From: a virus
Virus record (IMG/VR): IMGVR_UViG_3300010354_000150
Coordinates: 1-46,116 of that record
Length of the DNA: 46,116 bases
Strand: one strand, 5' to 3'
Part shown: piece by piece, positions 1 through 46,116 of the stretch
Layout of the letters: the number at the start of each line of letters is the position of its first letter
Numbering within the stretch: position 1 is the first letter of the stretch
Position numbers and translations under genes: made by a program
The notes under the pieces: generated by a model
Told to the model about the DNA's origin: nothing
Seen by the model: the letters and a program-made list of their open reading frames with translations, nothing else
Database searches by the model: none

Positions 1-2126
1 CGAACTTGATCCGCTGCAATTCGATTTCCATAGCCAGCAATTGAATTGGCTACAGAAGTTTGTTCGTAAATCGCTGTCATTGTTCTATCCATATTCTGTA
101 AGGCTGCAGTATTGGCTTTAGCTTGTTTTTGGCTATCGTCTATATTTTCGGATCCAATGCTGGACAGAGCATCCCCCGATGTCGAGAACTTATCACCTAG
201 CCATTGGCCAGCTGCTGTGCCAATCGCCCCACCGATTACAGATCCTATAATTACGCCTGCAGGGCCTCCCAATGCACCTACTAAACCACCCAAGGCACGA
301 CCTGCCATTCCTCCGGCAACAGAGCCGCCAATACCTCCGGCAATGCTGCCTACTGTACCCGCTGTACTTTGTGCCGGGCCCATGGCCGCACCTGCTATAC
401 CTGCACCTGCTAATCCGCCAGCAATGCCAGATCCATAGCGAGCCGCAGCTCCTCTTGCTGAACCAGCAAAACCACTAGTCCTTACATCATACCCTGTTTT
501 GGCAGCAGTGGCAGCAGCAAATCTGTTAAGAGCCATTGTTGCAATGTTTAGACTTCTAACATACATGCCTTTTGCAGCTACAGCTAATCCAACAATTGCT
601 ACAAGGCCAGCAAGACCGCCTAATACGGTTCCTGTAAGATTATTTGCTCCTAATATATTACCCAATCCTTCTAGCGGAGACAGAAGTATTTGAAAAGCTT
701 TGGCAACTAAATTAAGAGCGCCGATAAACACTCCCCAATCAACCATGTTTAATAGTTTTAAGAATGGAATTGCCAATGCTTGTAAATTAGCTTGGAAGTT
801 TCGGATCTGTGCATTAAATTCCTGTGCAACTTTATCTTGCTCACTACGCTGCCGGCCGGCTTCGGAATTGTAAAAGTTTGCTTGCTTTCCTAACTCTAGT
901 AGTTGTCTAGCACTGTCGCCAATTGGTCCTTCTAAATTAGCTAACATTCTGAGCTCGTCGCCGCGAGCTTCGACTTCAGCTATAATTGTATTACGCAGCT
1001 TTTCCTGATCTGCAGCAGTAATTTCGCCGCCTCGTCTGACTATGCCTGCTTGTCGCTCAAATTCCGAATATACAGCGGCACTGGCCATGATCATATTCTT
1101 ACCGCTTTGAGTAATAGAAAATGGCAAGCCACCCAATGCAGACTTAAGAGCATCGGCTGCTAAAGTGTCTCCCAATTCGCCTAGCACGCCTCGCAAGCTA
1201 GCAGCAAATTGCTGTATAGATTTAGAAACTTCTGCACCACCTTGTTTTGCTGTCTGGACAAAGTTAGCAACAATAGGATCTTGTGCTAGCTTTACAGCCG
1301 CTTGGGCTAATTCTAAAACGCTTTTACCAGTTCTATTTGCTAGTACATCTAATTCTTCTGCTAGTGCTCTGGAGTTTCTAATAACTTGTTCTTGTGCAGC
1401 ACGGCCCTTAAATCCTTGACTGATAGCTACTTTGGTCTGCTGAGCAGTAAACTCTGCAATTTGAGCGTTAGTCATTCCCAAGTTACCCACGCTAGCAGTA
1501 GCAGATCTAACTTCGCCAACTAACGCAGCAAATTGTTTTGCACCGTTAGTAGCACCTACTCCTAAATTGGCAAAACCTCCACCGGTTTCGGCAATTGCTT
1601 TGCCAAATTCTTGGATTGTAACTCCGGCTGTTTTAGCCATAATGGCATAGTCAAATATGTCGCCGCTGATGCCTCTTTGCAGGCCTGCAGTTAGCTGATC
1701 AGCATAACCGGTTAAACTGCCAACTAATGTACCTATACCTATAGCAAATCTTGCCCCGCCGGTATTGATAGTTTCTAAAAATCCGCCGACACTTTTAATT
1801 CCGCCGTACCTTAAAGAATTAGCAAATCTATCATATGTTTGTTCTAATTCTTTTTGCGCTTCAGCCGCATCAAGGTCTGCTGCGGTTTTGGCTTTTGTAG
1901 CAGCAACTCCCTCTTCTATAGACTTGTTAACTTTATCCTGAAGCTCGCGATTTCGACGCATAGCTTCACGGCGACTAGCGGGCGTATCACCGGCAGCGCC
2001 TGTGCCTTTTCCTTTAACGGCATCGATTAACTTATCGATTTGATCAGCCGTAGCTATTCCATCTAGAGTGAAGTTAAATTGGTCGCCGCCAATTATTCTA
2101 CCAATGCCTTCTACTTTACTAGCCAT
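1..2126 (-). CDS. Tail tape-measure-like protein (3'-truncated by window)
   Basis: The open frame starts at an ATG at 2126 and is still open at the window edge, giving about 708 residues without a stop. The first ~120 residues are charged (MASKVEGIGRIIGGDQFNF, then Lys/Glu-rich helix). A long Ala/Gln/Glu-rich helical region follows. A hydrophobic stretch lies near residues 500-520 (GLVAIVGLAVAAKGMYV), and a striking Gly/Ala-rich, membrane-like run covers about residues 565-632 (repeated GGxxGG, AGGMAGRALGG). Long helical build plus glycine-rich hydrophobic segments is typical of phage tape-measure proteins, which set tail length and can insert in membranes. It is divergent from the gp26-like gene and probably shares the control region at 2141-2177. 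The gp29 equivalence is inferred from composition and tail-gene context; a large internal virion protein is the alternative. Confidence 0.65.
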   Translation of the reverse strand, partial: MASKVEGIGRIIGGDQFNFTLDGIATADQIDKLIDAVKGKGTGAAGDTPASRREAMRRNRELQDKVNKSIEEGVAATKAKTAADLDAAEAQKELEQTYDRFANSLRYGGIKSVGGFLETINTGGARFAIGIGTLVGSLTGYADQLTAGLQRGISGDIFDYAIMAKTAGVTIQEFGKAIAETGGGFANLGVGATNGAKQFAALVGEVRSATASVGNLGMTNAQIAEFTAQQTKVAISQGFKGRAAQEQVIRNSRALAEELDVLANRTGKSVLELAQAAVKLAQDPIVANFVQTAKQGGAEVSKSIQQFAASLRGVLGELGDTLAADALKSALGGLPFSITQSGKNMIMASAAVYSEFERQAGIVRRGGEITAADQEKLRNTIIAEVEARGDELRMLANLEGPIGDSARQLLELGKQANFYNSEAGRQRSEQDKVAQEFNAQIRNFQANLQALAIPFLKLLNMVDWGVFIGALNLVAKAFQILLSPLEGLGNILGANNLTGTVLGGLAGLVAIVGLAVAAKGMYVRSLNIATMALNRFAAATAAKTGYDVRTSGFAGSARGAAARYGSGIAGGLAGAGIAGAAMGPAQSTAGTVGSIAGGIGGSVAGGMAGRALGGLVGALGGPAGVIIGSVIGGAIGTAAGQWLGDKFSTSGDALSSIGSENIDDSQKQAKANTAALQNMDRTMTAIYEQTSVANSIAGYGNRIAADQV

Positions 2127-2140
2127 TCATTATCTACGCA

Positions 2141-2148
2141 TATAAATA
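2141..2148 (+). promoter_or_regulatory. T4-type late promoter for the gp26-like gene
   Basis: An exact TATAAATA, the octamer recognised by T4 late sigma gp55, lies 40 nt upstream of the ATG at 2189. That leader carries a GGAG Shine-Dalgarno at 2180-2183. The phage's own gp55 is encoded in this window. Confidence 0.7.
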
Positions 2149-2150
2149 TA

Positions 2151-2166
2151 ATAGAGTGGTCTCTAT
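2151..2166. repeat. Perfect inverted repeat at the divergent late control region
   Basis: ATAGAG-TGGT-CTCTAT is a 6-bp perfect stem with a 4-nt loop. It lies between the TATAAATA on the plus strand and a CTAAATAT on the minus strand, so both predicted start sites fall in or beside it. It could be a protein site or a 5' mRNA hairpin; the sequence does not decide. Confidence 0.5.
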
Positions 2167-2169
2167 GTA

Positions 2170-2177
2170 ATATTTAG
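2170..2177 (-). promoter_or_regulatory. Candidate late promoter for the tape-measure gene
   Basis: The minus strand reads CTAAATAT, a one- to two-base variant of TATAAATA, 43 nt upstream of the ATG at 2126. The same variant occurs before the radical SAM gene (42153-42160). Support is only the motif and its position. Confidence 0.35.
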
Positions 2178-2188
2178 TTGGAGAAAAA

Positions 2189-3031
2189 ATGGAAAATCAA
2201 ACCAATCCGTTAAAAAGTTATTTTCGCAAACCTGGCATATGGATTAAACTGCCTAGTCGCGGTTATTTTTATAAAGTTAAACCCAGTTCATTAAATGACA
2301 TGGGAGAAATACCTATATACCCTATGACAGCCAAAGACGAGCTGTTACTTAAAAATGCAGATTCATTGCTTAACGGTACTGCTATCTACGATCTAATTAA
2401 AAACTGTGCTCCTTCTATTCAAGACCCCGAGTCAATGCCAAACATTGACTTAGACGCAGTCTTACTAGCAATTCGCAGAGCAACTTACGGCGAATACATG
2501 GACATTACTGTACAACACGACTGTAATACAGATGCTAAAAACGAAGTAAGACTAAATTTAGATCACTTTATTTCAACGATTAAAACTATTGATCAAGTTG
2601 AACCTATTATCCTAGACAATGGTATCAAAGTGTTTGTTAGACCTGTAAATGTTCGACAACTGCTAAGACTAAACTGGGTACAGTATCAACAGATTAGAAA
2701 TCTACAGCACGCTGAACAAAACGGTGTTGACGAAAAAGCTAAAATTGATATCTTGCAATCTAGCTATGCTGAGTTAACTGAAGCCAGCGTTGCTGTTGTT
2801 AGTGACTGTATTGACACAGTTTTATTGCCAGACGCTACTGCTGTTACTGATAAAGATAACATTACCGAGTGGGTATTAGATTTAAGCAATACCGATTATA
2901 AGAAAATCGAAAATTTAATTATGGGCTTGTCGGAGCAAGGCCTGCAGAAAAAATTCCAAGTTACATGCGACAAGTGCGGGAAAGAGTTTGACAGTCAGAT
3001 TGATTTAAATCCTACAACTTTTTTCGGATGA
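2189..3031 (+). CDS. 26: T4 gp26-like baseplate hub / T4_baseplate family protein
   Basis: This 280-aa protein resembles the T4_baseplate family (gp26-like), seen in marine T4-type phages as a conserved N-terminal start (KLPSRGYFY near residue 22) and PMTAKDELLLKNADSLLNG near 43-61. It ends in a small zinc-ribbon-like CDKCGKEF followed by NPTTFFG. In T4 the protein belongs to hub assembly; the family may act as a tail-assembly chaperone, since it usually sits near the tape-measure gene, but that is inference. The start at 2189 has a GGAG Shine-Dalgarno and an upstream TATAAATA. Its last codons form a canonical slippery heptamer (3019-3025) and its TGA overlaps the next ATG. Confidence 0.75.
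   Translation: MENQTNPLKSYFRKPGIWIKLPSRGYFYKVKPSSLNDMGEIPIYPMTAKDELLLKNADSLLNGTAIYDLIKNCAPSIQDPESMPNIDLDAVLLAIRRATYGEYMDITVQHDCNTDAKNEVRLNLDHFISTIKTIDQVEPIILDNGIKVFVRPVNVRQLLRLNWVQYQQIRNLQHAEQNGVDEKAKIDILQSSYAELTEASVAVVSDCIDTVLLPDATAVTDKDNITEWVLDLSNTDYKKIENLIMGLSEQGLQKKFQVTCDKCGKEFDSQIDLNPTTFFG
3019..3025 (+). promoter_or_regulatory. Putative programmed -1 frameshift site (T TTT TTC)
   Basis: In the frame of the gp26-like gene the codons are ACT TTT TTC GGA TGA, so T-TTT-TTC is an in-register X-XXY-YYZ heptamer two codons before the stop. A -1 slip reads CGG ATG AGG and enters the next frame exactly. A short stem AGGC/GCCT (3031-3034/3040-3043) follows at 5 nt. This resembles the G/GT tail-chaperone arrangement of lambda. 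Confidence 0.45.
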
Positions 3032-3270
3032 GGCTTTTGGCCTTAAAGTCGGGCCCTGAAATCATGAAACTTCTTAGAAGTTTAGAAGACGAGTCAAAAG
3101 CCATAATAGAAGATATAGTAGGCCTAGCAGTATATTCCAATCAAGACTATGATCAGATGTGGAATATTACAGCAGAAGAAAGACGAATATTCCTTAAAGT
3201 GCTTAAGGACAAAATCAGTCTAGAAAGAGGCGTAAAGCCCAAAGAGACATTAACTCAGGAAATAAGATAA
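3028..3270 (+). CDS. Small protein, possible frameshift extension of the gp26-like protein
   Basis: An 80-aa frame whose ATG overlaps the upstream TGA (ATGA), so it can be translated by coupling or by a -1 slip at 3019-3025. It is helical and charged (MKLLRSLEDESKAIIEDIVG, then YDQMWNITAEERRIFLKVLK). A W-x-x-T-x-EER-x-x-F helix like this is seen in small proteins downstream of gp26-like genes in related phages. No catalytic motif is visible. An internal ATG at 3064 is an alternative start. In T4 the position corresponds to gp51 (hub assembly), but I do not see clear gp51 similarity. Confidence 0.6.
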   Translation: MRLLALKSGPEIMKLLRSLEDESKAIIEDIVGLAVYSNQDYDQMWNITAEERRIFLKVLKDKISLERGVKPKETLTQEIR

Positions 3271-3783
3271 CTTAAAGTTGTTCAAAGAACAACTAAGAAT
3301 TATGTTTTATACGCTTACGCTACAAAACACAATTCTTTCTTTATTCATTCTTTACTTTATAACAAGGTACTACAGAAGATATATATGCCAAGGTTTTGCA
3401 GTCGTACTTTGCCCTGTTAAGGGCAAAAGTAAAAATAACATGCCGGAGGCCCATTATCGTAATCTATCGCTGCAACTAATATAGTAAAGGCGGTTACGCT
3501 GTACCTTTTTACGCAGTCCTTGTAGTAACGCAGAATCTAGCTTGCTGATAGATGAACTTGCTAGTTCTTGTGAGATGCAATGACTCAACAGAGCTCACTC
3601 ATTTTGACTATACATACACTTGTCAGCACTTTTCAAGTCTAGTGCTTCGTCCTGACATCATCAGGATAGTGACAATCATGTCTCCGCTACCGCACGGAAA
3701 TTCCTACCCCGCGACATCACCAGGGATTCGGGCACCTTTGTCGTCTTGCTGGTGCGAGCTGTTGTTATCGGTAGTACTTGGAC
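3271..3783. other. Gene-free interval rich in RNA-like secondary structure
   Basis: No convincing gene lies in these 513 bases. They hold many perfect inverted repeats. AGTTGTTC/GAACAACT (3276-3294) sits just after the upstream stop codon. TTTGCCC/GGGCAAA is at 3408-3427, and GAA-CTAGC/GCTAG-TTC at 3533-3567 with one bulged base. A possible three-way junction is closed by TTGTC/GACAA (3620-3624/3671-3675) and encloses AGCACT/AGTGCT and TCCTGA/TCAGGA. CACCAG/CTGGTG (3718-3723/3749-3754) has CGACA/TGTCG (3712-3716/3739-3743) crossing it as in a pseudoknot. The 3' half is visibly more GC-balanced than neighbouring genes. Stems fold on either strand, so orientation is unknown. I see no tRNA T-arm or CCA end. 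Confidence 0.45.
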
Positions 3784-4212
3784 CTAGAGTTTGCCAATGA
3801 TATGGGAGCCGTGAACTCGTAAATTAATAATGTTGTTGTAATAGTCAGGGGATTCTAGTACACGCCTGTTGAATTGTTCTCTTGCTTCGAGATATGAACA
3901 AACAGCCTTGCTGGAGCCGTAGTAGAGTATTTCACGGATAAATTTGTCGGGACCTAAGGCTGCAACATCTTTTTTTAATTCTTCGCTGCTGCCCCAATAT
4001 TCTTGCCAATCGCTGTCAATTTTACTTTTTATTTTTTTACGCTTTTTGGTGCCGTTTTTGAGTTTTACAGTTTTATAAGTTGTTTTGGAGAATTTTGCCA
4101 GTTTTTTGCCAATGTACATGCGACCTGTAACTGTGTTGGTGATACAATAAACATATCCAACACAGTCCTCAGGCAATTGTTCTACAATATTACCTTCGAA
4201 CAGCCATGTCAT
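3784..4212 (-). CDS. GIY-YIG family putative endonuclease (Seg-like)
   Basis: A 142-aa protein. GYVYCITN at residues 19-26 and MYIGKK at 32-37 form the two short strands of a GIY-YIG nuclease domain, followed by a Lys-rich loop, WQEYWGSS near 69-76, the candidate metal-binding Glu in EAREQF (about 109) and NN near 126. The family makes single-strand or double-strand DNA cuts; T4 Seg proteins are freestanding homing endonucleases of this class. It is the last gene of the gp55-gp47-gp46 operon and overlaps the upstream small gene by ATGA. It abuts the structured gene-free interval at 3271-3783, which may matter if it is a homing element. Target specificity cannot be read from the sequence. Confidence 0.75.
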   Translation of the reverse strand: MTWLFEGNIVEQLPEDCVGYVYCITNTVTGRMYIGKKLAKFSKTTYKTVKLKNGTKKRKKIKSKIDSDWQEYWGSSEELKKDVAALGPDKFIREILYYGSSKAVCSYLEAREQFNRRVLESPDYYNNIINLRVHGSHIIGKL

Positions 4213-4412
4213 TTAACTGACAATGCGGCCTTTTCTTCGGTGATTTCTTTGCGTCGAGCTTTGACTAGTTTAGCTACTTCTTGCAATGCTTTACGAGCAC
4301 GGCCAGCGGCAGCTTTTACTTTTTTACCAGTGAACTTTTCGTTCTCTTCGATATAGATTTGGAACTGCTTAACTAGTTCTTCTTGTGTATTTACTTGTGT
4401 TTGTTCTGTCAT
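4209..4412 (-). CDS. Small histone H1/Hc1-like basic protein
   Basis: A 67-aa highly charged helical protein: an acidic N-terminal part (EELVKQFQIYIEENEKFTG) is followed by a basic KKVKAAAGRARKALQEVAKL segment and KARRKEI. Small proteins with this GRARKALxExxKLxKxRRKEI pattern sit beside gp46 in many T4-like cyano- and marine phages and have been annotated as histone H1-like (Hc1 family). DNA binding is plausible from the charge pattern but not shown. It lies between gp46 and the GIY-YIG gene, with ATGA overlap to the latter. Confidence 0.6.
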   Translation of the reverse strand: MTEQTQVNTQEELVKQFQIYIEENEKFTGKKVKAAAGRARKALQEVAKLVKARRKEITEEKAALSVK

Positions 4413-4413
4413 T

Positions 4414-6189
4414 TTATGCCTCTACCATTTCAATATCAGTATTGAATGTTGTAAATCCGTTTTCTTTAACGACTTGCAGTATGTTATTTACTCTGCCGAC
4501 CAGTTCATCACGGTGGCTAATTAAGAAGATATTCTTCCGATTTTCTCTAGCCATTTTCTTTAGCAAGCCCAATGCACTGTCAACACCATTAGCGTCCATA
4601 CCACTGTCAATCATTTCGTCGATGAACAATAGATTAATTGGACGATTTAAGCTTTCATAGACATCGCGGAAGGCCCAGCTTAGTCCTAAGATAAGTCTAT
4701 TACGCTCACCTCGACTTAGGTTGTCAAAGTCAAACTCTTGACCTAGTTGAGTAATATCGACTTCCAAGTCACTACGGAACTTGACTTCATGCGGCAGCGC
4801 CAGCTTTTCTAAGTAATGAGCCAGTCTATGATTGAGATAGCTTAGGTTCTGTTCAATAATACGCTTACGAATAAAACTGTCTTTGCTGGTCAGCAGCTTC
4901 AACAAGAACTCTTGATGTTCGTTAAGTTTAGTTAGGCTGTTAATAGTTTCAAAATTAATTTCTTCTAAGGCATTAGTACGCATACTTTCAATCTGCTCAA
5001 CATAGGGATCAGTATCTAATGCGCGACCTTCATATTGATTTTGTGCTGTTTCTAATGTGCTCTTATGATTAACCGCATCATCAATATTGTTATATTTGAC
5101 CTTAGGGCAACTGCCTAATTTACCTTTAGCGGCAATCAATTCGGTGACCTTAGCAAGAAGTTTTTCTTCTTTAGCTATTTCTTTTTCGATAGTAGTAACT
5201 GCACCACGCAGTTCGGCCATCATTTCTTCTTGCTTGGAATCATGCAAGTCCTGACCGCAAGCATGACACTTATGTTCTTCGGCTTTGGAGAATGCACCTT
5301 TCAATTCAGCAAGATTAGCATTTAGTCTTTTGACTGTACTTTGATGTCCGGCTAAATCTTTGTTTAGTTGTTTGAGTTCTTTTTCATTGGCTTGCCACTG
5401 AACTAGTAGTTTATGATTTTCTAGTTCTTGAGTGATATCTATATTCAATAGTTCGTTTATGGCCGCGTCAAGTTTCTCAAGATCTTCTCTCTGCTTGGCC
5501 TGCCAAAGACGACTACGACGCTCGAGATCTTCAATAGATGTTTTAATTTTATTGTTTGCATCAGTTACTGCCTTTATACGATATTCTTCTTCTTTAATAG
5601 CATCTTTGGTATTCTTAATCAGTTCTTTAAGCAAGTCTGCTTTGTCGCTGAGTTGAGTAATGCCAAGTAGCTGCTCAATGATATTTCTCTGATCATTGGC
5701 TTTAAGGCTAAGGAACGGCTCAGTGTATGTGTTAAGAGCGCAGATATGCTTAAACATATCATGACTCATTCCCAGCAGTCGCTCAATTTCTGCTTGGGTT
5801 TCTTTGTTTTCGCCTTGCTGCTCTTCGTTTTCGCCTTGTTCTAATTCGCGGTCATCTACGATGAAGCGCAATACATTAGGCTTTCGTCCACGCTCAATTT
5901 TGTAGGTATGACCGTTAGATTCTAGTTCGCAAGTGACTAACATATTTTTGCTGTTAGTTTTATTAATTAGATTGTCTTTGCGAATGTTAGTCAATGCATT
6001 ACCATATAATACATAGCTTAATGCATTAACAATAGTAGTTTTGCCTGTGCCATTACGACTACCATCTCCTCCAAGATCAAGGTTATTACCTAGTACCAGT
6101 GTTAGTCCGTGTTGGTCAAAACGCAGAGCCTGCGTGACATTACCAACAGAAAGAAAATTTCGAACAGTGAGATTCTTAATTTTAATCAT
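4414..6189 (-). CDS. 46: Recombination endonuclease subunit gp46 (Rad50/SbcC-like)
   Basis: A 591-aa SMC-type ATPase, close to the T4 gp46 length. The Walker A motif is GDGSRNGTGKTT at residues 41-52 (Lys50). A coiled-coil region contains the zinc hook HKCHACGQDL (Cys308, Cys311). The C-terminal half has the ABC signature LSRGERNRLILGL, Walker B NLLFIDEMID and the H-loop FLISHRDEL. With gp47 it forms the complex that resects DNA ends for recombination-dependent replication. An acidic Gln/Glu repeat near 117-133 (EQGENEEQQGENKE) looks like a local insertion. No Shine-Dalgarno precedes the ATG; a sigma70-like promoter at 6197-6226 ends 7 nt before it. Confidence 0.95.
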   Translation of the reverse strand: MIKIKNLTVRNFLSVGNVTQALRFDQHGLTLVLGNNLDLGGDGSRNGTGKTTIVNALSYVLYGNALTNIRKDNLINKTNSKNMLVTCELESNGHTYKIERGRKPNVLRFIVDDRELEQGENEEQQGENKETQAEIERLLGMSHDMFKHICALNTYTEPFLSLKANDQRNIIEQLLGITQLSDKADLLKELIKNTKDAIKEEEYRIKAVTDANNKIKTSIEDLERRSRLWQAKQREDLEKLDAAINELLNIDITQELENHKLLVQWQANEKELKQLNKDLAGHQSTVKRLNANLAELKGAFSKAEEHKCHACGQDLHDSKQEEMMAELRGAVTTIEKEIAKEEKLLAKVTELIAAKGKLGSCPKVKYNNIDDAVNHKSTLETAQNQYEGRALDTDPYVEQIESMRTNALEEINFETINSLTKLNEHQEFLLKLLTSKDSFIRKRIIEQNLSYLNHRLAHYLEKLALPHEVKFRSDLEVDITQLGQEFDFDNLSRGERNRLILGLSWAFRDVYESLNRPINLLFIDEMIDSGMDANGVDSALGLLKKMARENRKNIFLISHRDELVGRVNNILQVVKENGFTTFNTDIEMVEA

Positions 6190-6196
6190 TAGGTCT

Positions 6197-6226
6197 ATTA
6201 TACATGTAAGCTGTTGTAGATGTCAA
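6197..6226 (-). promoter_or_regulatory. Internal sigma70 promoter for gp46
   Basis: On the minus strand TTGACA (6226-6221), an 18-nt spacer and TATAAT (6202-6197) lie inside the 3' end of gp47; TATAAT includes its stop codon. The gp46 ATG at 6189 begins 7 nt after the -10 box, so the transcript would be leaderless. Confidence 0.55.
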
Positions 6227-7217
6227 TGAGCACTTGCCGATCAACCACATCACTTTCAATCGCTGCTAACTGTCCTACAACAATTTGGTCCACGGATTCG
6301 AAGTGAATGTCTCCGCTCCAATCCTGTGTGTGTTCTTCTCGTTTGGCAGGGATTAAACTAATTTCCCGTAGATTATAAGTTTCCTGCCAGTTTTCTTTTA
6401 AGAATGTAGCTTCTTCAAAGCTAATATCAGCATCGCAAGTTACACGCAAGAACGTATTCTTGTTCATGTACCGGTCGGGATCTTCAATCAATTTAGTAAG
6501 ATCGATTGTTTTGAAGCTAGGTGCCGCAGGCCAAGCAATATAACGAGGTTTGCTACCAAACTCTAGAATCATCATTCCTCGGTTATCGTCCCATGCATCA
6601 GCATAGTTATGCGGGAAAGCATTACCTGTATAGTGTACATTGCCGCGTTGTTGACGCAAATGGAAATGTCCGCTAAACACATATTCCTGATTGGGAAAGT
6701 GCTCGCTGTTAAGTCCACCATGATCCGGCATTTCAACCATAGCGTTCATCTTGAAACTGGGTAGTTCAAAGTGACCAAATACATAACGACTATCCAGTCG
6801 TTTCATCTTAGTCCATTCGTCGCCTACCAGCCAAGGCACAAGACTGACATTGCCTTCGGTGTGTACTTCGTTGACCAAAACTACATTATCTAAATGACGA
6901 ATAAATGGTAGACTGTTTAGGTCACGCTTTTCTCGATAGTACAAGTCATGATTACCAGGAATAAAAAAGAAACGCTCAAAACGCTTGCTGATATATTCGA
7001 TGGCATTGACAGTATAGTTCAATGTGCTGACATTGACTGTAGCACGATGATGGTGCCAGTCGCCCATGAAGATTGCTGTATCACATCCTTCCCTTTCAGC
7101 GGTATCACAAAACCACTTTACAAAGTCCATGCAGTCGTCGTTATGGGCTTTACTATTTTGACGCATGCCGAAATGGATGTCCGTGAATACAGCAGCCTTT
7201 TTAAATAAATCAGGCAT
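6198..7217 (-). CDS. 47: Recombination endonuclease subunit gp47 (Mre11/SbcD-like)
   Basis: A 339-aa calcineurin-like metallophosphoesterase, matching T4 gp47 in length. The phosphoesterase motifs appear in order: FTDIHFG (Asp13, His15), IFMGDWHHHR (Asp53), PGNHD (about 87-91) and FSGHFHLRQQ (two His). It supplies the nuclease of the gp46/gp47 complex that processes double-strand ends. It lies 2 nt downstream of gp55 with a GAGGA Shine-Dalgarno before its ATG, and 8 nt upstream of gp46. Confidence 0.95.
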   Translation of the reverse strand: MPDLFKKAAVFTDIHFGMRQNSKAHNDDCMDFVKWFCDTAEREGCDTAIFMGDWHHHRATVNVSTLNYTVNAIEYISKRFERFFFIPGNHDLYYREKRDLNSLPFIRHLDNVVLVNEVHTEGNVSLVPWLVGDEWTKMKRLDSRYVFGHFELPSFKMNAMVEMPDHGGLNSEHFPNQEYVFSGHFHLRQQRGNVHYTGNAFPHNYADAWDDNRGMMILEFGSKPRYIAWPAAPSFKTIDLTKLIEDPDRYMNKNTFLRVTCDADISFEEATFLKENWQETYNLREISLIPAKREEHTQDWSGDIHFESVDQIVVGQLAAIESDVVDRQVLIDIYNSLHV

Positions 7218-7219
7218 AA

Positions 7220-8077
7220 TTATTCCTCGGTTTTTAGATTAGCGATGCGATCTCGTTCATCACGCATCATAGCTTCGTGTTCAAACTGTCGAGTGAAGCT
7301 GGGGTTACTGCCGATTTCAATTAAGAGATCGTCTCGAATCATTTGATTCTTCTTTTCAATATTAAGGATGCGAGTAAAACTGTTATCGATAGCAGCAGTA
7401 TAGTAAGCAAAAGGATTTTGTGATTTACTTTCGTCAAACTGTAGACCAATCTGACTTAGCTGTAATAGTGCTTGGCTACGCATTTCGTCTACATAAGTGT
7501 ATCCACGCCAGTTAAATCTCATGCTGTACCGTTCCACAAGCATCATGAAACTCTTTGCTAGCTTATTAGTCATTACACCTTCTAAACTAAATTCGCCGGT
7601 TTCGATATCGCCTTTCCAATGACTTTTGCCAACACAAACCAATAGGTCTTCATCGCCTGTTCGCTCAAACTTAAAATGCTGATAAGGCGGAAAATTAACT
7701 TTGCAGTGATGATCTCCGCGGCTCTTGGGAGTTTTCTTGCGACCAGGTTCCAATGGAATATGATCATGGGTCATAATTCTAAACACAACATCTGTCTTGG
7801 CTACTTTTTTATAGTCAATTTCGACATCAGCTAGTCTAGTTTTTGGGTTAATTTTTTGTGCTTCGGCAAGAGCCTGTTGGCTGAGCTTCAGTGCTCGATT
7901 GCGCTTGGCTTCTGCTATAGTTCGAACATTGATCTTACTCAAATCGCCAAGAATCAAATCATAATCGGCGTATTCTGGTTTTGTGTAGCTGCTGTACCTA
8001 TTTTTACTTAAATGAATTTCTTTGAGTAATTCTTTATTGGTTAGGTATTGTTTTGCTTGTGGATTTGCGGTTGTCAT
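7220..8077 (-). CDS. 55: Late-transcription sigma factor gp55
   Basis: About 285 aa. The C-terminal two-thirds contain the sigma-like region YTYVDEMRSQALLQLSQIGL, then NPFAYYTAAIDNSFTRILN, as in gp55 of T4-like phages. gp55 directs host RNA polymerase to TATAAATA late promoters, several of which occur here. The N-terminal ~100 residues (KNRYSSYTKPEYADYDLI, AEAKRNRALKLS) are longer than in T4 gp55 (185 aa), a form seen in marine relatives. ATG codons at 8083 and 8077 are possible. I prefer 8077 because the -10 box of the promoter at 8084-8113 directly abuts the first ATG, making 8077 close to +1. Confidence 0.85.
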   Translation of the reverse strand: MTTANPQAKQYLTNKELLKEIHLSKNRYSSYTKPEYADYDLILGDLSKINVRTIAEAKRNRALKLSQQALAEAQKINPKTRLADVEIDYKKVAKTDVVFRIMTHDHIPLEPGRKKTPKSRGDHHCKVNFPPYQHFKFERTGDEDLLVCVGKSHWKGDIETGEFSLEGVMTNKLAKSFMMLVERYSMRFNWRGYTYVDEMRSQALLQLSQIGLQFDESKSQNPFAYYTAAIDNSFTRILNIEKKNQMIRDDLLIEIGSNPSFTRQFEHEAMMRDERDRIANLKTEE

Positions 8078-8083
8078 GGTCAT

Positions 8084-8113
8084 ATTTTAGCAGTTTTAAC
8101 GAGTCGCTGTCAA
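8084..8113 (-). promoter_or_regulatory. Sigma70 promoter for gp55-gp47-gp46 operon
   Basis: On the minus strand TTGACA (8113-8108), an 18-nt spacer and TAAAAT (8089-8084). Host RNA polymerase could therefore express gp55 before late transcription. The second ATG (8077) is 6 nt past the -10 box, and there is no Shine-Dalgarno. Confidence 0.6.
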
Positions 8114-8147
8114 GACTTTTTGGAGTTAAATTAGTAGATTATTTTAA

Positions 8148-8155
8148 GATAAATA
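8148..8155 (+). promoter_or_regulatory. T4-type late promoter, 5 nt before start codon
   Basis: GATAAATA differs from TATAAATA by one base. The ATG at 8161 follows after exactly 5 nt, where T4 late transcripts begin, so the mRNA should be leaderless. It drives the hub block 8161-15173. Confidence 0.6.
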
Positions 8156-8160
8156 TCTAT

Positions 8161-8823
8161 ATGAGTGTATTCCTTCGTCCTCGAAATCCAATTGCTAATC
8201 TCAAGCAATTAGATTTTCCGTTCACACCGCAGATTGACTATAGTACTGATGTCAAATATGACACATATAATACCACACATACCAATTATCAGTTGTATGG
8301 TTATACTAGAACAGAAAATCCACAGATAAACTTGAACTGTAAATTTAGTGCTCATACTAGTCAGCACTTTGACTTGAGCTTGTTTGCCATTAAATTTTTA
8401 AGAACTTACTCAAAAATGAATTATGGTAGGCAGGACGATCTGCGAGGAACACCTCCCAGAATATTAAGATTTTTTGCCTATGGCGAGCAAATGTTTAACG
8501 ATGTTCCGGTTGTAATTGGAAAATTTAACATTACATTTCCCGACGACATTGATTATGTTAAAGGTGTAATTGGACCAGATGGGAGGTCAGTAGCTACTCA
8601 GGCCACCCGCAGAACAGATGTACCTACAAACTCCGGGCCAGTTACCGCTGCTCAAAATGCACAAGAAGCTGCAGCCAGAGCAGAACAGTCAACTATATAT
8701 TTGCCGGCATTCTTTCAAATTAGTATCAGTTTGCTAGTTCAACAAAACTTATATAAAGCAGTTAATGAGTTTAAGTTAGAAGACCTTGCACTAGGTAAAT
8801 TAGGCAGTAAGGGATACATCTAA
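8161..8823 (+). CDS. Baseplate/tail-tube associated virion protein
   Basis: A 220-aa protein when started at the ATG at 8161, the start favoured because a late promoter ends 5 nt before it. It contains a beta-rich core, LNCKFSAHTSQHFDLSLFAI near 60-80, and PPRILRFFAYGEQMFNDVPV followed by NITFPDDIDYVKG near 98-137. A segment in which a nearby-valued Pro-Val is followed by a (Y/F)PDDVDY-type motif occurs in hub and tube-cap proteins of large myoviruses. An Ala/Gln-rich linker (AAQNAQEAAARAEQ) precedes a hydrophobic C-terminal strand. Placement before gp53 and gp5 suggests a gp48/gp54-type tube cap or initiator, but the family is not certain. Confidence 0.5.
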   Translation: MSVFLRPRNPIANLKQLDFPFTPQIDYSTDVKYDTYNTTHTNYQLYGYTRTENPQINLNCKFSAHTSQHFDLSLFAIKFLRTYSKMNYGRQDDLRGTPPRILRFFAYGEQMFNDVPVVIGKFNITFPDDIDYVKGVIGPDGRSVATQATRRTDVPTNSGPVTAAQNAQEAAARAEQSTIYLPAFFQISISLLVQQNLYKAVNEFKLEDLALGKLGSKGYI

Positions 8824-8824
8824 A

Positions 8825-9148
8825 ATGCTAGGAATAAAAAATAATTCAAATTACTACGACCAGCGTAGTTTCTTAAAAGACGCAGAGTTTAAAAACTTTC
8901 ATTTAGGCGTCAATACTTTGCCTCCAGTATCAATAACTCAAGGCAACTATGTGCAAGTACCTGCCGAATGCGAAAATCGTATGGATCTTTTTAGCTATCA
9001 ACAATACGGATCTAGTAGATTATGGTGGGTAATCGCACTGGCCAATGCCGACATTATAAAAGATCCTATATGGGATTTTAAATCAGGCATGACAGTTTTT
9101 GTTCCAAAAGACAGCAACTTAGTTGAGCAGCTTGTCGGAGCACGATAA
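8825..9148 (+). CDS. 53: Baseplate wedge protein gp53
   Basis: A 107-aa protein matching the conserved part of gp53: NRMDLFSYQQYGSSRLWWVI near residues 44-63, then NADIIKDPIWDFKSGMTVFV, a LysM-like fold with NxDxxSYxxYGxxxxWWxIAxxN. In T4 gp53 (196 aa) helps join wedges to the hub. It starts 1 nt after the upstream gene's stop and its TAA overlaps the ATG of the M23 gene (TAATG), indicating coupled translation. Confidence 0.85.
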   Translation: MLGIKNNSNYYDQRSFLKDAEFKNFHLGVNTLPPVSITQGNYVQVPAECENRMDLFSYQQYGSSRLWWVIALANADIIKDPIWDFKSGMTVFVPKDSNLVEQLVGAR

Positions 9149-9822
9149 TGGCTAGAGAAACTAGCGGCTTTGGTCCTCGAATTGATCCAAAAAGCGGAAA
9201 ACCTGCGCAGCATAATGGAGTTGATTATGCAGCGCCAGTAGGGTCGCCTGTATATGTTAGTAGACCTATGACAGTGGTGTCAATTGGTGAACAATCTGGT
9301 TATGGAAATGTCATCGAAACCAGAGATGCAGCTGGCGTTAGATATATTTTTGCACACATGGATGGTTTTCCTCCGGACTTAAAAAAAGGAGATAGTCTTA
9401 ACCCAGGTGCAGTTGTTGGATACACAGGAAATTCTGGCAAATCAACTGGAGCTCATTTACATTACGAAACAAGAATGTTTGACTCGGCAACAGGTAGATA
9501 CAAAGCATTTGACCCAGTAACCACTATTGATCCTACTACCGGAAGACCTTATATAAACAATGCATCTTTTAGCCCCGGAAGCACTCCTAGCAATAGCTCG
9601 TTACGAAGTTCTACTCCTACAGTTGATCCTGGTTATAGACCTAGTAATAACCCAGATACCCGTAGTCTTAATAACGAAATTGAAAGATTATTAAATCGAA
9701 AACCTGCGCCCCTACCTGGTGCTAGCCGCGGCCAAAGAGCTCCTGGCACCGACGCACAATACAGGGGCGCCGGTGTACTTGTAAACCCAGTACTGAAGCT
9801 GGGCGATGAATTAATTGACTAA
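9148..9822 (+). CDS. M23 (lysostaphin-like) peptidase, probable baseplate-associated lysin
   Basis: A 224-aa protein with the full zinc peptidase signature: His22-xxx-Asp26 in HNGVDYAAPVGSPV, His70 in FAHMDG, and His103-x-His105 in GAHLHYE, with GYGNVIETRD, GDSLNPGAVVGYTGNSGKST between. M23 enzymes cut peptidoglycan cross-links. The domain ends near residue 120; a Ser/Pro/Asn-rich linker and a C-terminal tail (LNRKPAPLPGASRGQRA) may anchor it in the hub. There is no signal peptide, and it lies between gp53 and hub genes, so local cell-wall opening during injection is more likely than host lysis. It may replace the lysozyme activity apparently lost from gp5 in this phage. Confidence 0.85.
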   Translation: MARETSGFGPRIDPKSGKPAQHNGVDYAAPVGSPVYVSRPMTVVSIGEQSGYGNVIETRDAAGVRYIFAHMDGFPPDLKKGDSLNPGAVVGYTGNSGKSTGAHLHYETRMFDSATGRYKAFDPVTTIDPTTGRPYINNASFSPGSTPSNSSLRSSTPTVDPGYRPSNNPDTRSLNNEIERLLNRKPAPLPGASRGQRAPGTDAQYRGAGVLVNPVLKLGDELID

Positions 9823-9831
9823 CTACTATTA

Positions 9832-12810
9832 ATGGCACATACCTATAGCACACGATTAACATTAGTACATCCTAGAAATGCCAATATGTTGGATCCCAGG
9901 ATGGGCTGGGTCATTGCCGAAACAGCCGCCACTGGCAGATTTATTATAGGTGATATATCCTGGGAAAGTGCTGTTGGTCCAAATGCCGACACTACAGTGG
10001 CTTATCATGCTACTGGCGAGCTTAAAATATTCGAACCACTAGGCATGTCCCTGTTTGATTATATTAAGGGAGCAGCATATAGACTAGGTGTAGACAATCA
10101 TTTAGATGCTAGATTTTTATTAGAAATCGAAATCCTAGCCGAAAAAACCAAAGATCCCGGCTCGGCATTTAAGTATATTTGGCCTATAATGTTCTTGGCA
10201 ACCGAAGTCAAAAGCTCGGTAACTGAGCGCGGCACAGAATATGTTATTCGATTTGTACATTTGCCTTATCATGCTCAAACTGATCTAGTACAGCCAGTTA
10301 AGGAAACTATTACAGTTAAAGATGTAGGCACACTAAAAGAATATTTCAAAGGCCTACAAAAAGAACTCGAAATTAGAGAATTTAAATATGCATTAGCTAG
10401 GCAAAAGACCGGAGGTACTAAGGCCGGCGCCGGCAACAATCCTGCATTCGCTGATGACTATCATGATGAATATCATTTCGTATTAGATCCTAAAATTGAA
10501 AACTTTGGGTTCACAACCAAAGGCACTGCCGACAGAGGTATTCAGGGAGGATTTTTAAATAAATTTAGAAGTCAAAAAATTTGGGATATTTCTATCAGGC
10601 CTGGTACTACTATTATTCAGCAGATTAATCGAGTATTAAAAAGTACTGAAGATATAGCAAACTTATTGCCTGGCAAAAAAACTCCGCAAACACCAGATGC
10701 ATCTGGTAGCAGTCAGGCTAGTTCGGATAATCTTTTAGGTCAACTAGGATCAGTATATCAATTTTTTAGAATTGAGACGCATTGTGTTTATAAAAAGTTT
10801 GATCACATTAGAGGTAGATATGCAACAAGGTATATCTTTTTTATTTTCCTTGCCGATCAGCCAAACATGTATCATTATCCTGACGAATTAAATTTATTGA
10901 ATCGACTAAAGAATAAAGATAAGGCCTTAACCAAGCTGAAATATTATATACAAGAAGGTCTTTTAAGAAAACTTTATTATCATAATTATACAGGTCTAAA
11001 CACAGATATACTGAAGGTTGATTTAAATTTCAACCAAGCATATTTTTTACCTAGCTTCCCGGTAATATGGATGGATCGAGGTTACACTGGCGCAGGCCTG
11101 CAGCAGCCACAAAATAATTCTCAAGCAGTAAATGCCTATGTGCATGCCGATGAGCTGGGTGCAGCTCGCAGACAAGTTAGTGTGTTGAGAGAACAAGCTA
11201 ATGCCATCAATACAGAGATACGAGATATTATTCAAAGCTCCGGAGGCGAGAATGTCTTAAATGAAGCACCCGGTTTAGGACTAAGCCGAGGCAGTAAGCA
11301 GTTAAACGAGCGCAAGCAACGATACAGAGAATTAAAGATATTAGAAGAAAAAGTCAAAGCTGAACTAGCTATTCGAGAACAAGAATATGCAGCTAAAAGT
11401 CAACCTACGACAAATTTAAACACTATAAATGACCGTAAGCAATTATTAGACAACCTTAAAGGTCAATATATTGAAGATCTAACCAGCGAAAAATTTAAAC
11501 AATTATTAGACAATTATATCGCAGCAGATTATCCTAACATTAGGCCTCGCATGGAGCCTGATGACATATTGACGCAAATTGATGATCCCAAAAAAGAAAA
11601 CGAAAAGCTAATGGAAAAAATCTTTGCTGTGCAAGTTGCACCCAGAGATATTGTTGAATTAGAATTGGAAATTATTGGCGATCCTTATTGGCTTGGTGCA
11701 CCTAACTTTTTATTACAAGGTAAAAAACATTTAGAAAAGATACAGTTCTCTCCAGAGAACGATCAAAAACTTCGTAGTAAGATTAATGAAGTTATGCCCA
11801 CTTTAGATCCAGGTTGGAATGACAGAAATCCTGTTTGGGGAGAAAACTACGACATTTCACAACACTACAAAGGTGCGCCTTTGTTTTATTTCTTATCTCA
11901 AATTCCCGACAGCGAATTTACTGAAGATGATATGATTAAATTTAATGCCAACGACCAGGTCGTTGGAATTTATATGGTTAAAAAAGTAGTCAATGAGTTT
12001 AAAGAAGGTCGTTGGACACAAAAAATTACCAGTGTAAGAGATATAACTATTCCCAGTTATATCTTACCTCGTACGGTTACCGGACAGTTATCGTTTGAAG
12101 AATACATGAAAGATGTAGTTGCATCGCCTGATCGGGCCAGGGATACTTTTGCTGAACTAAGAAAAACTAACGAAGCTGAACGAGCAGCCAATGCTGCTGG
12201 CAATAAGATTACCAGCACAAATCCTCCAGGTACTAATGCATCGCCAACATTAGTAAAAGCCTTGGACGCTAAAAACAATTTAGTAGATCAGAGGCAAGAT
12301 ATACCGACGGTTCGTAATCCAGTTGATAGGGCTAACGAATTGGTTGCTTTAGGAGCCAGCAAAGATCAAGCATATTCTCAGGCCAAGAAAGAGTACATTG
12401 AGCAGCTTAATTCTAAAAACAAAGTTCTTGAAGAAATTAACAAAAAAGCCTACGCAGAAAGCGGCGTCGGTGATTACAGGCCTTATAGTGCTGAAACTAT
12501 GACTTCATTGGCACTAACTCGCAGCGGCGCCGGCGGCTTGGATGCTTGGAAGTCCGGCAAAGCTGAAAGTCTTGGATCATCGATTTATAATAATCCCGCC
12601 GGTACTGGCTACGATAAGAGTAATAACTCTTATTATAGATACAATACATTTGACGAAGGCATTGACGCTAGCAATGATTATTTCAATTACGCACAAAATG
12701 TCAAGTCTAAAAATAAACAAGATTCAGAAAGATTATTATTGCCTAAGGACTACAAGGGATCTGAGCTTGAATATTTGAATAAGAAATTAAAATCAGGCGG
12801 AGGCGGATAA
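9832..12810 (+). CDS. Large baseplate hub-like structural protein
   Basis: A 992-aa protein between the M23 peptidase and gp5. The N-terminal half is beta-rich (MAHTYSTRLTLVHPRNANML, then a WESAVGPNADTTV segment). Near residues 370-400 it has KLKYYIQEGLLRKLYYHNYTG then LNTDILKVDLNFNQAYF, a TGxNTDILxxDxxFN pattern seen in hub proteins of large myoviruses. A helical coiled segment follows at about 440-560 and another beta region at 590-760. The Gly-rich C-terminus ends GGGG. By position it could fill the role of gp27 (391 aa in T4), but it is far larger and I cannot align it by eye. It overlaps gp5 by one base (TAATG). Confidence 0.6.
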   Translation: MAHTYSTRLTLVHPRNANMLDPRMGWVIAETAATGRFIIGDISWESAVGPNADTTVAYHATGELKIFEPLGMSLFDYIKGAAYRLGVDNHLDARFLLEIEILAEKTKDPGSAFKYIWPIMFLATEVKSSVTERGTEYVIRFVHLPYHAQTDLVQPVKETITVKDVGTLKEYFKGLQKELEIREFKYALARQKTGGTKAGAGNNPAFADDYHDEYHFVLDPKIENFGFTTKGTADRGIQGGFLNKFRSQKIWDISIRPGTTIIQQINRVLKSTEDIANLLPGKKTPQTPDASGSSQASSDNLLGQLGSVYQFFRIETHCVYKKFDHIRGRYATRYIFFIFLADQPNMYHYPDELNLLNRLKNKDKALTKLKYYIQEGLLRKLYYHNYTGLNTDILKVDLNFNQAYFLPSFPVIWMDRGYTGAGLQQPQNNSQAVNAYVHADELGAARRQVSVLREQANAINTEIRDIIQSSGGENVLNEAPGLGLSRGSKQLNERKQRYRELKILEEKVKAELAIREQEYAAKSQPTTNLNTINDRKQLLDNLKGQYIEDLTSEKFKQLLDNYIAADYPNIRPRMEPDDILTQIDDPKKENEKLMEKIFAVQVAPRDIVELELEIIGDPYWLGAPNFLLQGKKHLEKIQFSPENDQKLRSKINEVMPTLDPGWNDRNPVWGENYDISQHYKGAPLFYFLSQIPDSEFTEDDMIKFNANDQVVGIYMVKKVVNEFKEGRWTQKITSVRDITIPSYILPRTVTGQLSFEEYMKDVVASPDRARDTFAELRKTNEAERAANAAGNKITSTNPPGTNASPTLVKALDAKNNLVDQRQDIPTVRNPVDRANELVALGASKDQAYSQAKKEYIEQLNSKNKVLEEINKKAYAESGVGDYRPYSAETMTSLALTRSGAGGLDAWKSGKAESLGSSIYNNPAGTGYDKSNNSYYRYNTFDEGIDASNDYFNYAQNVKSKNKQDSERLLLPKDYKGSELEYLNKKLKSGGGG

Positions 12811-15173
12811 TGACCAAAGTAACTAATGCCTACGGACAAAAAAGAGTTCCAAAGAATTATACTGAAAATACTGATTCGGTAGGTGTTGCCTATACTCCTG
12901 GCATCTATATTGGTGTTGTTAAAAAGAACGATGATGCTCAAAACATGGGCCGCCTCAAAGTTTATATTAAAGAATTCGGTGGCGATCCAAGATTGGAAAG
13001 TTCTTGGATTTCTGTAAGCTATGCTAGTCCATTTGCTGGCAGCACATCAATTTATAATCAAGGTACAAACTTTAGCGAATACGATGACACAATGAAGAGT
13101 TATGGTTTTTGGGCAGTACCTCCGGATCTAGAAGCACATGTTCTTGTAGCTTTTATTGCCGGTAAAGTGTCAATGGGTTATTGGTTCGCTTGCTTGTATC
13201 AGCGTGGAACACAAGTCAGTGTTCCTGGCATTCCTGCAGGCCGCACTGCAACAGGTGACAACAAACCAGTTGCGCCGAAAAATCACAGAGACCCTGATCC
13301 TGATTTAGAAAAATATGTAGAACACAAACCCATGAGTTCTGCGTTGAAAAAACAAGGTTTAGAAAACGATCCTCTAAGAGGTGCCGGCACTAGTGGTGTT
13401 ACTAGAGAATCACCCAGCAAAGTAATTGGACTATTAACACCTGGTCAACATCAGTTAGTGTTAGATGATGGAGACAAAGACGGCAACAACAAATTAATTA
13501 GATTACGAACTAGTAATGGTACACAAATACTATTAGATGATGTCGCAGGACACATTTACTTAATTACTAAAGAAGGTAAAAACTGGGTAGAGCTCAATGG
13601 CGACGGCAGTGTCCATGTCTATTCTGACGGTGATGTAAATGTGCGTGCCGAGAATAATATAAATTTAAAAGCTGACAATGACATTAACATTGAAGCAGGA
13701 TCTAGTATAAATTTAAAAGCAGTCGAAGGATCTATTAACTTAGAAGCTGCCAGTAACTTTAACAGCTTTGCGTTTAAGAGTACAAAAATTACCAGCGTAG
13801 AAACCAGTAACATTAATAGTGGTACTGGACATTATGAAACTGCCGGTGAGATTCATATGAACGGGCCTGCCGCCGCAGCAGCTGATCCTATCAGCACATA
13901 TAATCTAACAATTAATCAAAGTGCAGGTACTAGTATATGTAATACTGTACCTGAACATGAACCGTGGAGCGGCCACGGCGGATTAATTATTCCGGTGGGT
14001 CATGGTAACCAACAAATGAGGGATGATCCTGCGCCTGATCAGCAGCCTAGATCTCCGGAAAACAATGAACAAGGTGCTGCAATTAAGGTAACTAATTCCG
14101 AACAAGGGCCAACAGTTGAAATAGAAAAAGCAACAACCAGTCCAGAAGCACAGGATTTAATAAAGAAGAACAACGGATTTAGTCCTGTTAATGTCAATGA
14201 TGCAGGCGCACAAAGCGGCGGTTTCGGTTCAGTCATTGTGCCCAAGGAGCCCGAGTTGACTCCTACTGAAACTCGTGTACGAGAATTATCTAAAGATTTT
14301 ATTGAAAATTCAGGCCTGAGTGAAAACACTAAAAAACTAGTCGCTCAGGCTAATGGTACGAAAACTCGAGATCCTGAAACGCCCAGTGAAGCAGATAAGA
14401 ATACAGTTTCTTTAAGTGCCGGTGTGTTCCAAAAATTTAAAGAGATATTAAGCAAGTCTAACGCTGCTGGTGCACAGATTGATTCTGCTCGCCAAGCTAT
14501 GAGTCCAAATAGCTTGTCCTTCAAAGCATTAGTAACATCAATAACAAACATATTTGGCGGATCCAAGACTTCGGGTAATCCTATTAAAAACGATGTAATT
14601 AACACTTTAGCATCAGGCATCGATCGGCCCAAGGCTGAATCAATGTTTGCTAAAGATATCGAATCGAATGAAAAAGAAGTGCGTAGAGTTCTTAAGGCTA
14701 ATGGCGTTAATGGTCTACCACAAAATGTTTTCGATGGCCTAGTTAGCTATCAGAACCAGGTTGGAAATATCAATTATGCTTATGTCAGGGGCGATAAAAT
14801 CGACCTGACAGGCTTGTACAGACAAAGAGATTGGAAGCGAGTAGCTAGCTTCATTGCAGCCGACGAAAGAGATCGTGCAAGAAGAATTCAAGAAGCAGCA
14901 ATGATTGCGAACAATAGTTATCCGCTGGTAAATCTAGATCGAGTAGTTAACAAAGGTTATGAAAAAGCCGACGAGTTAATTGCTAAAGAAAAGCTAAATC
15001 AACAAACCGGCGACCCGGCAACACCGCAACAGTTAGTTGCAGCCGCAACAAGTTATTGGGATCAAAATCAAGAGCCCATGCCGAGCCAAGACTTTGTGTT
15101 TAATAATTTAATTGCTAACAAGAATGTGGCCGAAGAAATTAAAACAAATCAACCCGGCCCATTCCCTTATTAA
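12810..15173 (+). CDS. 5: Baseplate hub spike gp5 with degenerate C-terminal lysozyme-like domain
   Basis: 787 aa. An OB-fold lies at about 30-130 (GIYIGVVKKN...MGRLKVYI). A VgrG/gp5-type beta-helix lies at about 225-330, with eight-residue strand repeats (DVNVRAENNINLKADNDINI), and the motif PEHEPWSGHG at 381-390 is typical of the spike region of marine T4-like gp5. Residues 603-699 resemble the C-terminal lobe of GH24/T4 lysozyme (RPKAESMFAKDIESNEKEVR; LPQNVFDGLVSYQNQVG; ERDRARRIQEAAM). The catalytic N-lobe, with Glu and an IGYGHT-like motif, is not visible before it. Thus the domain is probably non-catalytic and placed after the helix rather than before it as in T4. The spike likely pierces the outer membrane. 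Confidence 0.85.
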   Translation: MTKVTNAYGQKRVPKNYTENTDSVGVAYTPGIYIGVVKKNDDAQNMGRLKVYIKEFGGDPRLESSWISVSYASPFAGSTSIYNQGTNFSEYDDTMKSYGFWAVPPDLEAHVLVAFIAGKVSMGYWFACLYQRGTQVSVPGIPAGRTATGDNKPVAPKNHRDPDPDLEKYVEHKPMSSALKKQGLENDPLRGAGTSGVTRESPSKVIGLLTPGQHQLVLDDGDKDGNNKLIRLRTSNGTQILLDDVAGHIYLITKEGKNWVELNGDGSVHVYSDGDVNVRAENNINLKADNDINIEAGSSINLKAVEGSINLEAASNFNSFAFKSTKITSVETSNINSGTGHYETAGEIHMNGPAAAAADPISTYNLTINQSAGTSICNTVPEHEPWSGHGGLIIPVGHGNQQMRDDPAPDQQPRSPENNEQGAAIKVTNSEQGPTVEIEKATTSPEAQDLIKKNNGFSPVNVNDAGAQSGGFGSVIVPKEPELTPTETRVRELSKDFIENSGLSENTKKLVAQANGTKTRDPETPSEADKNTVSLSAGVFQKFKEILSKSNAAGAQIDSARQAMSPNSLSFKALVTSITNIFGGSKTSGNPIKNDVINTLASGIDRPKAESMFAKDIESNEKEVRRVLKANGVNGLPQNVFDGLVSYQNQVGNINYAYVRGDKIDLTGLYRQRDWKRVASFIAADERDRARRIQEAAMIANNSYPLVNLDRVVNKGYEKADELIAKEKLNQQTGDPATPQQLVAAATSYWDQNQEPMPSQDFVFNNLIANKNVAEEIKTNQPGPFPY

Positions 15174-15523
15174 ACGAATGGCTTTAGATTAGGAGGTTGC
15201 CAACCTTCAGGCTTGAGCACTTTGCCATCTTCACGCTTGCGAACTTTACCTGTGACAGGATCAATCTTGGCAAAGTTAGTACGCATAACTTCGTTCCACG
15301 CACCTTCACCATCAGCACCCATGCTGTGAATAGCACCAATAGTAACAACTAGAATATCAATAAGTGCATCAAGTTCTTCTACAGAAGAATCAGCTGCTTT
15401 AAGCTCGTTAAACTCTTCTTCAATTAATTTGAAGTACAGCATCTTCTGCTGATAGTTAACTTCGCCTACAGTTTGATCGCAGGCAGTCATAAATCGTTCT
15501 TGGTCTTTAAATGGGTTAGTCAT
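15170..15523 (-). CDS. MazG-like nucleotide pyrophosphohydrolase
   Basis: A 117-aa protein of the all-alpha NTP pyrophosphohydrolase superfamily (MazG/PRA-PH). Metal-binding pairs are seen in KLIEEEFNEL (about 32-41) and EELDALIDILVVTIGA (about 49-64), the ExxE and ExxD motifs. The C-terminal RTNFAKIDPVTGKVRKREDG, then KVLKPEGWQPP, is common to phage members. Such enzymes hydrolyse dNTPs or alarmone-like nucleotides; the substrate cannot be read here. It ends the minus-strand small-gene block, overlapping gp5 by 4 bases tail to tail. Confidence 0.85.
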   Translation of the reverse strand: MTNPFKDQERFMTACDQTVGEVNYQQKMLYFKLIEEEFNELKAADSSVEELDALIDILVVTIGAIHSMGADGEGAWNEVMRTNFAKIDPVTGKVRKREDGKVLKPEGWQPPNLKPFV

Positions 15524-15747
15524 AGTTTTAGTGTTTCAATAAGTTGTTCTTCTGCGGTCATATAAGCCACAGGTTTAAGCCATCCGTAGTTTATGCATTC
15601 CTGAATAATCATTCGATATTCTGGGGGACACTTTTGGCTGATTTCAAATCCTGCTCGATTAGCAGTAACAAAGCCGTCATGAATAACAAACAACGGATCG
15701 CTTTGTCGAACAGTTCTAATTTTAGATTCGCGTACAGTAATCTTCAT
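15520..15747 (-). CDS. Conserved hypothetical small protein
   Basis: A 75-aa protein. MKITVRESKIRTVRQSDPLF starts a beta-rich N-terminal part; CPPEYRMIIQECINYGWLKP and VAYMTAEEQLIETLKL follow, the last a likely helix. I do not recognise a function. It overlaps both neighbours by ATGA, so it is translated within the operon. Confidence 0.7.
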   Translation of the reverse strand: MKITVRESKIRTVRQSDPLFVIHDGFVTANRAGFEISQKCPPEYRMIIQECINYGWLKPVAYMTAEEQLIETLKL

Positions 15748-15977
15748 GACTTAAGGTTAGATAGCATTAATTTTTCGGCACGCTCTTTATCTTGCTTAAC
15801 AAGTATTTCTGCCATACGTGGAATAATCATATCAATCATTTCGGCCATAATGACTTTGCCGTTATCGTGTAGATAACTATATTTGGCATCAACTGTTGAG
15901 ATATGGCTATATTGACTATCTCGAAGCAGACCTATAAGTTGATTAGTAATCAATTTGCCGATATCTTGTTCGCTCAT
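15744..15977 (-). CDS. Small hypothetical protein
   Basis: A 77-aa helical protein beginning MSEQDIGKLITNQLIGLLRD and ending AEKLMLSNLKS. The start at 15977 is chosen because it has an upstream AAAGG and leaves a short gap after the preceding gene; the longer frame to 16139 would overlap that gene entirely. The middle reads SYLHDNGKVIMAEMIDMIIP. No known family is recognised. Confidence 0.65.
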   Translation of the reverse strand: MSEQDIGKLITNQLIGLLRDSQYSHISTVDAKYSYLHDNGKVIMAEMIDMIIPRMAEILVKQDKERAEKLMLSNLKS

Positions 15978-15981
15978 AGAG

Positions 15982-16269
15982 TTAACCTTTTTTAAGCATT
16001 TCCATGAAAATGATTTGTCCGATGCTTTCTCCAAACTTTTCGTCGTTATCGATAACATAAAGATTAGTAGTGTTTTCGTCGCGTTTTCTATCATAATGAA
16101 AAATTTGAACGATTTTACCACCCTGAGCATTATAAACATGAAATCTCAAGCAATTGCTATCATCAAAACGATGTCCGTCTCCACCAATGGTGAGTCGTGC
16201 TGGTTTTGATTGTTCAGCTTCAACCTCGGGATAAAGAAAATTTAAAAGTTTACGTCGTAGCCAGTTCAA
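15982..16269 (-). CDS. Conserved hypothetical protein
   Basis: A 95-aa protein with a basic amphipathic N-terminus (MNWLRRKLLNFLYP) and a beta-rich core: LRFHVYNAQGGKIVQIFHYD, then NLYVIDNDEKFGESIGQIIF. An LRFxVYxAxGGxxxxxxxYD...LGESIGKI pattern recurs in small proteins of T4-like cyanophages. Function unknown. It follows the next gene by 1 nt. Confidence 0.7.
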   Translation of the reverse strand: MNWLRRKLLNFLYPEVEAEQSKPARLTIGGDGHRFDDSNCLRFHVYNAQGGKIVQIFHYDRKRDENTTNLYVIDNDEKFGESIGQIIFMEMLKKG

Positions 16270-16270
16270 T

Positions 16271-16489
16271 CTAGTCTCCTAATATTTTTTTAATTTCTTG
16301 AATGGCTTGATGTTTAGCGCATTCAACTATGCCAACTTGAAATGTAGTATGAGCACAGTGTAACGGCATGTTTTCTACAGCTTCGATACAGGCTTCAATA
16401 ACAAGATGAGCGAATTTTTCGTGATTCACATGGCTGATATTGGAATCGGGCCATATTTGTTGAGCTAATTCTAATAGACGATAGTTCAT
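16271..16489 (-). CDS. Small conserved phage protein, EKFAxLxxxxC family
   Basis: A 72-aa protein with MNYRLLELAQQIW, then HEKFAHLVIEACIEAVENM and a C-terminal AIQEIKKILGD. The same architecture (ELAxQA...EKFAxLIVxEC...IKxxF) recurs in the gene at 18402-18623 and in many marine T4-like phages, so the two are probable paralogues. Function unknown. A candidate promoter lies upstream at 16512-16540. Confidence 0.7.
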   Translation of the reverse strand: MNYRLLELAQQIWPDSNISHVNHEKFAHLVIEACIEAVENMPLHCAHTTFQVGIVECAKHQAIQEIKKILGD

Positions 16490-16511
16490 GATAGTCCTTA
16501 GTCAAATGATT

Positions 16512-16540
16512 ATTTTACACTAACGCTCAACAAATAGCAA
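16512..16540 (-). promoter_or_regulatory. Weak candidate sigma70 promoter
   Basis: On the minus strand TTGCTA (16540-16535), a 17-nt spacer and TAAAAT (16517-16512) fall in the only gap over 50 nt within this small-gene block, 23 nt upstream of the ATG at 16489. Confidence 0.35.
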
Positions 16541-16544
16541 GAGT

Positions 16545-16784
16545 TTATTTCAAAATACTTAAATGTTTATGCTCAACTTGAATGATATTCAAAACAGCAT
16601 TTTTATATCGAATTGGCAAATCACTTTGAACCAGCACGATGGGATTTTCGTCGTCGCTGAGTTTACGATCAATATAAACAGTTCCAGTGAATGGAATTTT
16701 ATTCCAAACACCACGAACACGATCGCCAATGTGGTACTTGGGTTGATATCGATTCTTAGCAAAGTATTCCGCGTAGGTTGTCAT
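16545..16784 (-). CDS. Hypothetical protein
   Basis: A 79-aa protein from the ATG at 16784, preferred because it overlaps the upstream stop as ATGA. It has YHIGDRVRGVWNKIPFTGTV near 16-35, a pattern resembling short SH3-like/KOW-type beta barrels (GDRV...PFxGxV), and PIVLVQSDLPI later. Function unknown. Confidence 0.65.
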   Translation of the reverse strand: MTTYAEYFAKNRYQPKYHIGDRVRGVWNKIPFTGTVYIDRKLSDDENPIVLVQSDLPIRYKNAVLNIIQVEHKHLSILK

Positions 16785-17224
16785 TTGATTCCTTCTTTCA
16801 AATACTTCCAACCAGTAAACTTTTCGTAGTCTTCTTCTAGCTGTTCGATTTGGTTGAGCATTTCTTTCCGGCGATGTTCACGCCATTCATGAACGACCTC
16901 TTGGGTCTTTTCACTTTGTACTACATCGGCCACAAAACCCTCAATTGTGCTATAGGTAACTGTTTTGCGAATCCACTCGCGATCTACCAGCATACTTTTC
17001 GAGTAATCAAAACTCCAACCATCTCTGCCGTCAACTTTGGCATTGATTTCATCTTTGCGATCCCGACTGTTAGGACCGCCTAGGCAACTTAATACACGAA
17101 ACTTGTCACCTTCTACATTGACCACAATGAAGTAAGGGCAAAACATTTCGTGCCAATAGTCCCCAGGCTGTGGGTTAGTCAGAGCCTTGTGATTATTAAG
17201 ATTTCGTTCTTCACTGTCCGTCAT
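16781..17224 (-). CDS. Conserved hypothetical protein
   Basis: A 147-aa protein. LTNPQPGDYWHEMFCPYFIV near 16-35 and VNVEGDKFRVLSCLGGPNS describe a beta-rich domain. WSFDYSKSMLVDREWIRKTV then gives a second part, and the C-terminus is a helix/coiled coil (RKEMLNQIEQLEEDYEKFTG). Similar proteins occur in several T4-like phages; the role is unknown. ATGA or near overlaps on both sides place it in the same operon. Confidence 0.7.
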   Translation of the reverse strand: MTDSEERNLNNHKALTNPQPGDYWHEMFCPYFIVVNVEGDKFRVLSCLGGPNSRDRKDEINAKVDGRDGWSFDYSKSMLVDREWIRKTVTYSTIEGFVADVVQSEKTQEVVHEWREHRRKEMLNQIEQLEEDYEKFTGWKYLKEGIK

Positions 17225-17418
17225 TTTTTAAACTCCATATGCGGGGCAATGTCGCGGTCAAAAATCTGTGCCATTTGTAGCCATAACCGTTGACGCTCTT
17301 CGTTAGTCAAGCCAGCAACGATTAGGCCGCCGGGTCCATCGTGTTCGCGACGTTCCAGGCCATAGTCGTGCCGCCAAGTATAGCACATACTGGTAATGAT
17401 TTGTTCACGAGTTTTCAT
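17221..17418 (-). CDS. Small hypothetical protein
   Basis: A 65-aa protein, MKTREQIITSMCYTWRHDYG followed by LTNEERQRLWLQMAQIFDRD. The N-terminal R-E-Q-I-I-x-S-M-C-x-T-W-R-H-D helix is characteristic of small phage proteins of unknown role. It overlaps the genes on either side by a few bases. Confidence 0.65.
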   Translation of the reverse strand: MKTREQIITSMCYTWRHDYGLERREHDGPGGLIVAGLTNEERQRLWLQMAQIFDRDIAPHMEFKK

Positions 17419-17657
17419 TATTCGGGTCCTTTTTCAAAACAAAGTAAACATACAGCATCGGGTTTCGGCCCGCCGCTAGATGAAATAGCACCATTACACC
17501 GCTTACAAAGAATAAACGCATGAGTAGCAATACTGTCAGACGGAGGTTTATAGATAGGATAATAACCTTCTTCCCGCTCCACATAGCACAGTAATGTTCT
17601 AGTATGGTCTTTGGCCAGCGCCTGTACAAACTTTTCGTGTTTAGTGTCTTCACTCAT
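17418..17657 (-). CDS. Small zinc-ribbon-like protein
   Basis: A 79-aa protein from the ATG at 17657, which overlaps the upstream TGA (ATGA). The C-terminal half has two knuckles, ILCKRCNG and AVCLLCFEKG, forming a C-x2-C...C-x2-C set suited to zinc binding. A longer frame to 17699 and the overlapping 17405-17653 frame are rejected because they overlap the 54-aa gene or break the operon pattern. DNA or protein binding is possible but unproven. Confidence 0.65.
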   Translation of the reverse strand: MSEDTKHEKFVQALAKDHTRTLLCYVEREEGYYPIYKPPSDSIATHAFILCKRCNGAISSSGGPKPDAVCLLCFEKGPE

Positions 17658-17818
17658 AGGTGTCGGCCAAAAATACAATAGACAGCAAACCACTTCCAAG
17701 TGCTGGGGTCTTTTTCACGCCATGCTACTTGTGCGGGATTCTGACGCCAAGTCATACCATCCGGTCCCCACTGCCAATGATATGTACCAAATCTAATATT
17801 AAACCAGAGATTACTCAT
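17654..17818 (-). CDS. 54-aa tryptophan-rich small protein
   Basis: A short frame with ATG at 17818 and TGA at 17654-17656, linked by overlaps to both neighbours. It reads MSNLWFNIRFGTYHWQWGPD, then GMTWRQNPAQVAWREKDPST and WKWFAVYCIFGRHL, with six Trp. A GxxHWQWGPxG segment like this recurs in small phage proteins. Its exact fit between overlapping genes makes it very likely real. Function unknown. Confidence 0.65.
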   Translation of the reverse strand: MSNLWFNIRFGTYHWQWGPDGMTWRQNPAQVAWREKDPSTWKWFAVYCIFGRHL

Positions 17819-18077
17819 CTCCTATCCAGCCTTTAGTAGCAAATGCTACAACATTTCTAGGATCCATACCGCCTGTACTCTTAATGTCAGTATAACTGTC
17901 ATTGTCTTTGTTTTTCAAATACTTGACAGCCTCTTCCCAACCTTCTTGGAAAGTCTGCCAATGATCCTCGAGGTTGTCACTGACATATTCACCGCTGGGC
18001 TTTCGTTTAGTAGAGACAAAGTTGCGGCCAAAACTAGGAACGCACACTTCTTCAAACGCTTGGCGTATCGGATCCAT
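17811..18077 (-). CDS. Hypothetical protein
   Basis: An 88-aa protein starting MDPIRQAFEEVCVPSFGRNF, with YVSDNLEDHWQTFQEGWEEA in the middle (a helix with conserved-looking Trp residues) and ending GWIGDE. AAGGA lies upstream of the ATG. The first codons overlap the end of the preceding gene by 26 nt. No recognised family. Confidence 0.65.
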   Translation of the reverse strand: MDPIRQAFEEVCVPSFGRNFVSTKRKPSGEYVSDNLEDHWQTFQEGWEEAVKYLKNKDNDSYTDIKSTGGMDPRNVVAFATKGWIGDE

Positions 18078-18405
18078 TGTCTTCTTCCTTGAGTTTCTTT
18101 TTCAATCTACGAATTTCTGCTTTTAGGTTGCGATTCTCGTAATCTGCCCAACCTGCTCGTTCCTGCATCTCTTTCATTTGTTTGGCAAAGTCACGATCAC
18201 TGGGTGTAAGGTCTTCTTCAGGGTGAAAGATAAACTTACCACTGTCCCAATCAAAACCCCCATAAGCGTTTTTAACCTTAACAGTAGGAGTTCCGCCAAC
18301 AGTAGAATAAGGTAGTTTGATTTGGATAACTACTTCTGGGTCTTCGTGATACCGATCATCGCGGCAGTGTAGATCTACCAATCGTTTTAGTTCGCTGAAT
18401 TTCAT
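18052..18405 (-). CDS. Hypothetical coiled-coil protein
   Basis: A 117-aa protein. The N-terminal part (MKFSELKRLVDLHCRDDRYH, then VVIQIKLPYSTVGGTPTVKV) is alpha/beta and close to a small phage family with FSELKxLVDxxxxxxxxxPxVVI. The C-terminal third (MQERAGWADYENRNLKAEIR then RLKKKLKEE) is a coiled coil. It is coupled to the upstream gene by ATGA. Function unknown. Confidence 0.7.
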   Translation of the reverse strand: MKFSELKRLVDLHCRDDRYHEDPEVVIQIKLPYSTVGGTPTVKVKNAYGGFDWDSGKFIFHPEEDLTPSDRDFAKQMKEMQERAGWADYENRNLKAEIRRLKKKLKEEDNGSDTPSV

Positions 18406-18623
18406 TCTTCAACTCTGAAATGTTGTTTGATTTCTGTTTTGGCACTGTAGCAGGTAAATTCATCCTCTTGATAAAAGTCTTTTACCAATTCAGCACATTC
18501 CCGAACAATCAACAGGGCGAACTTTTCATTATAAAACTGAAACCAGATTGGGGTGCCGGCGTCGTCATAACTATTAGCGTGTTCTTTAGCCTGTTCAGCA
18601 AGTTCTTGAATTCGTTTGTTCAT
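18402..18623 (-). CDS. Small conserved phage protein, EKFAxLIVREC family
   Basis: A 73-aa protein started at 18623, where ATG overlaps the upstream TGA. MNKRIQELAEQAKEHANSYD then FYNEKFALLIVRECAELVKD and a C-terminal KTEIKQHFRVEE are the hallmarks of a family very common in marine T4-like phages. Function unknown. The gene at 16271-16489 is a likely paralogue. Confidence 0.75.
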   Translation of the reverse strand: MNKRIQELAEQAKEHANSYDDAGTPIWFQFYNEKFALLIVRECAELVKDFYQEDEFTCYSAKTEIKQHFRVEE

Positions 18624-18739
18624 AAAAACCATTTTTTAATGTGAAAAGCAACAATAGCAAACACAGTGAACCATGCGGCAAACAGCACCATATAGAGATA
18701 CGCCAAGGCCCACCAGCCTGCCTGCTCTCCTTCGTTCAC
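18620..18739 (-). CDS. 39-aa single-span membrane protein
   Basis: A GTG-started frame overlapping the ligase stop (GTGA) and the next ATG (ATGA). It reads VNEGEQAGWWALAYLYMVLF then AAWFTVFAIVAFHIKKWFL: one transmembrane helix of about 24 residues followed by a positive C-terminus. The double overlap strongly suggests a real gene. Membrane location is predicted; the role is unknown. Confidence 0.6.
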   Translation of the reverse strand: MNEGEQAGWWALAYLYMVLFAAWFTVFAIVAFHIKKWFL

Positions 18740-20028
18740 AGTTTTTCTCCAGGCTCAAATCCACGGAATCGCAAAAAGCGAGGGAACCGCAGACTATAAC
18801 TGCCATCTTGATTTTGTGTAATAGCGTCTGCTCTTACCTCAACCAACTGTCCAAGGAGACGATTACGGCCAGCCCAATAGTCGACGCGATTACTATCAGT
18901 AAAACCGCTACCGACATTGACTTCAATAAATCGGCCTCCGTCTTCTCCCTGGCAGACAAGTGCTCCCAGTCGTCCTTCGTTGCGTCCTGTTCCTTCTTCG
19001 ACACCTGCGACCTCCAATGTAACTTCAATAAATGGCTTGAGTTTAAGCCAGCTATAGGTGCGTTTACACTCGTAGGCCGCACCTGGGTCCTTGATCATAA
19101 TACCTTCGTAGCCACCGTCGATGGCTCGCTGATTAATTTCCCTGAACACTTGTCGACCTTCATCAGTATCAAGATCCACAAGTTCATGATTTAGAATTTC
19201 GATATTGGGCGTTTCCTCAGCCCACAGGTCTTTCCAAGACTTTAGTTTTTCACTACGCTGAGTTTGGCTTCGAGCCCAACGACCTGTTTGAAAGTCCTCT
19301 AGTGGGATATAATCAAACAAATGTAGCACAGCATCTGAGGCATTGACATTGTCCTTGCGATGTACCTGCTTCATCAAGTCTTGGAAACTACTTGACATCA
19401 CTTCGCCGTCGAATACCACTGGCTCCGTCAAACCAGTTACTGTTCGAGCGAACTGTTCCCGGATGTGACCAAAGTTTAGCAGTTCCTTGCCATTGCGACT
19501 GAACTGATCCACTCGGCCGTCCGGGTAGACGATTGTCAAAACCCTGACTCCATCCAGTTTGACTTCGATTAGTTTTTGCCCACATACCTTGCTTTCATGA
19601 TCTGTGCTGTCGTGTGCTAGTTGACAACTAAACACGGGAATGGCATTCTTGACTACTTTGTTAATGGTCTTTTCACTAACGCCGCAACGAAGATCCTTGA
19701 TAAGAATACGACGATACCAATAGTTCCATTGGTCGTTAGTTGAGTTTGACATACATTCTGCCAGCATGTCGCGAGCAGTATTGCCTGTGACTTCGCGGGT
19801 AGTGAAGCCTGTCAGCATAAGTGTAAAAGTGTCCCAAGAGACACCTTCGCCGTCTGCGCCTTTGCGTTCAGGCACTTGCTTCAAGCCAAAAGTAATCATT
19901 GGATCTAGGGCTAGCCTACATCCTTCCAAAAATTCTGCGTTATCTCGATTGGCATCAATAATCTGCTCTTTGTTAGTACGCAGATTATGAGCTTCGAGAT
20001 CCTTAATGATTTGCCACGGAGAATTCAT
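18736..20028 (-). CDS. 30: ATP-dependent DNA ligase (gp30-like)
   Basis: 430 aa. The nucleotidyltransferase motifs are present in order: motif I EVKLDGVR with adenylated Lys157, motif III VVFDGEVM near 203-210, motif IV YEGIMIKDP and motif V SWLKLKP, followed by an OB-fold with RFPRFLRFRG at the C-terminus. The N-terminal ~135 residues are helical, as in T4 gp30 (487 aa). It seals nicks, including Okazaki fragments, using ATP. A consensus host sigma70 promoter lies 33 nt upstream (20061-20089), so it should be expressed early and drives the small-gene block below it. Confidence 0.92.
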   Translation of the reverse strand: MNSPWQIIKDLEAHNLRTNKEQIIDANRDNAEFLEGCRLALDPMITFGLKQVPERKGADGEGVSWDTFTLMLTGFTTREVTGNTARDMLAECMSNSTNDQWNYWYRRILIKDLRCGVSEKTINKVVKNAIPVFSCQLAHDSTDHESKVCGQKLIEVKLDGVRVLTIVYPDGRVDQFSRNGKELLNFGHIREQFARTVTGLTEPVVFDGEVMSSSFQDLMKQVHRKDNVNASDAVLHLFDYIPLEDFQTGRWARSQTQRSEKLKSWKDLWAEETPNIEILNHELVDLDTDEGRQVFREINQRAIDGGYEGIMIKDPGAAYECKRTYSWLKLKPFIEVTLEVAGVEEGTGRNEGRLGALVCQGEDGGRFIEVNVGSGFTDSNRVDYWAGRNRLLGQLVEVRADAITQNQDGSYSLRFPRFLRFRGFEPGEKL

Positions 20029-20040
20029 ATTTTTGCCCGT

Positions 20041-20077
20041 AAAAAAACTCTATAGCACTTATTATAGTGCCATAGAG
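20041..20077 (-). terminator. Rho-independent terminator after the DUF465-like gene
   Basis: On the minus strand a stem of 6+5 bp (CTCTAT, mismatch, GCACT / AGTGC, mismatch, ATAGAG) with a 6-nt loop is followed directly by T7. It is 23 nt after the stop of the gene ending at 20100. The loop contains the -10 box of the ligase promoter. Confidence 0.65.
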
Positions 20078-20089
20078 ATTTTGTGTCAA
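20061..20089 (-). promoter_or_regulatory. Consensus sigma70 promoter for DNA ligase
   Basis: On the minus strand TTGACA (20089-20084), exactly 17 nt, and TATAAT (20066-20061): a full match to the bacterial housekeeping consensus. The -10 box is the loop of the terminator hairpin, so a transcript started here lacks the left arm of the stem and would not terminate. Confidence 0.75.
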
Positions 20090-20099
20090 TTAATCGGAT

Positions 20100-20309
20100 T
20101 TAGTCCCAATCAATGCGATTCATTAGCCCGTGTCGCTTGCGGTACAGGTCGCTTAACTGATCTTTAAGGCGAAGTTTTTGCTTTTTGAGATCTTCAGCTT
20201 GATACTCGTCCCAACTTTTCTGCTTGTACATAGCATCAAGCTGACGCTCGATAGTAGTGTGTTGGTTGGTCAATGATCTGATGTGATGTTCTAGAGAATC
20301 CATGTCCAT
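20100..20309 (-). CDS. DUF465/SlyX-like small coiled-coil protein
   Basis: A 69-aa protein started at 20309, which has an AAGGAG Shine-Dalgarno 6 nt upstream. MDMDSLEHHIRSLTNQHTTI is followed by LDAMYKQKSWDEYQAEDLKK and QKLRLKDQLSDLYRKRHG: two helices with the ExxxxLKKxKLxLKDxL pattern of DUF465 (YdcH-like). The family is widespread in bacteria and phages and of unknown function. It is transcribed from the promoter at 20360-20388 and followed by a terminator. Confidence 0.65.
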   Translation of the reverse strand: MDMDSLEHHIRSLTNQHTTIERQLDAMYKQKSWDEYQAEDLKKQKLRLKDQLSDLYRKRHGLMNRIDWD

Positions 20310-20340
20310 TTTGGGCTCCTTCGGTATGTAGAACTTAGAG

Positions 20341-20369
20341 TTGACATACAATATTTACTAGTATATACT
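20341..20369 (+). promoter_or_regulatory. Sigma70 promoter for the HNH gene
   Basis: TTGACA (20341-20346), 17 nt, TATACT (20364-20369). The predicted start site is near 20376, leaving a leader of about 45 nt before the HNH ATG. The -10 box lies in a 16-bp palindrome shared with an opposing promoter. Confidence 0.65.
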
Positions 20370-20372
20370 AGT
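20357..20372. repeat. Perfect 16-bp palindrome, operator-like
   Basis: ACTAGTATATACTAGT reads the same on both strands and contains the -10 boxes of both overlapping divergent promoters. It could bind a dimeric regulator or simply create a symmetric bidirectional promoter. Confidence 0.7.
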
Positions 20373-20388
20373 TTTTTCTCATTGTCAA
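20360..20388 (-). promoter_or_regulatory. Sigma70 promoter for the DUF465-like gene
   Basis: On the minus strand TTGACA (20388-20383), 17 nt, TATACT (20365-20360). It mirrors the plus promoter with the same hexamers and the same spacing, and the two cannot be occupied together. Confidence 0.65.
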
Positions 20389-20419
20389 AAAACAGTTTTT
20401 TCAAAGTTAAATATAATAA

Positions 20420-20956
20420 ATGAGCGATACACTACTACTAAACCATGACGGCAGCCCACTAAGCATGCTGCCGCCCAGTGTAATTGACTGGACCATGGCT
20501 ATCAAACTTATCTACTTAAACAAAGTAATGATAGTCAAAGAATACGATGATTGGACAGTTCGTAGCCAAAAACTAGAACTCAAAGTGCCCAGCATCGTTA
20601 TGACCAAGCGGTATGTTAAGCCAAGACAAAAAGTTTTGTTTAACCGTAAAATGGTTTATCTGCGGGACAATTATACTTGCCAGTACTGCGGGGATCAATT
20701 CCACGCTAAGGATTTGACATTGGATCATGTTAAACCCAAGAGCCTGGGCGGCAACAGCAGCTGGAGCAACTTGGTTACTTGCTGCGCTACTTGCAATTGG
20801 CTTAAGGGTGCTAAGGTTATGGACCCGTTGTCGAAGCCCAAAGAACCTAACTATTGGCAAATGGTTAGAGCTGCAAAACAGCATAATCATTTTAGCCTAA
20901 GAGATCCTGCATGGGCAGAATACTTGGGATACGATGCTGCTCAAGCAGCAGCCTAA
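20420..20956 (+). CDS. HNH endonuclease
   Basis: A 178-aa protein. The HNH core runs from residue 83: YTCQYCGDQF (Cys87, Cys90), LTLDHVKPKSLGG (Asp102-His103), WSNLVTCCATCNWLKG (Asn117, Cys122, Cys125). The four Cys form a structural zinc site and His103/Asn117 the betabeta-alpha-metal active site. N-terminal MSDTLLLNHDGSPLSMLPPS is typical of HNH proteins common in cyanobacteria and their phages. It is probably a freestanding homing or accessory nuclease. It has no Shine-Dalgarno; expression should be early from the promoter at 20341-20369. Its end abuts a convergent gene. Confidence 0.85.
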   Translation: MSDTLLLNHDGSPLSMLPPSVIDWTMAIKLIYLNKVMIVKEYDDWTVRSQKLELKVPSIVMTKRYVKPRQKVLFNRKMVYLRDNYTCQYCGDQFHAKDLTLDHVKPKSLGGNSSWSNLVTCCATCNWLKGAKVMDPLSKPKEPNYWQMVRAAKQHNHFSLRDPAWAEYLGYDAAQAAA

Positions 20957-21175
20957 CTATTTTTTTACATAAACAAGATCCAGGCCGCCCATGCGGCCTG
21001 TGTATACACTATTGGCGTTTGGACTCGATAGTATAATTTTTACGCCCTGAATAGCAGCTACAAGTCTGCGGTCATCTAAGCTGATCACATCAGCTTCCAT
21101 ACTTTTTCCATTGTTTTCGCATATCACACTGACTCGATTTGGTGTGATAGTTCTGTTCCAGTCATTTTTATTCAT
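20957..21175 (-). CDS. Small hypothetical protein
   Basis: A 72-aa protein started at 21175, which has a strong GGAGG 5 nt upstream. It is beta-rich (NRVSVICENNGKSMEADVIS then LDDRRLVAAIQGVKIILSSP) and ends LDLVYVKK. A perfect GC-rich inverted repeat CAGGCCGC/GCGGCCTG (20981-21000) sits in its coding end. Small proteins of this kind with the pattern RxTPNxVxVxxENNGxxxxxDVIxL are seen in marine T4-like phages. Function unknown. Confidence 0.65.
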   Translation of the reverse strand: MNKNDWNRTITPNRVSVICENNGKSMEADVISLDDRRLVAAIQGVKIILSSPNANSVYTGRMGGLDLVYVKK

Positions 21176-21212
21176 TGCTGCCTCCGACCATAAAATACTT
21201 ATATTATTTTGT

Positions 21213-21220
21213 AATAAATA
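21213..21220 (+). promoter_or_regulatory. T4-type late promoter, 5 nt before gp25 start
   Basis: AATAAATA, one base from TATAAATA, followed by 5 nt and ATG at 21226. The spacing equals that at 8148-8155 and 38239-38246. It would drive the long wedge gene block. Confidence 0.55.
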
Positions 21221-21225
21221 TGAGT

Positions 21226-21612
21226 ATGAGAACATTTAAAGGCTTTAGCACAATTGACCAGGAGTGGGGTAATTTTAAGCTCTACGATCTTGACTTAGCT
21301 AAACGAGATTTACTCAATGAGCTTTACACTAGAAAAGGTGAAAGAATCATGAGTCCCCAATTTGGCAGTATTATTTGGGATTTGTTATTTGATCCCATGA
21401 CAGACGAAAATGTAGAAATAATCAGAGAAGACTGTTTGCGAATTGTAAGCAAAGATCCCAGGCTACAGTTAAAACAATTAGATGTTCAGGAAAATTTTGA
21501 TCAACAGTCTATCACAGTGGCAATACTATTAAATTATGTTCCCACAGCAACACTAACAGAATTAGTTGCAGTATTCCAACGCGAAATTGCATCTAATAAA
21601 ATCCAAGGATAA
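21226..21612 (+). CDS. 25: Baseplate wedge protein gp25
   Basis: A 128-aa protein of the GPW/gp25 family (T4 gp25 is 132 aa). It has FKGFSTIDQEWGNFKLYDLD, then RKGERIMSPQFGSIIWDLLF near residues 39-58, the conserved GERxxxPxFGxxxWxxLF segment, and a helix ENVEIIREDCLRIV. gp25 is a lysozyme-like fold protein that starts sheath assembly at the wedge. ATG codons at 21220 and 21226 are both possible; 21226 is chosen because it lies 5 nt after the late promoter. gp6 follows after 3 nt. Confidence 0.9.
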   Translation: MRTFKGFSTIDQEWGNFKLYDLDLAKRDLLNELYTRKGERIMSPQFGSIIWDLLFDPMTDENVEIIREDCLRIVSKDPRLQLKQLDVQENFDQQSITVAILLNYVPTATLTELVAVFQREIASNKIQG

Positions 21613-21615
21613 TTT

Positions 21616-24600
21616 ATGCCAAAAGCAATTAGACAAGATAATTTATATGGCGCAGAAGATTGGAGTATAATCTACACCAGTTTTAAGAATGCCGAGTTTG
21701 TCAGCTACGACTTCGACACACTGCGAGACAGCATGTTGAATTACATGCAGGTAAATTATCCTGAAGAATTTAACGACTATACTCAAAACAGCGAATTCAT
21801 TGCCTTACTTGACCTTGTAGCCTATGTCGGCCAAAACCTAGCATTCCGCATGGATTTAAATGCTCGCGAAAACATTCTAGACACAGCCGAGAAGCGTGAA
21901 AGCGTATTGCGTATTGCCAGAATGCTCAGCTACAAGCCCAAAAGAATTCGTGCTGCTCAAGGTTTATTAAAGGTAACCAGTGTACAAACCACAGAACAGC
22001 TCGTCGACAGCACCGGCCAAAGTTTATCTAATAAAGTTGTTCTTTGGGGCAGTGATCCCAGTGAGTTAGAGTACGAGCGTTTTATTCGCATAATTAACTC
22101 TGCTTTTGCTGACAACAACAAGTTTGGCACACCAGTTAAACGCAGCGTCAATACAGACAATGCCAACATATTTGAAATATATAATTTCAATAACATTAAT
22201 TTAATTACTAACTATCCAATTGGTATTAGAGCCGATGGTGCCAACTTGAACTTTGATTTGCTGCCTATTGATATTAACTCAGACGGGCAGTTGGACCAAT
22301 CTGAACCCGACTTTAATAATGCCTTTAGTATTTTATATAGAAACGATGGCCGCGGTGTCGGCAGTGCTAAGACTGGATTCTTCATGTTTGCCAAGCAGGG
22401 CTATATTTCCAGCAGCACACAGTATATCAATAATCCCGTAGCCAACACAGTTATTAATCTTGATCAAACTACTAATGTCACTGAAGATGATTTCTTTGTG
22501 CAATCCGTTGACGAAACCGGTGCAGTACTAAAGTCATGGACTAGAGTTCCTAATTTAGATTTTAATAATATTACGCTAAATGATCTCACTGGGTCAGACA
22601 AAAATCTATACGAGGTGATTTACGCAGACAACGATGTTACCAGTATTAAGTTTGGTGACGGCACATTCTCAAATGTACCAACTGGTTATATCCGTGTTTG
22701 GTCTCGCAATGCTGAGAATCAATTTATTAAAGTCAAGCCACAAGACATCAGCAGTGTTGATTTTGAAATACAGTATGTCAACGCCGACAATCAGACACAT
22801 ACATTACTAATGTCCTTGCAATTGCAGGAAAACATGGTGACTGGTATTCCAGCTGAAACTGTAGACGAAATTAAAAACAACGCACCCGAAGCATTCTACA
22901 GTAAAAATCGCATGGTAACTGGCGATGACTATAACGGTCTATTACCAACGCTAAACAGTGATGCATTAATTATGAAAGCTGAAAATAGAACTTTCAGCGG
23001 ACACAGTCGTTATGTTGATTTAAAAGATCCTACTGGAAGAAATCGTCCGTTAGTTGAATTTGCAGATGACGGTTACTTATACAAAACAGAATATCAAAGA
23101 AATATTTTTATTCCTGATGATCCTGCACGCCGTACAGTGGATCTGCTAGATGAGTTTATTGAAAACAGATTAAATGACATTGCCTTAGTCAATTTTTATT
23201 ACGGTAAATTAAACTTATTGGATTTAACCGACTCGACACTATTTCCTTTAGTTAAATTAGGCAAAACTAGTCATAGTAGTACACTGTCATCGGCCATTCC
23301 GGCTACAGGTGCTGTTACATCTATTACAGTGGCTAATATAGCTATTGCCACTGATCCCTATAACGGATTTGATGCCGATGGCGGCCTGCTGCAAATCAAC
23401 AACGAATTGTTTACCTATTCAGGAATCACTGGTAATACATTTACAGGCGTCAGTAGAACTGCTCAGAGATCAACAGCAGCAGCTCATGCGTCTGGTACTG
23501 CGGTCTACAAAGTCTTAGATTATCGTTGGCGTGTAGCTTACAATGATCTAAACTCTAGTAATGGTTTTATTTCAGTATCAAACGCATCCGAACAGCCCGC
23601 AAAAGTTGGCTATACTTCGGCCAGCCCATTGAGAATTGTAAGACCTGGTTCATTTGTCAAATTTGAATACGGCCCGGGCGATGAATATCGCTGGGCAGCA
23701 GTACTAGATGTAAAGGGCGACGGTCTGGGCATACAAGATTTAACTGGCCAGTATACTGGTTTATTAGTTAACGGCATGGGCCCCATCGAAGTTAATCGAA
23801 GTGTTACTAACACATTAGATGTATTGCCAACAGAAGACAACCCCGACACATATCGCGTAGCATCTATAATTCCAGCGTTTCCTCGTGTCTTCGATGATGC
23901 TAGTCGAGCTGAATTACTAGACTTGTTAGACAATAAACAATCATTTGCTATTAAATTTAATAATCTGGAACCCAAGTGGGAAGTGGTTACTGCGCCTGTC
24001 GATCTTTATTCTGATTTCGACACTGCCAATGTTGAAACAAATTGGTTAATGTCATTGGACTACAGAGAAGGCGAAGGATATATTCTAACTCTTCGTCAGT
24101 TAGATTATGTGTTTGGCAGTCAAGAGCTCATGAGATTTTATAATATCAATTTTGCTGCATCCTTTAATCCTGGTTACAAGCCATTAAGCAATGATACTAT
24201 TAAAATTTTAACTTTAAACTCTAACAATAAGCTGGTCGAGCAACAAAGTTATAGAATATCCGGTTACTATGTCTATGATGATGGCTATACCGACCCCAGC
24301 AAAGTTAAAGTAACTCCATTGGATGTTGACAATGACTTTTTACCTGATGATCCAATGCACTTCATTAACCTAGTCGGATCTAGTTCCATAAAGTTTGCAT
24401 CCTACGACGAAGGAGATTTTACATACTTTATTCCAGATCCTACTGCTACAGGAGACGATGTAGTTCAAACTCTGTCAGGTACAATGAATTTGCCATTCAA
24501 GTGGCACCATTTAGTTGATGTTGACCAAACTCTAGATCCCAGTTTAACAAACATTATTGATGTTTATGTATTAACTAAAAGCTATAACGATGACTTTCAG

Positions 24601-25107
24601 CAGTGGAAAAAGAAAAATAGTGCTGCTTTAAAAATGCCGTTACCGCAGACTACCGAAGAGCTGCGCGGCAATTTTAGAGACTTACTAAGTTACAAAATGA
24701 TGACCGACGAAGTTATCTTTCATCCTGTGAAATTTAAGCCGTTATTTGGTAAACTAGCAGATATAGAATTTCAAGCACAATTAAAAGTAGTAAAGAATCC
24801 TAAGAGCAAGCTCACTGACAACGAAGTTAAAAGTAAGGTTATAGCTGCTATAGACAAGTTTTTTACTCCCGGCAATTTTGGCTTCGGGGAAATCTTTTAC
24901 TTTACAGAACTAGCTGCTTATATCCATACTGCATTGAGTGTGGATTTGAACAGCGTGGTTCTTGTTCCTATAGGCACTGAAAGTAAATTTGGAACTTTAT
25001 TCCAAATTCAACCTGACAGAAATGAAATAGTCACTAGCGTGGCTACAGTTAACGATGTGATTGTAATCAACGAAATTACAGATAACAATATTAGGATTGG
25101 TAAATGA
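21616..25107 (+). CDS. 6: Baseplate wedge protein gp6 (expanded)
   Basis: 1163 aa versus 660 in T4. The N-terminus is clear gp6: IIYTSFKNAEFVSYDFDTLR, YTQNSEFIALLDLVAYVGQN, FRMDLNARENILDTAEKRES and MLSYKPKRIRAA. The C-terminal part (EELRGNFRDLLSYKM, then TVATVNDVIVINEI) fits the gp6/gpJ family. The extra ~500 residues in the middle include INNELFTYSGITGNTFTGVS near 592-611, a module shared with the next protein. gp6 dimers form the continuous ring that changes shape on tail contraction. It overlaps the next gene by ATGA. Confidence 0.9.
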   Translation: MPKAIRQDNLYGAEDWSIIYTSFKNAEFVSYDFDTLRDSMLNYMQVNYPEEFNDYTQNSEFIALLDLVAYVGQNLAFRMDLNARENILDTAEKRESVLRIARMLSYKPKRIRAAQGLLKVTSVQTTEQLVDSTGQSLSNKVVLWGSDPSELEYERFIRIINSAFADNNKFGTPVKRSVNTDNANIFEIYNFNNINLITNYPIGIRADGANLNFDLLPIDINSDGQLDQSEPDFNNAFSILYRNDGRGVGSAKTGFFMFAKQGYISSSTQYINNPVANTVINLDQTTNVTEDDFFVQSVDETGAVLKSWTRVPNLDFNNITLNDLTGSDKNLYEVIYADNDVTSIKFGDGTFSNVPTGYIRVWSRNAENQFIKVKPQDISSVDFEIQYVNADNQTHTLLMSLQLQENMVTGIPAETVDEIKNNAPEAFYSKNRMVTGDDYNGLLPTLNSDALIMKAENRTFSGHSRYVDLKDPTGRNRPLVEFADDGYLYKTEYQRNIFIPDDPARRTVDLLDEFIENRLNDIALVNFYYGKLNLLDLTDSTLFPLVKLGKTSHSSTLSSAIPATGAVTSITVANIAIATDPYNGFDADGGLLQINNELFTYSGITGNTFTGVSRTAQRSTAAAHASGTAVYKVLDYRWRVAYNDLNSSNGFISVSNASEQPAKVGYTSASPLRIVRPGSFVKFEYGPGDEYRWAAVLDVKGDGLGIQDLTGQYTGLLVNGMGPIEVNRSVTNTLDVLPTEDNPDTYRVASIIPAFPRVFDDASRAELLDLLDNKQSFAIKFNNLEPKWEVVTAPVDLYSDFDTANVETNWLMSLDYREGEGYILTLRQLDYVFGSQELMRFYNINFAASFNPGYKPLSNDTIKILTLNSNNKLVEQQSYRISGYYVYDDGYTDPSKVKVTPLDVDNDFLPDDPMHFINLVGSSSIKFASYDEGDFTYFIPDPTATGDDVVQTLSGTMNLPFKWHHLVDVDQTLDPSLTNIIDVYVLTKSYNDDFQQWKKKNSAALKMPLPQTTEELRGNFRDLLSYKMMTDEVIFHPVKFKPLFGKLADIEFQAQLKVVKNPKSKLTDNEVKSKVIAAIDKFFTPGNFGFGEIFYFTELAAYIHTALSVDLNSVVLVPIGTESKFGTLFQIQPDRNEIVTSVATVNDVIVINEITDNNIRIGK

Positions 25108-28100
25108 GTCGTCTAGGTAAAAAGCCAGCAGAAAAAATTGCAACAAAGGTAAAAAATGTAAACTTATTACCTAATATTTTCAATACAGAGCCTAACCAAA
25201 AAATGTTAGACTCTACATTGGATGTAATGACCAGCAAAGGTCAACTGTTGCCGTTTAAAGAGACTTATGGAAATAGAACCGCGACTAATAAAACCGACGA
25301 ATTTTTTAAAGTAGAAGCCGATCCTGTTCGTAGGGAAAGCCAAGCCAGTAACATGCTGGTATTAAAAAATCAAAATGGTGACTATCTCGACAAAGTAAGT
25401 TATCTAGATATTGAAAATTATTTTACTGTTAAGGGCGCCCGACTAGTTGACGGAGTATTGTTAGATAAAAATATTAATGTATTAAATCTGCCAGTGTCTC
25501 CTAGCATGATTACAGATTTTAACCTTTATTATTGGTTGCCTGACGATTTACCTGCATGCAGAATACATTTAAACTCGGCAAAGTTCGACATAGAAAATGA
25601 TCTAATCGGTCGTCAATATGTAACTGTACAGGATGACATCACCACAACACAGCTTCGATTACAAACTGGCATGGCTGTATATTTTACAGGTGTTGTAGAT
25701 GATTTTTATAAAACTACTGACTTGTCTTCACCTAGGATTTTCTTAGTCTATGGTGTCGGGGAATCAATTAAGTTAATTGAAAAGTCTCGACTAGAAAAAA
25801 GAATTCCATTAGAATACTTGTATAAAGTTCCTTATGACGACAACTTTACTAATGATTTGTACGATGGCACAAATTCAATTACTGACATTGAATATGTAGT
25901 ACAAGAAAATTACACAGTTAACGGCAATAACTGGCAAGTAGCCAATCATTGGTATCACATTAGTGTTATAAGAGCCGTTGCTAAATTTTTAAATATCACT
26001 GTCGAAACAATTGCACGCCCCGAGCTAAAAGCCAAGCGTCCCATTATTTGTTTTGATCGATCGATTAAGTTATTTGATTGGCCAACACAGGTTATCGCTG
26101 AAATTAAAACAATGCTACCTGGAGATAAAACTCGATACCAGGGTAAAACATTCGTAACTGACCTGTACGGTTACAATTTACAGCACGGCGACAAATTAGT
26201 ATTTGAAAATTTGCCAGGAATTTATTTGTGTACAGAAACAGGCACCGGGTTTGAATTTAATTACTCGGGTCATAGTGCTGAAGATGATGGTGCATTAATC
26301 GTTGCAGATAGTACAAAAAAATATCATCAGGTTGTATTTAAAAACGGCCGTTGGAAATTTGCACAAACTAAAACTGAAAAAAATCAAACACCAAAATTTG
26401 AATTTTATTTAAGCGACGGCACTGAATTAAGTTCTTACGCAGAAATTAATTATGCTGGTGCAACTGTTTTAGGATTTAAAGACGGCGACACTTTCGATCC
26501 AGTACTTCAACGCACAGTTGATGCATCCGGAATATTAATTGATAAGCCTTCAGTAACCGGCGAAATCAGTCCCCATCAATTAAAATTCAGCATCGATATA
26601 GACAGTGAATTTTTCTACCCAGATTCAACAACAGGAGAAAAAATTTACATACGCGGCCCATATGGCTACAAATATGATAATAAAATTATTCCCTTTTATC
26701 AACCTAGACTAGGACTGGATTTTACTAAGCAAATTCAAGATGTCTTAGTATCAAAGCCAGATGACGAAGCATGGTCAGCTAACATTGATCCAACCGTAGC
26801 AGGCTTTAACAAAATTCATGTGTTCTACGACAGTAATAATCAATACAAAATTTATTTTGAGCTTGAACGCTACGGTTTAGTTAAGTTTTCTACTAAGCGT
26901 TTCCATAACTTTAAGTATTTCAATGGTTTATATGACAACGAATATTGGGATCTAGCATCATGGAATCATGACGAAGATAGCTTGGAACAGATATTACCTC
27001 TAGTGTCCGGCGGCCGTGTGCAGATTATTTGTCATCAGTTACCTGAACCGATTACTTTTTATAAATCTGAGATTGTCAATAATATTACACGACCGGTTGC
27101 TTTACCTGGCAATATAATTTCAAACAATGGCATTACGAATGGTGTTATTGAATTAGATTTATCGTTTAGCATTTTGTCTGGCGGTAGCTATGTCGATAAT
27201 CCATTGTCAGCAACTGATACATTTTTGTGGTTTACCCTTGGCGGCCAATATCGAACAGCCGTAGTTAAATCTATCGAAAACTGGTACTTCATACAAAATG
27301 TATTTTTAATGGACTACAAAAAACCTTTATACGAAAACTACGACTATACTATAAGCGATTTTACAGAAGATGACGGCACTATTAGTTACTTTAAGAAAAT
27401 TACTGAAACTAATAATCTGTTCAAGAAAACTAAAGCAGGCGACAAATTAGGCATCAGTTCTATTATTGCCGACCCTGTTAGTCGCACAGCGCCGTTGTCA
27501 TTGACAGCTAATCCATTAAACGAAACTTTTGATGATCTGTCTTATTACAGTTTATTTGAACATGAAACAAATATCAAAGCCAACTCTGCTAACCATAGAA
27601 AATATATCGATCCTGAAACTCTATTGTTAACAGCGCAATTAGGCGGCGGCACCATTATCAAACACGGCGACACATTGTCCAAAGCGGCAATTACCGCAGT
27701 AAACTTGCCATATGATTTTAGTGAAATTGTTGTCAAGCAAGGCAAGCATTACGATATGTTTTTAACAAGATTAAAAGCAGAATTGGATAATGTTATTAAT
27801 AATAACGACTATAGTCAATATTCATCACTGGAGATTTTAAATCTTGCATTAAAAAATATTTACAATGTTATTGCCAGCGAGTCAATGTTTTGGTCGCACA
27901 GTAATATGATTGGCTGGGGGTCTGCAGGAACAGAGTATACTGAAGTAGACTTTACAGTAGACTCATCACTGGTAGTTAAATTAACCGATATTGATTTGTC
28001 AGACATTAGTCATCGTACCGGCCGTGAAACAATACTGCACATAACACATAATAACCGTGTATTAATTAGAAATGTTGACTATAGACTTACATCTAGAGTT

Positions 28101-31100
28101 AATAGAGACGAATATTCTCACATAAGATTTGCAGCAGCATTTGATGGCGCCGAAGTAAACATCAAACAGTGGTACAGTGATTTTAAATCTCTAGTGCCTG
28201 CAAGTTTAGCTAAAATTGGTCTGACTCCAGTTTATCGTCCTGAAATCTATCTAGACGGCACTTACTACAGCAATGCTTACTTTTTAATTAGACATGACGG
28301 CACAAGATATTATTTACAAGACGGTGTTGACAGCAATCAGTATCCTGTCAACTTAGTTGATCAGTATCTTTATGAATATGAAAAAGCAGTTTGGAGCAGC
28401 ATCGCTCGAGATGTAGAACAGAATAATCAAAGAGAATTACTAGAAAATCAACCAGGCTATTTTAGACAGCGTGCTAAATCATGGACAGAATCCAGAGAAG
28501 TTGTTAACAATGAAACTAGACAATGGTTAATTGAAAACAATATCTTTACTATGAACAATAGTGCAGCCGATGCTACCAATGGATTTACACTAAGATATCA
28601 ACTAGGCACCGGCGACGGCGATGTAGTTGTTGGGTCATGGCGTGCTATTTACAAGTATCTATACGACACTGACAGACCTCATAGCCATCCTTGGGAAATG
28701 CTAGGGTATAGTGTTAAACCAGACTGGTGGGATATATTCTACAGTTGGACAGTTGGCTGGAAAAGAACTCTATTAGAAAAAGCATTACGAATCGGTAATG
28801 TTGCTAATCCTATACTTGGAACTACAAAGAATTATCTAACTTTACGCAAAGACATTTTAATTGGTCCGATTGTTGATGGTACAGGAAATACTTTAGAAGT
28901 AACAGAAACTTATCTGCCAGGATTTGACTATACTGGCGGCGTTATTCGAATTAACGACGAGTTTTTTACCTATACTGGTTTCGATTCATCTGCTGGTTAT
29001 ACTAAATTTCTCGGAGTGCAAAGAGCGATTTATAATTCTACACCAGTTAGACATAGAATTAATTCTACAGTGAGACAAGTAGGATTTATAGAATCAAATC
29101 CAGCATTTGCTAGAATAACTGATGTTGCTGACCCTGAACGATTCCCGGTAACATCAACCGGCGATTTGATGCCACCATTGGATTTACCATGGTTGAATAT
29201 TGATGTGCTAGATGTTGATTCGGACTGGACATTGGGAGATATTGGCTCAATAGAACATGTATTTTTAAATAGCCAGCGCGGCCTTGCTGCCGAAATCAAA
29301 CGACTATACTTGATGTCTCCTGCACAGTATGTAAACTTAAACTGGGTGCCTGGCCAGACTATAACTAATGCTTGGAAAAACAAGATCGACAGAACCACTG
29401 AATTCTGGTTAAACGGCAAAATTGAGCATGATTATCATAGAAAAGTTGTCGACGACCAGGTTACATACACTGGTGGTATGGAAAGTTTGTTCATTGAGTT
29501 CTGCGTGTTAAACAACAAAGACTATGAAACCGGTGTCATTGGCAAGTTTTATAATCCGGAAGTTAAGAAAGAGTTTTTATTAAACGGCTTTGCTAATAAA
29601 GAGAATGTTAGAATTCAAAGTACTAGCTTGAATAATAATCACAGTACTTTGTTTGTTCCGGAAGAAAATTATAGTGTACGCACAGTTAAACATTATACTG
29701 AACGCGAAATGTACTCTTCGGCTATAAGAATCATTTACAATGACAGCGGTTATAGTATTAATGGTTTTGTTGCCGAAGCCGGCATGTTCCCTTATTTTGA
29801 ACCTGCAAGCGGATCACCCTCTGTGTCTAGATCTATTGGCAATACTACTTTTAAAGAAAAAACAAGCTATGGAAATGAAGTCAGGTACATCGAATACGGC
29901 ACTATAATTTCTAATAGACAAGAAATTTATGATTTGCTAATTGGTTATGGAAAATATTTAGAAAGCATTGGTTTTGTTTTCGAAGAACCCGAAGCCGGCG
30001 ATATCAATGATTGGCAACTAGCTGCTAAGAAGTTTGTATTCTGGAGTAATGATAAGTTAAAGCCAGGTAGCTATATCGACTTAAATCCTGGTGCCGATGC
30101 AATTATCATTCGAGGAGTATTAGGCCAGCTAGATAACTTAGAAGGTACTAATGAAAATGTCGGCCAGATAGTTAATAGACTTGGTCAGCCTTTATTCAGT
30201 AAAGACCTACTAGTAAAAAGAGAAAGCAATGCTTTAACTATTAAAGCTAAAAATAAGTCCAATAATATCTATGGAATTAAACTAAGCTTCTCTGCCTACG
30301 AGTCTGTGGCACATCTAGATCCTGCTAGCGAGTTTAATGACATTTATTTTGATCCAGCCCGCTGTGTTAATAAATTAAGTTTTATATTAGGCGGAAAAAG
30401 GAGCCAAGATTGGGACGGCACATATTTTGCACCAGGTTATGTATTTAATGAACAGCAGTTAATGCCTAACTTAGATACAATGTCTGATTTAGGCCGAGGC
30501 CTTCTTGACATTGAAAATACTATATCTGATTCTACTATTGTCGAAGCCAGTAGAAATCAGTTCGGCTTGAATAGAAATCCTGAACTTCGCCAATTATTCT
30601 TATTAGAAGACAATGAAGTTTCTTTCAAGAATGCTATCACTTTTAACAAAGGTAGTAAGCGAGTTTTTGATAGCCTACAGCCATTAACTCATCCCAGTGG
30701 TAGTTATACTGTTCCCTACGAAGAATATATGGTTCGTACCGGTGAAATGGGCAATGTAGAAAATATCGAATATTATGAATTTGAATTAAGCTCGGCCGAT
30801 ATACAGTCAGATACTCAGCTAATCAAGTTTACTGACTCTATAGATGTCGACAACAATATACTACAGATTAAATCTAACAGTAATCGTTGGGTACATCGTC
30901 CATATAATAAAAATTTAGAATTTGATTATCTAGATAGATCATACGCTGATTTAAAAACAGCAGGCCCGATTATAACAGGCGACACTGATTATTCTGTAAA
31001 TAACTTAACTGAACTAGAGAATCTTTATGAAGAGCTCGGCGACATATGGAATATAAATCCGTTCTTTGCACAGTCATCTTATAAAGTCAATAGTCTTGTT

Positions 31101-34100
31101 CGTTACGACGGTGTACTGTATTTTGCCAGTAAAGAACTTAGATCCGATCAATGGACATCGTTAACTAATGTAGCAATTATTGGTACTGGCGGTCAATTCA
31201 GTTGTGATTCTACAATTATCAAAGTCGGGCAGTTTGTTTATATTAGCGGAACCTTATCCGGTTCCGGTGCAGGCACTATATCTGGTTATGCTAATACTGC
31301 TAAAAAATATTGGGTCGTGTCAACGAACGGATACAATCAATTCGTATTATCCGAAACCCAGGGCGGTTTAGCAGTAACAACTACTGCTGGCAAAACAACA
31401 GGTCTAAAATTTAATGATGTTCAAACAATAATTAACGACCACTTTGTTGAAATTGACGAACCATGGTTGCCAAACATTTATGTTCGTAATTACTATAGAC
31501 CTAATCCCAACCTTACTAGCAGCGATCGCAGTGCCTTTAGTCCCGGCACTTGGCAAGTTTTACAAATGATTGATCGACAGCTAGGTGTTGTGGAAGCCTG
31601 TCCAGGTATTACAGATATCAGCAAAGCTCGCATCACTGTTAATAAACACCATAATTTAGAAGCAGGCGATTATGTTGTAATAGTAAATGCCAATACCGAA
31701 GGGTCGAGCGTCAACGGTATATGGCAAGTAAATGCTGTTGACCTTGATAATCCTACTAGATTCTTTGTCGATACTAGAATCGTAGAAAATATTAAAACGG
31801 GTAAAGTATTTTTATTAAAGCCAATACGCTTTAAAAATAACCTTGAATTATCACTAGCTACTGGTTCCTCGGCTGACGAAAATAATTATGTATGGAAAAA
31901 GAAGTATAATCCTTTTACTAATATCATTGGATCGACTGCCCTAGAATTAGTGCCAAGTCCTAGCGGATATGACAGAACATATCCTATTGTTATTGTTGAC
32001 GATGGTTTAACTGCAAATCCACCCGCAGCAACTTATGATTATGGCAACTACAAAGTTTATTCTATAATAGACGGCGTAGTTAGTGCAACACCTGTTAAAC
32101 AAGAAACGCTACCTGTTGATCCTAGTACTATCGAACATCTTGTAGTCTATGACTATGTTCAGAACAAAACAGTAGCTAAATTAGAATTATTTGATCCTAA
32201 GAAACTACTAATACCTGATGTACTTAAAAAAGACATCGATGTTATTAGTCGTGTAGATCCGGCCAAATATAATCGCACAACTGATCCTTTCAAGAGCATC
32301 TATACCAGTTTAGGCTGGTACGAAGAATTTGTGGGTCGTCGTTGGTGGGATACTAGTACTACAGTTTTCAATGACTATGAAAGCGTTGATGAAATCACTA
32401 GATCTAAATATTGGGGTACAACAGTTGATAATCAACTGCCAGAGATCTACGAATGGACTAAGAGTACAGTACATCCTAGCCAATGGGCAGCTTTAGTTGC
32501 CAGCAAAGAAACAGTATTTGGTCAGTTAGCCACTGGCGAAGTTTATATAGATCAAACTTTAAACACAGACAATTATCACTGGGTCGAGGAAACTGACTAT
32601 GTTAATGGCCGTGCATATACAACTTATTATTTCTGGGTTAAGAATAAATCAACAGTCGCCACAGAAATACAAGGTCAAAGAGTTTATACAGTAGAACAAT
32701 TAAGTAAAACAGTTCTAAACCCTAGCAGTTTAGGAATTGCTTGGTGGGCGCCAATCACAGGAAACACTATTTTAGTTAAAGGAATCGAGCCTTACCTAAA
32801 AAGTTCTAGTACTGTGTTACAAATTAAAAAGAAATCCAAGGGCGAAGAAAAACATCAGCAATGGTTATTTGTTAGCGAAAACAACACAGTAAAAACAATA
32901 CCCGAGTGGATACATCGTAGATTCCGTGACAGTATCAGCGCACATATTTTCTATCAAATAGTAGATACATACCGCAGCTGGGAACCTGACGAAGTTTATA
33001 ACCAATCTGATATTGTTATGTATGGCGGTGGAGCAGTTCGCTTCTTTAGCTGTAAAATCAATAATTTAGTAGGTGTGCCTCCGCTAACATCGTCGGGTCA
33101 GGTTGATACAATTCGCTGGCAACCATTGCCGGATTTATTTGAATATTTGCCCGATGAACGCGGCACTTGGGATGGCTACTTCTGGGATCGTATCGGCTGG
33201 GAGTGGGATGAAAACAACAAGTTCTATTATTATAGAGAAAAATACATTCCCGATCAACAAAACTTACATCCATTTAATAGATTAGGTAACGAAGTTCGCC
33301 CTTATCCTAAAAACTGGTTCGATGATGTAGTTGAAGCTCGTAGAGTGTTTATTAAAAAACTCAATGAAATCTTACTAAACATCAATGTAACTGCTTTACC
33401 AGCTTGGCCTACTACACGGCTAAAGGACACAGAGTACACAGTTGGCGACGAAACTTACGACATGAATCAGTACTGGCAATATGTTGATTATCGCAGTAGC
33501 GACTATGATTCAGCAAAAGCAATTGACACTGTAATAAATGGTTTACCTGGTCTTTATACACTGTCGATTAGTGCCGGCAGCTATGTTAAGATAGTTAACA
33601 GTTCTACGGATTATAGCATTTATCGCAAAAACGATGACGGTAGTTACGAAATAATATATAAGAAAAACGGAACTATTCAGTTCCTCGAGGACATATACAG
33701 CGAATCTAGCCTTAGCCAATGGGACGGAATAGCCTGGGACGAAACTGGCACCGGTTGGGACAATGACATTAACTCAGTATATAATGCCATAGTTGACAGT
33801 CTCAGAGAAGAAATATTTGTAGGTAATAATATGAATTATTATTCGATTATTATTTGCAGTATGTTTAGATATGTATTGTCAGAGCAAGTTAATGTAGATT
33901 GGCTAGCTAAATCTAGCACAATTGAACCTGTGAACTTGATATCTAAGTCAATTGAGGCCAACAACTACTTGAAACGAGACGAAGTAACTGTATTGTTAGA
34001 GTTCTTTAATAGTGTCAAGTCTTATCATGATAAGATACGCAGCGCAACCATTAACAAAGAAGTTCGTGAACAGGCAGATATTGAAGTGGCTGAAACTATC

Positions 34101-34241
34101 GTAGTTCGAGATACCCCGACATTCTCAACCACAGGTTCGACGGCCGATATTCCAGTAGAAATAACCGGCGGAGTATATGTTTCTGTGTCGTCATTGGGCT
34201 CAAATGTTGATATTCCAGTGTCGGTGACCAGCAGTCAATGA
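25104..34241 (+). CDS. Giant baseplate wedge protein in gp7 position
   Basis: A 3045-aa protein (T4 gp7 is 1032 aa), translationally coupled to gp6. The N-terminus (LLPNIFNTEPNQKMLDSTLD, then GNRTATNKTDEFF) recurs in large baseplate proteins of marine T4-like phages. Long beta-rich regions rich in Tyr, Trp and Asn follow. A module INDEFFTYTGFDSSAGYTKF then LGVQRAI (about residues 1284-1310) matches one in gp6. Trp-rich repeats such as DRIGWEWDEN and WDGIAWDETGTGWD suggest carbohydrate-binding or short structural repeats near 2690-2890. The C-terminus has paired repeats STADIPVEITGG / SNVDIPVSVTSS. The gp7 role is inferred from synteny, gp25-gp6-this gene; a gp7-gp8-gp10 fusion is possible. 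Confidence 0.6.
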   Translation: MSRLGKKPAEKIATKVKNVNLLPNIFNTEPNQKMLDSTLDVMTSKGQLLPFKETYGNRTATNKTDEFFKVEADPVRRESQASNMLVLKNQNGDYLDKVSYLDIENYFTVKGARLVDGVLLDKNINVLNLPVSPSMITDFNLYYWLPDDLPACRIHLNSAKFDIENDLIGRQYVTVQDDITTTQLRLQTGMAVYFTGVVDDFYKTTDLSSPRIFLVYGVGESIKLIEKSRLEKRIPLEYLYKVPYDDNFTNDLYDGTNSITDIEYVVQENYTVNGNNWQVANHWYHISVIRAVAKFLNITVETIARPELKAKRPIICFDRSIKLFDWPTQVIAEIKTMLPGDKTRYQGKTFVTDLYGYNLQHGDKLVFENLPGIYLCTETGTGFEFNYSGHSAEDDGALIVADSTKKYHQVVFKNGRWKFAQTKTEKNQTPKFEFYLSDGTELSSYAEINYAGATVLGFKDGDTFDPVLQRTVDASGILIDKPSVTGEISPHQLKFSIDIDSEFFYPDSTTGEKIYIRGPYGYKYDNKIIPFYQPRLGLDFTKQIQDVLVSKPDDEAWSANIDPTVAGFNKIHVFYDSNNQYKIYFELERYGLVKFSTKRFHNFKYFNGLYDNEYWDLASWNHDEDSLEQILPLVSGGRVQIICHQLPEPITFYKSEIVNNITRPVALPGNIISNNGITNGVIELDLSFSILSGGSYVDNPLSATDTFLWFTLGGQYRTAVVKSIENWYFIQNVFLMDYKKPLYENYDYTISDFTEDDGTISYFKKITETNNLFKKTKAGDKLGISSIIADPVSRTAPLSLTANPLNETFDDLSYYSLFEHETNIKANSANHRKYIDPETLLLTAQLGGGTIIKHGDTLSKAAITAVNLPYDFSEIVVKQGKHYDMFLTRLKAELDNVINNNDYSQYSSLEILNLALKNIYNVIASESMFWSHSNMIGWGSAGTEYTEVDFTVDSSLVVKLTDIDLSDISHRTGRETILHITHNNRVLIRNVDYRLTSRVNRDEYSHIRFAAAFDGAEVNIKQWYSDFKSLVPASLAKIGLTPVYRPEIYLDGTYYSNAYFLIRHDGTRYYLQDGVDSNQYPVNLVDQYLYEYEKAVWSSIARDVEQNNQRELLENQPGYFRQRAKSWTESREVVNNETRQWLIENNIFTMNNSAADATNGFTLRYQLGTGDGDVVVGSWRAIYKYLYDTDRPHSHPWEMLGYSVKPDWWDIFYSWTVGWKRTLLEKALRIGNVANPILGTTKNYLTLRKDILIGPIVDGTGNTLEVTETYLPGFDYTGGVIRINDEFFTYTGFDSSAGYTKFLGVQRAIYNSTPVRHRINSTVRQVGFIESNPAFARITDVADPERFPVTSTGDLMPPLDLPWLNIDVLDVDSDWTLGDIGSIEHVFLNSQRGLAAEIKRLYLMSPAQYVNLNWVPGQTITNAWKNKIDRTTEFWLNGKIEHDYHRKVVDDQVTYTGGMESLFIEFCVLNNKDYETGVIGKFYNPEVKKEFLLNGFANKENVRIQSTSLNNNHSTLFVPEENYSVRTVKHYTEREMYSSAIRIIYNDSGYSINGFVAEAGMFPYFEPASGSPSVSRSIGNTTFKEKTSYGNEVRYIEYGTIISNRQEIYDLLIGYGKYLESIGFVFEEPEAGDINDWQLAAKKFVFWSNDKLKPGSYIDLNPGADAIIIRGVLGQLDNLEGTNENVGQIVNRLGQPLFSKDLLVKRESNALTIKAKNKSNNIYGIKLSFSAYESVAHLDPASEFNDIYFDPARCVNKLSFILGGKRSQDWDGTYFAPGYVFNEQQLMPNLDTMSDLGRGLLDIENTISDSTIVEASRNQFGLNRNPELRQLFLLEDNEVSFKNAITFNKGSKRVFDSLQPLTHPSGSYTVPYEEYMVRTGEMGNVENIEYYEFELSSADIQSDTQLIKFTDSIDVDNNILQIKSNSNRWVHRPYNKNLEFDYLDRSYADLKTAGPIITGDTDYSVNNLTELENLYEELGDIWNINPFFAQSSYKVNSLVRYDGVLYFASKELRSDQWTSLTNVAIIGTGGQFSCDSTIIKVGQFVYISGTLSGSGAGTISGYANTAKKYWVVSTNGYNQFVLSETQGGLAVTTTAGKTTGLKFNDVQTIINDHFVEIDEPWLPNIYVRNYYRPNPNLTSSDRSAFSPGTWQVLQMIDRQLGVVEACPGITDISKARITVNKHHNLEAGDYVVIVNANTEGSSVNGIWQVNAVDLDNPTRFFVDTRIVENIKTGKVFLLKPIRFKNNLELSLATGSSADENNYVWKKKYNPFTNIIGSTALELVPSPSGYDRTYPIVIVDDGLTANPPAATYDYGNYKVYSIIDGVVSATPVKQETLPVDPSTIEHLVVYDYVQNKTVAKLELFDPKKLLIPDVLKKDIDVISRVDPAKYNRTTDPFKSIYTSLGWYEEFVGRRWWDTSTTVFNDYESVDEITRSKYWGTTVDNQLPEIYEWTKSTVHPSQWAALVASKETVFGQLATGEVYIDQTLNTDNYHWVEETDYVNGRAYTTYYFWVKNKSTVATEIQGQRVYTVEQLSKTVLNPSSLGIAWWAPITGNTILVKGIEPYLKSSSTVLQIKKKSKGEEKHQQWLFVSENNTVKTIPEWIHRRFRDSISAHIFYQIVDTYRSWEPDEVYNQSDIVMYGGGAVRFFSCKINNLVGVPPLTSSGQVDTIRWQPLPDLFEYLPDERGTWDGYFWDRIGWEWDENNKFYYYREKYIPDQQNLHPFNRLGNEVRPYPKNWFDDVVEARRVFIKKLNEILLNINVTALPAWPTTRLKDTEYTVGDETYDMNQYWQYVDYRSSDYDSAKAIDTVINGLPGLYTLSISAGSYVKIVNSSTDYSIYRKNDDGSYEIIYKKNGTIQFLEDIYSESSLSQWDGIAWDETGTGWDNDINSVYNAIVDSLREEIFVGNNMNYYSIIICSMFRYVLSEQVNVDWLAKSSTIEPVNLISKSIEANNYLKRDEVTVLLEFFNSVKSYHDKIRSATINKEVREQADIEVAETIVVRDTPTFSTTGSTADIPVEITGGVYVSVSSLGSNVDIPVSVTSSQ

Positions 34242-34263
34242 AATTTTTAAGGGTTATTTTTTA

Positions 34264-34271
34264 TATAAATA
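34264..34271 (+). promoter_or_regulatory. T4-type late promoter
   Basis: An exact TATAAATA 21 nt before the ATG at 34293, with AAAGGAA at 34281-34287 as Shine-Dalgarno. It starts a second late unit for the peripheral tail genes. Confidence 0.7.
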
Positions 34272-34292
34272 AATATTGGTAAAGGAATTACA

Positions 34293-34814
34293 ATGCTTTT
34301 TTCTTCGAATGTGGGCCAAGGCCTTGCTGAAAATACTTTTGTTAACTTGAAAATTATGCTAGTCTACGAAGGTAGCCAACCTAACATTCTGGATTTTGTT
34401 GTTAATTTCAATGATTATAAGTGGACAGGCAGCAAAGTATTGCAGGCGTATGTAAATGTTGATTTATTAGGCTCTTCGTTTAGTGCAAAAAGATATAGAA
34501 TTGCAAAAAACAGTGCTTCCGGTACTGACTACGGAGCTTTTTCTAAAAAGTCAGGAACAGCAGCGTGGGCAGTTTTAATACACGAAGATCTTATCAGCGT
34601 TGACAACTCCAATAGGCTTATCAGTGTTGATTCATCCAGTGGAACAATAAATTTTCTAAGAAATATTACTGACACAGATGCTTTTATGATAGTTCCTGTA
34701 AGTAATCTGTCTGATAATGGCGTTTTACGATTCAGTAATCTAAACTTTACTCATCCGCATGTTTCGGGCAGCGATGCAATTGAAACATTTGTTCTAGAAT
34801 TTATAAGCGAATAA
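34293..34814 (+). CDS. Probable virion structural protein
   Basis: A 173-aa beta-rich protein with no cysteines or charged helices: QPNILDFVVNFNDYKWTGSK, RYRIAKNSASGTDYGAFSKK, FMIVPVSNLSDNGVLRFSNL. The composition and setting between the giant wedge protein and the modular protein suggest a small tail or fibre-attachment subunit. I do not recognise the family. A consensus late promoter and Shine-Dalgarno precede it. Confidence 0.6.
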   Translation: MLFSSNVGQGLAENTFVNLKIMLVYEGSQPNILDFVVNFNDYKWTGSKVLQAYVNVDLLGSSFSAKRYRIAKNSASGTDYGAFSKKSGTAAWAVLIHEDLISVDNSNRLISVDSSSGTINFLRNITDTDAFMIVPVSNLSDNGVLRFSNLNFTHPHVSGSDAIETFVLEFISE

Positions 34815-34819
34815 TATAA

Positions 34820-37800
34820 ATGAAAAAAATTGAATTAAGTGGCGGCCTTATCGACTTAGCAATTAATGATTTGCTAAACAAATATAAAGGATCCGCACCA
34901 ACCTATTCTAGTCATTTATATTTTATGAAAGGCACAAAGCCCGGAGATATTGATCCTAATATGAATCCGGCAACATATAGAGCCAGTGACAGACTAGTTC
35001 ATTGGACCGGTGATCAAGTTGAAATTGATATCCGAACAGTTAGCACTACTGGTGCTTATGCAGATCGTTCAGGTGTAGTAACATGGTTCCATTGGTTTTA
35101 TATTAACAACAGCGGCCAAGTTGAACGCCAAATGATAGGAACTGTGGGTGATATTGGATCAGATATAGTATTATCTAACACCAATATTGTAGCCGATTAT
35201 GAATATAGCATTCAAAGTTTAAGCTTTGATTTAAACAGAGTACACGAGTATTTGTCAGTGCCTGTTGCCCCAACGCCAGCACCTACACCTGCGCCTACAC
35301 CTGCGCCTACACCAGCACCAACTGGCGCTCCTACACCTGCGCCTACTCCAGCACCAACTGGCGCTCCTACCCCTGCACCTACCCCTGCTCCAACTGGCGC
35401 TCCTACTCCTGCACCTACTCCAGCACCTACTCCAGCACCAACTCCAGCACCAACTCTTGCACCGTGCCCGCCTGAAGGCACTCCTGCTACATCACTCATC
35501 ACAACTGTATTTGACGGTGATGGCAACTGTTTCATTAAAACAACTCCTCGAACATACACGGGTTTACGGGACCCGCAAGGAAATTGCTATTTAAGTCTAG
35601 GAACACCTACATACGAGCCGTGCCCAGTAGCACCAACACCTGCTCCTACACCTGCTCCTACACCTGCTCCTACACCTGCTCCTACACCTGCTCCTACACC
35701 TGCTCCTACACCTGCCCCGACCGAAGCGCCCACACCAGCGCCTACACCAGCGCCCACACCTGCTCCAACTCCTTATCCCGAAACATGCCCAGAGGCTGGA
35801 ACATTGTTTATTGGACCTAGCGGCCAGAGTAGAGTTTGCTTAGAGATTACATTTGATGCCGGCACCGGCAAATGCTATCAAAGTTGTTTCCAGTCGTTCT
35901 ATACAGGTAATAAGATCGAGGCCGGCCCGGGTGTTGACCCAGAAGATGTTGGACAGTGCGAGCTTGTAAACGGCCCGTCGACTACTGAAGAAGTTCCATG
36001 TCCGCCGACACCAGCGCCAACTCCTGCTCCAACTCCTGCTCCAACTCCTGCTCCAACTCCTGCTCCAACTCCTGCTCCAACTCCTGCTCCAACACCAGCA
36101 CCGACTGCCGCGCCATGTCCAGCTGCTGGAACTTTATTTGGCGGCCCAGCATGCGTGATAGTTGTGGATTCGCAAAGCGGCTTATGCACTCAAAGATGTC
36201 AGCAGTATGTGTATACAGGATTTAAGGACGAAGACGGTGAATGCGACATTGCAGTCAATCCTGCACTTACAACTAACTCTCCGGCTCCGTGCCCGTGTCC
36301 TCCGGCCGGAACTAATTATAACGGAAATGGGGAATCGTGGTGGGAGCCTGCTCCTAACGGCGAAAAAATGATTTGTAGTGGTATAGTGAGAACTCGTGAA
36401 GATGGCAGTTGTTATGTAGTATGCGATCAATACGAATATACCGGAGTAACAGATGCCGAAGGAAATTGTTTATATGTGCCAACTAATGAGGTAACAAAAA
36501 CTGTTCCATGTCCACCGACACCTGCGCCAACACCTGCGCCAACACCGGCTCCGACACCTGCGCCAACTGCCGCTCCGTGTCCGCCGGCCGGCACCTTACA
36601 TGTTGGCCCTAGTGGTAAAACTAGAAATTGTTTAGAAATTCAATTTGATGCAGGAACTGGCAAGTGCTATCAAACTTGTTCGCAGTCCTTCTATACAGGT
36701 AATGTCATTCAGGCAGGTCCGGGTGTTGACCCAGAAGATGTTGGAGAATGCGAACTCGTTGCCGGCCCGTCGACTACTGAAGAAGTTCCGTGCCCAACCC
36801 CTGCTCCGACTGCTGAACCGCCAACACCTGCTCCAACACCTGCGCCGACACCAGCTCCTACTGAAGAGCCATGTCCACCAGCTGGAACATTATTCACAAC
36901 CACAACAACACCCAGCCCTGAGTATCCGGATGGAATTGTTAGAAAAGAATGTGTTGGTGTACCAATAACTGCCGATGGATTTTGTTATATACCTTGTGTA
37001 GAAAAGCGTTATACTGGGTCCCGCAATTCCGAAGGAGTATGTACCACTTATAATGTACCCATTGATGATGTTAAGGTAGTAGATTGTCCGCCAACACCTG
37101 CACCAACACCTGCACCAACACCTGCACCGACAGAATCATTCTGTCCACCGGCTGGCACACCTTATGTAGGCACAGGCGGCGGTTGGGAAACTGATCCTGG
37201 ATCAGGCGATATTGTATTCTGTCAAACTCAAGTAATTGTTGATACAGATGGCACTTGTTATAGATCTTGCACTCGTTATCAATACACCGGTATTATAAAT
37301 GAAATTCAAGGTACATGCGAAACAGAGCCATATGGAGCCGAAGTAAGAATTCCAGCATCATGTCCGCCAACACCTGCTCCGACACCAGCTCCAACGCCAG
37401 CTCCGACGCCAGCTCCGACACCAGCTCCAACGCCAGCACCTACTGAAGAGCCATGCCCATCATATGGAACTTTATTCGTAACCCCTGGAGGATCAAGAAT
37501 CTGCGGAGAAACCAACTTTGATGTTGGCACAGGTAAGTGCTATCAAGATTGTTTCCAATATTTCTATACCGGCTCTCGGGATCCAAACGGAGATTGCGGC
37601 ATTTATGCAGGACCTAGCACACCTCTCGATACACCTTGCCCACCAACACCTGCACCAACACCTGCACCAACACCTGCGCCAACTGAGTCGCCATGCCCGC
37701 CGCCCGGCACTGTATTTAATGTCACTACTACTACAATCAACTATCAAGATGGAACATGTGTAGATCAAGTAACTACGGTACTATACACCGGTGACTATGC

Positions 37801-38218
37801 CGACGGCGAATGTACTACATATGACGAGTATGACGAAACAACATATAATTGTGCACCAACTACATCAACACCTGCTCCGACACCAGAGCCAACACCTGCT
37901 CCAACACCAGAGCCAACACCTCAACCAACACCGCCAACTCAACCAACACCTCAACCAACTCCTGAGCCAACACCAGAGCCAACAGCGCCAACTCAACCAA
38001 CACCGCCAACTCAACCAACACCTCAACCAACTCCTGAGCCAACACCAGAGCCAACACCACCGTGGGCTCCTCCTGGTCCTCCAACACCGCCGACACCGCC
38101 AACACCGCCGACACCGCCAACACCGCCGTCGGGTCCTCCGACACCGCCGACACCGCCAACACCTCCACCGGTACCCCCATGGGCGCCGTATTCCCCATCT
38201 ACTGAAGGTGGTGGCTAA
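34820..38218 (+). CDS. Modular Cys-rich / Pro-Ala-Pro-Thr repeat virion protein (putative adhesin)
   Basis: 1132 aa. Residues 1-148 form a globular domain that probably attaches to the tail ([31 protein letters not shown]). Nine Cys-rich modules of about 50-75 residues follow from residue 216, each opening C-P-x-x-G-T and closing P-C-P. Seven have six Cys with consensus GTGKCYQxCxQxxYTG...GxC. The first and last have four. Modules are joined by (PAPT)n linkers of 3-13 units; modules 3 and 4 are joined directly. The tail from ~1014 is [10 protein letters not shown] repeats ending EGGG. Modules 2 and 5 are near-identical. Disulfide-knotted beads on stiff Pro-rich rods fit a receptor-binding or decoration role. 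No known family is recognised. Confidence 0.75.
35641..35712 (+). repeat. Six identical tandem copies of a 12-bp unit
   Basis: TGCTCCTACACC is repeated six times without a mismatch, encoding part of the (PAPT)n linker before module 2. Use of one synonymous spelling throughout indicates recent expansion by slippage or unequal exchange. Confidence 0.95.
35786..36003 (+). repeat. Duplicated Cys module, copy 1 (module 2)
   Basis: This module matches that at 36578-36792 over its whole length, with long identical DNA tracts such as GTTGACCCAGAAGATGTTGG and CCGTCGACTACTGAAGAAGT. The pair looks like a recent duplication or gene-conversion event. Confidence 0.85.
36020..36091 (+). repeat. Six identical tandem copies of a different 12-bp unit
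   Basis: ACTCCTGCTCCA is repeated six times exactly, encoding the (PAPT)n linker before module 3. The peptide is the same as in the 35641-35712 array but the codons differ, so each array expanded on its own. Confidence 0.95.
36578..36792 (+). repeat. Duplicated Cys module, copy 2 (module 5)
   Basis: Partner of 35786-36003. Differences are concentrated at the start ([12 protein letters not shown] versus [12 protein letters not shown]) and at a few third positions. Confidence 0.85.
38082..38127 (+). repeat. 9-bp tandem repeat encoding (Pro-Thr-Pro)n
   Basis: About five units of ACACCGCC(A/G) encode PTPPTPP in the C-terminal tail of the modular protein. A second short array follows the PPSGPP interruption. 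Confidence 0.85.
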
Positions 38219-38238
38219 CACAACCGTGATTTTAAGAG

Positions 38239-38246
38239 CATAAATA
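38239..38246 (+). promoter_or_regulatory. T4-type late promoter, 5 nt before start codon
   Basis: CATAAATA, one base from TATAAATA, then 5 nt and ATG at 38252. No Shine-Dalgarno is present, so a leaderless transcript is expected. Confidence 0.6.
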
Positions 38247-38251
38247 TTAAA

Positions 38252-38812
38252 ATGAAATCATTCGCCAACATTCAAGTTCAGGGTTATATTAAAATTATCG
38301 ATCAGGGAACCGGTGCGGTAATTCATCAGGGAGAAAATGCCATTAATCCTGAAACTGTAAGCATGTCTGTAGCTAATATGCTAGCCGGAAATAACGGAAA
38401 ATATATCTACGAAATGCATTTTGGTAACGGCGGAATAGTTGATGGCACAACTCTTAAAGATGTCGAGGAAAATTTAGTTTTGGGCACAGTTGCTGAACTC
38501 TATAATCCGATTTATTTTAAAGTAATTGATGCTAACGATGAAATAAACAACGCATCTCCTACACGCAACTTTGTAGCAGTAGAACATCTAGATGGATTAC
38601 CCTATACTGATGTTATTATAACTTGTACGCTAGAAGAAACTGATCCCGAAAATTCCAGCGGAGATATTACATTTAACGAAATCGGCCTTAAAAGTCGCGG
38701 CGAAGATGGTGTTAATTCGGGGTATTTGCTAACACATTATGTCAGTGAAAATATATACAAATCGTCTACAAGATCGATTCAAGTGATATATACACTGCGA
38801 ATAAGGTTGTAA
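38252..38812 (+). CDS. Probable tail/baseplate structural protein
   Basis: A 186-aa protein: QVQGYIKIIDQGTGAVIHQG, MLAGNNGKYIYEMHFGNGG, then ITFNEIGLKSRGEDG and LLTHYVSENIYKSSTRSIQV ending YTLRIRL. The pattern LGNGG...FNEIGLxSxG...LLTHxxFxPxxKxxxRxIxIxYTLRI is common in fibre-associated proteins of marine T4-like phages. It sits between the modular adhesin and a fibre-like protein. A gp8-type or fibre-hinge role is possible but not shown. Confidence 0.6.
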   Translation: MKSFANIQVQGYIKIIDQGTGAVIHQGENAINPETVSMSVANMLAGNNGKYIYEMHFGNGGIVDGTTLKDVEENLVLGTVAELYNPIYFKVIDANDEINNASPTRNFVAVEHLDGLPYTDVIITCTLEETDPENSSGDITFNEIGLKSRGEDGVNSGYLLTHYVSENIYKSSTRSIQVIYTLRIRL

Positions 38813-38818
38813 ATTACA

Positions 38819-38826
38819 CTAAATAA
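38819..38826 (+). promoter_or_regulatory. Candidate late promoter
   Basis: CTAAATAA resembles TATAAATA at six of eight positions and lies 21 nt before the ATG at 38848, with AAAGGA at 38833-38838 as Shine-Dalgarno. Confidence 0.35.
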
Positions 38827-38847
38827 TTAAACAAAGGAATTTTAAAA

Positions 38848-39756
38848 ATGGCCTACGATGTCACAAAAACTAATGGCGATCGACTAACAATTGTCGCTGA
38901 TAGAACGGTAGATACAACAAGTCCTATTAAATTAATAGGAAAAAATTATTCCGGTTACGGCGAAATTATGGCCGAGAACCTAGTAGCGTTGCTGGAAAAT
39001 TTTAGCAATACAGCAGCCCCAACAAATCCAGTAGAAGGACAACTTTGGTGGAATACAGCAGATCAAATTTTAAATGTTCGTGCTAGCTCTAGCTGGATTG
39101 GAATTGGCGGCAAAACTGGCATAGAAGTAGCTAGAATTAAAGATACTGCTGGCAATTTCCACAATGCTATTAAGTTCAACGCTGTTAATAATGCAGTAAG
39201 CCCTGTACAGATCTGCGTTGCTATTATCAGCAGTGACAATCAATATGTACCGCACAATGACACTGGCTTGGCATCGGCTTTTCCTACTATCGGCCGAGGC
39301 ATTAACTTAAATAGATCCGGTTCAAATCCTTATGATGACTACAAGTTACGCGGCCGCGCTATCGAAGCTGAGTTCGCTGACATGGCTGAAATTTATCGCA
39401 GCGATGTAGAATTAGTTCCTGGTAATTTAGTTATCCTTGGCGGTGACCGCGAAATAACAAAAACAAGCTGCGCCTTTGATGATCAGGTATTTGGTGTAAT
39501 TAGTACTGCTCCTGGTTTCTTGTTAAATGCCAAAGAAAAGATGTCTGAATTAGCATATCCTGTTGCTCTTAAAGGTCGTGTTCCTTGCTTAGTTAAAGGA
39601 TCGATTCGTCAAGGTCAACGAATTGTTGCTAGTGATATTCCTGGTGTTGGTATGGCTGCTGACAAGTATGATCCATTTGCTATCATTGGTCGAGCAATTA
39701 CCGGCAAAGCAGAAAGCGATGTTGGATATGTCGAAGTAGCGGTAGGTATAAAATAA
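38848..39756 (+). CDS. Tail fibre-like structural protein
   Basis: 302 aa. The N-terminal half has LIGKNYSGYGEIMAENLVAL, ALLENFSNTAAPTNPVEGQL and WWNTADQILNVRAS, the conserved attachment region of many marine T4-like fibre proteins (GYGExxAxNxxxLLENFA...PxxPxxGQLWW). The C-terminal half (FADMAEIYRSDVELVPGNLV, VFGVISTAPGFLLN, ALKGRVPCLVKGSIRQGQRI) resembles the chaperone-like or autoproteolytic peptidase-G2-type tail found on fibres. I cannot confirm cleavage residues. It is followed after 1 nt by the 604-aa protein. Confidence 0.65.
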   Translation: MAYDVTKTNGDRLTIVADRTVDTTSPIKLIGKNYSGYGEIMAENLVALLENFSNTAAPTNPVEGQLWWNTADQILNVRASSSWIGIGGKTGIEVARIKDTAGNFHNAIKFNAVNNAVSPVQICVAIISSDNQYVPHNDTGLASAFPTIGRGINLNRSGSNPYDDYKLRGRAIEAEFADMAEIYRSDVELVPGNLVILGGDREITKTSCAFDDQVFGVISTAPGFLLNAKEKMSELAYPVALKGRVPCLVKGSIRQGQRIVASDIPGVGMAADKYDPFAIIGRAITGKAESDVGYVEVAVGIK

Positions 39757-39757
39757 T

Positions 39758-41572
39758 ATGACTGTGACCAGTGGCACAAAAATAACTGCGGCCGAATATA
39801 ACGCATTGGCTATCGCTGTTAATAAAGTTTTTTGTGATAATTATGCAACAACTATTCCTTCATCTAGTTCTGTTAACAGAGCTTACGGATGGGGACAAGA
39901 ACCTGTTGCGGTAACTAATTTATCTGCTGGAGATTTAGCATCTGGCGAAAAAATTACTGCCGCTGATTGGAATGAATTAATTGATCGTATTAAATTAGGT
40001 GCTACACATGTTGGATTATCTTCGGCGTTGACTCGTGTGTCTGCCGGTGATCGTATCACTGCTAATTTGCAGAATACACTTGAAACTACATTAGCTAATA
40101 TCGAATCTATTAAAAATACCGCTCCTTCCGGACAAATTACAACAACTGTGTTAACGCCAACTAGCCATTCATCAGGGTTTACTACTAGTTTAGTTTTTAG
40201 AAGCACAATATCATTTGACAGTTACAAGAAAGCTCGTTATTTCTTTAACAGCGGAAGTTCAATTAGGTTTGCATTAGCCAAATCTGGTGGTGGGGCAGAA
40301 GATTCTGCGTGGCAATTAGTTTATGATTCATTAAGCGCCATGACTCTATCGTTAGGAGATTTTACTGCAGGTGGATCGGCTACAGTTCAAGGCAAAGGAT
40401 TTGAAGATTTAACCTTTGTTGATCAGAATCTGGCCAGTATTATTTCTGGAGCAAAGACAATCAATGTTACCGGAAAAATTACTAATAGCAGCGATACAAT
40501 GGTATCGGATTCTGCTCAAGCAGTAAAAATTATTATTACATTTAGCATCAGCCAAAGCACAGCAACTGCCAGCACAGGAACTCACACCTTGACCGCATCT
40601 AGTAATAAAGCTGCGAACATTTCTGCTGCTAGCGGAAGTGTAATTAGTTTTGCAATCGTAGGACCGACTTATACGGCAGCAGTACAATCTTATAATAATT
40701 CTGTAAGTCCAAGTCCAAGTCCAACTCCGCCAAGTCCAACTCCAGGTCCAACACCTGCTCCTACTTTCTCTGTGCCTACACTAGAAATTGTTAACCCGTC
40801 TGATGCTACATTGTCTTTCGTTATGCCTGCTGCTACATGGAGCAGCACTAAAACAGTTACATTAAGAAATGTAGGCAGTTCTACTCTAACTATTTCTAAC
40901 ATCGCAATTTCCGAAAATAATGTGACAGCTCAGGGCGAATGGGGCTGGGTTACTTCACCTACATTCCCTAAGAGTGTTGCTCCGGGAGACACGGCTTCAT
41001 TTACAATTCGATATCAAGGCCCTTCAGAAGGCAATTTTACAAATAGTATAACAATATCTTCTAATGACCCAACTGGAAGTAAAACTATATTTGTATATCA
41101 AACCATTACGGCTAGCACATTCGGAATCGCACCGAATACTACTAGTGTAAACGAAGGTGACACCATTACTTGGACAGCAACAACTTCAGGCGTAGCCGAT
41201 GGCACAGTATTGTATTGGTCTATTGGCGGCGATGGCATAAACAATCCAGTTTCTTACGATGATTTTGTTCCGCCTTTCCCTCTAAGTGCGATTGCCGGAT
41301 CAGTTACAATAACAGGCAATACTGGAACAATTTCTTTAACATTAGCAACTGATACTGGCTATGATGGTGATCCAGAATCCATGATTCTGCGTTTGCATTC
41401 AGGATCATCATCTGGTCCTGTGTTAGCTACATCTGCAACAGTTTATGTTAACGACACAGCTACAGCATCTCCGACTCCTGCACCTACAGCACCATCTTCG
41501 CCAACTCCAGCGCCAACCACTGGTCCAGGACCTGGTTTACCGCCAGGCCCGGGCGAAACTGAAGAGCCATAA
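39758..41572 (+). CDS. Virion surface protein with Ig-like domains and Pro/Thr linkers
   Basis: 604 aa. The N-terminal 115 residues hold three copies of a short motif: GTKITAAEYNAL, GEKITAADWNEL and GDRITANLQNTL. A beta-rich structural part follows (YFFNSGSSIRFALAKSGGGA). A linker SPSPSPTPPSPTPGPTPAPT near 311-332 leads to an Ig-like/HYDIN-type domain (TVTLRNVGSSTLTISNIAIS; GNFTNSITISSNDPTGS) and a second Calx-beta-like domain (SVNEGDTITWTATTSG). The C-terminus is another Pro/Thr-rich tail ending GPGETEEP. The PAPT linkers and EEP ends are shared with the modular Cys-rich protein. A long, jointed surface fibre or decoration is the best guess. Confidence 0.6.
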   Translation: MTVTSGTKITAAEYNALAIAVNKVFCDNYATTIPSSSSVNRAYGWGQEPVAVTNLSAGDLASGEKITAADWNELIDRIKLGATHVGLSSALTRVSAGDRITANLQNTLETTLANIESIKNTAPSGQITTTVLTPTSHSSGFTTSLVFRSTISFDSYKKARYFFNSGSSIRFALAKSGGGAEDSAWQLVYDSLSAMTLSLGDFTAGGSATVQGKGFEDLTFVDQNLASIISGAKTINVTGKITNSSDTMVSDSAQAVKIIITFSISQSTATASTGTHTLTASSNKAANISAASGSVISFAIVGPTYTAAVQSYNNSVSPSPSPTPPSPTPGPTPAPTFSVPTLEIVNPSDATLSFVMPAATWSSTKTVTLRNVGSSTLTISNIAISENNVTAQGEWGWVTSPTFPKSVAPGDTASFTIRYQGPSEGNFTNSITISSNDPTGSKTIFVYQTITASTFGIAPNTTSVNEGDTITWTATTSGVADGTVLYWSIGGDGINNPVSYDDFVPPFPLSAIAGSVTITGNTGTISLTLATDTGYDGDPESMILRLHSGSSSGPVLATSATVYVNDTATASPTPAPTAPSSPTPAPTTGPGPGLPPGPGETEEP

Positions 41573-41578
41573 TTTTTT

Positions 41579-41586
41579 AATAAATC
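41579..41586 (+). promoter_or_regulatory. Candidate late promoter before the nucleotidyltransferase-like gene
   Basis: AATAAATC, two bases from TATAAATA, ends 3 nt before the ATG at 41590. No Shine-Dalgarno is seen. Motif and position are the only support. Confidence 0.35.
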
Positions 41587-41589
41587 ATT

Positions 41590-42156
41590 ATGATTCGCAG
41601 ACATATCGGCAGGGTCAGTGTCGTCGGTAAACCGATTCTGCCAATTACTATTCCCTTGATAAAAGGCTTTCTCGCCGAGAATATTCCCATAATCGAATCA
41701 TATAATTACGCTGCATGGGTTGGCGGCAGTTGTGCTTATGATCTAGCCAGTGCCAACGATTTAGATTTGTATCTAACCGGAGAAATTGGGGACATTACTA
41801 AACTAGAAGACCTGCTTCATATATTATATCAAAGTGTTTTTGAAAATTATGGCTTTATGCTGGATGTTCGTTGGTGTTCAGGCCTTGAAAGTGTTGTAGA
41901 TTGGAACGGTCCTATTCCTGCCGATATCAAATTTATACAAATACAGCAAGGAGGATATACCGACGATGAAAACAATATACATAGATCCTTTTGCATAGAA
42001 CCTAATGTAAACATTAAAAAAATTAGTAACTGGCTAGTTCAAGGCACATGGGACCATGACAAGTTTCAATTGAAGTCAAAAGCAATAAATTATTGGAACA
42101 CCCATAAAAATTTTCCAAAACTAGCTGCTAGAGAATTTCTTAAATCACTAGGCTAA
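41590..42156 (+). CDS. Nucleotidyltransferase-fold-like protein
   Basis: A 188-aa protein. AAWVGGSCAYDLASANDLDL at residues 41-60 has the layout of the pol-beta nucleotidyltransferase signature: GGS followed after about ten residues by D-x-D (Asp57, Asp59). The rest has a helical segment (LEDLLHILYQSVFENYGFML) and a C-terminal helical domain (KSKAINYWNTHKNFPKLAAR). Such folds transfer nucleotides to RNA, protein or small molecules. The substrate is unknown, and the third acidic residue is not certain (perhaps Asp near 94). It lies 32 nt upstream of the radical SAM gene and may act in the same cassette. Confidence 0.5.
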   Translation: MIRRHIGRVSVVGKPILPITIPLIKGFLAENIPIIESYNYAAWVGGSCAYDLASANDLDLYLTGEIGDITKLEDLLHILYQSVFENYGFMLDVRWCSGLESVVDWNGPIPADIKFIQIQQGGYTDDENNIHRSFCIEPNVNIKKISNWLVQGTWDHDKFQLKSKAINYWNTHKNFPKLAAREFLKSLG

Positions 42157-42160
42157 ATAT
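42153..42160 (+). promoter_or_regulatory. Candidate late promoter for radical SAM/glycosyltransferase block
   Basis: CTAAATAT overlaps the upstream stop codon and lies 28 nt before the GTG start. It is the same variant as on the minus strand at 2170-2177. Confidence 0.35.
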
Positions 42161-42188
42161 TAACAACCCAGTTAATGAAAGGCCTTAA

Positions 42189-43580
42189 GTGGACATCAAT
42201 AAAGATATCATTGGTTACAAAGACAAAATCAATGCTGTGAGTCCAAGCTTCTGCTTGGCAAAATGGAAACAAGTAACACTACATCTGCAACTTGGACAAA
42301 CACACAGTTGTCACCATCCAGTAGCACATAGAATTCCCTTAGAGGAAATTGCAATTGATGCCAGCGCATTGCATAACACTAAGTTTAAAAAAGAACAGCG
42401 TAAGCAGATGCTAGAAGGCACTCGTCCTGCCGAGTGTGACTATTGCTGGAAAGTAGAAGACAGTGGCCCTGATGCTATTAGTGATCGAATCTATAAAAGC
42501 TACGATGTTTGGGCTCAGCCATATTTTGATCAAGTTAAAAATATGCCGTGGGATCAAAATGTTAATCCCAGTTATCTTGAAGTAAGTTTCAGCAATGTCT
42601 GTAACTTTAAGTGTAGTTACTGCGGTCCACAAATCAGCAGTATGTGGATGGAAGAAATTGAAAAGTATGGTCCATATCCTACTGGCCGTAGCTATAACGA
42701 TATAGAATGGATGAAGCGTGATGGTGTCATGCCTATACCGCACAACCAGCATAATCCTTATGTGGAAGCATTTTGGAAATGGTGGCCCAGTGTTTATCCC
42801 GAACTAAAGCATTTTAGAATTACCGGCGGCGAACCTCTGCTGAGTAAAGATACATTTAAAGTCCTGGATTACATTATCGATAATCCTAATCCCGAAATAC
42901 ATTTTAGTGTTAACAGTAACTTATGTGTGCCGTCAAAAATCTTTGAAAAGTTTTTAGAGAAAATTAAAATCATCTGCGGTGAAAACAAAGTTAAAAAGTT
43001 TAAAGTTTTTACCAGCTGCGACACATATGGCGCCCAAGCAGAATATATCCGTGACGGCTTGAACTACGATCTTTGGAAAGCAAACATACATAGATTGCTT
43101 AGTGAAGTCCCCGGCTGTACTGTTACTATCATGAGCACTTACAATGCCTTAAGTATCTTTAGATACACTGACTTTTTAAAGGACATGCTGGAGATCAAAA
43201 ATCAGTATGGTGGCCATGGTAAAACTCATGCTCCGTTAATAGTTGATGTGCCATACCTTCGACATCCCGGACATCAAGCTATCTTTATCATGCCCAATAA
43301 GTATGCAGAAGTAATCTATGATCAAGTTACTTTTATGTACGAAAACTTAGAGCATCCTGAATGGTATGGCACCAGCAACCGTGGATTCTTCCAGTGGGAA
43401 GCAGACAAGTTTAAGCGTATCTACGAATTGATGATCTACAAAGAAGAACATAAAAAGGTCACTGCTTATCACAAGGACTTTGTTAACTTTGTTGATGAGC
43501 ACGATCGCCGTCGCGGCACTAACTTCTTAAAGACCTTCCCTGAAATGGAAGAACTATATAAGCAGTGGAAATATGGCTAA
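42189..43580 (+). CDS. Twitch-type radical SAM protein
   Basis: A 463-aa protein. CNFKCSYC at residues 138-145 (Cys138, Cys142, Cys145) binds the 4Fe-4S cluster that cleaves S-adenosylmethionine. HFRITGGEPLLSKDTFKVLD supplies the GGE motif. Additional Cys (Cys41, and CDYC at 83-86) precede the core, as in twitch-domain radical SAM proteins found in aquatic phages and bacteria. No substrate is known; peptide or sugar modification is possible. The GTG start at 42189 is chosen because AAAGG lies 6 nt upstream; the ATG at 42175 is in another frame. It overlaps the first glycosyltransferase-like gene by 8 nt. Confidence 0.85.
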   Translation: MDINKDIIGYKDKINAVSPSFCLAKWKQVTLHLQLGQTHSCHHPVAHRIPLEEIAIDASALHNTKFKKEQRKQMLEGTRPAECDYCWKVEDSGPDAISDRIYKSYDVWAQPYFDQVKNMPWDQNVNPSYLEVSFSNVCNFKCSYCGPQISSMWMEEIEKYGPYPTGRSYNDIEWMKRDGVMPIPHNQHNPYVEAFWKWWPSVYPELKHFRITGGEPLLSKDTFKVLDYIIDNPNPEIHFSVNSNLCVPSKIFEKFLEKIKIICGENKVKKFKVFTSCDTYGAQAEYIRDGLNYDLWKANIHRLLSEVPGCTVTIMSTYNALSIFRYTDFLKDMLEIKNQYGGHGKTHAPLIVDVPYLRHPGHQAIFIMPNKYAEVIYDQVTFMYENLEHPEWYGTSNRGFFQWEADKFKRIYELMIYKEEHKKVTAYHKDFVNFVDEHDRRRGTNFLKTFPEMEELYKQWKYG

Positions 43581-44358
43581 GATAGCAGTTTGCATCAACG
43601 GTCAACCTCGTACCTGGGAACGCTGTGTTGATTCCTGGTTAAATCTATTCAGCAGATTTGAAGACGCTGAAGTAGACTTCTTTTATCACATGTGGGACTT
43701 TAATAGTTTGCCACAGATTGTCAACGACTTAACTCCGCAACCGGTTAGTGCCGAAGAATTTCAGCGTCTACATAATAAGTTACTGCCTAAAAAACATCTA
43801 ATAGAAGGTTATGCTAAAAGCATGAAAGTCATTGAGGACATAAGGCAAGCAGGGGACCGCTATGAAATTAGCGGCGGCACTCCTGTGCATTGGGCCGGTA
43901 GTCAGTTTTATAGTGCCATGCGAGCAGCACACTTAAAGCGCGAGTATGAAATAGAACAAGGCTTCCAATACGACATTTGCTTTAGACTACGCACAGATTT
44001 ATACTTTGGCGAGTTTGCTATAGATAATTTTATTGGAGAATTTGAATTGCCTGAACCTAATACCATCTATAGTTGCCACAACGGACCTGCAGATGTTTTT
44101 CCATGGTTTAGAATCGGCGATATATTTTACTACAGTGACAGCAACACCTTTGACAAACTAAACGAGTTTTATCGTTGGTTACCAATTATAGGTATTAAGC
44201 CTTTTGGCCATGACAATAGTCCTCCGGAAATTCCTTTTGCCTTTTACATACAAATGATGTTAATAAAGAATCGCAGCAAGACTGCTGACCCTAAAGTAAT
44301 GCGTACCGAAGAATACGCAGAGATTAAAGGAGGACTTGGCGGCCATGAGCTTACCTAA
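43573..44358 (+). CDS. Putative glycosyltransferase-like protein, paralogue 1
   Basis: A 261-aa protein starting KIAVCINGQPRTWERCVDSW, with VDFFYHMWDFNS near 35-46 and a DICFRLRTDLYFGEF segment near 135-149. This layout (GQPRTW at the N-terminus, DxFxHxWD, then YDxxxRLRxDxxF with an acidic pair that could hold a metal-sugar donor) marks a family often annotated as glycosyltransferase in aquatic phages and bacteria. It shares the layout with the next three genes. Activity is inferred; the acceptor could be host surface glycan or virion protein. Confidence 0.6.
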   Translation: MAKIAVCINGQPRTWERCVDSWLNLFSRFEDAEVDFFYHMWDFNSLPQIVNDLTPQPVSAEEFQRLHNKLLPKKHLIEGYAKSMKVIEDIRQAGDRYEISGGTPVHWAGSQFYSAMRAAHLKREYEIEQGFQYDICFRLRTDLYFGEFAIDNFIGEFELPEPNTIYSCHNGPADVFPWFRIGDIFYYSDSNTFDKLNEFYRWLPIIGIKPFGHDNSPPEIPFAFYIQMMLIKNRSKTADPKVMRTEEYAEIKGGLGGHELT

Positions 44359-45130
44359 TAATTCCCGTATTGCTGTTATATTTTGTGGCCAGTTACGAAC
44401 TGCTGCTAGATGCTATCCTAACATACTAAACTTTATAGGATCTTGGCTGCCGCAGACTGATTTTTTTGTCCATACTTGGGACTACGATACTATTGCAGGA
44501 CATAACCTAATGGGCAGAGATAGATCATTATTAGATCAAAAAATTCCTATAGATTATACTGTTGTTGATAAAGTAAAAGAAGTTTATAATCCAATATCAA
44601 TGGAAATTGAAAGTTTAGATGCTTTTTATAAAAAAGGTTACAACTTTATTCCGTGGATATATAGCTTCATTAAAGCATATGAAGTATGTAAAAAATACGA
44701 ACAAGAAAAATATAAAGGACATCGTTACAGGTTAATTTGCAAGTTCCGAACTGATACATTATTTCCTCCCGGGCACTCACTTGACAGTGAGATAAAATAC
44801 ATAGGTGGTAAAGATCAATATTTTTATACTTGTGATAATTGGAACGGAATGCCTAACAAAGTCGAAGACATAAAATGGATAGCCAAACCTGTTACTATGG
44901 ATGCCATAGAAGAGTGGTGTTGGGAAAGATTACGAACAGATAATATTACAGAGAGACACTTAATGGATTGGCAAGAACACTGTAAAGTGTTTATGGATGA
45001 AAAGAATATCGCTGTTCATGCTTGGCAATACAATAAACTTTATCATTATAGAGATTTACATGAGCAAATGAATGTTGATATCAATGACATCGAAATGATC
45101 GAGCAAGTAAACACATTGAGGGGCAAATGA
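44345..45130 (+). CDS. Putative glycosyltransferase-like protein, paralogue 2
   Basis: A 261-aa protein from the ATG at 44345, preferred over an upstream TTG because AAAGGAGGA at 44327-44335 is an excellent Shine-Dalgarno. It has RIAVIFCGQLRTAARCYPNI, FFVHTWDYDT and RLICKFRTDTLFPPGHSLDS, aligning with paralogue 1. The middle is Tyr/Lys-rich (YEVCKKYEQEKYKGHRYR). Its start overlaps the upstream stop region and its own stop overlaps paralogue 3 (ATGA). Confidence 0.6.
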   Translation: MSLPNNSRIAVIFCGQLRTAARCYPNILNFIGSWLPQTDFFVHTWDYDTIAGHNLMGRDRSLLDQKIPIDYTVVDKVKEVYNPISMEIESLDAFYKKGYNFIPWIYSFIKAYEVCKKYEQEKYKGHRYRLICKFRTDTLFPPGHSLDSEIKYIGGKDQYFYTCDNWNGMPNKVEDIKWIAKPVTMDAIEEWCWERLRTDNITERHLMDWQEHCKVFMDEKNIAVHAWQYNKLYHYRDLHEQMNVDINDIEMIEQVNTLRGK

Positions 45131-46002
45131 GAATAGCCGTAGTTTTTAGCGCACAAGTTCGCACAGCGTTATACGCTGTACCTAATATTAAACGATTTAT
45201 CGGCGACTTATGGCCACATTGTGATTTCTTTTGTCATACTTGGCTTAAAGATACTGATAAGCTATATGGTTATGGTATAAGTCTGTTGGAAAATAAAGTA
45301 ACAGTAGATCAAGCTACTGTCGACGAACTTCATAAGATTTATAATTTTAAAAAATTTAAAATGGAGAACTGGGAAGAAGTAGCATTAGTTAAACCCTATG
45401 ATCCTCCTTTGTTTTATTCTTGGATCGAAAGCATCAAGTTTAAAAAAGAATACGAACAAGAACATAATTTTAAATATGATTATGTCGTTAAGCTAAGATT
45501 AGACAACATTTATTCAGACAGGATCTGTCTCCAGGACATCATCGATAAGACTGAATCAAACAGCTTGGTGGTCAACAACGTCATGTATAATGGAAGTATT
45601 GATGATTTTTTGTTTGCCAGTGATTCAACTACATCAGACAAAATGATAACGATCTATAATAGTTGGCTGAATTCAACAAAAACATATTTTGCTCAACTTG
45701 AAATACCAGATTTTTTAAAACAGGAAAATGTTAAATTAATCAGTCTGGGTATCGATACTAACGCACCTGCCGGCACCGGTAGTGATATTATTATACTGCG
45801 ATCCGTATGTTTGAACTACGATCCTCTCACTGAATTTAATAAATGCTTTGAATGCGATAAGATTTTATATTGGGGAGGCGTTGAAGAATTGCATCATGTC
45901 TGTCGCTTATCAAAAGACGAATTGTTAGATCTTGCTCGTAGAGTCAAAGCCAAGTATAATAAACTGCCTAATGTGCTGATACATTTTAAAGACGAAATAT
46001 GA
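45127..46002 (+). CDS. Putative glycosyltransferase-like protein, paralogue 3
   Basis: A 291-aa protein with RIAVVFSAQVRTALYAVPNI, FFCHTWLKDTDKLYGYG and DYVVKLRLDNIYSDRICLQD, the same three blocks as its neighbours, and a slightly longer C-terminus (ECDKILYWGGVEELHHVCRL). The conserved Gly-Gln of the first block is Ala-Gln here. Boundaries with both neighbours are ATGA overlaps, so all are made from one mRNA. Confidence 0.6.
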   Translation: MRIAVVFSAQVRTALYAVPNIKRFIGDLWPHCDFFCHTWLKDTDKLYGYGISLLENKVTVDQATVDELHKIYNFKKFKMENWEEVALVKPYDPPLFYSWIESIKFKKEYEQEHNFKYDYVVKLRLDNIYSDRICLQDIIDKTESNSLVVNNVMYNGSIDDFLFASDSTTSDKMITIYNSWLNSTKTYFAQLEIPDFLKQENVKLISLGIDTNAPAGTGSDIIILRSVCLNYDPLTEFNKCFECDKILYWGGVEELHHVCRLSKDELLDLARRVKAKYNKLPNVLIHFKDEI

Positions 46003-46116
46003 AAACTTACAGAGTTGCTGTATGTCTCAGCGGACAATCTAGGACATGGGAATACTGTGTCAAAAATATTAAACGATTTTTTAGTCGAGACACCCATCCA
46101 GAAAATTTCGCCAAAG
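45999..46116 (+). CDS. Putative glycosyltransferase-like protein, paralogue 4 (truncated by window)
   Basis: Starts at an ATG overlapping the upstream TGA and remains open to the window edge: MKTYRVAVCLSGQSRTWEYC then VKNIKRFFSRDTHPENFAK. The first block (RVAVCLSGQSRTW) is the closest of the four to the family consensus, so the tandem array continues beyond the window. Confidence 0.65.
   Translation, partial: MKTYRVAVCLSGQSRTWEYCVKNIKRFFSRDTHPENFAK

Follow-up and report, generated by a model that had tools for sequence, protein, structure and literature searches.

The 48 bp at 20341-20388 of the window - by which we mean the whole stretch of DNA analysed here, a 46,116-bp virus record from an uncultured T4-like myovirus with gp25-, gp6- and gp5-like baseplate proteins - are a predicted bidirectional sigma70 promoter of a known class, with 23 bp between the two starts, but with a consensus hexamer at both -35 positions. 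Early and late promoters, facing both directions, appear to be nested here within about 80 bp. We consider it probable that the host sigma70 polymerase uses the site early on as a strong bidirectional promoter, and that a gp55-type polymerase later uses the element TAAATA in both directions. What we observe directly are the sequence of the site, the positions of its elements, their conservation, an orientation bias of the TAAATA motif and a gp55 homologue in relatives.

Position and exactness of the mirrored promoter pair

On the plus strand, TTGACA (20341-20346) is followed by a 17-nt spacer and TATACT (20364-20369), and on the minus strand the same hexamers (TTGACA at 20388-20383, TATACT at 20365-20360) again enclose 17 nt, exactly as the earlier note had claimed. 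Each promoter scores 11/12, the score being the number of matches to the sigma70 -35 and -10 hexamers. The opposite-strand -10 hexamers (20360-20365 and 20364-20369) overlap by 2 bp, at 20364-20365, such that the -10 region is shared, and both lie within a 16-bp perfect palindrome, ACTAGTATATACTAGT, which we likewise find in place at 20357-20372. If +1 follows the -10 after 6 nt, the predicted starts fall at 20376 on the plus strand and 20353 on the minus strand, the very positions proposed before; their predicted separation, calculated from the hexamers alone, is 23 bp, where PMC10268837 recognises bidirectional promoters by opposite-strand starts 7-25 bp apart.

The pair is situated between two divergent genes: an HNH endonuclease-family gene of 178 aa on the plus strand (20420-20956), with no clear Shine-Dalgarno sequence, and a DUF465 gene of 69 aa on the minus strand (20100-20309; PF04325, E 2.5e-9), preceded by AAGGAG at 20321-20316 and with an ATP-dependent DNA ligase gene next to it (18736-20028, minus). 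Within the window, this is the junction of a minus-strand block of small genes plus the ligase with the plus-strand baseplate genes. The earlier assignment of the minus promoter to a DUF465/ligase side holds for DUF465, its direct target, and falls away for the ligase, which has a separate consensus promoter of its own, TTGACA-17-TATAAT, at 20089-20061. That promoter looks like it lies inside a terminator for the upstream RNA: on the minus strand at 20040-20089, its TATAAT sits in or next to the loop of a terminator-like 12-bp hairpin (20048-20077) followed by a T-run, and the ligase start falls in the 3' arm. Paired changes in the stem are seen among 12 aligned sequences, the window included, all chosen for having the hairpin; other ligase loci are without it.

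Could such a pair merely be a chance resemblance within A+T-rich intergenic DNA? Weak pairs are indeed frequent: 400 dinucleotide shuffles of the window gave 679 opposite-strand pairs with 17-bp spacers and overlapping -10s in which each promoter scored at least 9/12. However, the same shuffles gave 10 pairs at 10/12 or better and a single one at 11/12 or better, so what makes the pair unusual is its near-consensus quality; overlap by itself would not do so, and the description of the arrangement as unusually exact is upheld. Taken with the conservation of the promoters in relatives, this makes chance a very unlikely explanation. The exact mirror pattern occurs in 10 stretches of viral contigs, forming 5 unrelated groups by blastn, against none for a reversed-hexamer control, and the 18-bp class in 21 stretches against 1 for the control; very exact mirror promoters are therefore rare but recurrent. 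An uncontrolled count in the genome_contigs set gave 12 stretches. The unrelated viral contigs that carry one are L144, L148, L151 and L152; L145-L147; L149; and L150, and in L145-L147 it sits between co-directional genes.

Conservation of the two predicted early promoters and of the palindrome

We compared 24 distinct intergenic sequences between DUF465 and HNH genes: 22 have a plus promoter that scores at least 11/12, L029 and L030 being the exceptions. The TTGACA of this promoter is identical in 22 of the 24, and its -10 reads TATAAT, TACAAT or TATACT in relatives. In 5 of these 24 (the window, L010, L024, L028 and L032), a minus promoter that scores at least 10/12 over a spacer of 17 bp sits precisely at the mirror offset; its -35 is again TTGACA in L024, L028 and L032, and the weaker TTGAAT in L010. 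Another of the 24, L004, has TTGACG-16-TACAAT (10/12) on the minus strand, with the same -10 as the mirror -10.

The wider sample comprised 81 HNH loci (80 plus the window), of which 69 were tabulated after leaving out near-copies (L156, L159, L161, L163, L164, L168, L175, L178, L179 and L181) and cut genes (L199 and L203); removal of 10 duplicate upstream sequences left 59 distinct loci. The mirror minus promoter is found in 8 of the 31 distinct DUF465-bearing loci (a hand count from the table), including 4/4 of the window's clade, by a rule that was set after the data had been seen: a minus score of at least 10/12, a spacer of 16-18 and a -10 at the mirror offset. Since the other 23 of the 31 rows fail this rule, the minus early promoter would seem to be dispensable in many relatives. 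Among those that fail it, L186, L188 and L189 have a weaker minus promoter (9-10/12) shifted by 5 bp, which is the 18-bp class. In place of the 23-bp class, L187, L188 and L189 have palindromes built around TATAATA upstream of the HNH gene, such as ATGCTATAATAGCAT in L189; two of the three, L187 and L189, have a TG preceding the -10 on each strand, in the manner of an extended -10.

On an HNH tree of 39 rows, from which duplicates and the distant rows L206-L232 (except L210) were dropped, the window's clade consists of the window, L180, L160 and L210 (support 99/87), all with the mirror promoter. L154, L170 (where the minus -35 is TTTACA), L184 and L190 also carry it and are placed elsewhere on the tree, and parsimony requires 5 changes for the mirror state. 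We take this state to be old, with losses, although the parsimony count would also fit repeated gain.

Across the window and five other mirror loci, mean pairwise identity is 100% in the plus -35, 83% in the minus -35 and 79% in the -10 pair, compared with 69% in the plus-only spacer, 50% in the minus-only spacer and 30-34% in the flanks, figures that describe only these six loci, which were picked for carrying a mirror promoter with 17-bp spacers. In these six, hexamers that outlast both spacers and flanks are the mark of what we read as two selected promoters. The position of the pair, the conservation of its hexamers beside drifting spacers and its presence in all members of the clade support the earlier proposal of overlapping, mutually exclusive sigma70 promoters, one for the HNH gene and one facing DUF465, including the conservation in close relatives on which that proposal had been made to depend.

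The palindrome has fared differently. The earlier note had also raised the possibility that it serves a dimeric regulator as an operator, in which case a phage protein would repress both promoters and the symmetry would have been selected for its binding; indeed, the perfect 16-bp dyad covers both -10s, just where a repressor would block both. However, contiguous dyad pairs counted from the centre number 8 in the window and only 1, 3, 1, 5 and 1 in five mirror relatives, in which the -35 hexamers stay, and no second copy of the palindrome is found anywhere in the window at up to 3 mismatches. The conservation of the palindrome that was to be sought in relatives is thus confined to the two -10s, its outer parts not being kept, and because of this the operator reading fails; we rejected it, and consider it hardly probable. 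For the most part, the palindrome is a by-product of the two mirrored -10s.

TAAATA elements as candidate late promoters

The most constant feature of the plus spacer outside the hexamers is TATTTA, which reads as TAAATA on the minus strand (20357-20352; GTAAATA at 20358-20352). It occurs in the plus spacer of 27 of the 31 loci with a divergent DUF465 gene and in 0 of the 28 without (59 distinct loci, reached from a start with all loci except L199 and L203), an association confounded with kinship, as it is also the more distantly related HNH loci that lack DUF465. Of the 8 relatives searched, 7 have TTGACA-N5-TATTTA without mismatch, at this locus and nowhere else. A spacer-specific class of early promoter was dropped as a candidate. 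Since TATTTA tracks the DUF465 gene and the longer pattern is found only here, we read the element as a candidate T4-type late promoter of DUF465, lying inside the spacer of the plus early promoter and with a predicted start at about 20346.

A second copy, TTAAATA at 20407-20413 on the plus strand, lies 6 nt before the HNH ATG and is a candidate late promoter of that gene, with a predicted start at about 20419 and an mRNA that would be nearly leaderless. Across the 59 distinct loci, the commonest distance from TAAATA to the HNH ATG is 5 nt, putting the predicted +1 on the ATG itself. In many loci, those of distant HNH relatives included, 5-6 nt separate TAAATA from the HNH ATG, which predicts a leaderless late mRNA. 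TAAATA is only 6 bases long, and the copy of the HNH gene could be a translation signal and not a promoter.

T4 late promoters are given in PMC1524935 as TATAAATA at -13 to -6, with a CTAAATA variant in Aeh1. Elements of this kind are found here oriented upstream of genes, although at this site it is the core TAAATA only, preceded by G on the minus strand or T on the plus strand. In the window, 10 of the 31 TAAATA sites are intergenic, so that TAAATA ranks second among 6-mers for intergenic placement, behind the self-complementary AATATT; 9 of the 31 have a same-strand start no more than 60 nt downstream. Taking the window together with 160 kb of three relatives, the 60 nt that precede an ATG hold 32 sites pointing towards it, versus 8 in the opposite orientation. 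A gp55 homologue is present in 7/7 relatives searched (E 3e-7 to 5e-9). Late-type TAAATA elements in both directions had been absent from the earlier note. Elsewhere in the window, the divergent intergenic region at 2127-2188 has TAAATA at 2143 on the plus strand and at 2171 on the minus strand, a candidate divergent late pair.

How might these elements work together? Just after infection, host sigma70 RNA polymerase would bind the shared -10 facing one way or the other, and each binding event would lead either to HNH mRNA (from near 20376) or to DUF465 mRNA (from near 20353), but not to the two together. With a consensus hexamer at each -35 and 17 bp in each spacer, high occupancy would be expected, and with it competition between the two directions. 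Later, a gp55-type late polymerase would use TAAATA both ways, in the plus spacer for DUF465 and just before the ATG for HNH; at the nested copy it would start DUF465 RNA and at the same time cover the early plus promoter. Promoter activity, its timing, competition and the late displacement of early use at the nested site are what we infer. In its fullest form - a two-layer bidirectional control node of ~80 bp, sigma70 early and gp55 late both ways, in which a late DUF465 promoter placed inside the early HNH promoter lets the late polymerase evict the early one, and late HNH mRNA starts at or next to its ATG - we put this model forward tentatively.

Perhaps, instead, only the plus (HNH) promoter is early, the minus direction being served by the late TAAATA and the mirrored sigma70 match being a by-product of near-symmetry in the -10. 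This would fit a plus promoter at 11/12 or better in 22/24 sequences and TATTTA in 27/31 loci beside a mirror minus promoter in just 8/31. Yet symmetry of the -10 cannot account for the far TTGACA, exactly 17 nt away, that the window has in common with L024, L028 and L032, nor for the retention of the minus -35 beside a drifting spacer and flank. We regard this alternative as unlikely, and favour two early promoters followed by late use of TAAATA.

Known systems and genome setting

Bidirectional bacterial promoters with shared -10 elements were reportedly described by Warman et al. in 2021, a paper cited in PMC10268837 and PMC12825309. Our site resembles this class in its overlapping opposite-strand -10s, its predicted 23-bp start separation - one of the common spacings, according to PMC12825309 - and its setting between divergent genes. 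It differs in having the full TTGACA and a 17-bp spacer on both sides, whereas the five E. coli bidirectional promoters tested in PMC12825309 were, at their basal activity, not active enough to compete, and competition emerged in vitro only after a -35 had been improved. These weaker promoters are there credited with competition and noise effects and with no bistable switch; the regulated one-site switch envisaged in the earlier note is here a conjecture. The late elements share with those of T4 a TAAATA core upstream of late genes, as well as the gp55 homologue in relatives, but one of the two copies here sits within the spacer of a predicted early promoter, and the HNH copy comes, in many loci, to 5-6 nt from its ATG. 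In the stretch of T4 that was checked, the 8 TATAAATA sites with a start codon no more than 60 nt away lie at 14-28 nt.

Promoters that share a -10 are thus known, as is the 23-bp spacing; the putative strength on both sides and the nested candidate late element are new. Searches of open-licence PMC papers on phage and bidirectional promoters turned up no title or opening of an abstract describing such an arrangement, and none of the titles found for DUF465 with phage concerns phage DUF465. A natural, conserved bidirectional promoter with two consensus -35s is a ready test of polymerase competition at high occupancy, and the nested element points to a way in which a phage might pass a single site from early to late transcription.

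DUF465 had no match among 50,697 phage records, and no isolate with this locus was found there. HNH relatives among isolates reach 48% identity in PA5oct-like phages; in MIJ3, the single PA5oct-like phage inspected, the HNH gene is co-directional with its neighbours, so there is no homologous divergent site. Consensus TTGACA-17-TATAAT early promoters are numerous in relatives, with 42+7 in G001, for example, against 1+5 for a reversed-pattern control. Nearly all consensus early promoters of the relatives point the DUF465/ligase way (42 vs 7 in G001, 36 vs 6 in G003, 25 vs 2 in G002), making the HNH promoter one of the few that face the other way. Many early promoters of G001, G002 and G003 have an extended form near TTGACACAAATTgg...TATAAT, often in tandem runs.

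Follow-up and report, generated by a model that had tools for sequence, protein, structure and literature searches.

A candidate cysteine-rich, bead-on-rod appendage protein encoded in the baseplate/fibre locus of a PA5oct-like jumbo myovirus

The appendages of jumbo phages, among them whiskers, hairs and branched fibres, have been seen by electron microscopy. Some phages also carry on the particle Ig-like surface proteins made of several small beta domains in a row, which are believed to make weak contacts with host surfaces. T4 Hoc is an example of these Ig-like domain proteins (Fraser et al. 2006, cited in PMC5259590), and hair-like whiskers occur in the jumbo phages CBB and Atu_ph07 (PMC5259590, PMC6102473); those on the CBB tail are 119 nm long and have no gene assigned to them in the paper that describes them (PMC5259590). 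The protein described here would resemble both kinds of structure: it would share with T4 Hoc and its like the small beta domains strung on a particle surface, and with the whiskers of CBB and Atu_ph07 the jumbo myovirus setting, the thin appendage and a similar length scale. It differs from the T4 Hoc type in that its modules are predicted to be three-stranded, bear cysteines, are joined by PT rods and give no Ig-domain match. We put at roughly 0.6 the probability that this protein is made late and serves as an adhesive appendage of a PA5oct-like jumbo myovirus, anchored on the virion, extended in shape and stabilised by cystines.

Gene order around an inserted gene pair

The stretch of DNA that was analysed, referred to below as the window, is a 46 kb fragment from IMG/VR. 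Comparison by tblastn with PA5oct, Vibrio phage 2.275.O and Salicola SCTP-2 recovers one collinear cluster, best for PA5oct (24-52% identity between collinear homologs), which consists of homologs of SbcC, SbcD, a late sigma factor, a gp53-like protein, a hub/lysozyme protein, gp25, a gp6-like wedge protein, a giant virion protein and gp357-like and gp358-like fibre proteins. Many of the homologous PA5oct proteins are marked ESI-MS/MS in the PA5oct record. By this synteny, which bears out the phage tail locus proposed in the initial annotation, the window is assigned to a PA5oct-like jumbo myovirus, of which it forms a baseplate/fibre locus.

The order of genes is that of the PA5oct gp355-gp360 baseplate/fibre cluster, with homologs on both sides, but PA5oct has no counterpart of two genes that lie here between the giant virion protein gene and the gp357 homolog, namely the module gene and a smaller companion (Table 1). 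PA5oct, SCTP-2, Vibrio 2.275.O and three IMG/VR relatives whose giant proteins are about 50% identical to the one here (L025, L031, L032) have no module gene between the flanking genes; the last three also lack the companion gene at the locus, the giant gene being followed directly by the gp357 homolog. Since these relatives keep the same gene order without either gene, the pair appears to be a lineage-specific insertion, or else to have been lost in the lineage of the relatives. The closest relative, a 138 kb sister contig (L024, 91% in the gp357 homolog), ends 47 bases upstream of its gp357 homolog, where one frame reads PPSPTDG-stop; this hints at a Pro-rich gene here in the sister phage too, within which the assembly may have broken. 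The giant virion protein beside the insertion (25104-34241) has 3045 aa as compared with about 3858 aa in PA5oct, its C-terminal part being shorter.

The core motif of T4 late promoters, ATAAATA, is rarer in the window than shuffling would predict (6 copies against 18 expected), and all six (2141, 8148, 21213, 34264, 34268 and 38239) are on the plus strand just upstream of tail genes. They may be read as a T4-type late promoter map of the window, which also encodes a late sigma homolog at 7220-8083. A TATAAATA-like late-promoter motif is present 18 bases before the companion gene, in the overlapping motifs at 34264-34275. The site at 38239 is shared with L024 (at 35), and L025, L031 and L032 have none at this junction.

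Evidence of domain exchange comes from the adhesin-like gene at 39758-41572 (1553-2959 in L024, 4453-5547 in L025), whose product and that of its L024 homolog are some 66-84% identical as far as about residue 315 and again 79% identical in the C-terminal tail. A PT-flanked segment between these parts has been swapped, consisting here of a choice-of-anchor D/Ig-like match and further sequence and in L024 of an unrelated, shorter sequence, and the homologs in L025, L031 and L032 have GYGY-rich inserts instead. Swapping of outer domains is commonly seen as phage adhesins evolve, and its occurrence in this gene supports a surface-binding role for the neighbourhood. The L024 homolog of the same gene is also the one other site of PAPT rods among five phage genomes and three IMG/VR relatives. 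In the window and its relatives the fibre genes are followed by radical SAM genes and several CFSGQPRTW-type genes (PHROG 13607), the latter possibly glycosyltransferase-like (42189-46002; 3565-10604 in L024 and 5987-13310 in L025).

Table 1. Features of the inserted gene pair and its flanks, in window positions
Feature	Position	Strand	Remarks
Late-promoter motifs	34264..34275	+	two overlapping, T4-type (TATAAATAAATA); upstream of inserted pair
Companion gene	34293..34814	+	173 aa, no Cys; apparently inserted together with module gene
Module protein ORF	34820..38218	+	1132 aa, ATG start, 50 Cys
N-terminal domain, aa 1-148	34820..35263	+	proposed virion anchor; PHROG 3758 match
Module 1 (M1), aa 214-269	35459..35626	+	4 Cys
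Module 2 (M2), aa 321-395	35780..36004	+	6 Cys
Module 3 (M3), aa 431-491	36110..36292	+	6 Cys; abuts module 4
Module 4 (M4), aa 492-565	36293..36514	+	6 Cys
Module 5 (M5), aa 585-659	36572..36796	+	6 Cys; modelled module, AlphaFold2 pLDDT 92.5
Module 6 (M6), aa 683-757	36866..37090	+	6 Cys
Module 7 (M7), aa 773-849	37136..37366	+	6 Cys
Module 8 (M8), aa 877-941	37448..37642	+	6 Cys
Module 9 (M9), aa 957-1013	37688..37858	+	4 Cys
Pro-rich C-terminal tail, aa 1014-1132	37859..38215	+	PEPT, PPT repeats; STEGGG end
Late-promoter motif	38239..38246	+	CATAAATA; after insertion, before gp357 homolog

Repeats, rods and the module fold

The module protein is laid out as the initial annotation had described it, in its ORF coordinates, its 148-aa N-terminal domain, nine modules and Pro-rich tail, and in its six cysteines in seven of the nine modules (M2-M8) and four in M1 and M9; the (PAPT)n linkers said to separate the modules are found generally, with the exception of M3 and M4, which abut without a linker, Cys 491 being the last of M3 and Cys 493 the first of M4. 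All 50 cysteines are within modules, residues 1-213, the linkers and the tail being free of them, and they make up 4.4% of the residues of the protein as compared with ~0.3% across neighbouring plus-strand structural genes, the true background being slightly lower. The 52 PAPT units are encoded by 27 different 12-mers with mixed third positions, which argues against simple DNA slippage and for linkers kept at the protein level. Taken as polyproline helices with 0.31 nm per residue, the linkers (250 residues) would extend up to 78 nm and the tail (119 residues) up to 37 nm, or up to about 115 nm for the two alone, with the nine beads extra.

When one module is left out, a profile made from the remaining eight picks it up in every case (E 7e-6 to 2e-23), and with these leave-one-out profiles the best of 200 shuffles per module has a score far below that of the true module; by this measure the nine modules are genuine repeats. 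Modules 2 and 5 have 80% protein identity and 77% DNA identity, and their pS of 0.56 and pN of 0.13 give a dN/dS of about 0.14, so that the modules, judged from this one comparison, appear to be under purifying selection at the protein level.

Structure prediction of one module followed by a fold search had been proposed as a check, and for module 5, with the nine modules as the alignment, AlphaFold2 returned a confident model (pLDDT 92.5, pTM 0.67) in which the module is predicted to be a compact three-stranded beta fold. Foldseek gave no convincing match to it in the PDB (best E 1.7) or BFVD (best E 0.52), none having E < 0.001 and the query TM-score being < 0.45 among the matches listed. 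The initial annotation recognised no described family, and for the module this holds, there being no credible Pfam or PDB profile match. No Ig-like sequence or fold was found in the repeated module (Pfam; Foldseek, E cut-off 0.001), unlike the neighbour gene at 39758 with its choice-of-anchor D/Ig-like match. No module relatives were detected by tblastn in phages and plasmids or by pattern and peptide in IMG/VR and GTDB, and modules 4+5 as a query, and modules 2, 5 and 8 as queries in both collections, found no related loci, in contig scans that require exact short peptides or patterns and that diverged relatives can escape. Scans of IMG/VR and GTDB genomes for module DNA by exact pattern gave 18, 13 and 74 places, which on inspection were short, out-of-frame or unrelated Cys-rich stretches. 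Other candidates were also set aside: the PDB phmmer matches of the whole protein are mainly to PT linker stretches, the NCBIfam AIDA-I match covers about 60 aa and is far under its cut-off, and the androctonin match (E 0.16), to a 23-residue Cys hairpin, is regarded as chance. A defence-system library gave no match. As far as these comparisons go, the building block does not appear among known ones, and the kind of protein, a modular phage surface protein, is a familiar one.

The N-terminal domain and a place on the virion

Over residues 30-138 the N-terminal domain matches the family PHROG 3758, named 'virion structural protein', with E 1.6e-6; the match runs over profile positions 28-137 of 140 and thus covers nearly the whole family profile. 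The member of this family in Agrobacterium phage Atu_ph07 is gp577, annotated as a virion structural protein, which is about 142 aa long, stand-alone and without Cys, and whose gene adjoins genes of large proteins, two of them with weak beta-propeller matches; the domain here, in contrast to gp577, carries nine modules and rods. A single-sequence model of the domain (pLDDT 35) gave no usable fold, and an exact short-peptide search found no related loci for the domain or for the companion gene. The companion protein matches PHROG 21569 (E 6e-4) and, weakly, PHROG 3758 (E 0.19, with 5/500 shuffles reaching its score), which is only suggestive of distant kinship with the N-terminal domain of the module protein.

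The interpretation given in the initial annotation is partly supported as a whole; for its long extended appendage the support comes from the PT rods, the match of the N-terminal domain to PHROG 3758 and the late-promoter motifs. The module protein is likely to be late and virion-attached. An alternative that we regard as unlikely, although it fares best among those considered, is a whisker or decoration of the capsid or tail shaft that serves for spacing, shielding or general adhesion and not for specific ligand binding. PHROG 3758 is filed under head and packaging, and the reach of linkers and tail as polyproline helix is close to that of the 119 nm tail hairs of CBB, a Rak2-like jumbo phage (PMC5259590). 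This agreement in length is, however, a coincidence of scale and not evidence of homology, and the module gene sits in a baseplate/fibre cluster.

Cysteines and the proposed role

The adhesive appendage that we favour would owe its stability to cystines. The cysteine count is even in every module, and C2 and C4 are missing from M1 as well as from M9, where C1, C3, C5 and C6 remain, so that C2 and C4 are most likely paired, a covariation drawn from nine paralogous modules of one protein. In module 5 the predicted hairpin places residues 20 (C2) and 36 (C4) roughly opposite each other on neighbouring strands, and C3 (32) and C6 (74) are near each other across strands 2 and 3, which leaves C1-C5 as the remaining pair. 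We therefore propose C2-C4 in the six-Cys modules together with C1-C5 and C3-C6, with the strand register reasoned from predicted strand limits and not from atomic coordinates. The beads folded by disulfides that had been suggested at the outset gain indirect support from the even counts, the joint loss of C2 and C4 and the confident compact beta model. Since phage proteins fold in the reducing cytoplasm, no disulfide would be expected to form until lysis, and this counts against disulfide-locked modules.

The same cytoplasmic assembly would favour metal, and the four cysteines common to all modules (C1, C3, C5, C6) equal the ligand number of a zinc-Cys4 site, as would be the case if the modules were metal-binding (e.g., zinc) knuckles that fold already in the cytoplasm. 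We find this doubtful, since the modules have no paired CxxC knuckles of the zinc ribbon or rubredoxin type, each six-Cys module having a single CxxxC pair (C3-C4) and its other cysteines isolated; C2 and C4 are lost jointly, as a cystine would be; and C3 and C5, as inferred from the model, are at opposite ends of long predicted strands, which is ill-suited to one metal site. Quite improbable is a non-virion late accessory protein released at lysis, e.g., a decoy or aggregation factor, for although the gene is an accessory insertion whose product is only presumed to be in the virion, its N-terminal domain matches a virion protein family, inspection by eye revealed no obvious signal peptide and homologs of virion proteins flank it on both sides.

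The module protein is thus probably a disulfide-locked adhesive appendage, for which we infer virion location, disulfides, extended shape and ligand binding. This reading draws on the collinear PA5oct baseplate/fibre locus, the late-promoter motifs flanking the insertion and the PHROG 3758 match; on the confinement of all cysteines to the modules, their even counts, the joint C2/C4 loss and the module model; and on the dN/dS between modules, the protein-level upkeep of the linkers and the domain swap in the gene at 39758-41572. Most phage tail fibres are trimeric, and the module protein has no sign of a trimer, which counts against a fibre-like appendage. We envisage that the N-terminal beta domain would attach the protein to the virion, probably in the region of the baseplate or tail, and that polyproline-type PAPT rods would space the nine beta modules along a strand of roughly 100-140 nm when fully extended. 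Two or three disulfides may lock each module, forming after the particle exits the reducing cytoplasm, and the diversified modules would each bind weakly but together give multivalent attachment, most likely to host-surface glycans, and so lengthen contact before the main receptor-binding proteins engage.

A bolder proposal, to which we give a lower probability, is that the module represents a small cystine fold of a new type and that the protein would be the first candidate, defined by its sequence, for a class of flexible whiskers or tentacles on jumbo phage particles, with Cys-locked beads on Pro/Thr rods, folding completed only after lysis and multivalent weak binding. In any case, none of the collections searched has a match to the compact fold predicted for the module. 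Should the disulfides be real, the protein would mature chemically once released, which is uncommon among phage surface proteins. A bead-on-rod protein that is defined by sequence and encoded in a jumbo-phage fibre locus would also open the question of the appendage gene to test.
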